Source: Malania oleifera
Taxonomy: Eukaryota > Streptophyta > Magnoliopsida > Santalales > Ximeniaceae
Assembly (NCBI RefSeq): GCF_029873635.1
Contig: NC_080420.1
Coordinates: forward strand, 120,474,719-120,538,718
Reading direction: 5' to 3'
DNA: 64,000 nt
Each line of letters starts with the position of its first letter. Position 1 is the stretch's first letter. The notes beneath the pieces were generated by a model, which saw only the letters and a program-made list of their open reading frames with translations, was not told the DNA's origin and did no database searches. Below, in pieces: positions 1 through 64,000 of this stretch. The position numbers and the translations under genes are program-made.

Positions 1-1080
1 GGTGCAACTCCTTCCCAAACAAATATTCTTCAATCTGCATCTTTCAGAAATCAAAATTGTTGTCGTTGAACATTTCGATCTTTGAGCTATTTTCGTTCGA
101 CATCTCGATTTGTTGATCTAAAGATGGAATTAGCTCAAATGGATAGCACCGTTGGATCCGAAATGATTGAAAACCTTAGAAATGGTTCAAGTCGTTCGAA
201 AAACGAACCCAAAATGACTCTAAAAAGCTCAGTCAAAGATCAAGTCAAACCTTGTCAAACTTGGCCAATGATGCTGACGTAGTCGTGCTGATGTGGTGCT
301 GGCGTGGCTCTATGGGGTCCACCTGCTTACGTGGCGCGGCGGCTGACGTGGCACGCGTGGCTGGCAGGTCATTGGAGTGTGACGAGGCAAACTACACCGG
401 CAAAGCGCATGTTGGCGCGTGTGATTCTGTCTGAACTCCTTTCGAGCTCCGGTTTGCACCGTTGGCTTCTTCTCGATGAGGTGAACGTGATGGTGACCTC
501 AAAATTCAATTTCGAGCCACCGGATAGAGCTCTGATTTCGGTGAACAACTTCAATCTAGCCTTTCTGCCCCAACTAGGCTCTCATACCACTTGTTAGGAA
601 CCCTGTGAGCAACCAGAAAAATTGGGACACCAGAAATTTACGTGGTTCGGTCAAGATCGACCTACATCCATGGAGCACACCACAATTCACTAAAAAATCG
701 CTGAAAAAATACAACTCTCTTAACTTCTCTCTTCCCCACACTCTCTTCTTCCTCTTTTTCCTTCTCTGTGCTTTCATCTCTCCACAACTCCCGTATTTAT
801 AGGTAGCTTAGAATCAATTACAATAAATTACATTAAATCAAAAATGAGAGGTTACATTCATCAAGATAAATGGCACAGCTTGCAAAACGCGTCTCCAGCT
901 CAGCGTCTCCAGCTCGGCTCTCGCGTCTCCAGCTTCAGCACAACAATTTAATCCAATTCCATAATTAAACCTTAACTTAAACCTCTTTTTCTTAATTTTT
1001 TTTAGAAGAAAGCAAAAGAAATATATTAAATTATATTTGTAAATCAAGATTAAGTCCTCCTAAATCTCTTAACTCCTACA
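1..1080 (-). mobile_element. LTR retrotransposon, 5' end only, running off the left edge
   Basis: Read on the minus strand, an LTR (592-1080) begins TGTAGGAGTT and ends CCTAACA. It is followed at once by a primer-binding site of the TGGTAT-GAGAGCC type that pairs with initiator methionine tRNA. Bases 591-1 are the untranslated leader and continue outside the window. A TATA box (CCTATAAATAC on the minus strand, near 792-801) lies inside the LTR. No pol domain is visible, so the superfamily is not settled; Ty1/copia is the more likely guess from the short LTR of about 489 bp. It is a fossil fragment here, and its other end and target duplication cannot be seen. Confidence 0.65.
592..1080 (-). 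repeat. 5' LTR of the left-edge element
   Basis: It is bounded by TG...CA, sits next to the primer-binding site, and has an internal TATA box. Short open frames in it are not genes. Confidence 0.65.
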
Positions 1081-3480
1081 ATTCAATTTTTTAACATCTT
1101 CCCTAATAATAATACAATAAGATCACTTTTTAGGTTCAAATACTCTTAAGAATATATTTGTTCCTACTCCTCCTCCACGTATGGTACACATTGGCAGCAA
1201 GAATGGGGCTTATCAGCCTTTGCATTTCCCATTCTTCATAGGTGAAGGAAAGTTCTGATTGCTAGTAGCTTCCCAATAGACTTCCTGAGAAAACACATAT
1301 TGAAAGAATATACGGTTTCTAGTTTACAATTCTGACTTACAAAAAACTATATGTAAGTTAATATTAATTTTCTATTTTGACAAAAAGCTTGTTTAGGGAT
1401 TTAGTGCATGAACTAAATAATTTTGTGCCTTAGAGTTGTCCCTAGCCATGTCTCAACAAGCACTGACCAACTTTAGAGTGTTAGAAGCGTAAACTATCCA
1501 CACTTCTTGTTTAACTGCAATAAGATTGAAATTAATAGCATCTTGAATGGCCTGAATGGGATTTGAAGAATTATACAATTGACTTTTGCATCCAAGGGTA
1601 AAGAGAACTCATTGTAAACATGAATCCCAAATCTCTCATATGAGAAAGTGTCCAAGGATAGGGAATCATTTTCAATTCTAAAGTGACTTGAATTTGAATT
1701 ATATTTTTTGACCTAGAAAATGTTATGCTATATGACCAAATAGTAAGAATAAAGAAAGTCAAATTACTCAAAACAATGACGCGGTTCTAAAAACAGTACA
1801 TTGAGTGAGCAATGCGTTAGCATTCTGAATATTTTAATAATGAAGCTTGATAAGTCAAGTACTCTAGTAGTATGGCATTGATACTTTCCTAATTATGTTG
1901 CATTTGTGCACAAGTTGTGTGTCGATCGCTAACCTCTAAGCATATATGTCACCACTGATAAATATTTTATAAAATTTTGTAAAATATCAAGTAGCAAAAA
2001 AAAAGTGCCTTTTTTTTTATTGTTTCATATGATATTCTTATTAGATTTGGGCTAGACAATGAGAGGCGGTGCATCTCACTTCTCACACCCCTTCCTGTTC
2101 TTTCCTAGAATTCGGATTTAAGATCTTTAACATAACAGTCTCAAATTTTAATTATTGATGTGCCCTCTAGAATACAAAAGTATAGTGCCTCTTAAAAATT
2201 TACAAAACCCGAACTAAATCCAAATACGAACCTTCTAATTTTGATTTTTTAAAAGCATAACTTTTACTTTCTTTTACCAAATCTACATCTAATCTTTCTC
2301 TTTATGACATATCATATAAATCTCACATTTCCGCAAACCCTTACCAAATCAAAGTTTCCAAACCAAAACACAAAATAAAACAAAATCATGATAGAAGAAA
2401 ATTTTCCTTTCAAATTCACAAAAGGGTTGGATAGTGATCTCCCACTGATGAATCCAATGATTAAGTGATGGAGACATAATGGAATGAAGAAGAAAAATAT
2501 AAATATAGGGTCCTCTCCCCACTCAAGAAAATCTTTGAAAATGGAAATAAGATATTACATATATAAATGCATATGCTAATGTTGACCATATGCCTTTGGG
2601 GCATTACTGCATTTGTTCATTCTATGCTTTCCATTATCTGCAAATGGAATGAAAATGATCTCTTGGGAAATAGTTTTCTACCAATAATTGGAAGTTTTCA
2701 TTGAAATGGCAACAAAGTCAAGCAAATGTTGACTATAAGCAACACATTGAAGGGTGATTCCCCCATTGTCAAACTTGGAAATTTTTTTTTTTCATATATC
2801 CTATGCCTACGGATAGAAGATTTTGGTGTCTCTTATTAGGAAATTGCAAAGACATTGACTGCAAATTCCCCATACAAATGCCTAGCTCCAAGAAAGCATG
2901 TAAAAAACATTACCATTTTGTCAAAATATTTAATTATGGGAGAATTTTTTTTTTTAAAAAAAACACATGATCACAACGGATCTAATTGGATAAGATAAGG
3001 CAAACTAATGACTTATTCACTCCATGATGGATTTTGTTGACTGAGAACCTTAAAAATATTGATGGTACGTTTGCAAACATTAAATGGACATTATAAATTT
3101 GAAATTGCATAAATAGAAAAGGTTATCGTTGTTGAAAGGACATTTTTGTCCTCGAAACGCATAACTTTTTGGTCAAGACAATATAGAAAAAGGATAACAA
3201 TTTTTAACGTGGTGTATGAATTCATGTCATGATGCATTTTGTTGGTGAAAGGATTTGTTCGTTCCATATATGATGAAAGTGAGGTGGACTAGTGGAGTTT
3301 ACGTTTATGTTTCGACTCAAATAATAAAATAAAACTGCAGACATTTTCTCAAAATGTATACTCTTTTTGCCAATTCAAAAAAGGAAAATAAAATAATATG
3401 TAAATTTTTAAAAACAATATATGATCACCTATAATCTCTTAATTACGGAAGATAATGAGACTAAAGCTATTTACAAAGAA
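1081..3480. other. AT-rich intergenic stretch, no gene seen
   Basis: No open frame with a recognisable domain, no RNA gene and no clear element ends were seen on either strand. Homopolymer runs of A or T occur near 1998-2020, 2788-2800 and 2946-2962. Confidence 0.6.
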
Positions 3481-3497
3481 GATAAATGCTAATTCTT
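3481..3497. repeat. Target-site duplication, left copy
   Basis: It is identical to 3911-3927 on the other side of the short retroposon. The last two T's could belong to the poly(T) run. Confidence 0.75.
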
Positions 3498-3910
3498 TTT
3501 TTTATTACATAGAAATTTCAACCACCAATGAGCCCTTCAGACCTCCTGGTGCGGCACCAAACCTACGGATCAGCGTCCTCCACCCTCAGGTCTCGCTTAT
3601 CAGGGTAAAGTCCGAATGCGGATACGGATTTCGTGCATCAGTTGAACGTTCGGTCAACCTGACCCCCGGAACACATCTCCAATATTACCATCCACGATTC
3701 CCGCTCGCTTATAAAGAACTCTCACCATCCATGGTCCCCGCTGGCTCATAGAGCGAACTCTCACCATCCACTATCCCCGTTGGCTCACAAAGTAAACTCT
3801 CACCATCCACAAATACCACTAGTTTCGTGAGTGTATCTACCTAGAATTGAACATCCGATACTCCTTTTTACGTGTTGATGCTTTTCCACCTCGCCATGCC
3901 CGTGGGGGCA
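3498..3910 (-). mobile_element. Short retroposon (SINE-like) with 17-bp target duplication
   Basis: The block is flanked by perfect direct repeats gataaatgctaattctt at 3481-3497 and 3911-3927. The minus strand starts TGCCCCCACGGGCATGGCGA and ends in a short poly(A) against the left repeat. Long target duplications plus poly(A) are the mark of LINE-driven retroposition. Inside are three tandem units of 37-39 bp (3702 to about 3817), each with the core CTCTCACCATCCA. The GGGCATGGCGAGGTGG start loosely resembles a pol III A box; I see no clear B box. It could be a SINE or a processed copy of an unknown transcript. I do not recognise the family. Confidence 0.65.
3702..3818. repeat. Tandem repeat, three units of 37-39 bp
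   Basis: The units start at 3702, 3739 and 3778. Each has a CGCT(C/G)GCT-like start and the shared core CTCTCACCATCCA. They lie wholly inside the short retroposon. Confidence 0.7.
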
Positions 3911-3927
3911 GATAAATGCTAATTCTT

Positions 3928-4250
3928 GGTTTCGATTATTTCATATAATAAGAAAGGAATGCAAATTTACTGCCTAACGGGGTACACATGCTATTTTTTA
4001 TTATCATCAATTGACTTAATTTCGCACATAAAAAGTAGGCATGCCCTCATATGCTCTTGTGAGCTAGAAGGAATGAACTTAATGGTGATCCATCAATATA
4101 GGGAAGGCAATAGTGCAACTGATTTTCTTGTTAGAGAAGGAGAAATGGGAAACAATGTCATTTATGAAGAACAACATCTTTTACCACGTTCTCTAAAAGG
4201 TATCTTTTTTATGGATAGATTGGGTCTTACTTCCTTTCGTCATTAGTTCA
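3928..4250 (+). mobile_element. L1-type LINE remnant: RNase H end
   Basis: An open frame ending at 4246 contains HQYREGNSATDFLVREGE, then LPRSLKGIFFMDRLGL. This is the conserved tail of the RNase H domain at the C-terminus of plant L1 ORF2 proteins (H..REGN..AD-LA, then LP-L-G---D--GLP). Only the C-terminal part is present; the upstream reverse transcriptase is not seen. The short retroposon at 3498-3910 inserted at the upstream edge of this remnant. It is not a host gene. Confidence 0.6.
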
Positions 4251-4499
4251 TCCTCTCGATTTCTGTTTGGTTGGTTTAGATCTTTTGATTGTAGTTTATT
4301 TTATTATTTTTGTTTTTGATATGCCTATTTAGATTTGTTTCTTATTTAACTTTGTTTGGATTTGTAGTTTTGTTTTGGTTGGTTGTTGGTGTTATTTTTG
4401 GGAGACATTTAATGTGACGACCCGAATAATAATAATGGTATTTAAATAATAAAGAGGAAGGGAAATGGAAACAGTAACAGAAGGAGGTAGTCGACGACA

Positions 4500-4740
4500 T
4501 TGCACTTTGGGAGTATTAACCGAGGGAATTCATCAAGGTCTCATCAACGAACACAGGGGATTCGTCAACGAGGGTATAAGAGGGCCTCGTCGACGAAAGT
4601 AGACGAAGCCAAATTTCGTTGACGAGAAGATACCGAGAAAGGATTTTGAGAAGTCTAAAATTTGTTGACGAAGGTGTAAGTTCGTCAACAAATTTTCCAC
4701 AGGACCTGTCGACGAGGTGACGTGTCTCGTCGACGAATGC
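4500..4740 (+). promoter_or_regulatory. Cluster of TCGTCGACGA-type palindromes upstream of TATA
   Basis: At least eight exact or near copies of TCGTCGACGA, such as TTCGTCAACGAG, CTCGTCGACGAA and TTCGTTGACGAG, are spread over about 220 bp. They end just before CCTATAAATAAC at 4744-4755. The position is that of U3 enhancer elements. The same layout recurs in the LTRs near 20280, 24820, 29400, 31220 and 63100. The motif and position are directly visible; a binding role is inference. Confidence 0.6.
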
Positions 4741-5489
4741 AGTCCTATAAATAACAAAAACCCAGATTTAAACGCCAAAATTAAGAAATCTCTCACTCTC
4801 TCTCCCTTCGGTTTCTCTCTCCTCTCTCTTTGATTTTGGGCCAAATTTTCGCCGATTCGACGATCTAAAGCCACCACGACGCTCCTAGGGAAGTTCTCTT
4901 CAAATCTGCCAGAGCGGATCGTTGGTGAAAGCAAGTTGGAAATCATCCCTGAGTTGAGGTAAGGCTTTTTAAACCAAATTTGGTCTTACTACAGTTATAG
5001 GAAATGATATTCACATGAAAATACCGAAGTTTAGTTCTGCGAGTTATCAATTTCAGGGTGCTGAATAGGAAATCCTACGGGTGTGAAACCAGAGTTTATA
5101 GGGGGTTTTCTCAGTAGTCAGGTAAGGGAATAAACTAAAGCAGTGATTTTTTCATACAAATTATTATTATATTATTTATTAGTAAATTTATTTTTAGGAA
5201 AGCATGTATTATATCTGTATATTACAAAAAAAAATGCACATTTGGAAAAATACTGCTAATATGTTGAAATGTATATGTATGTATGAGATGTCAGAAACTA
5301 TGATTTTAGAATACAATGTATGGTTTTATATAGTAAATGTGTGGCATGAATATTATTTTACGTGAGAAATATCATGATATGACAATAATATGAATGAAGT
5401 ATGTTTTTCAGTGATTATGAAAGAATACAGTACATTATGATTTTAAAATATATGATAATTGATTTATTACTCAGAATGATATGTATGAG

Positions 5490-5635
5490 ATATTCGGCGC
5501 AAGGCCGTGATTGATAGCCGGCGCAAGGCCGTGTTTTACGTATGATTTCGGCGCGAGACCGCATTTATGAGATGTTCAGCACGAGACCGTATTTATGAAA
5601 TGTTTGGCACGAGGCCATATTTATAAAATTATAGA
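5490..5635 (+). repeat. Short tandem repeat built on CGGCGCAAGGCCGT
   Basis: Five units of about 30 bp carry the core (C/T)GGCRCRAGRCCRT followed by a TTTATGA-like spacer. The LTR at 23096-24999 has a related array on the opposite strand (about 24060-24285), so the array appears to be an LTR family trait. Confidence 0.65.
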
Positions 5636-6224
5636 AATGATATCAATCTATTTATGTTAAACGCTATATTATCATGTATTATATGTTATCAGAACCGGAT
5701 GTTAGTTTAGTTCAGTTTAGGAGCACGGTACCATAGCTTATAGATCAAATATCTATGATCAGATTAGTGCTAACCACCCCACGAGGGGGTGGGAGATGGA
5801 TTGTCGATGTGACTTTCAGTGTAAAGTGTAGACGTCCACCTGGCAGTCCGGACCAGGGTGTGGCGGGTCCATCGTACTTACATACATTTTTGACTCGGCA
5901 GTGGTCGGCCAACCATTGTCGGGTCCTGCCTTCGGGCTGTACAACCGATTATGGGAGGTAATACATGACATCAGTTAGCTATTCATCCTGAGTATGGTTG
6001 TGATGACCCAAAAAAATATCTATATAATTAAAGTACAATAATAATAAAATAATAAAAATGGTCATTAAGTTAATATCAATATAGAAGTGTTTTTCTGTAG
6101 GATCCTTGATTCCATGTTTGATGCCTAAGAAAGACCTTGTCTTAACGAGTGCTCAGAGACCATTGCGGTTCAGTCGCTCCCTAAAGGTCAGCCTGATCAA
6201 AATGGAATTTCATAGGATAAACAG

Positions 6225-6660
6225 GATAGACACTGTTTGTACACGTAAATAAGTATATATACATAAAATAGTGTTTTGACAGACATAATTTGTAAAAATA
6301 CATAATAAGATGATAATAATATATATATCATATGTGGGACCCACAAGACTATGTGGGGTCCACATGAGTCCCGGAGCCACAAGACACTGTTTATATACGT
6401 AAATAAGTACATAAAATAATGTTTTGACTGATATAATTTATAGAAATATATGATAAAATAATAATAATATAGGTATCCTATGCGGGGCCCACAAGACTGT
6501 GTGGGACCCACATGAGTCCCGAAGCCGTATGGAGGTTTACACGAGTCTCAAAGCTATTTAGGATGCATAAAATCGTATAAGAATTATTCGAGTTACCTAA
6601 GATCCATTTGGGTCTCGAAGTTGTGTGGGGCCCACAAGACCATGTGGGGCCCACATGAGT
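6225..6660. repeat. Imperfect tandem repeat, unit about 145 bp
   Basis: Two units, and part of a third, each run from an ACACTGTTT(G/A)TA(C/T)ACGTAAATAAGTA-like start through TGTTTTGAC and a TAATAATAT tract to a GTGGGACCCAC pair and CACATGAGT. The pairs lie near 6334-6363, 6482-6511 and 6625-6654. The long minus-strand open frame here is a by-product of the repeat, not a gene. Confidence 0.65.
6334..6654. promoter_or_regulatory. Six GTGGGNCCCAC-type palindromes (TCP-site matches)
   Basis: Sites are GTGGGACCCAC 6334-6344, GTGGGGTCCAC 6353-6363, GCGGGGCCCAC 6482-6492, GTGGGACCCAC 6501-6511, GTGGGGCCCAC 6625-6635 and GTGGGGCCCAC 6644-6654. Each pair is spaced 19 bp start to start. Class I TCP factors are known to bind GTGGGNCC-type sequences. 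They lie upstream of the LTR's TATA box, where enhancers are expected. Function is inferred. Confidence 0.55.
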
Positions 6661-9069
6661 TTTCAAATTTTAAATTTAATTTTTGTTCAAAAATAAATAA
6701 TAAAATAAATAAATACTAAAAATAGTTTAAAAGTAATAACAATGATAATAATAATGATTAAGAAAAATAATAAAATAATTAATTAACTAATTGATTAATT
6801 AATTAGATAAGTAGTTAATTAAAAATTTATTTAATGGGAATGGTGACAAGCACTCCCACATGACCTCCATCCCCATCCCATACTCAACCCATACCTTGCC
6901 CATCCCTTACCCATTCTTTAATTTTAAAAAAAATTATAATTTCACCCATCTCCCCACACTTTTATAAATTCTATTTCTTTCCCAAAATTTTCCTATAAAT
7001 AGGGAGCTCTCAACCTTCATTTTTCACAACAATTTTCTAAGGAAGAGAAGGATTAATGAGTGAAAGAATTTGTGGTGGAGAGAGAATTTTGAGTAAGTTC
7101 TCACTCACCTACTCTTTCCGATCTCATTTCTTAAAGATAATTATTGTTTTCGTAGCACACGGTAACGGTAAAAGAAGAAGGTAAGTAAATTTTGATTATG
7201 TTAGTTTTTTTTTTATTTAAAATTTATACCCGAGTTTATTTTATAAGTAAATTTCAATTATGTTAATTAGTTCCACAAAATTTTCATGAGTTTATTTTTA
7301 CGCATATTTAATTATACCAATTCTATCTTTAATATACTTGCATCTATTTTTGGGTTAAAAAATGTTCTAATCCCCTCGGGTAAATTTTCAGCATTTCTTT
7401 CTATTCAAAAATAAAATTATATATATTTTTAACACAAAAATTGTGTGGCATGAGTTTATTTCTACGTTGCATTTTTTTTATGAAAATATGAGTACAGATG
7501 AGATTTTTACGATATTATTTTAAAATTACGTAAATTATAATAAGATGATTTTAAAACCCCTTATGGTAACGAAAGTTCAAAGTTACAGATGTTCGGTACC
7601 ACAACTTAAAATTTAAACGAATCAGAGTGCACCCACACTGTTTACAGAGTGGTTATTTATGTTAGTGGATTTCTCCTGAGTGCACACCTAGTTCCGGACT
7701 AGGACATAACTAGGAAAATCTCACTTAAAGTTTACGTACGTTGATTTAGTTTGGTCGGCCAGCCAGCTAAGTCCAGTCTTCGGACCGCACAACCCAGTCA
7801 TGGGAGTAAACATGACTTACGGCAAACAGGCCTAAGGGTGATTTTTTTTTAAATATATGTTTATACATATTTAATTACGTGTACAAAGTTACTAATGATT
7901 TGAAGGAAAAGTGTAAGTTTACGTGAAAAGGATCATTCTGGTGCTTAAATGACGATCTAAGGAAAACGTATAAGGAAAAGTATATGTATGTTTATCATTA
8001 AATATTTATACAGTTTTAAAGTTAAAAGTTTAATTTAACAGTTATAGTATATGATTATAAAATTTTACTGTTATAGTTGATGGTAAAAGTTTTATATAAA
8101 AATTTTTAAATTTATATTTATTCTAGAGACAGTTTTGAAGTTATAATATTAAATATTGTTTTACGAAATTTGTAAAAAGTTCATTTTGGCTACACACTAA
8201 TAATAATCTTATTTACTTACTGAGCGTCGTCTCACTCCAATCATATTTTTATTTCAGATAGCTCTGAAGAGCATGTTAGATATCAGGCTTAACAAGCATG
8301 CGGGTGGGGATAGAAAAATAAAGATTGTTTAGAAATATTAGTATGATGTCAGATATTTATATTTGTCTAATTTTTTTTTTTGAAATAAATGATTGTAATA
8401 TGGATAATTAGCGCTCTGGTTTAATAATAATTGAGTTTATTTGCTTCCGCTGTAAATTAGTAGTAAAAAGTTAATATCTCAAGCCCCTCGGGGTCGGGGT
8501 GTTACAATGGTTTTAGTATTATTAGCTATACCAGACAGTTATGATTAGTATGCTTTATAAAATATGAAGGTATACGTTTTACGCAGTTATTAAATGATGA
8601 ATGTTTTCTCGTATGAAGAATGTACTGTATATTTATATTATCATTAAATGTTCATGTTGTCATACAATTGTATTTAGTTTATTTTCCCTTACTGAGAAGT
8701 GTCTCACTCCCGAACTTAATTAATTTTTCAGGAGACCCTGAGAGACCGGCAAGTCATGGCCGCCGTTGAGTTTATTAAGTTACCCCGTTAGGAGGGTAAG
8801 TATTGTACTAGGATCGGGAGATTTTTTTTTTTTATATGATCCTAGGTTTATTTTGGATGTTTTGGAGATTGTATATAAACACAGTATTATGGGATTATTG
8901 TAGACTCTGGTATTATATATTTTATGATTTTGAAAATATGATTTATATTTACTACTGCTTAGGCTTTCGCTGTGAATGACAGGCGTCCTCGTTACCCACG
9001 AGTTCGAGTTTATTGTTTTGTTTATTTTAATTATATTATATGAGTTTATAAGCAGGTCGTTACACTTAA

Positions 9070-10235
9070 TGTGTTTTTATCTATAAACTCTCAATGTTAT
9101 CTTATAACCACGTTTGTATGTATGTGTCATGTATGCAATCCATGAATGTATGTATGTATGTGGGCATGCATGCTATGCATCATTGAAAGGTGTTTCTTTT
9201 TTCTTAATTGGAGATAATTGGACTTTGTGCAATACAATTTTCATCCATGAAAAGAAAATTAAATAGATTATAAAAAACCACTAGAGAAAACTTTATATGC
9301 TTTTGACAACACAAAATCTTTTTAGGGTTTTGATATGCAAAATCTTGGATGTTTTCTTAACCTGAAAGTGAAGTTCTATCGAGAGAAAGTTGATTGACCT
9401 CCAAGAAAAAAAAAAAAAAAAAATCGTTTGCCTTGTTATATTTACTTCAAAAATTAATCACTTATTATGATTGATTATATTTTTACATTTTTTGCATGAT
9501 GAAAAAATTCACATAAATATTTTAAGAAAATTATTTTGCCTTGAAAAAAATTATTTGAAAAACATTATTTTGAATAGGAATCATGATCGATAATATAAGA
9601 TAATGAGTTTTCAAATCAGTGTGTATACATATACGCAAGGGGTAGTTTTGTGACACAAAAATAATATTAATAATTATTTTTTACTTTAAATTTTTTTATT
9701 TTACATATATAGACACACACATACAAATATATAATAAATATTTTCAATATTTTATTTATTTTTCATCTTTTTTTATATAATTTCCATTAAGTTAACGTCG
9801 ACTATATCACGGCATTTGACTAAAAAAAATACACGACTTTAAATACTTATTGAACAAATTTTATTTACATGTAATTAGAGTTAATAAAAATAAAATATTA
9901 ATAACACAGAAAATAAAAAATAACTTGCTTTTTTTATATTTTATTTTCTCATCGTTTTTCTTGATAACCAAACAAACAAAATTAGGTTTATGTGTATTAT
10001 TTTTCCTTTTCTTGATTTTTCTGCATTAAAAATAAAGTCATAAATTCATGATCTTTGACTATTTTTCTAAAGCAAAATACAAAAACAGTGAAGCATAAAT
10101 AATTTACAGAGCCTATGTTTTGAAAAGAAAATTACTATTGCCACTTTTACATGCAATGAACATGCCTGCAGTTTCCCACCGCTTTCCACTCCACAAGAAA
10201 TTCCCTCCTTGGAATATGCAATTTTACCCTTGCAA
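9070..10235. other. Intergenic, no gene seen
   Basis: This is AT-rich DNA with a TATG-rich stretch (about 9115-9180), a poly(A) run (9403-9422) and (ACACAC/ATATAT)-like runs near 9710-9730. No coding or RNA gene was recognised. Confidence 0.6.
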
Positions 10236-11112
10236 ATATCAATTTTTTATGGCTCATGGTTTCAACTCTCTACCGAAAGAGATGACCTAATCAGGTTATA
10301 TGGAGAAAATATCATCTATGTTCGACTCACCACTCGGTACATTAATTGGTATGTCGGGGCCAATATGATAATGCCAAGTGTCTAAAGCGTCAAATTATAT
10401 GTAGACAGTATTATTCATAAAGTATAATTTGTTTCGATATTAACTTGTTGATCGGCACATACACCCAATATTTTCTCTTAGAAAGAGAAAACTGATGTGT
10501 GTATGCATCAAGATCGAAAGAATTACGAAGTAGTGGGGTCCACTATTTGATTGATGTTCTCCGGCTGTGTGATCTTGATTCTTCAACAATGATACATAAT
10601 AGAGGATTGCTTTTATATTTTAATTAGGATTTAAAAAATCTTAATTAATTTTTTCATTGCTTTTATATCAATTTTTTATGGCACATGGTTTCAAGTCTCT
10701 ACTGAAAGAGATGACCTAATCAGGTTATATGGAGGAAATATCATGTATGTTCGATTTATCACTCGGTACATTAATTGGCATATCGGAACCAATACGATAA
10801 CGCCAAGTGTCCAAAGCGTCAAATTATATATAGACAATAGTATTATTGATAAAGTATGATTGGTTTCGATGTACAAATTAATATGTTGAATTGGCGCATA
10901 TACCTAATATTTTCTCTTACAAAAGAGAAAAAATGATGTCAGGTATGCATCAAGATCGAAAGAATTACGAAGTAGTGGGGTCCACTGTTTAATTGATGTT
11001 CTCCGACTGTCTGATCTTGATTCTTCAACAATGATAAATACTAGAGGATCGTTTTCATTGCTTTTTATATTTTATTTACTTTTATATTTTAACTAGGATT
11101 TAAAATATCTTA
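10236..11112. repeat. Direct tandem duplication, unit about 439 bp
   Basis: The first unit starts at 10236 and the second at 10675, both with ATATCAATTTTTTATGGC. They share GAAAGAGATGACCTAATCAG, CACTCGGTACATTAATTGG and GATCGAAAGAATTACGAAGT with scattered differences and small indels. It is non-coding. The divergence between units shows the duplication is not recent. Confidence 0.8.
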
Positions 11113-11900
11113 AAGGTAAAAGTACTTTATTGTATTGAAAATTTTTAACCTCAAAAGATGGTTTGAAAGAGAAAAATTATCGGTGCATACTCATAGAAAG
11201 TTTTGCGGTCGCCAAAATTAATTAATTAATTAATTATTCTAAACATACTTGCGTAGAAGTTGGGCAACTAAAAAATAAAAATTAGACACATTATTTTCAT
11301 TTTCAACAAGCCTTTCTTTTATTTAAAATTCAAATTTAAAGTCAATATTTTCCTCTACGACTTAAAACTCACTCATATAAATTGTTCAATTTTCTAAGGA
11401 GGATAATTTGAACGACACTTGAAACAAAGTTGAACTAATAGTTAATTAATTTATTATTATTTTTATAAAAAAATATAAATAATGTAAATGGTTATTAAAA
11501 TATTCTAACAACATATTATCATAATAAATAAATAAAATTGACAACAAAATTTGCGGATGCAGAGACAAATAAAATAAAATAAAATAAGGCAAGCAAACGC
11601 TTTGTTATATATTAGACAATAGTTTCTTTATTAGTTAGCATCAAATTTGTGAAATAAATAAAAACCTCCCAATATTAAATTAAATTAAAAATTACATCAT
11701 GTTTACAATGTTTATAATAAATACAATAATATGAACGGGTAATTTGAAAATGGATTTTGAAATTTGCAATGATTTGTTCAAGTAAATTGTATAGTAAATT
11801 CCAATGTTGTTAAATATGATATTATGGATCCTCTAGAATTGATCTTTGGTAGAAGTAATTCTAAGGTGTAAAATTGTTTATAAGTTGATTTCTAATAATT
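11113..11900. other. AT-rich intergenic, no gene seen
   Basis: Only low-complexity AT-rich sequence, with a (TAAT)n stretch near 11219-11236. Confidence 0.55.
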
Positions 11901-11901
11901 T

Positions 11902-12225
11902 AATGGCCAAAAGATATTCACCTTCCCTGAAGTTTGACAAAATGACAGATACTTCTCTTGAGGTTTCAAAAATATCATAAACCTCCCATGAGATTTTAAA
12001 AATGTCACAAATTTTCCCTAAAATTTGCCAAAAAGATACAGGCATCTCCTAAAAATACTTTTTTTTTTTTTTTTGCAAGATATAAGAGTAGGTTTGTGTC
12101 TTTATGGCAAACCTCAAGAGAGGTCATTGGAATTCTTGAAACCTCAGGGAAGGTCTCTAAAATTTTTGAAACATCAGGAGAGGTTATTGTATTTTAGCCA
12201 AATCTCAAAAGAAGTCAATGTCTTT
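11902..12225. repeat. Fold-back repeat element
   Basis: The left half holds CTTGAGGTTTC, AAACCTCCCATGAG and TTTTCCCTAAAATTTGCC. The right half holds their inverted versions (GGCAAACCTCAAGAGAGG, GAAACCTCAGGGAAGG, GAAACATCAGGAGAGG), around a T-run at 12060-12074. Both arms consist of short repeats of a CCTCAGGGGAGGT-like unit, so the transcript would fold into a long imperfect hairpin. A related fragment occurs near 13080-13170. No coding. Confidence 0.55.
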
Positions 12226-12738
12226 TAGGAGTGTGCAAATGATCGGTTCGATCAAATTCGATTAATTAACCGAATTTTTCGGTTAACACGAATTTCTAAC
12301 CGAACTGATCGAATTAGTTGTTGTAACCGAACCGTACCTGATCGAACTAACTTTTTAGGTAATTCGGTTAACTGAATTTGACCAAATAAATTTAAAATTA
12401 ATTATAAAAACAAAATATAATTGCGAATTTTGTTTATAGTTTACGAATTCTAGCTTAATTAACAAACAGGTTTATTGACAAAAGGGATATTTTAAGATTA
12501 AACATTTAAGATTTAACATATATCATATATTAATATTACTAATTTATATTTAATTATTAATTAATTAGAAATTCGGGTAATTCGGTTAACCAAATTAAAG
12601 ATTCCCCATACCCAAACCAAAAATTGAATACCCAAAATTATCCAAATCTCAAACTGAACCGAACCTTTCTATTAAATGAACCAAACCGACCAAACTCGGT
12701 TGGTTAATTCGGTTAAACCCGAATTATACTCACCCCTG
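12226..12738. mobile_element. Non-autonomous hAT element (MITE), 513 bp
   Basis: The ends are inverted repeats: TAGGAGTGTGCAAATGATCGG on the left against CAGGGGTGAGTATAATTCGG read inward from the right. Both continue into AACCGAA-rich subterminal sequence with many GGTTCGGTT-type repeats. The 8-bp flanks ATGTCTTT (12218-12225) and GTTTCTTT (12739-12746) match at six of eight positions, as expected of an old hAT insertion. No transposase. Confidence 0.75.
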
Positions 12739-12746
12739 GTTTCTTT

Positions 12747-14300
12747 TGCCCTAATTTAATTAGTAAATCATGTGTGCAAAATTGAAAATTAATTTAAACT
12801 TGAAATGGGTTTACAACAACAAAATAATTGTCAAAGCTTTTCCAAAATTAATTTTAGAATAGATATTAATTTTCAACTAAATTGTTGAATGCTATCTTTA
12901 AAATAATTATAATTTAAAATTTTTTTTGCTTCAAAATTTTCTCCTTGCACGATAAACTCGAACAAGTTTTTAGAAACCTACATATATTTACAACTTATAG
13001 TAACTAATCTTCACTAGTTATATATCACTAATTATAAGCTTCCATACACATGAAATGAACGAGAGAAAAATGATCGATAATTTAATGAGGTAAATTACAA
13101 AGAAACATTTCATGAGATTTTTTAAATTAACACGTAACTTTTTTAAAATATGCTTATCTTCCTTCTAGTTTAAAGATTATATCTAGTGCCAACATGAAAT
13201 GTTGATAACACCTTTTGCGCGAGAATGAATGTTTGATCAAGAATAAGAGGTTTATTATTTTGTTCCCTAGTCTATTTTGTATTTATATTTTATATTACGA
13301 AATATTATTAAATAAATCGTTAAAATTTAAATAAATAAATCCTTTCACACACAGTCGGTCCCGAATTAGGGTAAAGGAGGAGGGTTAATGTACAATTAAA
13401 TAGAATTTATACAATTTTTTTTTTCAATATATCTGATACGATATGTTTTTTACATAATTTCATATTATATTTTATTTTATTTATGTAAATCAAAATTTAA
13501 CCTTGAATTTTTTTAATAATGCCCAAAAATAAACAACTAAAAGTTGAAGAATCATTTGTTTAATAATTAAGGAAAAAGAGGTAGTTATCAACATGCATTT
13601 TGTTTTCATTCTTTCATTAAACATTATTCTTTTACGAGTTTAATAATAACGAGACCATCAACTAATGGGTAATTAGTAAATTTAATTATTTTTTATAAAA
13701 GAAAAGTGCCCACGAGGCCACAAACACGGATTATCTTAATTCCCCGATTATATTTCTAAAATTATTAAATTTAGGGTTTTGCAGCTCATAGTTAGTATCA
13801 AACTAAAACCTAAAATAAGTATATTTAAAAATTTTAAAAAAAAAAACATAAAAATTAGTCCATATTTGGGAGCTTTGAATTTGAATGTTAAAATATGTTT
13901 GTGTCCATCCGGATAAAATATGGTATAAATTTTAGGTTTGAAATTTAAATTTTGAAAATTTATAAATAAAAAAAATACCATATATTTTTTAGTTTTACAC
14001 AAATTTAAATCTTTAATTTAGACAAAAGTATAATTTTATATTAGATTATATTTAACTTATAAATTTATATTATATTTTATTTAAATTCACATAAATTTAA
14101 ATTTCAAACTCATTAGTTATTTTAAAAAAAAACAGAAAAAAGAAAAAATTTCACAATTTATCCAATTTAATAATTGGAAATTACGTATTATTGTGCATTA
14201 CGCAAGTCAAGGATGCAGTTGCGGGGAAAGGGCCATTTCGGTAATTTCGAATGAGCTGTCCAATAAGGAACCGTGGTTGCGTATATAGTAAGTATTACTA
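12747..14300. other. AT-rich intergenic upstream of the RING-PHD gene
   Basis: No gene recognised. Open frames such as the one near 13748-14002 are AT-biased and match no domain I know. The last few hundred bases probably contain the RING-PHD promoter; a CCAAT box is at about 14260 and a TATATA-like stretch at about 14281. Confidence 0.5.
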
Positions 14301-14305
14301 TTGCC

Positions 14306-14343
<38 letters not shown>
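14306..14343. repeat. (AAT)n microsatellite
   Basis: About twelve AAT units, upstream of the RING-PHD gene. Confidence 0.9.
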
Positions 14344-14345
<2 letters not shown>

Positions 14346-14510
14346 ATATCAAATATTATATTATATTATTATTAGAAAAAATAAAAAATAAAAAATAAAA
14401 AAACGAAAATACATAAAACAGCAATAACGGAAAAAAGGACCATTTTACCAGAAGCAAACGTAAAAAAGTCTTATCTGTGTTGCTGTGTTCTTCCTCCTCT
14501 GAGGTACCAA

Positions 14511-14513
<3 letters not shown>

Positions 14514-14544
<31 letters not shown>
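14514..14544 (+). promoter_or_regulatory. (CT)n tract in the RING-PHD leader region
   Basis: About fifteen CT units lie some 400 bp before the start codon. CT/GA tracts near transcription starts are common in plant core promoters. A plausible 5' leader intron follows (donor GAAG|GTGACG near 14562, acceptor GAGAGCAG at 14951 directly against the ATG). The intron is inferred. Confidence 0.5.
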
Positions 14545-14546
<2 letters not shown>

Positions 14547-14951
14547 AATCGTATTGGATTGAAGGTGACGGAAGTTTCCTGGTAGTTTACAATTTGATGG
14601 GTTTTTGCGAAATCGTTGAAATTTTTATATCATGGTGTTGGGTTTTAGATTTTTGATGTGTTTTTTCTTGCTTTTGTTTGTATTTAAATTTTTAAGTTTT
14701 AAAATTTTTGTATGCTGGGACAGATCAGTGATGAGAAATAGTGGGTTGGCTTTCCTTTTGGGTTTGTAGTAAATTTTTGCCTTATTTTGAGTTAAGCTAG
14801 GGGAGGAACCAAGAAATTGAAGAATCCCGGCATTGATGTGTTTTAATTTGATTTGAATTTAGTTGATATGTTGTAATATCTTCATTTGTATTGATTCAAT
14901 TCAATTTGGTTTAATACTGGGTTTTGCCCTTTCTTTGGGTGCTGAGAGCAG

Positions 14952-15288
14952 ATGGGGAGAGGTGGGAAGGTGAGCAGTAAGCGGAATTTGAGAAGAAGGG
15001 TGAGGCCAAGAGACAAGGGTTCCGATGATTCCGACGAAGATTATATAGCGGAAGAAGATGAAGAAGTCGAAGTCTCGGATGGCTCGGAATACTGCTCTGA
15101 TTCACCAGAGGAAAGTTTTAATAGCTTTGAGGAGGAGGAAGATGGGGAGGAAGAGGAGGTTAGAAAGGTTGTCAGATCAAAGGCTCGAAAGGGTTGTTTG
15201 GGTCAGAAGAAAATTGGGGTTAAAAGGTCACGGAAGAGAAAGCGGGTTTTGTGTGAAGAGGAAGAAGAAGATTATGATTACGAAGATG

Positions 15289-15319
<31 letters not shown>

Positions 15320-16091
15320 GGATGAGGAATTTACGCCCGATAAAATTGACAGTGCATATGATGAAGAAGAAATGTCAGTGAGGGATATGAATAAGAACAG
15401 GAAGAAGGTGAGCAAGCAGGCTGTTAAAAATCAAGGTAATAGCAAAGGAAGAAAGAGAAAGAGGAATTCTAGGGTTTTGAAGAAACCTCTGGAGAAGAAA
15501 GGAAGAAGGAATGGCGGGTTGGGAAGGAAAGCAAGTCGTAATAATGGTGGTGAATTTCTAGAGAAGATCCCAGCTGTGAGAGCAAAGGGTACGAAAAACT
15601 TGGGCCAAAGAAGGAGGAAATTGGTTGCACAATCTGAATCAGATTTTGTGAGTTCTGGATCATCTGATTATGAGTTCACTATTTCAGAAGAAGAAAGAGA
15701 ACAGATGAGGGAAGCTGGAGAATTTTGCCGAAGTTATCCAACTGGTTTGAGGAGTTCATCTTCATCTAATAGAATTCAGAATGACCACCCTGTGCGGCAG
15801 CGAAGAAAAGCTCCAGTGAAAAAGGGTAAGGAAAAAGTGGTGGATCCAAAGAATGAATTGGGGAAGCAGGTGTGTGGGATTTGTTTTTCAGAAGAAGGAA
15901 AAAATATGTTGCGAGGAACATTGAACTGTTGCAGCCATTATTTTTGTTTTCCATGCATCATGGAGTGGTCAAAGGTGGAATCTCGTTGTCCATTGTGCAA
16001 ACGAAGATTTGCCACAATCAGTAAGCCAGCACGATTAAACACCGGAATTGACTTGAGAAATGTGGTGATTCAGATCCCTGAGCGTGATCAG
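14952..16091 (+). CDS. RING-PHD gene, coding exon 1
   Basis: 380 codons holding the acidic region and the RING finger. It ends in a whole codon (GATCAG) before the donor GTAACA. Confidence 0.88.
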
Positions 16092-18836
16092 GTAACAAAT
16101 TGTTTTTCCTTCAGCATTCTTTAGACATTGGAAGCTAGAAGATCTGCATTGCTATTTTGTTTTATTTTATTTTGCTCATTATTGTTGCATGCTCCTGTTT
16201 GAATTTGGTTGATAAACTGCATGCAGGTCTATCAACCGACTGAGGAAGAAATGAGGGGTTATCTTGATCCATACGAACATGTGATCTGTACTGAATGCCA
16301 ACAGGGCGGGGATGATGGCCTCATGTTACTGTGTGATCTCTGTGATTCACCTGCACACACATATTGTGTTGGACTTGGGAGAGAAGTGCCTGAAGGCAAT
16401 TGGTACTGTGAAGGCTGTAGACCTGTTGCCCTTGGATCCTCAAATTTCCAAACTCAAGATCCTTCTCCTGATCAAAGAGTGGCAAGTAACAACTTGTCTA
16501 CCAGACTAACTTCTGTTGAGACTATTAGGGAGGGTCTGGACTTGCATTCATCTCCTTCCCCACGTCCAACATTAGCTCAGGGAACTGGGACTCTTAACTC
16601 TCCCACATATCCTGTTGGAGATGTTCAAACTACTCCTCTAGCGCCTGGGGCTGGAGCTGGACCATCAACTCTATCAGGTAGACGATGGATACAACGTCAA
16701 ATACACAATTTCCTTTCTAGTAATAGAATGGGCCATATGGCTGGTAGGACAGATGGGATTTCAGGCTTTTCAGCTGCCAATTCAGCAAGTGGTCTTTTAA
16801 ATTCTCAAATTCATCATGCTAGGGAACCAGCATTTCAACAGACTCCAGAAATAGGGACATCGCGTCATACTTTTATAGAGGAAAGGTTACCAAACAACTC
16901 CTCTCCTTCGCTGCAGAATAGGGATCTCTTCTCTCCAAGATTGAGCCTTTTGAGGAGGCATGTGGCTCCAGATCTAACTACTACAGCTACTGATGGCTCT
17001 GTCCGTGGAATGCCATGGGCTGATTTCATGAGGGCCAATATGATTTCCAGTTCTCAGCAACCCCATCAGCATAGTGGCAGACCAAACATTGGGTCTGACA
17101 GTAGTTTGTCCCCTTGTATGGCTAGAGAGGGTAGCCGATTTTACATGGCAAAGGAACAATTGCAGTCAATGGTTAAAAGCCATTTGAAAAGCTTGTCCAG
17201 AGATGTTGAGTTGGGTACGTAAACATAATTTGTTTCCTCCTTTATATTTCATATGGCATTCATTCTTGCTATGAAACAGCCTCTCTGCATAAATAAAAGC
17301 AGGGGTAAGGCTGAGTACACTGTGATGAACCTCCCCCTACCCTCGCAAAGCAGGGAGTATTGTGGCCTGAGGACACCCTTTTATTCGTTCTTCCTATGAA
17401 ACATGCCAGTTGTAAGGTTAGACAGGGATTTTTATTTTATTATATTATTTTTTTTGTCCCAATATGCAGCTCATAAACAAGATGCTGTAGTTTTTTCATA
17501 CCAAAATGATGTTTTGGCACCTAAACTTGAGGCAATTTTCATTTTAAGACTTGACATTTGACTTTTAAATTTAGGACTCAATCATCAAATCACATTCCCA
17601 TCAAGGAAAATCATTAATGCCATTACGACTAAGACTAACAGTTATGATGGTATTGCTGCTTCTATGGTGATTAATGGGTCAATAAGGAGAGGGGAAGAAG
17701 ATGAATAAGAAGATGGGGAGAAAGAGAGATAAAAGATGCTGCCAGGTGAAAATAGAGTTGGCGGCAGCTACAAATTGCAATGGTTACAGGGGTCTCAAAC
17801 CCCTTCTCGAACCATGTTGTCTTCCTCTCAAAATTTCTCTGTTTTACTCGGAAGAGAAAATAGAATATGGATGGTGAAAAGTAGGATTACATAAACCCTA
17901 ACCCTAACACCACTATTGATTTTCCTCGTTAGGAATATAATTCAATTTCCAAGTCCTGAAAATTCAAATGTAACCCAGGGTTCAAGCCCTAAAAATTTAG
18001 TCAATTACTTAAGTACCATAATGCTAACTTTTGTAATGCCCTTAATCCACGCTTGATGCTGTTGCTGTATGGTTTGCATTCAAGGAATAGTAAATAATCA
18101 CCTGTTTCTACTTTCTATGCCTATATTGTACTCGTGCTGCTTTGCTGTATCTTTGTCCCTTGCACTCAAGGAGAACAGCATTTTTTTTCAGTGTCCCTTA
18201 CACCCAAGGAGAACAGCATTTTGGAGCAGCCAAGTTAATCTGCTAACTAGGTTGACTTGTTACAGAACTAATCTTTGGACTGCACTGACCAACTATATAA
18301 CACAGCAATGATCTGAGGCCTTTTAGTCATTGTATTGAGTCGCATTCCTGAGTATCCTGGTTAGCTCACCTACGGTAGCAAGTAGGAACATGTGTTGAAA
18401 ATAATGGTTTTTTTTAATTACCCTTGTAGCAACATGTGTTGAAAATAATGGTTTTTTTAATTATCCTTTCTCATATTTCAGGCAATCTTTGAGGTGCCTC
18501 ATGCTTCTCAGTCCATGTATTTGTTGAACTATTTTTTTCTACTGTATACTTTGGAAATGCTCAAGCTGTCCCTCCTCTTTTGACGTTGATGCAGACCATA
18601 ATATGTTCAAGCGCATTGCAAGGAGCTCCACACACACCATTCTTGCTGCATGTGGATTTGAGCACAGGACGAGTGAGGTGGTTTACACCGTGCAGCCGCC
18701 ATCTGTCTGTTCCCATATTGAAATGATGTCTGGCGGACACACAAGTCTGATGCAAGGCTGCTGCTCATCTTGTTTCGATTCCTTTGTAAAGAAAGTAGTT
18801 ATGAGGATCATGAGGATCAATCTGCCACAATATTAG
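14952..18836 (+). CDS. RING finger and PHD finger protein (PHRF1-like layout), three coding exons
   Basis: Three exons (14952-16091, 16227-17214, 18595-18836) join in frame to 789 residues. Residues about 25-140 are very acidic, with a poly-Asp run at about 112-125 coded by a (GAT)n tract. Basic patches of KRKR type follow. A RING finger spans residues 308-349 (CGIC, C-SHYFCFPC, CPLC). A PHD finger spans 401-444 (CTEC, CDLC, HTYC, CEGC; C4HC3). The C-terminus has a conserved block, roughly FKRIARSSTHTILAACG, ending in a Cys-rich stretch. RING-HC domains usually act as E3 ubiquitin ligases and PHD fingers read histone tails, so a nuclear chromatin-linked role is inferred. The start codon sits directly after a splice acceptor. 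It is intact, and I see no break. The exact orthologue is unknown to me. Confidence 0.9.
16227..17214 (+). CDS. RING-PHD gene, coding exon 2
   Basis: It starts after acceptor CATGCAG with VYQPTEEEM. It holds the PHD finger and a Ser/Pro-rich linker, and ends with one base of the next codon before donor GTACGT. Confidence 0.88.
17215..18594 (+). other. RING-PHD gene, intron 2
   Basis: 1380-bp GT-AG intron (donor GTACGT, acceptor GATGCAG). It contains a short interstitial telomere-type run, AAACCCTAACCCTAAC, at 17893-17908. It also has two tandem duplications of about 41-42 bp: one built on AAGGAGAACAGCATTTT (about 18147-18222) and one on ACATGTGTTGAAAATAATGG (about 18388-18472). No other gene is seen inside. 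Confidence 0.8.
18595..18836 (+). CDS. RING-PHD gene, coding exon 3
   Basis: It completes an Asp codon across the junction, then HNMFKRIARSSTHTILAACG and a Cys-rich end (CCSSCFDSFVKKVV), stopping with TAG at 18834-18836. The frame agrees with exon 2. Confidence 0.85.
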
Positions 18837-19340
18837 GGTGGAAGGATTGATACAGTGAGTCCTCTTGTGCTTTTTTTCTTTTTAGGAATTCAGACAAGAT
18901 TTTGTGGTAACTTGTTTATAGAGTTGAATTAGCAAGCATTGAACACAAAAGACTTTGTTCTTCTTGTATCAGCATAAAAAATTGATTGCTTAGACAGGCC
19001 AAGAACAACTCAGATTTTATAATTGATACTAGGTGTAATGATAGCATTGATTACAGGCAAATTTATTGCAGTGGGAAGAATAAGCTCTCATCAATTATTT
19101 TTCAGTATCATGTGTTGTGTTTGACAATGCTCCTTTGCCGTAAATATGCAGCCCTCACTAGCAAGTGTTTTTGGTTTTGCATTCTTCAATGGTAAAAAGG
19201 GTTGGTTTTATTGGATTTTCATTTGCTAGTGTCAATTGTCAAGCTTGGCACAAGAAAACTTTTTTGAGGCATTTGTCCCTGCTTTTGCGGTTCTGCATCT
19301 TTTCTAGGTCAAAGGATGCGTAAGATATTCCAATTTCTAA
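18837..19340 (+). other. Probable 3' untranslated and downstream region of the RING-PHD gene
   Basis: No coding potential recognised. The transcript end cannot be placed by eye. Confidence 0.4.
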
Positions 19341-20164
19341 CTTTTAAGAAGATTTGAATGGTATATTTTACAAGGAATGTTAATGTCAGAAAAGATATTC
19401 ATAGGAGTTGATTTGAAATGGACACATTGGTAAGGATAATATAGATTATGAGAGCATACATGAAAATCATGGATCTAAAGATAAAAATGAGGTCAATGAT
19501 ATAATTTTAGATATTGTGATGTCTTATAACTGGGTTATCTAGAATATTTTATAGAAAAAAATTAATAACTTTTAAGGTCAAGTATGATAAAAGTTAAATA
19601 AATTTTAACTAGGAATGGCGATGGTCTATTTTGTAAGGATTGTAAACATATAGTCCTAGTATTGAAAAAGAAACGTAAATTAACACAAAAGGACTACATG
19701 GTGGAGTTTGAAGAGAGACAATATAGTGACATTCAAAATAAAGTAATCAAAGAGTGTGATTGGATAGTGGGAGATAAGGTAGATGCAAATATTGTTTAGA
19801 ATAAAATTGCTAATTCCATGGCAAGGATAGGAAAAGATGTTATAGGTGAGTCCAAAAGAAGATACTTGAGTAGTAAATAAATTTGATGATAGGATAAGTC
19901 CAAAAAGTTTTTTTTTTAAAAAATTGATATAAAGTATGGCAAAATTGTAGAAATATAAAAAATCTTCAAAAATATAAAGAATGGAGAAAAATGCAAAAAA
20001 AAAAAAAATACTATTAGTAAAGCTAAAGATTGAGTTAAAGATATTTTATATACTAAATTAGATACAAAAGAAGGAGAAAAAGATATTTATAAACATACTT
20101 AAAGTTAGAGAAAAAAAAATACAGAGATTTAGGTGATGTAAAATGTATAAAGGATGAGAATAAT
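19341..20164 (+). mobile_element. RTE-type LINE, 5' part (split by a Ty3 element)
   Basis: The broken frame reads like the endonuclease and linker region of plant RTE elements: KRYS-GVDLKWTHW-like sequence, then DKNEVNDIILDIVMSYN. It stops at ...AAGGATGAGAATAAT, where the Ty3 element starts. It resumes at 32981-32986 with GTCTTAATTAGATATGAAGA, so the joined text reads KDENNVLIRYEDIKKRW, typical of RTE. The element is 5' truncated near 19341 and carries many stops. It is dead. Confidence 0.7.
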
Positions 20165-21963
20165 TGTAAGAACCCGACCCGACCTAAGTGTATTAAATAA
20201 ATGAGGAAAAGAGAAGGAAAATTTAAAAGGCAAAAATTTATAGCTAGTCAAAGAGGCTTCTTTGCTCTTTGACGAAGCCTCTTGTTTAGCTCCGCGACGA
20301 GATTCGGTACCTCGTCGACGAGGAGATGCCGAGAGATTTTGGGAAATCCTGAAATCTCAGGCTCGTCGACGAACATCCTTCTGCGGCCCGTCGACGAGTC
20401 TGACCGGGTCAACTTGTTTATAAATATCTTTTTCACTTGCTTAATGGTTAAGAAACCAAAAACCTCTCTCTCTCTCTCTCTCTCTCTAGAACTCAAATCC
20501 TCTCTCTTTCTCTCTCTAAGAATTCAAGTCGTCAGTTGCCAGAATCTACAATTCGACGTTACCACGTGGATTAGGAGGGGAATCTCTACGTTTATAGCAT
20601 ATCAAAAATTCGTTTCGAGGATTTTCAGGTTTTGACCCTAAACCAAGGTGAGGGTCCAATTTCATTTTCGTTTCGGTATATATGTAATAGTAAGAATTGT
20701 AGTGAAGTATAATTCTTGGATGTTTAAGTTTTGAGAACTCGGTTCGTAGTTTTGGAGCCGTAGAGTTCATATTTTGGTATTCGGGAAAAGGTAAAGGAAT
20801 TCTGTTTATAATAGTTATTTTTGAAATTGGGATCGATAAACCTTTAGTTTACAATCGTATGTATGTTTTGGCTACTTATTTGGAAAATCTATTATGTGAA
20901 AATGCGGGATTTTCAGGTTACATTTTTTGAGAAAATTGGGGGCTTCGGGTATCATCCTTACTTCTGTTGGAAAATTGTATGTTGTATAAAACTGTAGTAT
21001 TGAGATGATCATACCTGTATTTGTATTAATCTATATTTCTTGAACTGAAAACAATATGATTTTTGTATGCTCAAATAAGTGTGAAATGAACTGTTGTATG
21101 TAAAATGTTCCAGGTTTTGTAAAATAGTTAGGGATGGCTAATTATCATACACAGATGAATATAGGAACATGAGTTCCAAAATTGTTTCAAGTTTTGTAAA
21201 GCAGCTAGGGGCGGCTAATTACCATACACTGCCACCATGTCTCGGCTAATTACCATGGGCGAGAGTGTCTGGCTTTATATCCAAGGGTGTGAAATATCAC
21301 TAGTTTGTTCCGGTTGGTCACCGATGGGTGTGAGTGGACACCGTACTGACAATGGTATCTCTATAAGGCTTCGGTTATTGCAGGGTATCGCGTGCTTGAG
21401 TGTGACGACACTGACCGTATATTTGGTATCGTATGTACTGGAACTGAATTATGAAAATACTGGAACGGTATCGTGTTATGTTTTATGTTGAAATAACACT
21501 TATATGTCACACACTGATATAGTCTGCTTTCTTCCTTACTGAGAGGTGTCTCACCCCAAATATACAAATATTTTTCAGGTCCTTCGGGTAACCGAAACTA
21601 GCATCCTAGTGTCCGGAAGCATGGGTGTCGGTTAGCTACGTTTGGTAGCTATGTAAGTACAGGTTTTGTAACCAGGTTGTCAATGTTGGGTTTTGTAGAC
21701 ACCCGAAGTATGTACTTTATTTTGGGAACGTATATTCCAGTTATGTATAGACTCTGGTATGGTATGATGTATGTATGGAAAGAACATTTCTGCTGCGTAT
21801 TTGATGTGTATGGACATGTATGTAATTGTGTATAGGGTTTATGTGTACCCCACGGGATCGAACCCTCAATCAGTATAGTATCATTTATGTTTTAAATGAT
21901 ATAGATACAGGTTAAGTTACTAAAATCACACCTAGGGCCCATCCGCAAGTTCGGGGCATGACA
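20165..21963 (+). repeat. 5' LTR of the Tekay-like element
   Basis: 1799 bp, TG...CA ends. The TCGTCGACGA cluster is at about 20280-20400, a TATA box (TTTATAAATATC) near 20418, a CT tract at 20465-20488, and the TTACTGAG...GTGTCTCACC block at 21537-21557. Confidence 0.9.
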
Positions 21964-21965
21964 GC

Positions 21966-21978
21966 TTGGTATCAGAGT
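21966..21978 (+). promoter_or_regulatory. Primer-binding site
   Basis: TTGGTATCAGAGT directly follows the 5' LTR. It pairs with the 3' end of initiator methionine tRNA, as is usual in plant LTR elements. Confidence 0.85.
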
Positions 21979-23095
21979 AAAACCAGGTTGTCAAGTCTTG
22001 TAGACTTGGTTAGGCATAGTTATGTGTACATACTAGAGTATAGGATATAGGAAATGGGTAGAGTAGGTCGAGGATTGTTTTGTTGCTATACGGGGACTCA
22101 TTGGCGGTGTTTCGTGTTTTTTCTGGAATGACGATTTTAGTAAAACCACGTTAAACCATTGATGGTTTCGTGTTAGTGTGGTAGGACAAACCTGGACCCG
22201 TGAGAGCAGCAGTTGACATGATTAGTTTTCAATGATTGTGTTAACTGTGTAGGATATAGGAATTCTAACTAATTCCTATCTTATTTTCAAAATGGAGCCC
22301 AAGGATAACAACTTGGATAGTACTTTTGAGGGCACTGCGAGTGATGGGTCTCCTTTTGTGCCTCGGGGTTTGACGAGGCGGGTTATGCGGGAGATCAGGC
22401 GAAGTGTTAGGAGACGTAAGCACTCTTCTCCTGCTACGGGTTGTACCATAGAGAGGTTCACCCGCATGCACCCTCCGACGTTTACTGGAGGACCCGATCT
22501 GATAGTGGCAGAGAACTAGGTGCAGAAGACTGAGAAGATATTATAAGTTTCGTACTGCACCGACCAGTAGAAGGTTCTCTATTCTACCTTTCAGCTGGCA
22601 GGAGAAGCGGAAAGATGGTGGATGGCTGTGAGTCTTCTTGAGAAGCACAGAGTTGGTCCATTTGGTATGACTTGGAGCCGCTTCAAGGAGGTATTTTTAG
22701 AGAGACACTTCCCGACTTCCACTTGTGATGCGAAGGCTGATGAGTTCTCGAGCTTGACTCGGGGAATCCTAACAGTGCAGAGATATGCTGCCAAATATAT
22801 TGAGCTATCTTGTTTCACATCGTATTTGATCTCGGGCGAGTAGGAGAAGACTCGGAGGTTCGAGAAGGGTTTAAGGAAGGACATCTGCAGGCTTGTGGGG
22901 ATGCTGCAGATTCGAGATTTTTCTATTATGGTGGATAAAGCCACCATAGTTGAGGCTGACCTCTAGGGGGATGAAGTGGTATAGGAACAAAAGAAGAGAC
23001 CAGTATCTTTTGGTTCTCAGACTGATCCTCGACAAGGACAGTGGAAGAAGAAGAAGAACTATAGTTCGGCTTATCACCAGAATACCGAACGACAG

Positions 23096-24999
23096 TGTGA
23101 CGACCTGCTTAATTTTCATACATTTTTTACCTTAAATAATACAAATCAGTATAATAAATCCAGCAGATCATGATCAACCTAAACCCGTGGGTACCAAGGA
23201 TAAAACAGAACACATAACAGAAGCCTAAGCATCAGGAAACATAAAATCATAATATCATAAACACAAAACCATCCATCTCAATAAAGGTATATACATCCCA
23301 AAAGAAAGACCTAGGGACATTTCCCACAAAAATCCAACAGTCCCTACCAAAACTTACCCTTCAGAGAGGGCAGATCAATAGTACTAAATCAGCGGAGCTT
23401 TACCCGCTCTCCTATCAGGGGCTCCTGAAATGTTTATAAAATTTTGGGGTGAGACACCTCTCAGTAAGGAAAATAAACTAATACTAGTGTGTGACAACAT
23501 GAGTATTTCCGTGTTCTATATTAAATCATACATAAACATATCAGTGTAACTGTCTGTATCATATCTGGGAAACATATATTCTCATATCATGGCAGAACAT
23601 ACATGATTTTCATAAGCATAACTCATCTCATAAAATATAATACAAAGAAAAACCCTGATAGGTTAGTTGGCTATTGTCATGTATTACCCTCACATGACTG
23701 AGTTGTGTGGCCCGAGGTGGGACCTGACAATGGTTGGCCGACCACTGCCAAGTCAAAAGTACAGTCTGTAAGTCTAATGGGTCTGCCAGACCTGGTCCGT
23801 ACACCAAGGGCGCTCACACTTCATAAAACCACATCGACCATCCAACCTTACGTTATTCCGTATGCAGCGTTAACACAAATATCATAATGAATCATGAACA
23901 CATAGCATCGGTACCGTACAAGTGCTAGCCTAGACCAAGTCAATCAGGTTCTGATAACATATAGCATATACTGAAACTGTGATACATGGATATTTCATAC
24001 CATTAATTATCAAATCAATCATATCATTTTGCATATATACGTATATCATGAAAATCATCGGCTTGTACGCCAATATTTCATATTTTACCATAACTCAGCC
24101 CGTACGTCGGTAAATCATATCCATAGCTCGGCCCTTATGCCGACAAATCATACATATAGCACGGCATGTACGCCAGCAAGCATATTCATAGCTCAGCCCG
24201 TATGCCGGCAAACATATCCATAGCTCGGCCCGTACGCTGGCAAACATATCCATAACTCGGCACATATGCCGACAAACATAATAGGTTTCATACATATGTC
24301 AACATACCATCTTTTACAGCAGTATTTCCCAAACATAAAGCATATATAAATATATTTATTTTCCTGAAATCAGATGTTGTAATAACATACATATATTTTC
24401 ATAAAATCACTAGCTTAGTTTATCCCCTTACCTAATTCCTGAAAAAGCCCCCTAAGAAAACAGTCTTGCACCCGCAGGGTTCCCCAATCAACACCCTAAA
24501 AACGACTTTCCCCATAACTAAACTTCAGTATTTCTACGCGTACTACACTTTCACTTTCTACAGTTGTCAAAAAGTTAAATACTGAGTAGAAAGTCTTGCC
24601 CTGAATCTAGAATGAATTCCAAACTCGTCCCACCAACGATTCGCTCCGGCAGACTTGCAGAAAACTTTCCCAGGAGCGTCGTGGTGGCTTCAGATCGTCG
24701 AACCAGTAGAAAATCGGCCTGAGATCTTAGAGAGAAGGTAGGAGGGGCGTAGAGGAGAGAGAGAGAAGTGATTTGTGTAGGTTTTCGACTAAAAATGAAT
24801 TTCACCCCTACTTATACACTAGCCTTCGTCGACGAACTCTCTCCTCGTCAACAAAATTCAAAATCACCCAAAACCTCTCTCGGTATTTTCTCGTTGACGA
24901 ATTACACCCTCGTCGACGAAGACCTATTTACCCCCTTTTAATTTCCTTTTCTCCCTTCCTTTTATTATTTCAATATTATAAATTCTCTAGGTCACTACA
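23096..24999 (-). mobile_element. Solo LTR, inverted, inside the gag region
   Basis: On the plus strand it starts TGTGACGACCTG and ends GGTCACTACA. The gag text resumes just beyond it. The flanking repeat is not clean (GACAG against ACAAG/AGCAA), so the exact end is uncertain by a few bases. Read on the minus strand it has the TCGTCGACGA cluster (24825-24930), a TATA-like site, a minisatellite (24060-24285) and the TTACTGAG block (23446-23468). It resembles the 4413-9064 LTR family. Confidence 0.75.
24060..24285. repeat. Minisatellite in the nested LTR, unit about 31 bp
   Basis: Seven or so units of CATAGCTCGGCCCGTACGCC-like sequence plus a GGCAAACATATC spacer. It is related to the CGGCGCAAGGCCGT array at 5490-5635 read on the other strand. 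Confidence 0.75.
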
Positions 25000-25226
25000 A
25001 GCAAGGTTCGCAGGGGGATCCGTCTTCCGCACCATACACCAAATGTCATAAATGGCACGATGGTGAATGCTAGTCGTTTTTGGGTAACTACTACAACTGT
25101 GGCAAACCGGGCCACATATCCCGAAACTGTCAGCCGCCGAGGAGCGATATGCCTGCACAGAGTCAGAACCATAGGAGTAATCAAATGCATCGGGGAAACT
25201 ATTAGGCAAACACGGCTCTGGCGAGA

Positions 25227-27120
25227 GTGTACTCTCTTACTCCAGCAAATGCGGAACACGCTGGGAACGTGGTAACAGGTACCATGTTATTACTTTTGAA
25301 TAGAGCTGTTGTTTTATTTGATTCGGGAGCAACTCATTCGTTTATATCTGCTAGTTTTGTGAAACTGTGTGGGGTTGAAACCCAAGTAATGGATGAGTGG
25401 TTGTGTGTGGCTACACCAACTGGGAGTGTAACGATCTGTAATAAGATGTTGGGAAACTGCCCAGTGGTTATTCAGAGAAGGCTGCTACTAAGGAACCTAG
25501 TAGCATACGACATGTGTGGATTTGACGTCATACTAGGGATGGATTGGTTATCTTTAGTTATGCGGTGATTGATTGTTGTAGGAAGGTAGTAGTGTTCAGA
25601 CCTCCTGGGAAGTAAGAGTATGAGTTTGTGGGATTATGTGTGCGTTCGACGTCACAGATTCTATCAGCTATACAGGTGAGAAGGTTACTCTTAGAGGGTT
25701 GTCAGGGGTACCTAGCTTGTGTGAAGGAACCACCTAGGGATGATTTGAGACTTGAAGCTATTCGAATGGTTAACGTATTTTTGGATATATTGCCGGAAGA
25801 ATTACCCGGTTTACCTCCTGATTGTGAGGTGGAGTTCGCTATTAATCTGCTGTCAGGTAAGGCGCTGATTTCTAAAGCTCCATACTGGATGGCTCCAGCT
25901 GAATTTAGAGAGTTGAAGGATTAGTTATAGGAATTACTGGACAAGGGCTTTATCATACATAGTATTTCGCCCTGGGGAGCTCCAGTATTGTTCGTGAAGA
26001 AGAAGGATGGGTTGATGCCAGTGTGCATTGATTACTGCGAGATCAACAAGGTAACAGTGAAGAACCGATACCCGTTGCCTCATATAGATGATCTGTTTGA
26101 CCAGCTACAGGGAACGCAAGTCTTTTCGAAGATCGATCTATGGTTAGGATATCATCAGGTGAAAGTTAGGACTGAGGATGTGGCAAAGACTTCTTTCCGA
26201 ACCTGATAAGGTCATTACGAGTTTTTGGTCATGCCATTTGGGTTGACTAACGTTCCAACAGTATTTATGGACCTAATAAACAGGGTTTTTCATGAATACC
26301 TGGATCTGTTCGTAGTGGTATTCATTGACAATATTCTAGTATATTCTAAGAGTTTGGAAGAGCACGAAAACCATCTGAGGTTGGTACTTCAGGTACAACG
26401 GGAGAAGGAGTTGTATGCTAAGCTGAAGAAATGTGAGTTCTAGCAGAGTTAGGTAGTGTTTCTAGGCCATGTCGTGTCGAAGGGTGATATTTCAGTTGAT
26501 CCTGGTAAGATAGAAGCAGTGGTTGACTGGGTGAAATCGAAGAATGTGCAAGATGTTCGGAGTTTCCTTGGACTGGTTAGGTACTACTAGCGATTCATGA
26601 AAGGATTCTCTAAGTTATCTTGCCCTCTAACACGGTTTACCAGGAAAGGTGTGAAATTTGATTGGAATGATGAGTGCAAGTAGAGTTTCCAGGAGTTGAA
26701 ATACCAACTGGTCATTGCTCTGGTTTTAACCATCCCATCTGGGGACGATGGTTTTGTGATTTACAGCGACGCATCGCTAAAGGGGTTCAGATGTGTGCTG
26801 ATGCAACAGCGGAAGGTAATTGCTTATGTTTCTCGACAACTCAAGGAGTACGAGAAGAATTACCCTGTGCACAATCTGGAGTTGGCAGCGGTAGTATATA
26901 CGTTGAAGATCTAGCGACACTACTCTTATGGTGAATAGTGTGAGATCTTCACGGACCACAAGAGTCTCAGATACTTTTTCACACAGAAGGAGTTGGATAT
27001 AAGGTAGAAAAGGTGGTTGGAACTGATGAAGGACTACAATTTCACGATTAGCTATCACTAGGGGAAAGCTAATGTGTTAGTTGATGCGTTGAGTAGTCAG
27101 AGCACGCGTCAGTATCTGCA
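25227..27120 (+). pseudogene. Protease, reverse transcriptase and RNase H of the Tekay-like element (fossil)
   Basis: Recognisable in order: the aspartic protease motif LFDSGATHSFI (about 25316); the reverse transcriptase blocks with [22 protein letters not shown] and a [10 protein letters not shown] active-site region (about 25630-26450); and the RNase H start [11 protein letters not shown] with [20 protein letters not shown] (about 26755-26900). Broken in several places. Confidence 0.85.
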
Positions 27121-27485
27121 GTAGTAGGTCAACATCATATCAGACAGGATCTAGATATTCTTGGTGTGGAGTTGGTGGATGGTGATCATCAAGCTTTCAT
27201 TGCTAGCTTAGTGATCTAGCCGACATTACTTGATAGGATTAAAGTCGCACAGGCTAATGATGCGGAGTTAGTCGAGGTTATAGAGAAAGTGCAGCAAGGG
27301 TTGGTTGTAGATTTTAACATCTCCGAAGGAGGTGTGCTGAGGTTTGGGACCAGACTGTGTGTTCCAAACGACAAGGGGATAAAGAGGACGATCATGGAAG
27401 AGGTGCATCGTTCTTTGTATACGGTACATCCGGGTAGTACGAAAATATATCGGGATTTGCGTGAATCTTTCTAATGGAGTGGCAT

Positions 27486-29660
27486 TGTAACGACCTGATT
27501 TTTTTCCATGCCATTTTTTTTCCACTTAAACATATATAGCAAATCACTCTGTATTATCTGCTAAAAACATCTCTAACCCCAAGAGAGCACTAAGGAAACT
27601 CTATTCACATTGCATTCCTAAGCAACGATAAATATAAAACTGTAAACTATATTTACAATACCATAAATTTAGAAAGTCCCAAAATATACATTACAAAACT
27701 CTCAGTAACATCCATTAAAAACCCTATGATCTACCCAAATAATCAACACCCAAGAAACACTCACCCTCCAAAAAAGGTAGCGCAAGAACCTCTCTACCTG
27801 CGAGCCTGATCTGCTCACCTAGTTGGATCACTTGAAAAATGTTAAGTCAATGGGATGAGACAACACTCAGTAAGAGAAGATATGCTATCACTAGTGTGTG
27901 GCAACTGAGTTATACATTTAATATACTGATATAATACTGAAACTGTAAAACCGTTAGTCTGGTATACCATACAGATCACATTTATTATAGTTTAAAATGT
28001 AGTTGTATGTCTGAGTTTTCTAATTACACATAATTCTAGTATCATAATAAATTTGTTGTTGTGCTGTAAATCTATATATATAGACAATTGTGATAATACC
28101 CTAAGAACTGAATGTTATGATTTAACCCCTCGTGACAGGGTTGTGCGACTTGTAAGCGGGACTTAACTCTGGTTGGTCCACCAAGTAAGTCAATCTAAAA
28201 CTCTACCAATCATCAATCTGACCCAATGCAATCCTTCCGGGCACGACAACTAGTCTCTATCTCGTCAAACCGGCCTCCTCAACCCAAAATACTAGGGAGA
28301 CTACAATCTCTTCATAGATACGGTTGATGGAATCCACATTCTATCTAAGATATGTGGTTGCACTATTATCTAAAAATAGCACCGGTGCCGTGCTCTACTG
28401 TCTAAATCTGACTGAATATTTTCTCAGGGTCTGATACTATTTAGTATTGGTACTTATAATTATCTTACTATTCTTACCATGAAAATAATCATAACATTTT
28501 TAAACTTGTCTGCATAATATGAATTTCTGACTGAATAACAAAGTGTTATGGTTCTAAAGTCATGGCATTCTGAAAAATACTATAAATCATATTTTCTGAA
28601 AACCGCATATCAATATTTTCTGCTAATATACTGTAAAACATGATATTTATAAAACTGTATAAATACTATACTAAACTGTTATGAACGCATGCCACTCAAT
28701 TAAGTAATTAAAATATCATGCTCTAAAGTCTGCATCTCCTAATATAATAATAATATTCTAGAAAAAAAAAACTGAATAATAAACTGGTATATACATAATT
28801 TTCTGTTAACTTTCTAAAATTCCTAGCATAGCATATTTCCCTTACCTAACTGGCTGAGAGGGTCGCCTCCAACTTAATCCTCACGCTCACGGCGTACTAT
28901 CATCAAAACCCTGAAAATGATACACATATGCATATTTCCAATAAATCAACGATATTTCTCCAAGCCTACATACTCGTAAATTTCTTAATTATAATTTACT
29001 TGGGCTCCTAAAAATACTTACTAGGGTCCCCAACCCATATCTGCAGGCTCCCGAAACACCCTATTCTTGAAAATATAATACTCAAATTTTACTTCACAAA
29101 ACTCCAGCATATTCTCATATAACTTAAAATCTAAACTCAAATAAGTCTGATACAACTGAAAATACCCAATTATTCAACTTACCCAAATTTTGGGATGGTA
29201 CCGAAGTTGGCCTAACCAATGATCTACTCCGGCAGACTTGAAGAAAATCTTCCCAAGAATAGCGTGGCGGCTTCCGATCGTCAAACTGGCAAAAAATGAA
29301 GCCGAAATCGTAGAGAGAAGGGGAGAGGGTCAGTTTTTAGAGGGAGAGAGAGTTTCCTACTAGACTTCTTGCTGAAAAATCCGATTTAGGCCTACTTATA
29401 GACCTATATTTGTCGACGAGACACATCACCTCGTCAACGAGTCCATGGAGGAAGTTCTTCGCCGAACACGAATACCTCATCAACGAACTTCAAGCTCTTC
29501 AAAACTCTCTCTCGGTAAATTCTCGTCGATGAGACACGTGTCCACGTCGACGATCCCTAGAAGAATACTCGTCGACGAGACCTTATAAGTCCTCTTTGAA
29601 ATTTTTGATTCCTTCTCTTTTTTTATTATTTAATTACTATAAATTCTTTGGGTCTTTATA
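27486..29660 (-). mobile_element. Solo LTR, inverted, before the integrase core
   Basis: The plus strand starts TGTAACGACCTG and ends GGTCTTTATA. The flanks GGCAT (27481-27485) and GACAT (29661-29665) match at four of five positions. Read on the minus strand it has the TCGTCGACGA cluster (about 29405-29582), a TATA-like site (GGTCTATAAGTAGG) and the TTACTGAG block at 27852-27874. No coding. Confidence 0.8.
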
Positions 29661-30840
29661 GACATGAAAAGGGAGATTGCTCGATTTGTAAAGCTATGTC
29701 TGACGTGTCAGCAAGTAAAGGCCGAACATCAGAGGTCGACACAGTCGTTACAGCCATTGAGTATTCTGGAGTGGAAATGGGAGCATATTTCCATGGATTT
29801 TATCACTAGGTTACCACTAGCACTACACGGGAAGAATTTCATTTGGGTAATTGTGGACAGGTTAACTAAATCTGCTCACTTTGTACCGATGAAGGTTAGC
29901 TACTCTTTGAGTAGGCTAGCAGATTTGTATGTACAGGAGATAGTCAGAATGCATGGGGTACCGGTGTTCATTGTTTCAGATCGAGACCCGAGATTCACTT
30001 CTCGATTCTGGAAGAGTTTGCAAGAAGCACTAGGTACAAAACTTACTTTCAGTATAGCGTTCCACCCCAAGACTGATGGACAGTCAGAGAGAACGATACA
30101 GATCTTGGAGGATATATTATGGGCTTGTGTATTATACTTCGGTGGTAGTTGGATCCAGTTTCTACCATTAGTGGAGTTTGCCTATAACAATAGCTTCCAG
30201 GCTAGTATCGGGATGGCACCGTTCGAGGCATTGTATGGTCAGAGGTGTCGGTCGCCTCTGTATTGGGATGAGGTCAGTGAATGGCAGATATTGGGGCCCG
30301 AACTTGTACAGTAGACTTCTAAGAAGGTCAGATTGATTAGGGATAGGATTAAATCAGCTCAGAGTCGATAGAAGAGTTACGCGGATGTTTGCCGTCGTGA
30401 GTTGGAATTCGAGGTTGGGGGTAAGATATTCCTGAGAATCGCTCTGATGAAAAGGGTGATGAGATTCGGGAAGAAGGGCAAGTTGAGCCCAAGGTATATC
30501 GGACCATTCGAGGTCCTGGAATGAGTGGGTCCGGTGGCCTACAGGATTGCACTACCCTTAGCGCTCTCTAGGATCCATGATGTGTTCCACGTATCCATGT
30601 TGAGGAGGTACGTGTTGGATCCGTCGCATATGATTAGTTACGAATCTTTAGAGATTAGGGATGCTTTGGCGTATGAGGAGATACCCGTTTAGATTCTGGA
30701 CCGTAAAGTTCAAAAGCTACATACCATGGAGATATTGTTAGTGAAGGTATTGTGGCGGAATCACGCGGTTGAGGAAGCTTCTTGGGAGTTAGAGATGAAA
30801 ATACACCGGAAACATCCACAATTGTTCTGAGTAGTAGCTT
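29661..30840 (+). pseudogene. Integrase and chromodomain-type tail of the Tekay-like element (fossil)
   Basis: It contains the zinc-binding CLTCQQVKAEHQ end, the integrase core (MDFITRLP, WVIVDRLTKSAHF, VSDRDPRFTSRFW, FHPKTDGQSERT) and the GMAPFEALYGQRCRSPLYW block. A tail follows reading RKVQKLHTMEILLVKVLWRN and EEASWELE, the form taken by the Tekay-clade C-terminal domain. One open frame (29664-30314) covers most of the core; the rest is broken. Confidence 0.85.
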
Positions 30841-31124
30841 GGTAGCAGGATCGGTATGGGTATGTATGTATGTATGTATGTAATATTCTGCTATTGTAGT
30901 AACGTTGTGTGGTTAGTCTCTAGGAGAGTTTTGTAATATTGTGAGCTCCCGAGACAATGTATGTATTGACCACGGTATTCCTTCACCATAAGTGAGGGTA
31001 TGTATGTATTTGGGACGAGGCTGTTATGTGGGTTGCCACCGGTTCTTTCTAGAGTCGGGTATGCGTTGGGTATGTAGTTGAGTTGATAAGTGGTAGGTTA
31101 CAAATTTCGAGGACGAAATTTTTG

Positions 31125-31138
31125 TAAGGAGGGGAGGT
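31125..31138 (+). promoter_or_regulatory. Polypurine tract
   Basis: GTAAGGAGGGGAGGT sits directly before the 3' LTR, the expected plus-strand primer. Confidence 0.8.
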
Positions 31139-31476
31139 TGTAAGACCCCAACCCAAGTTAAGTGTATTAAATAAATGAGGAAAAAATAAGGAAAGTTCAA
31201 AAGGCAAAAATCTGCAGGGCTCGTCAGCAAGGCTTCTTTGCTCGTCGTTGAAGCCTCTTGTTTAGTTCGGCTACGAGATTCACCAACTCATCAACAAGGA
31301 GATGCCGAGATATTTTGGGAAATCCTGAAATCTCAGGCTCATCGATGAGGCCACCTTGGCGTCGAAAAACGCCCTTCTACGGCCCGTTGACGAGGACATC
31401 GTCTCATCGATGAGTCTAGCAGGGTCAACTTGTTTATAAATATCTTTTTCACTTGTTTAATGGTTAAGAAACCAAA

Positions 31477-31512
<36 letters not shown>

Positions 31513-31670
31513 GGATTTCAGGTCGTCACTTGCCGGAATCTATGGTCCGACTTTACCATGTGGATCAAAAGGGGAATCTCTACATTTATAGCGAATCAGA
31601 AATTTGTTTCGAGGATTTTCAGGTTTTGACCCAAAACCGAGGTGAGGGTCCAATTTTAATTTAATTTCAG

Positions 31671-31704
<34 letters not shown>

Positions 31705-32980
31705 AGTAAGAATTGTAGTGAAGTATAGTTCTTGGATGTTTAGGTTTTAGGAACTCGATTCATAGTTTTAGAGCCGTAGAGTTCATATTTTGTTATTCGG
31801 GAAAAGGAAAGGGGATTCTATTTATATCAGTTATTTTTTAAATCGAGATCGGTAAACCTGTAGTTTACGATTGTATGTATGTTTTGGCTACTTATTTGGG
31901 AAAATCTATCGGGCGAAAATGCGGGATTTTCAGGTTACAGTTTTTGGAAAAATTTGAGGTTTCGGGTATCATCTCTATTTCTGTTGGAAAATTGTATGTT
32001 GTATAAAATTGTAGTATTGAGATGATCGTACCTGTATTTGTATTTAACTGTATTTCTCGAATTGAAAACGATATGATTTTTGTATGCTTAAATAAATGTG
32101 GAATGAACTGTTGTATGTAAAATGTTCCAGGTTTTGTAAAATAGTTAGGGGGGGCTAAATACCATACACTGATGAGTATAGGAACATGAGTTCCAAAATT
32201 GTTCTAGGTTTTGTAAAGTAGCTAGGGGCGGCTAATTACCGTACGCTGCTGCCATGTCTCGGCTAATTACCGTGGGCGAGAGTGTCCGGCTCAATATCTG
32301 AGGGTGTGAAATATCACCAGTTTGTTCCGGCTGGTCACTGATAGGTGTGAGTGGACACTGTACTGGCAACAATATCACTGTAAGGCTTCGATTATTGTAG
32401 GGTATCGTGTGCTTGAGTGTGACGACACTGACCGTATATTTGGTATTGTATGTATTGGAACTGAATTGTGAAAATACTAGAATTGTATCGTGTTATGTTT
32501 TATGTTGAAATAACACTTGTATGTCACACACTGATATAACATGTTTTCTTCCTTACTGAGAGGTGTCTCACCCCAAATATACAAATGCTTTTCAAGTACT
32601 TCAGGTAGTCGAAACTAGCAGCCTAGCGTCCGAAAGCGTGGGTGTCGGTTAGCTACGTTTAGTACTTGTGTAAGTACGGGTTTTGTAACCGGGTTGTCTG
32701 TGTTGGGTTTTGTAGACATCCGAAGTATGTATTGTATTTTGGGAACGTATATTCCAGTTATGTATAGACTCTGGTATGGTATGATGTATGTATAGAAAGA
32801 ATATTTCCGCTGCGTATTTGATGTGTATGGACATGTATGTAATTGTGTATAGGGTTTACATGTACCCCACGGGGTCGAACCCTCAATCAATATAGTATCA
32901 TGTATGTTTTAAATGATACAAAGATAGGTTAGGTTACTAAAATCACACCTAGGACCCATCCGCGGGTTCGAGGCATGACA
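31139..32980 (+). repeat. 3' LTR of the Tekay-like element
   Basis: 1842 bp. It has the same ends and order of motifs as the 5' LTR, with a longer CT tract (31481-31512) and a (TA)n run (31671-31699). The TTACTGAG block is at 32553-32574. Confidence 0.9.
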
Positions 32981-32985
32981 ATAAT

Positions 32986-34632
32986 AATGTCTTAATTAGA
33001 TATGAAGACATAAAAAAGAGGTGGAGAAGATAGTTTGATAAGTTGTTTAATTAAAACCAAAATGAAAGATTGAACTTGGAGGTGACAAATGAGGATAAGA
33101 CTTTAAAAAAGAGACTTATTTGCAAAATTAGAGTCCTTGAAGTTAAAATGTCATTTAAAAAGATGAAATGAAAGAAATCTATAAGATCAGATAAAATACC
33201 AATTGAAGTTTGGAAATGTTTAAAGCATAAAAGAATTATTTGGTTAACTAATCTATTCAATACAATTATAAAAACCAAGAAAATGCCAAAAAATTTGTAA
33301 AAAAGTATGTTAGTACTTTTATACAAAAACAAATGTGATATTCAAAATTATAATAACTATCGTGGAATTAAGATTATGAGTCATATGATAAAATTATGGG
33401 GAAGTGTAATTGACTTTAAAATAAGACTAGAAACGAGGATTTCAAAAAATCAAATTGGTTTATACCTGTGACATCAACAAGAGAAGATATTTATCTTTTA
33501 AGAAATTTAATGAAAAAATTTAAGGAAAAAGAAGAGGGATTTGCATATGGTTTTTATTGACCTAGAAAAAATATATAATAGAATACATGAGGAAGTTCTT
33601 TGGTGGGTTTTAGAAAAGAAGCGAGTACAGTAAATATACTAAGGTCGTTAAGGATATGTATGATAGAGTAGTAGCTAGCGTTAAAGGCTATAAGAGGAGA
33701 ATTTAGAGATGTTCCAATCACAATAGGCATACATCAAGGTTCTATTTTAAATCTTTATCTTTTTACTTTAATGATTGAAGAACTTACTAAGCATATCCAA
33801 AATGATATCCTTTGGTGTATGTTATTTGCAGATAATTTTATTTCGATTGATGATAATAGGAATAGAGTAGAATCTAAACTAAAACTTTGGAGAGTCACAT
33901 TGGAGTTTAAAAGGGTTTAAGATAAGTAGGAGTAAAATAGAATATATGAAATGTAATTTTAGTAATATAAGGAGTAGCAGTGGAGAGAAGATTAAATTTG
34001 ATAAAAAATTAATAGCACTAATAGATTTAAATATCTTGAATCTATTATGCAAGCTGAAAGGGAAATTGAAGAATATGTAATACATAAAATTAAAACAAGT
34101 TGGGTAAAATGGACAAGTGCATCAGGTATGTTGTGTGATCATAAAATACACTTAAAATTAAAAGAAAAATTATATAAGACAGCTACAAAGTCGACTATAT
34201 TTTATGGTTCAGAATGTTGGACAACTAAGAAACAACATATGCAAAAAGTAAAAGTTACTTAAATGCAAATGTTAAGTTGGCTAAGTGGTATAACATTAAA
34301 AAATAAAGTAAGAAACGAGCATATATGTAACAATTTAAACATAGCACTAGTCAAATACAAGACAAAGGAGGATGGCTTAGATGGTTTAGGCATTTGAAAG
34401 TCAAGCCTAGTAGAGCACCAAGGAAGAGTGAGTTAATTGTTGTATTTGACATGAAAAAAGGTAGGGATAAATCTAAATAAATATGAAATCTAAAATAACT
34501 TAAACTGAGATAGTGAAGAAGGATTTAATAGCACACCTAAAATTTAATAGAGGAAAACGGGTGAATTGGCAGAAAGGATTCATATAGCCTACCCCACTTA
34601 GTAGGACTTAAGATATTATTATTATTGTTGTA
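32986..34632 (+). mobile_element. RTE-type LINE, 3' part with reverse transcriptase remnants
   Basis: Conserved RTE landmarks can be read in order across several frames: LTKHIQNDILWCMLFADN (YADD-box region), SKGFKISRSKIEYMKCNF, WVKWTSASGMLCDHKIHLKL, TIFYGSECWTTKKQHMQKVK and MLSWLSGITLKNKVRNEHI. The end, CCTACCCCACTTAGTAGGAC then (ATT)n/TTG repeats, matches the usual plant RTE 3' end. Numerous stops and frame changes show it is long dead. It is a second copy of the family seen at 47645-49580. Confidence 0.75.
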
Positions 34633-35833
34633 TTTTGGTATGTAAAATTTTCTTTTATTAAAAAAAATGTTATTGTAATGCATGAGGTGGGTAATAAAAT
34701 CATTGATTTGTACTTACTGATTTCACATAATTGTCTTTATCATTTTAATCAAATCTAAAAATATTAAGTGAATCTTCCATCCATTTGTTATGAGCCTAAT
34801 TTTAAAAAGTCTTAAGAGGTTTTATTCATGAATTGATTATCATTTCAAGTGTATAATTAGATTAAATTAAAGGGTCAAATAATCCAAGTGCAGAGTGCTG
34901 TTTTCCCCAATTTTAACTCTCTTATTCATAATATTAAATTAAATCACGTGATAATTTTAATTGACTAAAATTAACAAATCCTAATTTTTATTATACAAAC
35001 TAAAAAGACTTGAATAATTTGTAACTAATAGTATAAAGACAAACTTATAATGTTCTTATTTATTTATTTATTTATTTATTAGGCCTCACTTAATGCTCCT
35101 GTTTATTTATCAAGTTCAGACAGAGGCCTTGTTTTCGATGACACTAAACATGTACAGATTTGGACACGAGCTTATTTTAAGATTTAATTTGTAGGCATAG
35201 AGTCTTCATGTTTTGACCCCATCTCAGTTAACTGCAAAAAAATTGGACGAACAGCTCCCAAATGCTTTTGACCAAAGTGGGAAACAATCCTCCAATTCAA
35301 ATGTAAACAAAAGAGTTAAGCATATTTACATATGAAGAGGAATCTCCCCTTTAAACAGCCTTCATGGTGCAAGTGACATATTTCAGGCTAACATGCCATT
35401 TCATTCTTTCACCAACTTACTTGGACAACATTATTAACAAGGCAAATGCATGGGAAGCCAATGTTTCAACTCAATACTCGACATCTCTACAGAGAAGGCA
35501 GGAAATGAGAAAAAGACAGTAGTAGTAGTAGTAGTAGTAGTAGAAGAAGAAGAAGATCACCAACCATAGCTACATACCTTAATAACGCCTGATATAAGAT
35601 GGAGAGGAACAGCGAAGTATTTTATACCTTTTTCCACTAGAACATTACATGAAAATGAACAGAAACCAAGCCTAACTATAACATTCCACAAGCAGCATAA
35701 ATTACATTATTCCTACATCTTATTATTTCACTCTGCTTAATACACGGCAGTTCACCACAAAGCAAGCATAAATACAAAGGCTCTTCTCATTGTAAACGCT
35801 ACTCCACAATTGCAGCGACCATATGATCAATCC
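34633..35833. other. Intergenic plus probable 3' untranslated region of Di19
   Basis: No gene seen. It has a (TTTA)n microsatellite at 35056-35080 and a (TAG)n then (AAG)n run at 35518-35556. The Di19 transcript (minus strand) must end in this stretch, but I cannot place its poly(A) site. Confidence 0.5.
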
Positions 35834-35945
35834 TCATGATAAGTTTTCATCAATAATGGTGGACAATAGCAGCCCGTGAACAAACTCACACCTCCGTGTC
35901 TTCTCTTCCTTATCCTTGGTTGACATTGGAGAAGACTGGACATGC
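35834..35945 (-). CDS. Di19 exon 5 (last coding exon)
   Basis: It completes an Arg codon with exon 4, then codes HVQSSPMSTKDKEEKTRRC and the family-defining EFVHGLLLSTIIDENLS, stopping with TGA at 35836-35834. Phase and family text both support joining it to the exons 21 kb away. Confidence 0.87.
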
Positions 35946-38900
35946 CTGTCACCAAGAGAAGAAGTGTTACACTTGGAAATGGAAATGGAAATATGAAATG
36001 GAAAAAAGAAGGATTAAATTCTCAGCCAAAGGTAAAGAGATGCCATATTGCAGTGAATCCAAAATCCATTAACATGAATGGGCTCACCAAAGTTGCAGAA
36101 ACATGGAATGAACTCAAAAATGGCTTCTGTTGCCATAATCGCTTCCTTTCCCAAAAATCTAACCCTGAGACACTCACAATACCCCATGGTGCAGTATATA
36201 CATGACCATTAACATTATTCCAAGCTTATGAAATGAGTTCTGTAACAGGAGAGGCCCAGAAACAGCTCACAGAAAATATCTAAAGCGGAGTGCCTTTTCA
36301 GCCCTCCAAGCTCAATTTACAACAATCTGAAATTATGTATTCTATGTTGAAATGCCTAAATTACTGTGATCAATGCACTAATGTTCTCATAGGTCCCTCT
36401 ACTGGGAATCCTTGGTCCTTGACACTTTAGGACCCAGACATGGCTGAAGTGTCTAAGCATCTTGATGGGTGGATGAGTGCCCTTTTCTTTGGGTGGGCAT
36501 TATTACCTTCATTCAAGCTTGTCTTTATTTTATTCCACTTTATTTTTTTGCCTTTGCTCAGAATTGAGTTGTGGTGAGGGGTAGGATAAAAATCATCATG
36601 AGAGATTTTCTATTGTTTAGTATGGGTCAGAGGATGGATCAAGGGCAATTAGCTGTGGAGTGTTTTGCAGGTCAAAGGCTATAAAGTGGGGCTTGGCCTG
36701 TGGCTCTTTGGCGTCTTAAAATTGCCCTAGTGGTAAAATGGTTAAGGCAGTTTCTCTTGGAGGTTAATGCCCTTCTGCATAAGGTGATTGAAATTAAATT
36801 TTAATTGCAAAAGAAAGGGCGCCAGTGCTAATTCAATAACAGAGCTACTCATGAAAATCCTTGGTGTAAGAGGATAAAGAACTTTTTTATGGGATAAAAT
36901 AAATCAAATTGAATTCTTATGGTGATAAAAGGTCATTTTTTAAATAATTATACAACTCAAAATTTGATGTTGCATAATCTTTAAGAGCAACTCCACCTGT
37001 GATGCACTCAATGTTCAAATTTTTTTTACACATAATCAGTCGAAAGTCTGGGTAAAGGAGGGATGTTGCATTAGGTGGCTGACAATCGGTGTAAAACTTG
37101 TTAGATCACTATGATATGAACTCTTACCGATTATTTGCTAGGATGTCCCCTTACGAATGACACGTTGCACTTATGCCATGCAGGCATAGCAAAAAGTGGG
37201 CTAGGTGAGCCCAGAAGTGACACACTGCATTGGTGCCTAGGTACGGTGTCAAATATGCAAGGTTCCCACATCATTCTGCACGTGGGCAAGTGAAAAAGTT
37301 AAATCAAGGGACTAGGATTAGATTAGTAACTTACGGTTAAAAGCATGAGGATAGTGGACACAATGACTAGAAGAAAAAATTAACATAATCTACCCTCAAG
37401 AAACTAAGTGGGTAGGGGAAAAGGCTATTGATATTGAATAGTCAGGTTTTAAACTTTGGTACACTTGAAAAGAAAAATGTAATAATGGGATCGAAACCAT
37501 TATAGAGAAAGACTTAAAAGATAGTGCAATAGATATCGAAAGAGTAAAGGTATAGAATCATAAAAATCAAGATGGTCTTAGGCCAAAAGATAATAAATGT
37601 CATTAGTGCTTATGCTCCTCAAATAGGCTTAGCAGAAAACCTTAAGAGACACTTTTGGGAAAACATGGTGTTGTACCATGTGGCTCATATTGAGTGGAAC
37701 ACATTTGCAGAGAAAGCATGCTGAAGAAAACAAGGAAGTTGGTCTAAAGAAACACCGTCAATGGTTTGATGGTTACATTGATGGTTTCATCCAGAAGCCA
37801 AATCAGGAAGAAAATCGTCGACAGTTTGATGAAACCGTCGATAGTTTTGTTTGGTGCTATTTTTGAAATATGAACTGGAAAAATCAATAGGTTGGGGATT
37901 CGAGGCCAATCCTCCACGAATTGATACAATCCTTGTGTTGTATATATATAATGTTGTAACCCTGGTTTTGATCGATAGTGAATTTCAGCCGCCACTTGCT
38001 CCCCTGGACATAGGCATTCTGCCAAACCATGTTAAATCCTTATGTTGTGTTTATTGCTTTCATTATCTATGTTTGTTTCCATATTATTCATTGTGATTGC
38101 TGCACTACACGATCGTTTCCACACACATTATTGCACAACAATTGGTATTAGAGCTATTGTTAACAATGGCTGAAATTTCTTCTACAAAATTCGACATTGT
38201 CAAGTTCGACGGATCAGGAAATTTCGGACTATGGTAGAAGGGGGTCAAGGATTTGTTAGCGCAGCAGGGCATAATGAAGGCACTATACGAAAGGCATGGA
38301 CGACATCAGTTGGAAGGAACTGGAAGCGAAGGCTGCAGTGACTATCAAGCTTTGTCTGGCTAATGACGTGACGTATCACGTCATGGATGAGGAATCATCG
38401 GCGGCAATTTGGTTGAAACTGGAAAGTCGGTATATGTCCAAGTCATTGACGAACAATTTTATCTTAAGCAGAAACTATATGGTCTTAAGATGTTCTGATC
38501 TGAGCCAACACATCAACGTGTTCAATCAAATCATCAATGATTTGAAGAGAGTTGATGTGAAATTAGAAGACAAAGACAAGGCGTCAATGCTACTGAATTC
38601 TCTACCTGCTTCTCCTACATATGAAAATTTGGTTACTACTCTAATGTGCGGAAAGAAACTCTCGAATTGGAGGAGATCACAAGTGCTCTTTTAAGTTTTC
38701 ATCAAAGGAAGAAAGTCATCGATGAGAATCTACAAGGTGAAGGGCTTGTGGTGAAGGGTAACTAGGAACGTGGGAGAAGCAAGTTCCAGAACGGACTGAG
38801 TAACAATAAATCTCTATCAAATTCCAAGAAGATAAAGGACATACAGTGTATTAGTGCGGGAAAAAGGGGCACATAAAATAAGATTATCCAGAGAAAAAGA

Positions 38901-41900
38901 AATAGAATGCAGAGAATAAAGAGGGTCCATCAAAATCTGCGAATGTAGTGGAAGGAGACTCAGAGAACAGTGCCGGGATATGCTTTCAGTTTCATCCGAT
39001 TCAAATCATCTCACGGATTCTTGTATTCTGGATTCGGCATGCTCCTATCACATGATACCAAATAAAGATTGGTTTGACACCTACAGGTTAATAAATTCTG
39101 GTTCAATTTTGATGGGTAATGATGCGTTATGCAAAATTGTTGGAATAGAGAATATCAGAATTAAAATGTTTGATGGTGTTGTTATAACATTGTGTAATGT
39201 TGGCATATACCAAATTTAAGAAAGAATCTGATTTCATTGGGCACTTTAGATTGTAATGAGTTTAATTACAAATCTGCAAGTGAAGTAATGAAGGTGCGTA
39301 AATGTGTCTTAATCGTGATGAAGGGATAGAAATTAGCAAGAAATATGGTGAGTAAATGTGTCTTAATCGTGATGAAGGGATAGAAATTAGCAAGAAACAT
39401 CTATACAGTGCTAGGTACCACAGTTGTAGGTGGAGCTGCAACTGCAAAATCTGAGTCAGATAGTACAGTCTTGTGGCATATGCGGTTAGGTCATATGGGT
39501 GAGTGAGATGATGGAGTTTCATAAGAGAAATCTATTGAAGGGTGTCAAAACATGCAAGCTGAATTTCTGCAGGTATTGTGCTTTTGGGAAACAGAATAAG
39601 GTGTCGTTCAAGATAGCCACACACAAGACAGAGGAAATTGTAGACTATGTTCATATTGATGTTTTGGGGGGCAGTAAGGGTAGCATCACAGGAGAACATA
39701 TGTATTTTGTGAGTTTTATTGATGATTACTCACGAAAGGTCTAGGAGTACTTCATGCGACACAAGTTAAAAAAGTTTGCCAAGTTCAAGTTCTAAAAAGC
39801 TAAAGTGGAAAACCAAACCAAGAGGAAGATCAAATGCCTCAAGTCCAACAATGGTACTGAGTACACAGATTCAAAGTTTATGGAGTTGTGCGAACAGCAT
39901 GGAATTAAGAGACACTTCACAGTACGTAAAACACCACAACAAAATAGTGTTGCAAAAAGAATTAACAGAACAATAGCTAAAAAAGCTTGGTATCTCAGGT
40001 TGAATGCAGGGCTTGCAAAGAACTTCTGAGCATAGGTAGTGAGTATGTCAGGTTTCTTTGGACGTCCAACCTACGTGCATGTTTCTAGCGAGGAGAGATA
40101 CAAACTTGATGCAAAGTCTAGACAGTATATCTTTATGGGGTATCAGAAAGGGGTGAAACGTTTCAAGTTGTAGGATCCAAAGGCAAACAAGGTGGTGATC
40201 AGCAGATATGTGGTTTTTGATGAGAACGTCATGTTACAACGTACTCAAGAGAAGAGAAACAGGTGCTAGAAAACTGCAGCAGCAATAAGCATGTGGTGCA
40301 GGCGGCACTAGAGACTCCAAGTAGAGATGACAATGTTCAGAATGCAGGGAATTCTAACTCAAGAGACCAACAGCATCACAATATAGCTATACACAGGCCC
40401 AGACGCACTATCAGGCCACCCCCAGTTATGGTTTTGATGATTTGATTTCTTATGCACTCATTACTAATAGCGGGGATCCTACTACTTTTCAAGAGGTGAT
40501 GCATAGTCAAGAGAAAAGTAGATGAATGGGTGCTATGATGGAGGAGATGGAGTCTCTGCATAAGAACTAGACATGGGAATTGGTGGAGCTTCCAGAGGTT
40601 AAGAGAGCGATAGGATGCAAATGGGTGTATAGGAAGAAAGAAGCAGTATCAGAAAAAGAAAGAGAAAAATTCAAGGCTCATCTAGTAGCAAAGGGTTACT
40701 CACAGAGGAAAGGAGTTGACTATGATGAGATCTTCTCCCCTGTAGTCAGACACACTTCCATCATTGCAGTGTTGGGATTGGTAGTGCATTTTGATATGCA
40801 TTTGGAGCAGATGGATGTAAAGACGGCGCTTCTCCATGGTGATTTGGAGGAGCTGATGTACATGGCACAGTTAGAAGGGTTCAATCAACCTGGACAGGAA
40901 CACTTGGTATGTAAATTGAGAAAATCACTTTATGGGCTGAAGTAGTGTCCGAAGCAATGGTACAAGCATTTTGATTCCTACATGATCCGGATGGGCTACA
41001 AGAGATGTGAGTATGATTGTTGTGTTTATGTGAAGAGTCTTGATGATGGTTCATTTATTTTTCAGTTGCTTTGTGTGGATGACATTTTGATTGCTACGAA
41101 GAGTATGAGTAAGGTCAACAAGTTGAAAACTCTGTTGAGCAAAGAATTTTACATAAAGGATTTGGGTGCAGCAAAGAAGATTCTAGGGATGTAGATTCGC
41201 GGGGACAGATCTTCCAGGAAATTGTGGTTATCTCAGCGTAGCCATGTTGAGAGGGTGTTAGAGGGATTCAGCATGGATAATGCAAAACCAATGAGCACAC
41301 AGTTGGCGAATCATTTTTTACTGTCTACAGCCCAGTGCCTGAAGACAAATGATGAAGTTCAAGATGTCAAAGGTTCCGTGTGCTAGTACAGTGAGGTGCT
41401 TGATGTATGCGATGGTTTGTACAAAATCGGATCTAGCACAAGCTGTCAGTGTGGTGAGCAAGCTTCTATCAAATCCGGGACGACAGCATTAGGATGCAGT
41501 CAAGTGGATTTTCAAATACTTGAGGGGTACTACAGACTATCCCATCATGTTTAATAGACAACAAAGTGATCCATCAGTTATAGGATATGTGGATGCAGAC
41601 TATGCAGGGGACTTAAATGACAAGAGATCTACTAGAAGGTATGTATTCACTCTTGTGGGGGGACTTTTTTGGTTAAAAGTCCATGGTTCAGTCTCTAGTT
41701 GCACTATTTACTCTTTAAGTCGAAGTATATGACAATGGTTGAGGCTGCCAAGGAAGCTTTGTGGCTTATAGGATTGGTAAAGGAGTTAGGTATTTAGCAA
41801 GGTGGAGTCCAGTTGCATTGTGATAGTAAAAGTGTCATTTATTTGGCAAAGAACCAGGTATATCATGCGAAGACCAAGCACACATATGAGGAGGTTTCAC

Positions 41901-44900
41901 AGGATCAGGGAATTGGTTTATTCTAGTGAACTATTGCTTGAGAAAGGTCACATTTCTGAGAACGCAGCAGACATGTTGACAAAGCTTGCTACCACAGACA
42001 AGTTCAAACATTGCTTGGACTCGATTAACATCTCTAGACGCTAGATAGGAGGCGTCCCAACCTTTTGTCCCAGGTGGAACTCCAAATTATGTTTTCTTCT
42101 TTCCTAAGGGGTGAATATTTGCCAAAGTGGAGATTGTTGTAGTATATGGCTCATATCGAGTGGAACACATATGCAGAGAAAGCAGACTGAAGAAAACAAG
42201 GAAGTTGGTTTGAAGAAACACCGTCGATGGTTTGATGGCTACATCGACGATTTCAGGCAGAAGCCAAATCCAGAAGAAAACCGTCAACGATATGCATAGT
42301 CCATCGACGGTTACATCAACGGCTTCAGGCAGAAGCTATCTAGGAAGAAAACCATCAACGATTTTTTTTCGCGTTGTTTTTGAAATTTGAACAGGGAAGA
42401 TCAATAGGTTGGTGATTCAGAGGCAAATCCTTCACAAATTAATACAAGGGTATTTGAGGGATTCTCTAATACCTCTGTACGTCTAGGGGTTAGTATAAAT
42501 ACAATGTTTTAACCCTGGTTTTGATTGATAGTGAATTTCAACCGCTGCTTGTAGGGGCGACAAAACGGGTTAATGAACCGAGTTTGAACAAGTCATAAAC
42601 GAATAGGGGTTAAATGGGTTCGGGTTGACTCATTTATTAACAGGTGGCTAATAGGGAAACTCAAACCCGCCCGTTTAATAAATGGTTATAAACGGGTCGC
42701 CCGTTTAAAAATATAATTTATTTATTTTAAATTTTTTAAACATTTCAAATAATTAGAAAAAAAATTACTCCATTTTATTTATTAAAAACATAAATGTAGA
42801 AGATTGAAGAAGCTTGAAGGTTGTGAGCTGTCGGCTGAAGCTGAACTGCTGAAGCCTTGAATAGGAAACATCCAAATAGCAGGAGATCTGGAGAAGCTTC
42901 CGCTGACCAAGATGATGGTTGATGTTGCCGACTGGCCGAACACTCGAAGTCTCGAACAGTGCCTAGGTTTGGGGGAGACACCGAAACAGCTGGAGAAGCT
43001 TCCAAGGGATGCCGCCGATCATGAGATCTGGGTTCACTGGACTTTCTGGGTGCCGATTGCCGTGGTCGAAGCCTCAAAGGCCGACTGGCCGAACATTCGA
43101 ACAGGGACTAGGTTTGGGGAAAATGGGAAATTGTGGTGAGGGACTAAGCGAGATTGCCGACTGCAAGAGCGACTGCAGAGGTTAGTGCCAACTAAGGGAG
43201 AGGGAGAGGGAGAGGGAGAGGGCAAGGTGAGGTGAGGTCGTGCGGCATGAGGATCACTACCGACTGAGGGTGAGGGAGAGGGTGGGTTAGGTCTAAAATA
43301 TATATATGCAAATAAACGGGTGACCCACCCAAAACCGCCAAATTTGTTTAATAAACAGGTCAAGTCAGCTTCTATCAGACCCATAGTAGTTAAAAGCGCG
43401 CCGCAAGGCGCAGTGAGGCAATGAGTCTGCCGCCTCATACCAAGTGGGGTGAGGCGACCCCAGGCGAGACGAGGCGCAGTGAGGCGCGCCTTGTGTATAT
43501 TTAAGCCATTTAAAGGAGAGAAATAGCCCAAGCCAAACTCGTATCCCTCATTTGACTCAAACGAACAGAGCCCTAGCCCCTTTCAACCCTTCAAAGCCCT
43601 TCGTGAGTTCGTTTGCGAGCCTTTGAACCAGCCGAAAGCCTTCGCGACTTCGTCTTCGAGCTTCAATCAGGATCGTGAGTTCATCTTCGACATTTTGAAG
43701 AAGCACGACCTGCGCAACTTCGTTTCGAACCAACCGGAGCCCTCGCGAGTTCGTCTGCCTGCCTTCGAAGCAGTCGTGAGTTCGTCTGACTGTCTTCGAG
43801 CACGACGTGAGTTCGTCACGTAGCCTTCAACATTTCGAACCAGCTGGAGATCGTCTTTAAGCCTTCGAACCTTTGTAAGTCTTCTTCTTCTTCTTCTTCT
43901 TCTGCTGCTGCTTCTCTTCTTCTTCTTCTTCTTCCTCTTCCTGTTGCATGCTTGCTGCGTGCTGCTGACTGCTGCCTGCTCTTTTTCTTCTTCTTCTTCT
44001 TCTTTATATGTAAGCTTACTGTTTTTTAATTTATAATATTTAATTTAATTAATGTAAGCTTATAAATTATAACTAATAACAAAATATTTATTTTTTTTAC
44101 AGAAATTTAGCTACTGTTTTTTAATTTATAATATTAAGTTTAATTAATATAAGCTTACAAATTATAACTAATACATAATATTTATTTTTTTTACAAAAAT
44201 TTAGCTACTGTTTTTTAATTTATAATATTTAGTTTAATTAATGTAAGTTTATAAATTATAACTAATACATAATATTTATTCTTTTATTGAAATTAAGCTA
44301 CTGTTTTTTAATTTGTTTGGAAATGCATTATGTAAGTCTTAAATTTTAAATATATGATGCATTGTTTTTTCAGTTAGGATACAGGATACCAAGTCTAAAA
44401 TCTTAAATGGATTCTAGTTCTGGATGTGAGGCCTCAGCAAAGAAAGATCCCGCATGGAAGTATGCACATTTGGAGGATCAAAAAAATAGAAATAATATGA
44501 CTTGCAATTTTTGTGCTAAAGTCACAAGGGGAGGACTATTTCGGGCAAAACAACACATTGTCGGAGGATTTCGAAATGTGAAAGAATGCTCTGAGTGCCC
44601 TGCTCATGTACATGAGGAGATTAAAGAGTATATGTTGAAGAAAAATATGGAAAAGGAGGAAAATGAGTTATTGCCCGACTTTGATGATATAGATCATTAC
44701 GGTGAAGATGAAGAAGATGAAGTTCAAGAAATTGACATTCGTGGCAAGAGAGTGCTTACTAGTGATGAAAGTAAAAGATCATACCAATCCAACTTGAAGA
44801 AACCAAAACAGAAGGGGCCTATAGACTTGTTTTTTACTCCCGATCCAAAGAAAGCGATTCAAGCTAGGAAAGAAGAAAGATGAAGCAAACATCAATAAAC

Positions 44901-47900
44901 GAAGCGTGCAAAAAAGAACTAAGAAAAAAGGCAATGGGAGATTTTGCTAGGTGGATGTATGATGTTGGGATACCATTTAATGTTGTACATTTGAGCAGCT
45001 TTGCAGTGGCACTTGAATCGATTGGACAATATGATCCTAGAATAAAGCCACTTAGCTATCATGAAGTGAGAGTTCCTTACCTAAAGGAGGAAGTTAGTCG
45101 AATGAAAGAGTTGTTGAAGGTCCATAAGGAGGAATGGACAAAATATGGCTGCTCAATTATGTTTGATGGTTGGAGAGATTCAGTTGCTAATAAGAACATA
45201 ATCAACTTTTTAATGAACTCTCCAAGGGGATCAGTATTCATCAAGTCTATTGATGCTTCTAATATTGTCAAGAATGCAGATAGAATGTATAGATTACTTG
45301 ATGAGATGGTCGAGGAAATTGGAGAATCAAATGTGATTCAAGTGAGAACTGACAATGCATCAAACTATGTTGCAGCAGGTAAGAACTTATTTTTAGAACT
45401 ACTTTCTATAGTGTATATATTGTTTATTTTAATATTTTAATGGCTTCATTCCTTGATTTTTCAACAGGGAGATTGTTGGAAGCAAAGAGGCCACATTTAT
45501 ATTGGACACCGTGTGTTGCTCATTGCATTGATTTAATTTTGGAGGATATTGGGAGGATGCCTTCAATTCATGCAACTTTGAAAAGGGCAATTTTTTTTAA
45601 TGGCTATATCTATAATCATGTTGGCATTGTCAACTTGATGAGACAGTTCACTGGAGGAAAGGAGTTACTAAGACTTGCAGTTACAAGATTTGCAACTGCC
45701 TTCATCACCCTTCGTTCAATCCATCTTCAAAAGAACAACTTGAGGAAGATGTTTACTTCTAAAGATTGGAATACTACTAAATGGGCAAAGGAGGCGGCTG
45801 GCAAAAGAGCAGCTACTATTGTTTTGATGCCTTCTTTTTGGAGTACCATCATCTATGCTTTTAAGTTAACAGGTCCACTTGTTCGTGTACTCCGTTTGGT
45901 TGATGGGGAAAAAAAGCCTGCAATGGGATACATTTATGAAGCAATGGATAGGGCTAAGGAAGCCATAGCTAAGGCTTTTGGTGAGAGAGAGGATAAATTC
46001 AAGGAGGCATTTGAAATTATTGATACGAGGCGGGGATGCCAACTCCATCAACCGTTGCATGCAGCTGCACACTACTTGAATCCAGAATTTTTCTATTCAA
46101 ACCCCAACGTTTTGCAAGATGAAGAAATTATGACGGGTTTGTGCAAATGTATTGGAAGGTTACTGCCAACTATTGAAATGCAAGATAAAGTTTCAAATGA
46201 GTTGGAAAAATACAATGCCGCTAGTGGCGTCTTTAGCATTAGTTTGGCAGTGAGACAAAGGAAGACAAAAGCACCAGGTAAAGTGGCATTTGTACTACCT
46301 TTTTATTTTTGAAAATTATTTTTGCTATTTACCTAGTAGGTATTCATTTAAATTTATTTTATAACAGCGCAATGGTGGATGGCATATTGATCAACAACTC
46401 CAAACTTGCAAAAGTTTGCTGTGAAAATTCTTAGCCTCACGTGTAGTGCTACCGGCTGCGAAAAAAATTGGAGCATATTCCAACATGTAAGTCATTAGTA
46501 TATCATGGATTAATTATTAAAGAACAAGAACTACCAATCTACTGCTTTTTAGAATCATTATTAACCATATTACTTTAAACTTTTTGCAGCTTCATAGCAA
46601 AAGGAGAAATAGGCTATCCTAGCAACGCTTGAATGATTTGGTATTTGTGAAATATAATCGAACTCTGAAGCGTCGATACGACAAACGTGACACCATTGAT
46701 CCCATCCTCCTAAAGGACATTGATGATAGTAATGAGTGGTTGATTGGTAGGATGGATGGTGATTCTGATGAGGATGATGAACTTGTGTTTGAAGATGATA
46801 ATTTGACTTGGGATTCTGTTGCTAGAGCTGCTGGACTAAATAACCCCCCGCATCACACTAGATCAAGAATAAGTACAAATATGCCATCATCGTCTAGAGG
46901 AAGAGGAAGGGCTACATCTAGTAGTGCAACCAGTGCTAGGGGTCGGACCACAATGTTGGAACTTGTAGATGAGGATGAAATCCAAGTGGATAGTGCAGAG
47001 GAGACGGAAGAGGAAAAAGATGTTGGAGAAAACAGTTCTGATGATGAAGAGGAAGATGATGATATCTTCGCCGACTTAGTTGATGATGAGTGATGAGTGA
47101 TGATTGAGGAGGATTTTTAGATTTTATATTTTGAAATCTTTTATTGTACTCTTTTCTTTTGATGTTGAACTATGTTGAATTGTTGATGCTTTTGGGCTTC
47201 ATCTTGGCAATTTTATTAAATTTCCAATTTTTTTATTGAATGTTTTGGCATTTTAAATTCTAATATCACTAGATATTCATATGATCATATATAAATTACC
47301 CCAAATAGATATTTTACACCATTGTAATAATTGTGCGCCTCACCTTCGTGAGGCACGAGGCTCACGCCTCGGCTTCAAAGCCCCTTTGCGCCTCGGCTCG
47401 CCTCGGACTACTATGATCAAACCCAAAGCTGATTTAAATGAGCGGGTCATGGGTCACTCGTCAGGTTTCGACCCATTTTGCCACCCCTAGCCGCTTGCTC
47501 CCGTGGACGTAGGCATTCCGCCAAACCACATTAAATCCTTGTGTTGTGTTTATTGCTTTCATTATCTGTGTGTATTTCCATATTATTCATTGTGATTGCT
47601 GCACTGCACGATCGTTTCCGCACGTATAATTGCACAACACATGGATAGTATTGTATAAGGGATATCAAGGATTAACAAAAATATTGATAGAAGTAGATTT
47701 GATAGAACCTAAACGAAGAAAATATAATAAAATTTAAAAATGAAATGATCAAGGATGGTGTAGACACAAACACTCCTTGGCTTAGGATAGCTAGCTCTAT
47801 TAAAAAGATAGCAAAAGAGAGTTTATGTGAATCAAAAGAAAGATTCTTGAATGGCAAAAAATGTTGGTGGTGGGATCAAGATGTCTAGAAAGTTATAAAG

Positions 47901-50900
47901 ACAAAAAGAATTTGGTATAAAACCTGGAAAAAAAATGTAAAAATATAAAAAACATTGAAAAGTATAAAGAGGCAATAAAAGATGCAAAAAAAAATTGTTT
48001 GTGAAGCTAAACATAGATCATTTAATAATTTATATGCTATATTAATTACAAAAGATGGGGAAAACAACATTTAAACTTGCTAGAGCTAGAGAAACAAGGA
48101 GCACAGAATTAGGTAATGTAAAATGTATAAAAAGTGAAGATGATCTTGTCTTGGTGAAGGAAGAAGACAAAAGATAGGGGCGAAGTTAATTAAGTAAGCT
48201 ATTCAATGAAAACAATGCAAAAGGCTTAATTTTAGAATTGATAAATGAGGAAAAGACTTCAAAATATGAGACTTATTCGATATTAGAGTTAATGAAATTA
48301 AGTTTGCACTAAAAATGATGAAAAATGGAAAAGCAATAACACTAGATAACATCCCAATTAAAGTTTGAAAACGCTTAGGTGATTATATGGTCAAAACTTA
48401 TAAATCATACAACGAAATTATGGGAAACGGTAGTCGAACAAAAAATTAAGGTTTAAAACGAGAGTCTCATAAAATCAATTTGGTTTTATGCTTGGGAGAT
48501 CTACATTAAAGAAGCTATAATCTTTCGAGAAGATAAATGGAAAAATTTAGGGAAAAGAATAGGGACTTGCATATGGTTTTCATTGACTTAGAGAAAGCAT
48601 GTGATAGGATACCTAGGGGAGTTTTATGGTGGTTTTAGAAATATATATATATAAAGCTTATGTAGTAGGTATACTAATGTCATTAAAAAAATATACAATG
48701 GAGTAATAACTAGCGTTAATAAAACATGTAGAGAGGCTAGAGAATTCCTAATCACAATAGATGTACATCAAGGATTTGCTTTGAGCTTATCTTTTTGCTT
48801 TAGTGATAGGTGAACTTACTAGGAGTATTCAATATCAAGTTCCGTGGTATATGTTGTTTGCAAATGATAGTCTTGATTGATGAAAGTAGGGGTGGAGTAG
48901 AATCTAAGTTATAATTATGGAGAGAAGCTTTAGAATCTAAAGGTTTTAGGATAAGTATAGACAAGACAGAATATATAAAATGTAATTTCAAACACAATAG
49001 GAGGAATATTGGAGAAAAGGTTAAACTTGATGATCAAGAAATCAATAACACTAGTAGATTTTGACATGTTGGATCTATTAAAAAAGCTAAAGGAAAAATT
49101 GAAGAGGAAGGAATGCATAAAGTTAAATCTAGATGGGTAAAATGGAGACGTGTTTCGAGTGTGTTATGTGATTGTAGAATACTAAGAAATATCATTCAAA
49201 AAGTAAAAGTTCACAAGATTAGAATGCTAAAGTGGATGAGTGGCATAACATTAAAAGATGAACTAAGGAATCAACATATTCGTGATAAGTTCGGCATAGC
49301 TCTTGTAGAAGATAAGGATGAGATAACTTAGATCATCATTTGGGCATCTGCAACATAGACAAAATAGTGCACTAGTGAAGAAGAGTCAGCTAGTTAATGT
49401 GAGGACAGTAGACGAGATAGAGGTAGACCTAAAAAAACTTGGAATGAGATAGTAAGAATTTAATAGCCCTGAATTTGTCGGAGGAAATTGCCCATGATCA
49501 GTTGAATTGGAGAAAAAGGATTCATGTAGCCGACCCCACCTAGTGGGACGAAAGGCTTGGTTTGTTGTTTGTTGTTGTTGTTGTATAATCTTCAAAAGAG
49601 TACTACCATGCTTACCTGGCAGCAAGCTTTTCTAGCTATCTTGCACATTGAATTTATCCAATATATCATCAATGTAATTTTCTTGAGCCCTAATACCTTT
49701 CTATTCCAGTCTATAAACAATTCAATATCCAGGAGCATAGAGGAAACATGATTGAGATTTTTCATTTAAAAATGGTTTAGCAACCATACTTTCATACTAG
49801 ACAACATTCCTACATCATTCTCAATGACAAGGAAGGTAAAGGGTAGAAAGAGGATCTATTTGCAAAGCTTAAACTGAAGGGTACTGCACTTAAAATGTAG
49901 AAGAGAATTGAAAAGCAATGTGCCTAGCAAAAGAGCAAAAACAATTCTTATCTGCAGATTATGCAATGCAGTTGTACAAGAAATTTTGTAACTTCAATCA
50001 TACACAACCAGTTTCTATACTCTCTATTAGGATTAGTTTAAGTAATACGCAAGAATTCATTACCTTGCTAGCTTGCAGGTTTGAAGCAATCCATTAGACA
50101 TAAGTTAGGAGGGATTCATTTGCTCAACTAAGAAGAAGCTCAAAAACATGCCTTAATGGCAAGAGAAAGGGTGTAGCAATATGGAACAAGGAGACCACTT
50201 CCTGGAAGTTATCAGGGTCCAAGGCAGCAAAGTTCAGCTGCTGTTTGGGTGTTCATAGGTCAATGAGCTATTACTAATGCTCAAAAGGATAATCAAACCA
50301 TTGCCAGGCTAATGAAAGTGAAAATGGGAAAGAAACAACAGGATTTGGCCTTCAAAATAGGTGTGGTGCAAGTCACCCCAAGGCAGGTAATGAGTTACAG
50401 ACTAGGTTCAAATTTGTCTTTCAGATTTGTATTCGAGGGATGACAAAGAAGTTGCAACTGAATTACAAGTTGAACAACTTCTTAGAGAACCCGCAGGGAG
50501 GTGAAGGATAGAAGGGGTAATCAATACAAATACATCCTAGTGAAGTGGTTGAGCTAACCAGCCTGTGAGAAGTACTTGGATTAAAGAAGAGTTGAAGAGG
50601 ATTGATCCAAATATCCATAGAGAGTTTATGAAGACTTTTCCGCCAGAACGAATTTGATTCCAGACCACATAGGGTTGAAGCAGGAGAGCATCCAAGTCCA
50701 AATGGAAGGCAAAATATGCCAGATTTACTGCCTGTTACTGTAACAATCACTGTTCGCATTATTGTAGCATAACTGTCCATGATACTGTAGCAGTCTTCTC
50801 TTTTTAGCGGTTTTATGTGTTCTGAGTATTTTATTTAGAGTTATTTTGAACTATTCTTTCATAAATAAATACAGAGTTGAGATTAAAACCTCTCCTAGGA

Positions 50901-53900
50901 GATAGTGCTGAGATTTTAGGCTTTTCTGTAACCTAGTAAAAAAACCTCTCCTAGAGGATGTGGATTCAGTTTTTTTCCCAGAAATTCTCTCTAGCTGTCA
51001 AACACCAGGGACTAATCTATTTCTGTTCCCTATTCAATTTCTTATGAAACTTCTCCTATTTTTCTGTTTGTATTGCTGCTGGAACTCTGTTCCATGGGAG
51101 GCAATCAACTTTCACATTGCAACCCAGCATCACATTTGCACAAACACCACCAACCAAACAAGATAATTTATCATAAGCAGCATAGTCAAATTCAAACCAT
51201 GAAACATCATCCAATCCATTTTGTTCCAATAACAGTAAACACGAGCTCTTTCCACATAACACATGTTACACTAAAACCTAGCTAGGGAAAAGAGATGGGT
51301 CAGCATAAAGCCACACAAATTTACTAAGGGCCCCTGACAGATGACCAATGCGAATAAGAAACACATGAGCAAATGCTTCACAATATAAAATTCTGATTTG
51401 CAACAAACGCAATGATTTGAACTTTTTTCATACATAATGAACAGATTTCATTAAAGGAAAAAGAATGTACAGAAAGGAAAATAAGAAATCGTACTAACAT
51501 GATAAAGAAGCCCCCAAAAAAAAATAAACAAACAAAAAAATCAAAGAAAAAATGCTAGTGAATCCTGCTGAAAATCCGAAGATTACTTTAAAACAACCCG
51601 CAGCAAAAGCTCAGAGAAAAACCATGTATCATAACCTATCTCAGACAACGATCATGTCATCCTCTTGCCCATGAAGTTAAGCACATCCCATTCCAACCAA
51701 ATCCCCCACAAAACCACACATCTCCACAAATCAGTGACATCTTTGCTCCCACCAAATCTTCTAAAAGAAAAATGCAAAACAAAAAAGAAAAATCTTCCAC
51801 CAACTCCAAACAAATAAAATTCTCTCCACATAAGCCAAACATCTATTCCATACACTCCGAGTAAATCAACAGTACAAGAAAAGATGGGAAACAGAATCTG
51901 ACTTGGCAGCATAAAGAACACATGTCCAGGGATAATGCCTTGTTGGCCTCCTACTCTGCAGTAGATAGCTGGTGTTAACTAACAAGAACTACCAACCAAA
52001 TGACTGCCTTAATCTTAGAGGGAACTTTGGCCTTCCAAATAATACTATGAAGTAGAAAAGACATTATATTTAATCAAATTACCAAAAAAAGAGATTTACA
52101 AGGAGGACAGGGGGAGTGGGGGAACAATGACTCCAAATCATACTCCTGAACATCAACGAAATCAAAGAAAAGAGCTCCTCCACCTCGCTATCATTAACAT
52201 ACCTACGAAAATGAAAATCCCAAAGAGATCTATTCCATTAGAGATCATAAAAAAAGAAATGACATCATTATGCACCATGGAAAGATACTGCGAGATCGCC
52301 CCAAGGACGCCTTCGGCATCCAGGGATCACAGACCGACTATAGAACCCTCTTCAATAAGTGAAACATATTAGCTGTCCGCTCTCAGGTTAGGCAATAAGG
52401 GTCAGAGAAGGGCAATCACTCATTCTTAAAACTAGCATTCTTAAGACCAATGAAAGAGTCGGGCGAAAAAGGAGGGAAAGCTCTCCCTTCCTCGTTCTCC
52501 TGTGGCCGGATCCTCCGGAACCACAAGAAAGAGAGGAGGAAAAAAATGAATAAATAAACTACGCAATATCACCCAACCAAATATCCTCCCAAAAACGAAT
52601 TTGAAAACCATCACCAAATTTATAATAGGTAAAAGTGATGAAGTTAAATCTGTGAAATAAGCCTCAAAGGGCTCTCAAAAGAACATTTTGTGCCCATAAT
52701 TGCCTCCCAACGGTTCACCTGCTAGCCAAGAATACTTGTTATAACTTGTGCTGAAGAGAGTTCACCTCTGAGAGAATCCTCCATAACCATTTATCATTAA
52801 AACAGTGCTTTTAGACACCAACTTACCAAGAATTCCTCCACCTCCAGCCTACAAACAACCTCCTAGCTAACCAAATGATCCCTCCTCTCCTTCCCTTGGC
52901 CAAAGAAAATCCCTCATAATTTCCTCAATAGTACTTGTGGCACAACAAGAATACTAAATAGAGACAAATAAAAAAGAGTGACAGTAATAAACAAGCCTTA
53001 ATGAGGATGATAGAACCTCCTAGAGAAAACAAAGCACCTCTCCAGTTCTCAGTAAAGACCTTACCCAAGAAAGTGCAGCTAACATGATCATACGCCTTTT
53101 TGAAAACCAACTTAAAAATGTAATCCCCTTCTCTTTCCTCCAACGGACATCCTCCAACACCTCATTAGCTAGTAAGATAGCATCTAAAATTTGTCTGCCC
53201 TCACAAAATCACTATGAGACGGAGAAATAGTATCACAAAACACCAAATCAACCTATACACATGAACTTTAGCAATCATGTTGAGATGATTTCAGGCTTGA
53301 AAATAAATTTGGCAAAGAGTGGGATAGCTGGTATTAACTCGAGTGATTCTAGATCATTGGATTTTGGTGGAGAAAGAGAATAAAAGGGAGGGTGAAAGGG
53401 TGCTCTTTTTTTCTCTAGGTGGTCATATCACACTCATTCAGGCTTGTCTCTGTAGCATCCATGTGTTCTTGTCCATTTTAGAATACCTGTAGGTGTTGCT
53501 AGGGAAATGAGAGAATCATGAAAGATTTCCTTTGGAATGGGGTTGGGAAGAAGAAGGATCATTTGGTTAGGTGGAAGGTGGTGTGCAGGTCCAAGGAAGA
53601 GGAGATTTATGCCATGGTAATTTTGTGTCTAAAAAAATCACTCTTTTCGGCAAATAGTTATAGCAGTTTTCCTTCGAAAATTCCCTTTGGCACAATTTAT
53701 TAAAAGAATGTGGCATGCACAGGATTATTTGGGTGGGTGATTCTGCTCTATCCATATATTCTCCTCATCTTTATCACCTATCCTCATTGCACAATGGGGC
53801 TATCTCCTCTTTCTTGATCATAAATGGGGATGACTTTTCTTGATATTTCCATTTTCATGTCACCAAAGAAGGGAGGTGGATGAACTCACAGCTTTGTTGG

Positions 53901-56900
53901 ATTTGCTCAAGGGTTTCTGCCCTTCTGACAAGAAGAATACTTGGTTTTGGCCTCTTCATTCTACAAGCGAGTTTTCTTGTATGTCTTTTTCAATCATGTG
54001 ATTCACATAGATGTGCTGTTTGAGCTTTATGGTCATATTTTGAAACCCAAAGTTCCCTCAAAGACTACACCTTTTATTTGGTTGCTTGTTCTCAACAGAT
54101 TTAACACCAACAATCTGTTGCAGAGTAGGAATCTTCTAAGGCTTTAACGCTGGCTGTGAGCTCTCTTTGTTATGATAGTTCCAGAATGAGTTTATCATCT
54201 CTTTGCACTTTTTTCTCCTTGGAGGGTTTGGAATAAGCTTTTTGGTTTGTTTGAGGGGAGTTGGGCGTGTCCTGACTCAGCATTAGTTTCTGTTGGCTAC
54301 TTCCTTTATGGGGTGGACTGTTTGGCAGGAGAGGAAATGGTATGGAGTCATAGAAGTGTTGGATTTTTCTGTTTTGTGGGGTATTTGGTTGGAGAGGAAT
54401 GATCATATCTTTACTAGGAAAAGATGGTTTCATCTTTGCTTTGGATAGGATTCAGCATTTGGCTTCACTTCGGGCTTTTGCACATGGATGTTTAAATGGG
54501 ATGCTCTTTTCAGATTTACAGCATGATAGAAAGGTTTCGTTATTTTGATTGCAATTTTTTGTTTTTTGTTCTCTTTCTTTCTTAAGAGGATTTCTTGTGC
54601 TCCTTTTTTGTCCACATTCTTTCTTCTTCAATAAAATTTCCTCTTTTTCTATCCAAAAAAAATCTGGTGCACACTAGTTAATAAACAGATAAAATCACCT
54701 AGCTTATTAGACTAATTCTTCTCAAGCATCTATGTTACACAAATCAAATGATTAATTTCTCATATGCAACTCATCTGCCAAAAAGGTGGTGGCAATTGTA
54801 GCAAGCAACACATATATATCAATTTTGGACACATGGGTTACAAGCTAAGAGGTGTGTTTGTTGCACGTGGAAATTCTAATGCATGCATATGCAAGTTGAG
54901 TTCAAGTACATTTTTGTCCTACACAAGTAGTCACCAAAATAAATAAAAAATGGAATAGGATGATATAACTCTGTTCAGAATTGAATAGTTTTTTTGCTAT
55001 TTTATGATTGGAAATGAATCAAATAAATAATCTTGTTGAGCAAACTAAATTTTCAGATATTTGTATGGAATTTAGATTTGTTAGAGGAATAATATTGGCC
55101 CAGCTAAAGTTGGCATGTATCAACAACAATGCTGATTTTTTTTTTTTGAAGAGAAGTTTGTGCTCATATGTTTTGCCCTCACATAATTTGATAGAAATTT
55201 CAGGAGTGAAAATAAGTTTTGCATTTTTTCACTAAACCGCCAGCTTTAGATCATAGGACTTCAAGTACAAAAATCTTCCGGTAAGCATTTTTTTAGTGTG
55301 TTTTGCCCTCATATCAATCTTATCAAAATTTCATTGTGAAAATGGCCTTTTTAGTTTGATAGTTTCTCATTCTAGGACAACATAGTATAAAAATTTTTCA
55401 TCATGAGAGATCAGATAATAATAATAATAATAATAATAGTATCATTGAGTAAAGTAAGCCAATGAAAGGGTATTTTCATATTAATAATTTTTAAACTACA
55501 TAATAGTATTTTCATAGAAACAAAATTGAAAAGGCAAGGATATTTTTTGTTGGCGCAATGTTTTATACACGTGAACGTATCCATGCTTTTACAATAGTAT
55601 GGATATATTCAAACGAGTTTCATTGAGCATAAATCATGACCTATGTTGACCACAGGAAACATGAATAATTTTATTGAATTTGTGCCATCCAGGAATAACT
55701 ACTTTTGCCTTCAATCCAACGGCCAACTTCTGCCCAGGTAGGAATACGTAAAGAATCCTCATTGATAATATTTTATAAAGACCAAAACAGAAAAAGGAAA
55801 AACAAAGATTGTTATTGCACTTAGTAGCCATTTACCATCATTCCAATTTTTATTAGATTCATTCCCACTACTCCTCAAAGAATGCCATATAGATACTCAA
55901 AGCAAGCTCAACAATATTGTCCATCCTTCAAGCACCATGGCAAACTCACTCCATAGTACCCCTCACGACTTCATAAAGATCAAAATATGCCAACCAAAGA
56001 GTAGTTTTGCATCAACATAATCCTAAAATTATGTCAATCATGCTAAAATTAACTCCATATGTCCCACTTTTATTTTTTATCCCACCTTCTGCCTTTTGCT
56101 AATTGAAGACCCTAATACAAAGTTTGTGTCCTAAGAAATGAAGCCTCAAGTAGCTAAAATCAATCACTACCTTAGTCCCGAGGATTATGCTCACAGCTCA
56201 CATTTACAACATTTTCAGCAAATACAAAGATTAGCATTGTATCTTATTTCACATTAAGGAATAAAATGACACATATAAGCATGACAAGCTCTAATCTCAA
56301 AGAAACATATCTCCAAAAGAGTCCTAAGTTTTTTCCGCATACACCACAACTTGCCAGGTGCCTTGATCATTTTATTGGAATCCTTCATATTAAAGCAATG
56401 GATTAAGGAATGGAAGAGATTAGATTCACAAATAACATGGATCATCTCTCCTCCTTTAACATGGGAGGTCCAAGAATTATGGATAACAAGGGAATGTTTA
56501 GTTGTGGATAACCTTTTTCATTTTCCACTTCAGTTTCCAAAGATTTAAAAAATGCAACTTTGTTTTCCAGTGTCCAACATTTACATAGAAAATCCAGAAA
56601 ACAATGTCAAAGTGACTTTCCAGATTTTCTATACTGGAAAACTGGACAACAAGGTGGCATTTTTGCATTTTTTCTGGAAAACTAGAAATAGAAAATAAAA
56701 CTGTTTTCCACAAATGAACAGGCATTAAAATTCTGTCCAATTTCCAACACACAAAGGGCCAACTAATAGGCAGTTTACAAGTGCCATCTTGAAATTCCAA
56801 AACGACTTTAAAATAAAGGGGTTGGCAGGTATAATTCTTGCTTATCACCAATAAGCCAATCAGTTTTAAGTTTGAGTTTTCTCACCTAATTAACAGACAA

Positions 56901-57945
56901 ATGGGCATGAATCTGCAAATTCAGAAGCCATCCAAATTTTAATCTACACAAACATATCAAGTTCCAGCTCCATTTTCCCAATTAAGAACACCACTCAGTA
57001 TAATTTAAACTTAACTAAAACATAGAATTTTTATTTGAACCCATTTATAGAAATTTTTTTTTCTAGTATTTTCAGAGGAAGGGAACAAAACAAAGTGCAT
57101 GAATACATCCTAGTTAGTATATCAGCATTCAAGAAGCTCAAACTCCCTGGCCAATGATCAGCAAAGCAAAATTATAAAATACTGTTTCACATAAAAGCGT
57201 GAACTTAAAAAATATAATGGCATGCTTATCAAAAGTTCATTCCTCTGCAGTATTGTAACCCAAACGGTCGCTACTAAGATCCTGTTAATATTAACACGCC
57301 TCCTAAAGCATAACTAATCAAAACAACATAAAATGAAGACATAAATTTTCAAAATAAAAAAAGTTTAAAAACTTAATTCCGCACCTTTCAGACGTATTTT
57401 CATCTGACTGTTTCTTGACAGAGACTGTTTCAGGCAAAAACTGAGGCTGAACACTGACAGGATAATCGGCCATAGGCAAAATAAATGATGACAACAATGG
57501 ATCAGGTGCAGCATTGGATGAAGAAACCATACAAGATCCCCCAAAAAGGGACTGTAGATTCCCTTCTCGCAGCTCCTTCCTCAACAAGGAAAGCGTTGAA
57601 TGAGATCCACCTTTACGTGATTTTCTCTTACGCTGCAAGTAACCTCTAGTTAAGGAAATTAGACTATAAAATCAAAATCATCACAATGGGAATGCATGAC
57701 CAATCTAGTGTTAGCAATACAAAATTACAAACAACAAAAGCAACCAAAATATCTCTGGAACTGCACACAGAGTCACAAATTTTGCACTCATAAAAGCGAG
57801 TCAAGCAATATCCAACTTAAAAATATGGGTGGTGTATCCTTTCAAGGATAAGCATTTGGTTAAACACATCCACAGAAAGAGAGGGAGAGAAATCAAGTAA
57901 AAGGAAAATGGATTACAAACTACCCCCACTCCCCAAAAAAAGGAA

Positions 57946-57976
<31 letters not shown>

Positions 57977-60228
57977 AGATGAAAAGAAAAGAATGGAAAA
58001 AGAAACAAAGGAAAAAGACTTCAATCAGTTAATAGCATAATCATCATTCTAATTTGCAAACACATCATCTTTTCAGAGGCAATTTGTTGCATCATGATGA
58101 AGCCTGACTTCCAGTTCCAGGAAAGTGTCGAACACAAAATCAAGAAGAAAATTAGATCCAAAGCACAAATAAAACTAATACCATCCCAGGGGAAAAGGAT
58201 ATCTTAAAAATATTTCCATGTTGCAGTGTTATGTGCGCAACCATATCAACCCCCACTCTCATTGTACAAATTGGACACACCTGCAACCAAACAATGGCTA
58301 ATTGTGAGCAAAAGTTTCAGCAAGCACATCTCTCACTTAGAAGAAACTTCTATCATATTATTTGACCACAACAAGCTCACTAAGAGAATTCATTTAGCCT
58401 CTATTCGGCCTGAGTGAATAACCACTCTGATCAAGGTTTCCAATATCATTTTTTTGGGCATCACAAATTTTCTCATTACCTTTTTCATTCTACTTTTGGG
58501 GATGGGGATGGGGATGTGGTTGGGGGGGGGGGGGGGGGGAAGGGAGGGAAGTAACCCCTCCAGTCCCTTCCCTACAATACCAGCAAATTTTACCGAAATT
58601 ATCTTTTGTCAGCAACAACACATTCTCTCATATAGCACTAAGCAATAAAGAGTGAAAATATACACAACTACTAAGTAGTACATGACAAAGATATCCTCAG
58701 GACCAGTTAATGGAGCAAATCAACATGTAGAAGTACATTTACTACATTATTAGCATCAAAAAGCATTGGAATAATAATCATCTGTTGCTGGTGAGCAATA
58801 AAAAATCCACAAATTCTTTACAGCTAACCCTTAATAGTATCAACAATTAATAAAATGGTCATGGCCATGCTCATGTAGACCTGCACAAAAGCTTTGTCAA
58901 AATGTATCTTTTAGTAGGGAACCAAATGAGAGAATTTCTAAATGAATAGTCATTAGCATCAACATTTGAAAAAAAAAAAATTTATGCATCATTAGCATTA
59001 ATAATCACATATGCCTGAACTCAAAAAAGCAATCAAGAATTTCTCAAATGGTCATGAATAGAGAAGGCAGAGGTGATACCCCATTCTTTGCCTCCACAGG
59101 ATGCTCGTCATCAATATGGCAGCACAATCCCACTATATCAAAATACTCCGTACAGAATGGGCATGGAAACTCCTCCCTCAGTTCCTCATCTCCATCAATT
59201 TCCTCAAATCCCATGAACATATCTACGCCAAAAAAGAAATCCATTACAAAAAAACAAACATGTACATATGATGATACAATCACACCCCAACCCCTGAATT
59301 TCAAGAACCTTGATCATAACCAGCTGGCTAAGAGAAGTAATGAGAACTGTTCCATTCAACTACATTACACAAATATGGCCAGAAATTCTGGTTTTATGGG
59401 GTTTCAATCAATGAAAATTCCAACATTTTAATGCTTAATTTTTTTCCTTTTCATCAACAAACAGGCGGAGAATTTTGTTTCATTGGCACTCAGATAATGT
59501 TATTCCAAGCTTCCAAATAACAGTTTCTTTTCGGCTCCCTAATTTCTCTGAAACTCCAAAATGAAGGATTTCATCTTGCCGGTCTGAAATAAAGGAAAAA
59601 AAAAATCTAAAATTCAAGGTTCTAATTTCTTTTGTTTTCCTTCATTTTCCCAGCAACCAAATCGATAATACCATCGGAGGGACCCAAACAAAGAAAATAT
59701 AAGCTCAAAAGTCTTTTTTTCCCCTTTACAACAACCATATGGAGAATTTTGTTTCATTGGCTATCAGATAATATTAAATCAAAGCTTCTACCTATTAATT
59801 TCTTTTCGGCTTCCATATTTTCCCAGAAAACCCAAATGAAGGATCCCATTCTGTTGATTAATATATATATAATTCAAGGTCCTAATTTTCTTTCTTTTCC
59901 TCCAGTTTCATACAAACCAAACGGTGGAGTTATTGTCCGAATGTCTCATACAAGAAAAATTTAAGCTCAAAAGTTCTGAACTTCAATTCCCTTTTTTTTC
60001 CCTTAAGCGGTATTGTGTTTTCCCGGTCCCAAATAACCAAAACTATAGCAATCAAACACTGGCCTTCGTTCCTTTGTTTTTTTTTTCGTTTCCCCCTCCG
60101 TTTCATGAACTGACCCAAACGGCGGCTAAAAGAGAAAGAACTTGGAGCTCACCAGATCGCGAAAGAAGAGCAGATTGATATCGCTTTGAGGCAGACAAAC
60201 GAGCACTCCACAACGATTCAGCGTCCAT
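35834..60228 (-). CDS. Di19-family (drought-induced 19) zinc-finger protein, five exons
   Basis: Exons 60228-60153, 59222-59080, 58280-58203, 57638-57385 and 35945-35834 join in frame to 220 residues, close to the usual Di19 length. The start reads MDAESLWSARLSASKRYQSA. An acidic EEIDGDEELREEFPC stretch leads to zinc finger 1 (C46, C49, H61, H66). Finger 2 is C75, C78, H89, H94. A basic QRKRKSRK patch (101-108) looks like a nuclear signal. Then come the STLSLLRKELREGNLQSL block and the conserved CEFVHGLLLSTII end. Di19 proteins are nuclear and act in drought, salt and ABA responses, some binding DNA. Intron 3 is AT-AC and intron 4 is about 21.4 kb of nested transposons. No coding damage is seen, so it is probably functional if the long intron is spliced. 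Confidence 0.92.
36481..36890 (+). mobile_element. L1-type LINE fragment
   Basis: Broken frames echo the L1 ORF2 region after the reverse transcriptase: a SLGG-type start with SFKLVFIL, IMRDFL-like text, then KVGLGLWLFG and GSFSWRLMPFCI (compare the usual LGLGSL--KN-ALL-KWLWRF). It is a short 5' truncated and decayed piece within Di19 intron 4. Confidence 0.5.
37000..37668 (+). mobile_element. RTE-type LINE, 5' part (split by a copia element)
   Basis: The decayed endonuclease region reads NIIYPQETKWVGEKAIDIE, then FKLWYT-like text, IIEKDLKDSAIDIERVK and INVISAYAPQIGLAENLKRH. This is the start of plant RTE proteins (VNI-C-QETKWVG ... ISAYAPQ-GL). It is cut at CATGG (37664-37668) by the copia insertion and resumes after 47644. 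The 5' limit is not certain. Confidence 0.7.
37669..38140 (+). repeat. 5' LTR of the copia element
   Basis: 472 bp with TG...CA ends. It contains short repeats around CCGTCRAYGGTTTGATGG and a TATA-like run (TATATATATAATG near 37940). Confidence 0.85.
38166..42045 (+). pseudogene. Copia gag-pol region (fossil)
   Basis: Gag opens MAEISSTKFDIVKFDGSGNF (38166). The protease has DSACSYHM (about 39015), the integrase has a GAG-pre-type zinc region then VHIDVLGG and FIDDYSRKV (about 39640-39740). The reverse transcriptase has CKWVYRKK, VAKGYSQRKGVDYDEIFSPV and LCVDDILIA (about 40610-41100), and RNase H has GYVDADYAGDLNDKRSTRR (about 41580). It is broken in many places. Confidence 0.85.
43382..47415 (+). 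mobile_element. hAT element with transposase gene (4034 bp)
   Basis: The terminal inverted repeats are CATAGTAGT and ACTACTATG. The 8-bp flanks ATCAGACC (43374-43381) and ATCAAACC (47416-47423) match at seven of eight. Both ends carry GC-rich subterminal repeats (AGGCGC, GAGGCG, GCGCCTC). Between about 43870 and 44400 are CTT-rich and AT-rich direct repeats. The gene at 44407-47093 codes the transposase. The element inserted into another hAT element. Confidence 0.85.
44407..47093 (+). pseudogene. hAT transposase (BED finger, DUF659, hAT dimerisation domain), slightly broken
   Basis: The first part (44407-44883) has a BED-type zinc finger: CNFCAKVTRGG, then an H-x-H-like region with CSECPAHVHEEI. 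The frame shifts at about 44880. The next part (44880-45378) is the DUF659 region (YGCSIMFDGWRDSVANKNII, RTDNASNYVAAG). A clean GT-AG intron lies at 45379-45467. Exon 45468-46277 runs WTPCVAHCIDLILEDIG to the mid-domain. An intron at 46278-46367 leads to the dimerisation domain (FAVKILSLTCSATGCEKNWS), which has a TGA stop near 46388; after another intron a TAG lies near 46619. The tail is acidic (DEDDELVFEDDN). Family length is normal. One frameshift and two stops make it inactive as written, though recent enough to read throughout. Confidence 0.8.
47645..49580 (+). mobile_element. RTE-type LINE, 3' part
   Basis: After the copia target repeat the text continues IVGISRINKNIDRS-like, then GVDTNTPWLRIASSIKKIAK and the reverse transcriptase (MVFIDLEKACDRIP, WYMLFAND). 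Further on come WVKWRRVSSVLCD and KIRMLKWMSGITLKDELRNQ, with HIRDKFGIALVEDK. It ends ACCCCACCTAGTGGGACG and a (TTG)n tail, the normal RTE 3' end. Many stops and small deletions; dead. Confidence 0.75.
49850..51290 (+). mobile_element. Ty3-type LTR element remnant, heavily deleted
   Basis: A gag-like stretch (KLKGTALKM-R-IEKQCA, then LICRLCNAVVQEI-like text near 49870-49990) is followed by a short piece resembling a chromodomain-type tail (NQYKYILVKW near 50517-50545). After that comes LTR-like sequence (about 50640-51000). Most of pol is missing. A fossil; its limits are approximate. Confidence 0.45.
51425..53280 (-). mobile_element. L1-type LINE, 3' part, minus strand
   Basis: Read on the minus strand: the reverse transcriptase start (IAKVHVYRL, RQILDAILLANEVLEDVRW, FKLVFKKAYDHVSCTFLGKV). 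A jump of several hundred residues follows, to SLGGSIILIKACLLLSL, then a DHL-SWEVVC-like region and the C-terminal DLWRCVVLWGIWLEWDVLNF block. The 3' end is an A-run near 51425. So it is 5' truncated, internally deleted and full of stops. Confidence 0.65.
53281..54662 (+). mobile_element. L1-type LINE, 3' part, plus strand
   Basis: It begins with MISGLKINLAKSGIAGIN, then SLGGHITLIQACLCSI, IMKDFLWNGVGKKKDHLVRW, KVVCRSKEE, and KTTPFIWLLVLNRFNTNNLL, the usual L1 ORF2 order. It ends TTCTTCAATAAAATTTCC plus a short poly(A) at 54655-54662. It starts where the minus-strand L1 starts, so the two lie head to head. Inactive. Confidence 0.7.
54663..57384. other. Remainder of Di19 intron 4
   Basis: No gene seen. 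It has an (AAT)n run at 55418-55440 and a MITE-like block at 56491-56724. Open frames here are short and match nothing I know. Confidence 0.55.
56491..56724. mobile_element. Small inverted-repeat element (MITE)
   Basis: The ends GGAATGTTTAGTTGTGGATAAC and (inverted) TGCCTGTTCATTTGTGGAAAAC pair imperfectly. The pairing continues through TTTTCATTTTCC-type sequence, so the whole 234 bp folds back. I found no clear target duplication, so the superfamily is open (hAT or Mutator). Confidence 0.5.
57385..57638 (-). CDS. Di19 exon 4
   Basis: It starts TTGCAGCGTAAGAG (LQRKRK). It codes the basic patch, the LRKELREGNLQSLFGG block and the SSNAAPDPLLSSFI stretch, and ends two bases into a codon before donor GTGCGG. 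Confidence 0.88.
57639..58202 (-). other. Di19 intron 3, U12-type AT-AC intron (564 bp)
   Basis: On the minus strand the intron starts ATATCCTTTT, a perfect U12 5' splice site. It ends TTCCTTAACTAGAGGTTAC, with the perfect U12 branch site TTCCTTAAC about 11 bases from the terminal AC. Splicing here gives FK|LQRKRKSRKGG, matching the FKMQRKRK text of Di19 relatives. A GT-AG alternative (donor GTATTAGT, acceptor TTGCAG) is also in frame but would replace LQ with seven unrelated residues. Confidence 0.9.
58203..58280 (-). CDS. Di19 exon 3
   Basis: It follows acceptor TTGCAG and has 26 whole codons, VCPICTMRVGVDMVAHITLQ then HGNIFK (zinc finger 2). It ends at AAG, directly before the AT-AC intron. 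Confidence 0.88.
58281..59079 (-). other. Di19 intron 2
   Basis: GT-AG intron (donor GTATCACC, acceptor GGTTGCAG). It contains (GGGGAT)n and a run of about 17 G's at 58496-58553 on the plus strand, so C-rich on the sense strand. Confidence 0.8.
58496..58553 (+). repeat. G-rich tract, potential G-quadruplex
   Basis: GGGGATGGGGATGGGGATG is followed by a G-run and AAGGGAGGG. Several runs of four or more G's with short loops meet the usual quadruplex pattern. Confidence 0.7.
59080..59222 (-). CDS. Di19 exon 2
   Basis: It follows acceptor GGCGTAG, completes Asp26, and codes the acidic stretch and zinc finger 1, ending VEAKNG before donor GTATCA. Confidence 0.88.
59223..60152 (-). other. Di19 intron 1 with a 270-bp tandem duplication
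   Basis: GT-AG intron of 930 bp (donor GTGAGC, acceptor GGCGTAG). Two tandem copies start at 59467 and 59741, both GGAGAATTTTGTTTCATTGG, and share TTTCTTTTCGGCT, AATGAAGGAT and ATTCAAGGT. Between copies there are substitutions and small indels. Confidence 0.75.
60153..60228 (-). CDS. Di19 exon 1
   Basis: It codes MDAESLWSARLSASKRYQSA and ends one base into codon 26 before donor GTGAGC. It is the only exon with a family-type start. Confidence 0.88.
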
Positions 60229-60404
60229 AGCTAATGCACTGAAAGGTCCGAGACACCTTTCGCGATGGAAGCACTCTCGAGTCTCCGATGAGCACTGTTG
60301 AGCTCGATCCTGGATTCAAAAGAACGCCTGAGACTCCGATGAACACTGGTCAATTAGCGTAGAGCTCGATCCAGGATTCACGAGAAACCCTAGGAATGAT
60401 CTGA

Positions 60405-60451
<47 letters not shown>

Positions 60452-60460
60452 TTTGGGGGA
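60229..60460 (-). promoter_or_regulatory. Di19 leader and promoter-proximal region
   Basis: A (GA)n run at 60410-60448, that is (CT)n on the gene's strand, and a telo-box AAACCCTA at 60385-60392 lie 160-220 bp before the start codon. Two imperfect copies of a GAGCTCGATCC(T/A)GGATTCA block lie at about 60301-60320 and 60362-60381. Telo-boxes and CT tracts are common near plant transcription starts. The start site itself is inferred. Confidence 0.5.
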
Positions 60461-61114
60461 GCTTGACTCTGCGTTCTTCACGTTGCGCAGGAGCGTCCTT
60501 TTGGTTTCCACGTAAATAAAAGAAAAAAAATCCGAAAACGACGGCGTTTCCGGGAGGTTGTGGAACAAATAATAGCAATTGTCGGTTTTGGACAGCTCGA
60601 ATAAGACACGAAAAAAACCAAACGGTTTTGTAATAAAATCCGCACGGTGGCTCGGTGTATTACATACCGTGGCCTTTTTTCAATCGCGCGGTTTAGTCAA
60701 ACGATGTCGTTTTCGAGAATCAAAAAATATATATATTATAATAATAAAGCCACTTTGAAAAAAAAAATGGTTGTTATAAGCAAAATTTAATACTCATTTA
60801 TTACATAGGAAAACTGACAAAATAAAATAAAATTACAAGTTTTAGTGATATCATTTTCTTTTTCAAAAGGATTATTAATAAATGATAGATATTAAAAGAT
60901 GAAATCTCTTTGTAACAAAAATAAAGTCAACTCTTGTATTAAAAACTTGTGATGCTACTAAAAATAAAAATTATATTTCCTAAACACGATTGTCATTAAA
61001 TGACGTATTAATTTTTTTTTCTTTGATTCTAAAAAGTTTACTTTTTTTACAAAATGAAAATGATTATAACTATTCATTACAGGTGCAAGTAATTGTTAGT
61101 AATCTTTTTTCTAC

Positions 61115-61156
<42 letters not shown>

Positions 61157-61297
61157 TTTTGGTGATGACATTGGTCGTCCTTAAAGATTAAAATTATAAT
61201 TTCTAAACAAAATTTCAAAATAATATTTTTCAAAAGGATAATTAATCAGATCTTGATAAAAGTGTTCGTATTAAAGATTAACAGTCTTGCTTCAATT
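60461..61297. other. Intergenic upstream of Di19
   Basis: No gene seen. A (TA)n run lies at 61119-61152. Confidence 0.55.
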
Positions 61298-61420
61298 AGG
61301 GCTGGGCAAGAAAAACTAAAAAACCAAACCGAACTACAAAACCAAACCAAACCAAACTGAAAAATTAATTAATTATTTTTTTTGGTTTGAATTTTTTTAT
61401 TTATTCAGTTTTGTTCAATC
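61298..61420. mobile_element. Possible hAT MITE end
   Basis: TAGGGCTGGGCAAGAAAAAC is followed by repeated AACCAAACCGAA text, the usual start of plant hAT MITEs. The matching far end was not found, so it may be a truncated copy. Confidence 0.35.
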
Positions 61421-61566
61421 CATTCAATGTTTACACTATTTATTTACAATTCTTATTAATATAAATAATTAATTACTTATTATAATTTCAAATACAAATG
61501 AGTGGAGTGACAATAGGGGAGGTGATGTATGACGGGAGAAGGTAACCTAATCCTACTAGTTTCAAC

Positions 61567-63288
61567 TGTCACGCCTCGAACCCAGTAATGGGACCCAGGG
61601 GTGAATAAGTAATTTAACATGTCCATGTATCATACAAATCATCAATGACACAGCACCACAAATGAGGGTTCGACCCCGTGGGGTTCCCGTACACCCTATA
61701 TACATTCATTACACTACAGATACATAAAGGAAAAAGGTCTTTCTATACATAATCCGTACCAACCAGAGTCTATACAAAAGAAATCTAGGTCTCATAATAC
61801 AAAACATAACCCGGGTGTCAGCGAAAACCACAAAAGACAACCTAATACAGTCCTAGTACTTACCCAAGTACTTCCTGCAATACACCGACCACTACGCTCC
61901 CAATACAAGGATGCTAGTTCCGATTACTCGAAGGACCTGAAAAATATGTACGTACAGTAGGGGTAAGAGACATCTCAGTAAGGTAGATCCAAATTGTATC
62001 AGTGCGTGACATTTGAGTGTTATCATGACATAAAACATACACAAATCAATGCAATTTCAGTATTTACACAAAACAGTTCCAGTACAGTGCATTCACGCAC
62101 ACACACATAATCAAGTAACCTAGTGTCGTCACACCCTTTGGCCCGAAGCCGGCCTGCATTACACGGCATCCCTGGCACATGGCATAGCCCTAGGCTCCCA
62201 TGGCATCGTACCGGTACAACTGATGGATCCACACCCTTCGGTGATCAGCCGATAAGGCTCACGCCCTCGGATATAAAGCTAAACACTTTTGCCAAACATG
62301 GCAGGTGTTATTTCACACCATCGAATATAGAGTCGAACACTCTTTCAGTACTTGGAACAATTCGGAACCTAGTTCCTATTGCATTTCAACAAAACACAAT
62401 CATGCATGTTCACATAACCAAACAAACCACACCCATTTGGTAATCTAAAATCATGATTTTTCAAGCATATACAGTTTAAACAAGTAAAGGCACGGTCATC
62501 CCTATAACATAATATATATCACAATATATTAACGATTTCCAAACAAAACCAGAGATGCAACCCAATGCCCCTTTTTTCCCAAAACTGTAACATGAAAAAC
62601 TCATAGTTTTATCCGTTAGATTCCCCTAAATGAGTAACCAAAACACACACAGGACCGTGAACCACGTTCTACTGAGTTCGATTTCAAAAATAACCAACAT
62701 AAACAAAATCTCCTTACCTTTCCCAAAATGACCAATCCCAAACTCTACGATCCCTAAATAGCGAACCAAGTTTCCAAAACCTACAAATCACAGTACAGAA
62801 AGTACTCACAATTCGATTCCCTACAAAACTACCGGAACCGAAATATAAACTAAGCCTTACCTTGATTTTGAGTCAAAACCCAAAAATGCCCGGAATGAAG
62901 ATCCGATCCGCAAATCTTGTAGAGAATCCTTCCCTGATCCTCGTGGTAACGTTGGATCTATGATTCCAGCAACGTACGGCGAAGAAAAACTAGAGAGAGA
63001 GTGTCTTTCGAGTTCTTAGAGAGAAAGGGAGAATATTTGATTTCTTAGTGATTAAGCAACCCAAGTGGATATTTATAGCCCTTTGACTCGGCCAACCTCA
63101 TCGACGAGATGGCGTCTTCGTTGACGAGTCACTAAAGACAGTTCGTCGACAAGACGGAGACCTCATCGACAAGCCTAAGATTCTCGGTTTCCCAAAACCT
63201 CTTAGCTTTCCCTCGTCGATGAGCTCCTGCATTTCGTCGCCGAGTAACAGAAGGCCTTCGTCGACAAATCACAGTTCGGGTTCTTATA
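61567..63288 (-). mobile_element. Solo LTR, same family as the Tekay-like element
   Basis: The plus strand runs from TGTCACGCCTCG to GGGTTCTTATA. The 5-bp target repeats TCAAC (61562-61566 and 63289-63293) are perfect. Read on the minus strand it repeats the order seen at 20165-21963: TCGTCGACGA cluster (about 63090-63270), TATA box (GGCTATAAATATCC near 63075), leader, the TTACTGAG block (61961-61982) and the GGGTTCGACCCCG region near its end. No coding. Confidence 0.85.
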
Positions 63289-63293
63289 TCAAC

Positions 63294-64000
63294 CCTCACA
63301 AGTAAGCATACACACTCAAGACACTTTAAATTAAGAATTCAATTAATCAACATAAACACAATAAACCATGTTATATTTCACATGTTTTAGGATTTTAAAA
63401 AGGTGTATGATGTTGTTTAGAAATAAGTCCCAAGAGTTCTTTCACAAAGGTATTAAGTTAAAATGCGGAAAGATGTTATTTCAATATTTCAAGAAAGTAC
63501 CTCAATGATTAACACAACAATATTCCCAGGGTTGATTTAAAGCTAGCAAGTATATTGCAATCTCTGAATTTAAAGGGCTTATCAAATTTGGAATTTCAGG
63601 TTCTCAAGCAATGGCTTAAAATATAAGAAGGGAATGAATGGAGTTGCTGGATAGTTTAGTGGTCTCTCACCACCTAATCTCTAGGGAGAACGATCGTAGC
63701 ATCTTGCCACTCAATCACAAGGATTGGAACAAAGCTTAGACAAGCTTCACAAAGACAGAGTCTTTTAATTCAATATCAATATATCCTCTTTGGCTTTTTC
63801 TTACAATGATACATGACATATTTATAGACTTTAGCAAGGGAAAGGGGAATACAAGCAATGACTAACTAAGTTGGCATGGGGGACAAAGAAAATAAATACT
63901 ACAATTCCTATATAAGCATGGGAGACAAATAAAAACACACAACTCTCAATGCTCCAACTTACAAGACTCACAATTTTCTAACATATTAATGACTCTAACA
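63294..64000. other. Right-edge intergenic, nothing recognised
   Basis: AT-rich, no coding domain. A minus-strand TATA-like CTATAAATATG near 63815 and short CA-ended text near the edge could belong to another LTR, but I cannot support its ends. Confidence 0.4.

Follow-up and report, generated by a model that had tools for sequence, protein, structure and literature searches.

A Di19 gene of Malania oleifera with a last intron very probably lengthened to 21.4 kb by transposons

Does a 112-nt exon belong to a small plant gene if the preceding exon lies 21.4 kb away across transposons? This question is raised by a Di19 locus in a 64,000-nt stretch of the Malania oleifera genome (NC_080420.1, positions 120,474,719 to 120,538,718; the whole stretch is called the window here, and coordinates count from its first letter). 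The window contains no N, has a GC content of 36.2%, and gave nothing in Rfam and tRNA scans. On its minus strand lies a complete Di19 gene, whose five exons join to 663 nt (220 codons and a stop) in a single open frame that holds both the zf-Di19 and the Di19_C domain in full. The coding exons and the two introns that matter most are as follows.

60228-60153, minus strand: Di19 exon 1, 76 nt of coding sequence from the ATG at 60228; placed by tblastn at C4:120534869-120534946
59222-59080, minus strand: Di19 exon 2, 143 nt, first part of zf-Di19
58280-58203, minus strand: Di19 exon 3, 78 nt, remainder of zf-Di19
58202-57639, minus strand: Di19 intron 3, AT-AC with U12-type signals, ends GGTTAC
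57638-57385, minus strand: Di19 exon 4, 254 nt, Di19_C positions 1-72
57384-35946, minus strand: Di19 intron 4, GT-AG, phase 2, 21,439 nt
35945-35834, minus strand: Di19 exon 5, 112 nt including the stop TGA, Di19_C positions 71-102

The protein matches zf-Di19 (PF05605) at 86.8 bits over positions 1-54 of 54 (cut-off 27.5) and, once exon 5 is joined, Di19_C (PF14571) at 131 bits over positions 1-102 of 102 (cut-off 29). The gene also has the five-exon, four-intron plan of the family: a passage of PMC8954995 counts four introns in 31 of 36 Di19 genes from seven species, and exon number varies among the barley and sweet potato members in the passages that treat them. Judged by its sequence, this is an ordinary plant Di19 family member with the usual five exons, and its 220-aa product is predicted, by family membership only, to be a stress-responsive nuclear protein.

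An earlier note on this DNA had claimed that exon 4 ends in phase 2 with a GT donor at 57384, that an AG acceptor and a 112-nt exon follow at 35945-35834 on the same strand, and that this exon joins in phase and encodes the C-terminal signature of Di19. All of this is borne out: the donor is the GT at 57384-57383 (GAAAG/GTGCGG, exon/intron), the acceptor is the AG at 35947-35946 (GGTGACAG/GCATG, intron/exon), the exon ends in TGA, and the profile match becomes complete with it. The length of 220 codons plus stop given there is also correct, but requires an AT-AC intron 3 that the note did not mention.

The 39-residue peptide of exon 5 taken alone matches Di19_C at 42.8 bits (E 7.9e-11, positions 71-102, cut-off 29), and exons 1-4 with read-through into the intron reach 79.9 bits at positions 1-72. 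Because exon 5 attains this score by itself and the two parts are complementary on the profile, the match is not a product of chance, and we rejected that explanation on the profile score. In the six frames of the whole window the C-terminal signature pattern turns up a single time, and the exon-5 DNA matches only itself in the 1,494,336,490-bp genome at E <= 0.001, an absent match being no proof of rarity. In comparison with the paralogue C3, exon 5 has a dN of 0.40 and a dS of 0.59 over 35 codons, a ratio only weakly below 1 (0.215 and 1.30 for exons 1-4) and too little to establish purifying selection on exon 5.

The reading frame also depends on where intron 3 ends. U12-type introns have the 5' site consensus ATATCCTTT and the branch site consensus TTCCTTRAY close to a terminal AC. 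The 5' end of intron 3 is ATATCCTTT at 58202 (its one other occurrence in the window is on the plus strand at 33805), a putative branch site TTCCTTAAC at 57657 is the sole occurrence in the window with both strands searched, and the 3' end reads TTCCTTAACTAGAGGTTAC with AC at the exon border. Compared with this consensus, intron 3 carries U12-type (AT-AC) signals, from which removal by the minor spliceosome is predicted. An AG six bases downstream was tried as the end of the intron and would give 218 codons with the LQ before RKRK lost; it was discarded in view of the U12 signals and of the AT-AC that stands at this place in three of four paralogues, ATATCCTT...AC being found there in C3, C5 and C12. 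The fourth, C13, has an 80-nt GT-AG intron at the same place, as against AT-AC elsewhere, possibly a U12-to-U2 change within one gene family.

These paralogues also bear on whether the distant junction is peculiar to this gene. Genome searches with zf-Di19, the protein and Di19_C indicated five Di19 loci, C3, C4 (the window gene), C5, C12 and C13. In C3, C4, C5 and C12 the border between exons 4 and 5 falls at the same place and in phase 2, and each exon 4 coding for Di19_C is followed on its strand by an exon 5 of its own; C3 holds a complete 222-aa Di19 frame in five exons with an identical exon plan. The exon 5 of C5 scores 24.5 bits against Di19_C, below the cut-off of 29, yet has the signature in frame (SEFVQGLLWSTMLDDSL). 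Since place and phase are the same in the paralogues, we judge the junction by sequence to be the family's normal one, with length as the difference: the last intron measures 363 nt in C12, 714 nt in C3, 9,522 nt in C5 and 21,439 nt in C4, so that one genome offers a series of 0.36, 0.71, 9.5 and 21.4 kb at one homologous intron position. C5:105461246-105451723 is thereby a second Di19 paralogue with a long last intron (9,522 nt).

The donors of this intron are GTGCGG in C4, GTATG in C3 and C5 and GTGCTG in C12, that of C4 resembling the donor consensus less than GTATG does, which speaks against the splicing model, though C12 also departs from GTATG. The last introns of C4 and C3 were compared in order to locate the ancestral intron within the long one, and gave only short matches (best E 0.004), too weak to be used. 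At C13 no exon-5 signature was found in the region fetched (C13:25150001-25158500), and a Di19_C row 88 kb from that locus was not accepted, as it scores 22.3 bits (below the cut-off) and contains one stop; either truncation of the C13 paralogue or great length of its last intron may account for this. Neither a second locus owning the C4 exon 5 nor an intronless retrocopy was found in 21 tblastn rows, 10 Di19_C rows and one DNA row.

What, then, separates exon 4 from exon 5? The repeats recognised within intron 4 are the following.

37669-47639, plus strand: copia LTR retrotransposon with a hAT nested inside, antisense to Di19
42552-47489, plus strand: hAT-type DNA transposon, inserted in the copia 3' LTR
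47800-49597, no strand assigned: high-copy dispersed repeat, class not assigned (best 40 of 11,486 first-look candidates scored)
51818-54300, no strand assigned: dispersed repeat material with internal inverted repeats, about 2.4 kb matched (best 40 of 2,736 candidates)
54300-54665, no strand assigned: dispersed repeat continuing the preceding one (best 40 of 1,201 candidates)
56495-56734, no strand assigned: short dispersed repeat (best 40 of 1,201 candidates)

The largest of these has gag, integrase and RVT_2 domains together with LTRs and is flanked by an exact 5-bp target duplication (CATGG), which places it in Ty1/copia. Its LTRs (5' LTR 37669-38140; 3' LTR 42135-42551 and 47490-47639) begin with TGTTG, end with CAACA and are 85.2% identical (472 sites, K2P 0.169). 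Substitution rates used in LTR dating are 1.3e-8, 7e-9 and 2.5e-9 per site per year, and at these the K2P distance gives an age of 6.5, 12 or 34 My, respectively. Within the copia no plus-strand frame longer than 138 aa is left (the next measures 124 aa), whereas the frame of exon 5 is open. The element within its 3' LTR has terminal repeats TAGGGGYGRCAAAA with ends that read TAGGGGCGACAAAA and TAGGGGTGGCAAAA, an 8-bp target duplication GCYGCTTG with one mismatch, a DUF659 match of 128 bits and a zf-BED match of 19.9 bits, just below the cut-off of 20.6. BED and DUF659 proteins, TAGGG-type terminal repeats and an 8-bp target duplication are the hallmarks of hAT elements, and by these hallmarks the element is assigned to hAT, the duplication with its one mismatch included. 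A tandem repeat with a 94-bp unit in about 3 copies lies at 44017-44314 inside it. Copia and hAT together make up 9,971 nt, or 46.5% of intron 4.

Beyond these two insertions the contents are less sharply defined. The repeat at 47800-49597 has no Pfam domain match; a related copy elsewhere in the window is made up of 19823-20151 plus 33004-34351. For 49598-51500 no repeat match was obtained, the best 40 places all being occupied by the neighbouring abundant repeat, and between 54300 and 57300 matches fell solely at 54300-54665 and 56495-56734 among the best 40 of 1,201 candidates. The domain search covered all six frames of 47501-57384, the three plus frames of 36001-45302 and two of the three minus frames of 36001-47500, as well as 35 of 52 ORF pieces of at least 75 aa; non-coding LTR remnants would stay invisible to it. 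The earlier note had described a wall of nested transposons made of L1, RTE, copia, hAT and Ty3 material. Copia and hAT are clear; LINE-like material is represented by a weak zf-RVT match near 52000-51848 on the minus strand (18 bits against a cut-off of 27.5); the frames searched (six at 47501-57384, part of them elsewhere) yielded no protein domain of RTE or Ty3 type. As for the wall itself, repeats amount to at least about 14.8 kb, or about 69% of intron 4, a sum that is a lower bound with the best 40 places taken per search, and the remaining third may or may not be of transposon origin.

A Ty3-type element does occur in the window, outside the intron: it occupies 20164-32980, downstream of Di19. 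Its LTRs are about 1.8 kb long and share 84.7% identity, and its integrase ORF scores 29.3 bits against a cut-off of 32.6. The element apparently splits a repeat, a relative of which lies unbroken in the Di19 intron at 47804-49306. Just upstream of Di19, parts of the Ty3-type LTR recur at 61567-63243 as an inverted and diverged copy (66-71%). Elsewhere in the window, two long ORFs lie side by side at 14946-17222 on the plus strand, one of 392 aa with a RING finger and the other of 339 aa with a PHD finger.

How unusual an intron of this length is was gauged in the same genome from the gaps between neighbouring conserved-domain matches on the same strand, in order and within 60 kb. We kept gaps of more than 60 nt with at most 12 profile positions missing, and allowed an overlap of up to about 15 positions for the myosin head or about 25 for the chaperonin. 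The myosin head gave 86 matches (65 of 99 candidates scored) and 51 gaps, 10 of which exceed 5 kb, 4 exceed 10 kb and 2 are at least 21,439 nt long (22,071 and 24,429); these two omit 12 and 6 profile positions, and a small exon could hide inside them. Cpn60/TCP1 gave 87 matches (87 of 94 candidates scored) and 44 gaps, 4 of them above 5 kb and one above 10 kb (16,928), with none reaching the length of intron 4. A 21-kb intron is in the upper tail, with 2 of 95 gaps longer, and is not unique. The word extreme, which the earlier note applied to it, does not hold, given the 9.5 kb in the same intron of C5 and the longer myosin gaps. Among the literature matches listed, where intron lengths are mostly in figures, none describes a Di19 intron as long as about 21.4 kb.

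What the sequence shows is the exon order, the frame, a junction in common with the paralogues and two of the insertions. The best explanation is very probably that of an ordinary Di19 gene whose last phase-2 GT-AG intron has been lengthened to 21.4 kb by transposons and is spliced to give the 220-aa protein. In its simplest form, neutral transposon insertions would have lengthened intron 4, the transcript would most likely run through all of it, and the major spliceosome would remove it, joining 57385 to 35945.

Premature polyadenylation within intron 4 would instead make a 205-aa protein with another tail the main product and leave exon 5 as a relic. Read-through does meet a stop shortly after exon 4 to give such a protein, AATAAA occurs 32 times in the sense strand of the intron, and PMC10241880 reports an association of intragenic transposons in Arabidopsis with alternative transcript ends. 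However, the antisense strand has 32 AATAAA motifs as well, and because the two strands are equal nothing here points to a built-in premature end; copia and hAT are antisense to the gene, and exon 5 retains an open frame, its AG acceptor and the Di19_C signature, so that we consider this outcome very unlikely. A misjoin or misplaced repeats could also have set exon 5 apart from exon 4, given that there is one assembly and that repeats occupy much of the interval. Against such an artefact, the window is free of N, strand, order and phase are as in three paralogues, both large insertions are framed by target duplications and the exon-5 DNA has no second match in the genome, which together make it extremely improbable.

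Normal splicing of the long intron could also have a layer of control on top of it. For the transposon-dependent regulation suggested in the earlier note, the presence of the transposons is all that speaks at this locus; by analogy with rice and Arabidopsis, Di19 may be regulated via transposon silencing. In one form, intron 4 would be heterochromatic and need an IBM2/EDM2-type pathway, making Di19 output depend on silencing. PMC7145194 describes rice genes with heterochromatic introns that are regulated via OsIBM2, but also an enrichment of such introns near promoters, and we regard this form as unlikely for a last intron. Bolder still, intron 4 might act as a switch, its silenced state allowing read-through and full Di19, with stress or loss of silencing yielding the 205-aa form; if true, that form would be without the last 30 Di19_C positions, but we rate such a switch as highly improbable.

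The gene with its transposon-lengthened last intron can be set beside several known systems. With the plant Di19 family it has both Pfam domains, five exons and a U12 intron in common, and it differs by a last intron of 21.4 kb. Arabidopsis Di19-2 has a U12 intron too, the passages concerned being silent on whether it is AT-AC: its splicing is described as defective in u11-48k plants (PMC4892727), Di19 is listed among genes needing U11/U12-31K (PMC3422263), and Di19-2 is given without significant change in 31k knock-down plants in the relevant passage of PMC5853960. Like IBM2/EDM2 targets, the C4 gene has a TE-filled intron, read here from the sequence; unlike the promoter-proximal introns of the rice passages, it is the last one. 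In what the respective passages report, Ginkgo has 16,939 introns (12.45%) longer than 20 kb (PMC5118899), large grape introns are more than 80% repetitive, one size class of them exceeds 20 kb, and annotation errors are described at long ones (PMC3058033), and Malania oleifera itself has introns much longer than those of Santalum, LTR activity being held responsible for the differences in genome size (PMC10235099). Intron 4 is not different in principle from these TE-expanded introns; it adds one more gene to the published pattern of TE-driven intron growth, and illustrates cleanly how easily annotation could lose the terminal exon of a small gene.
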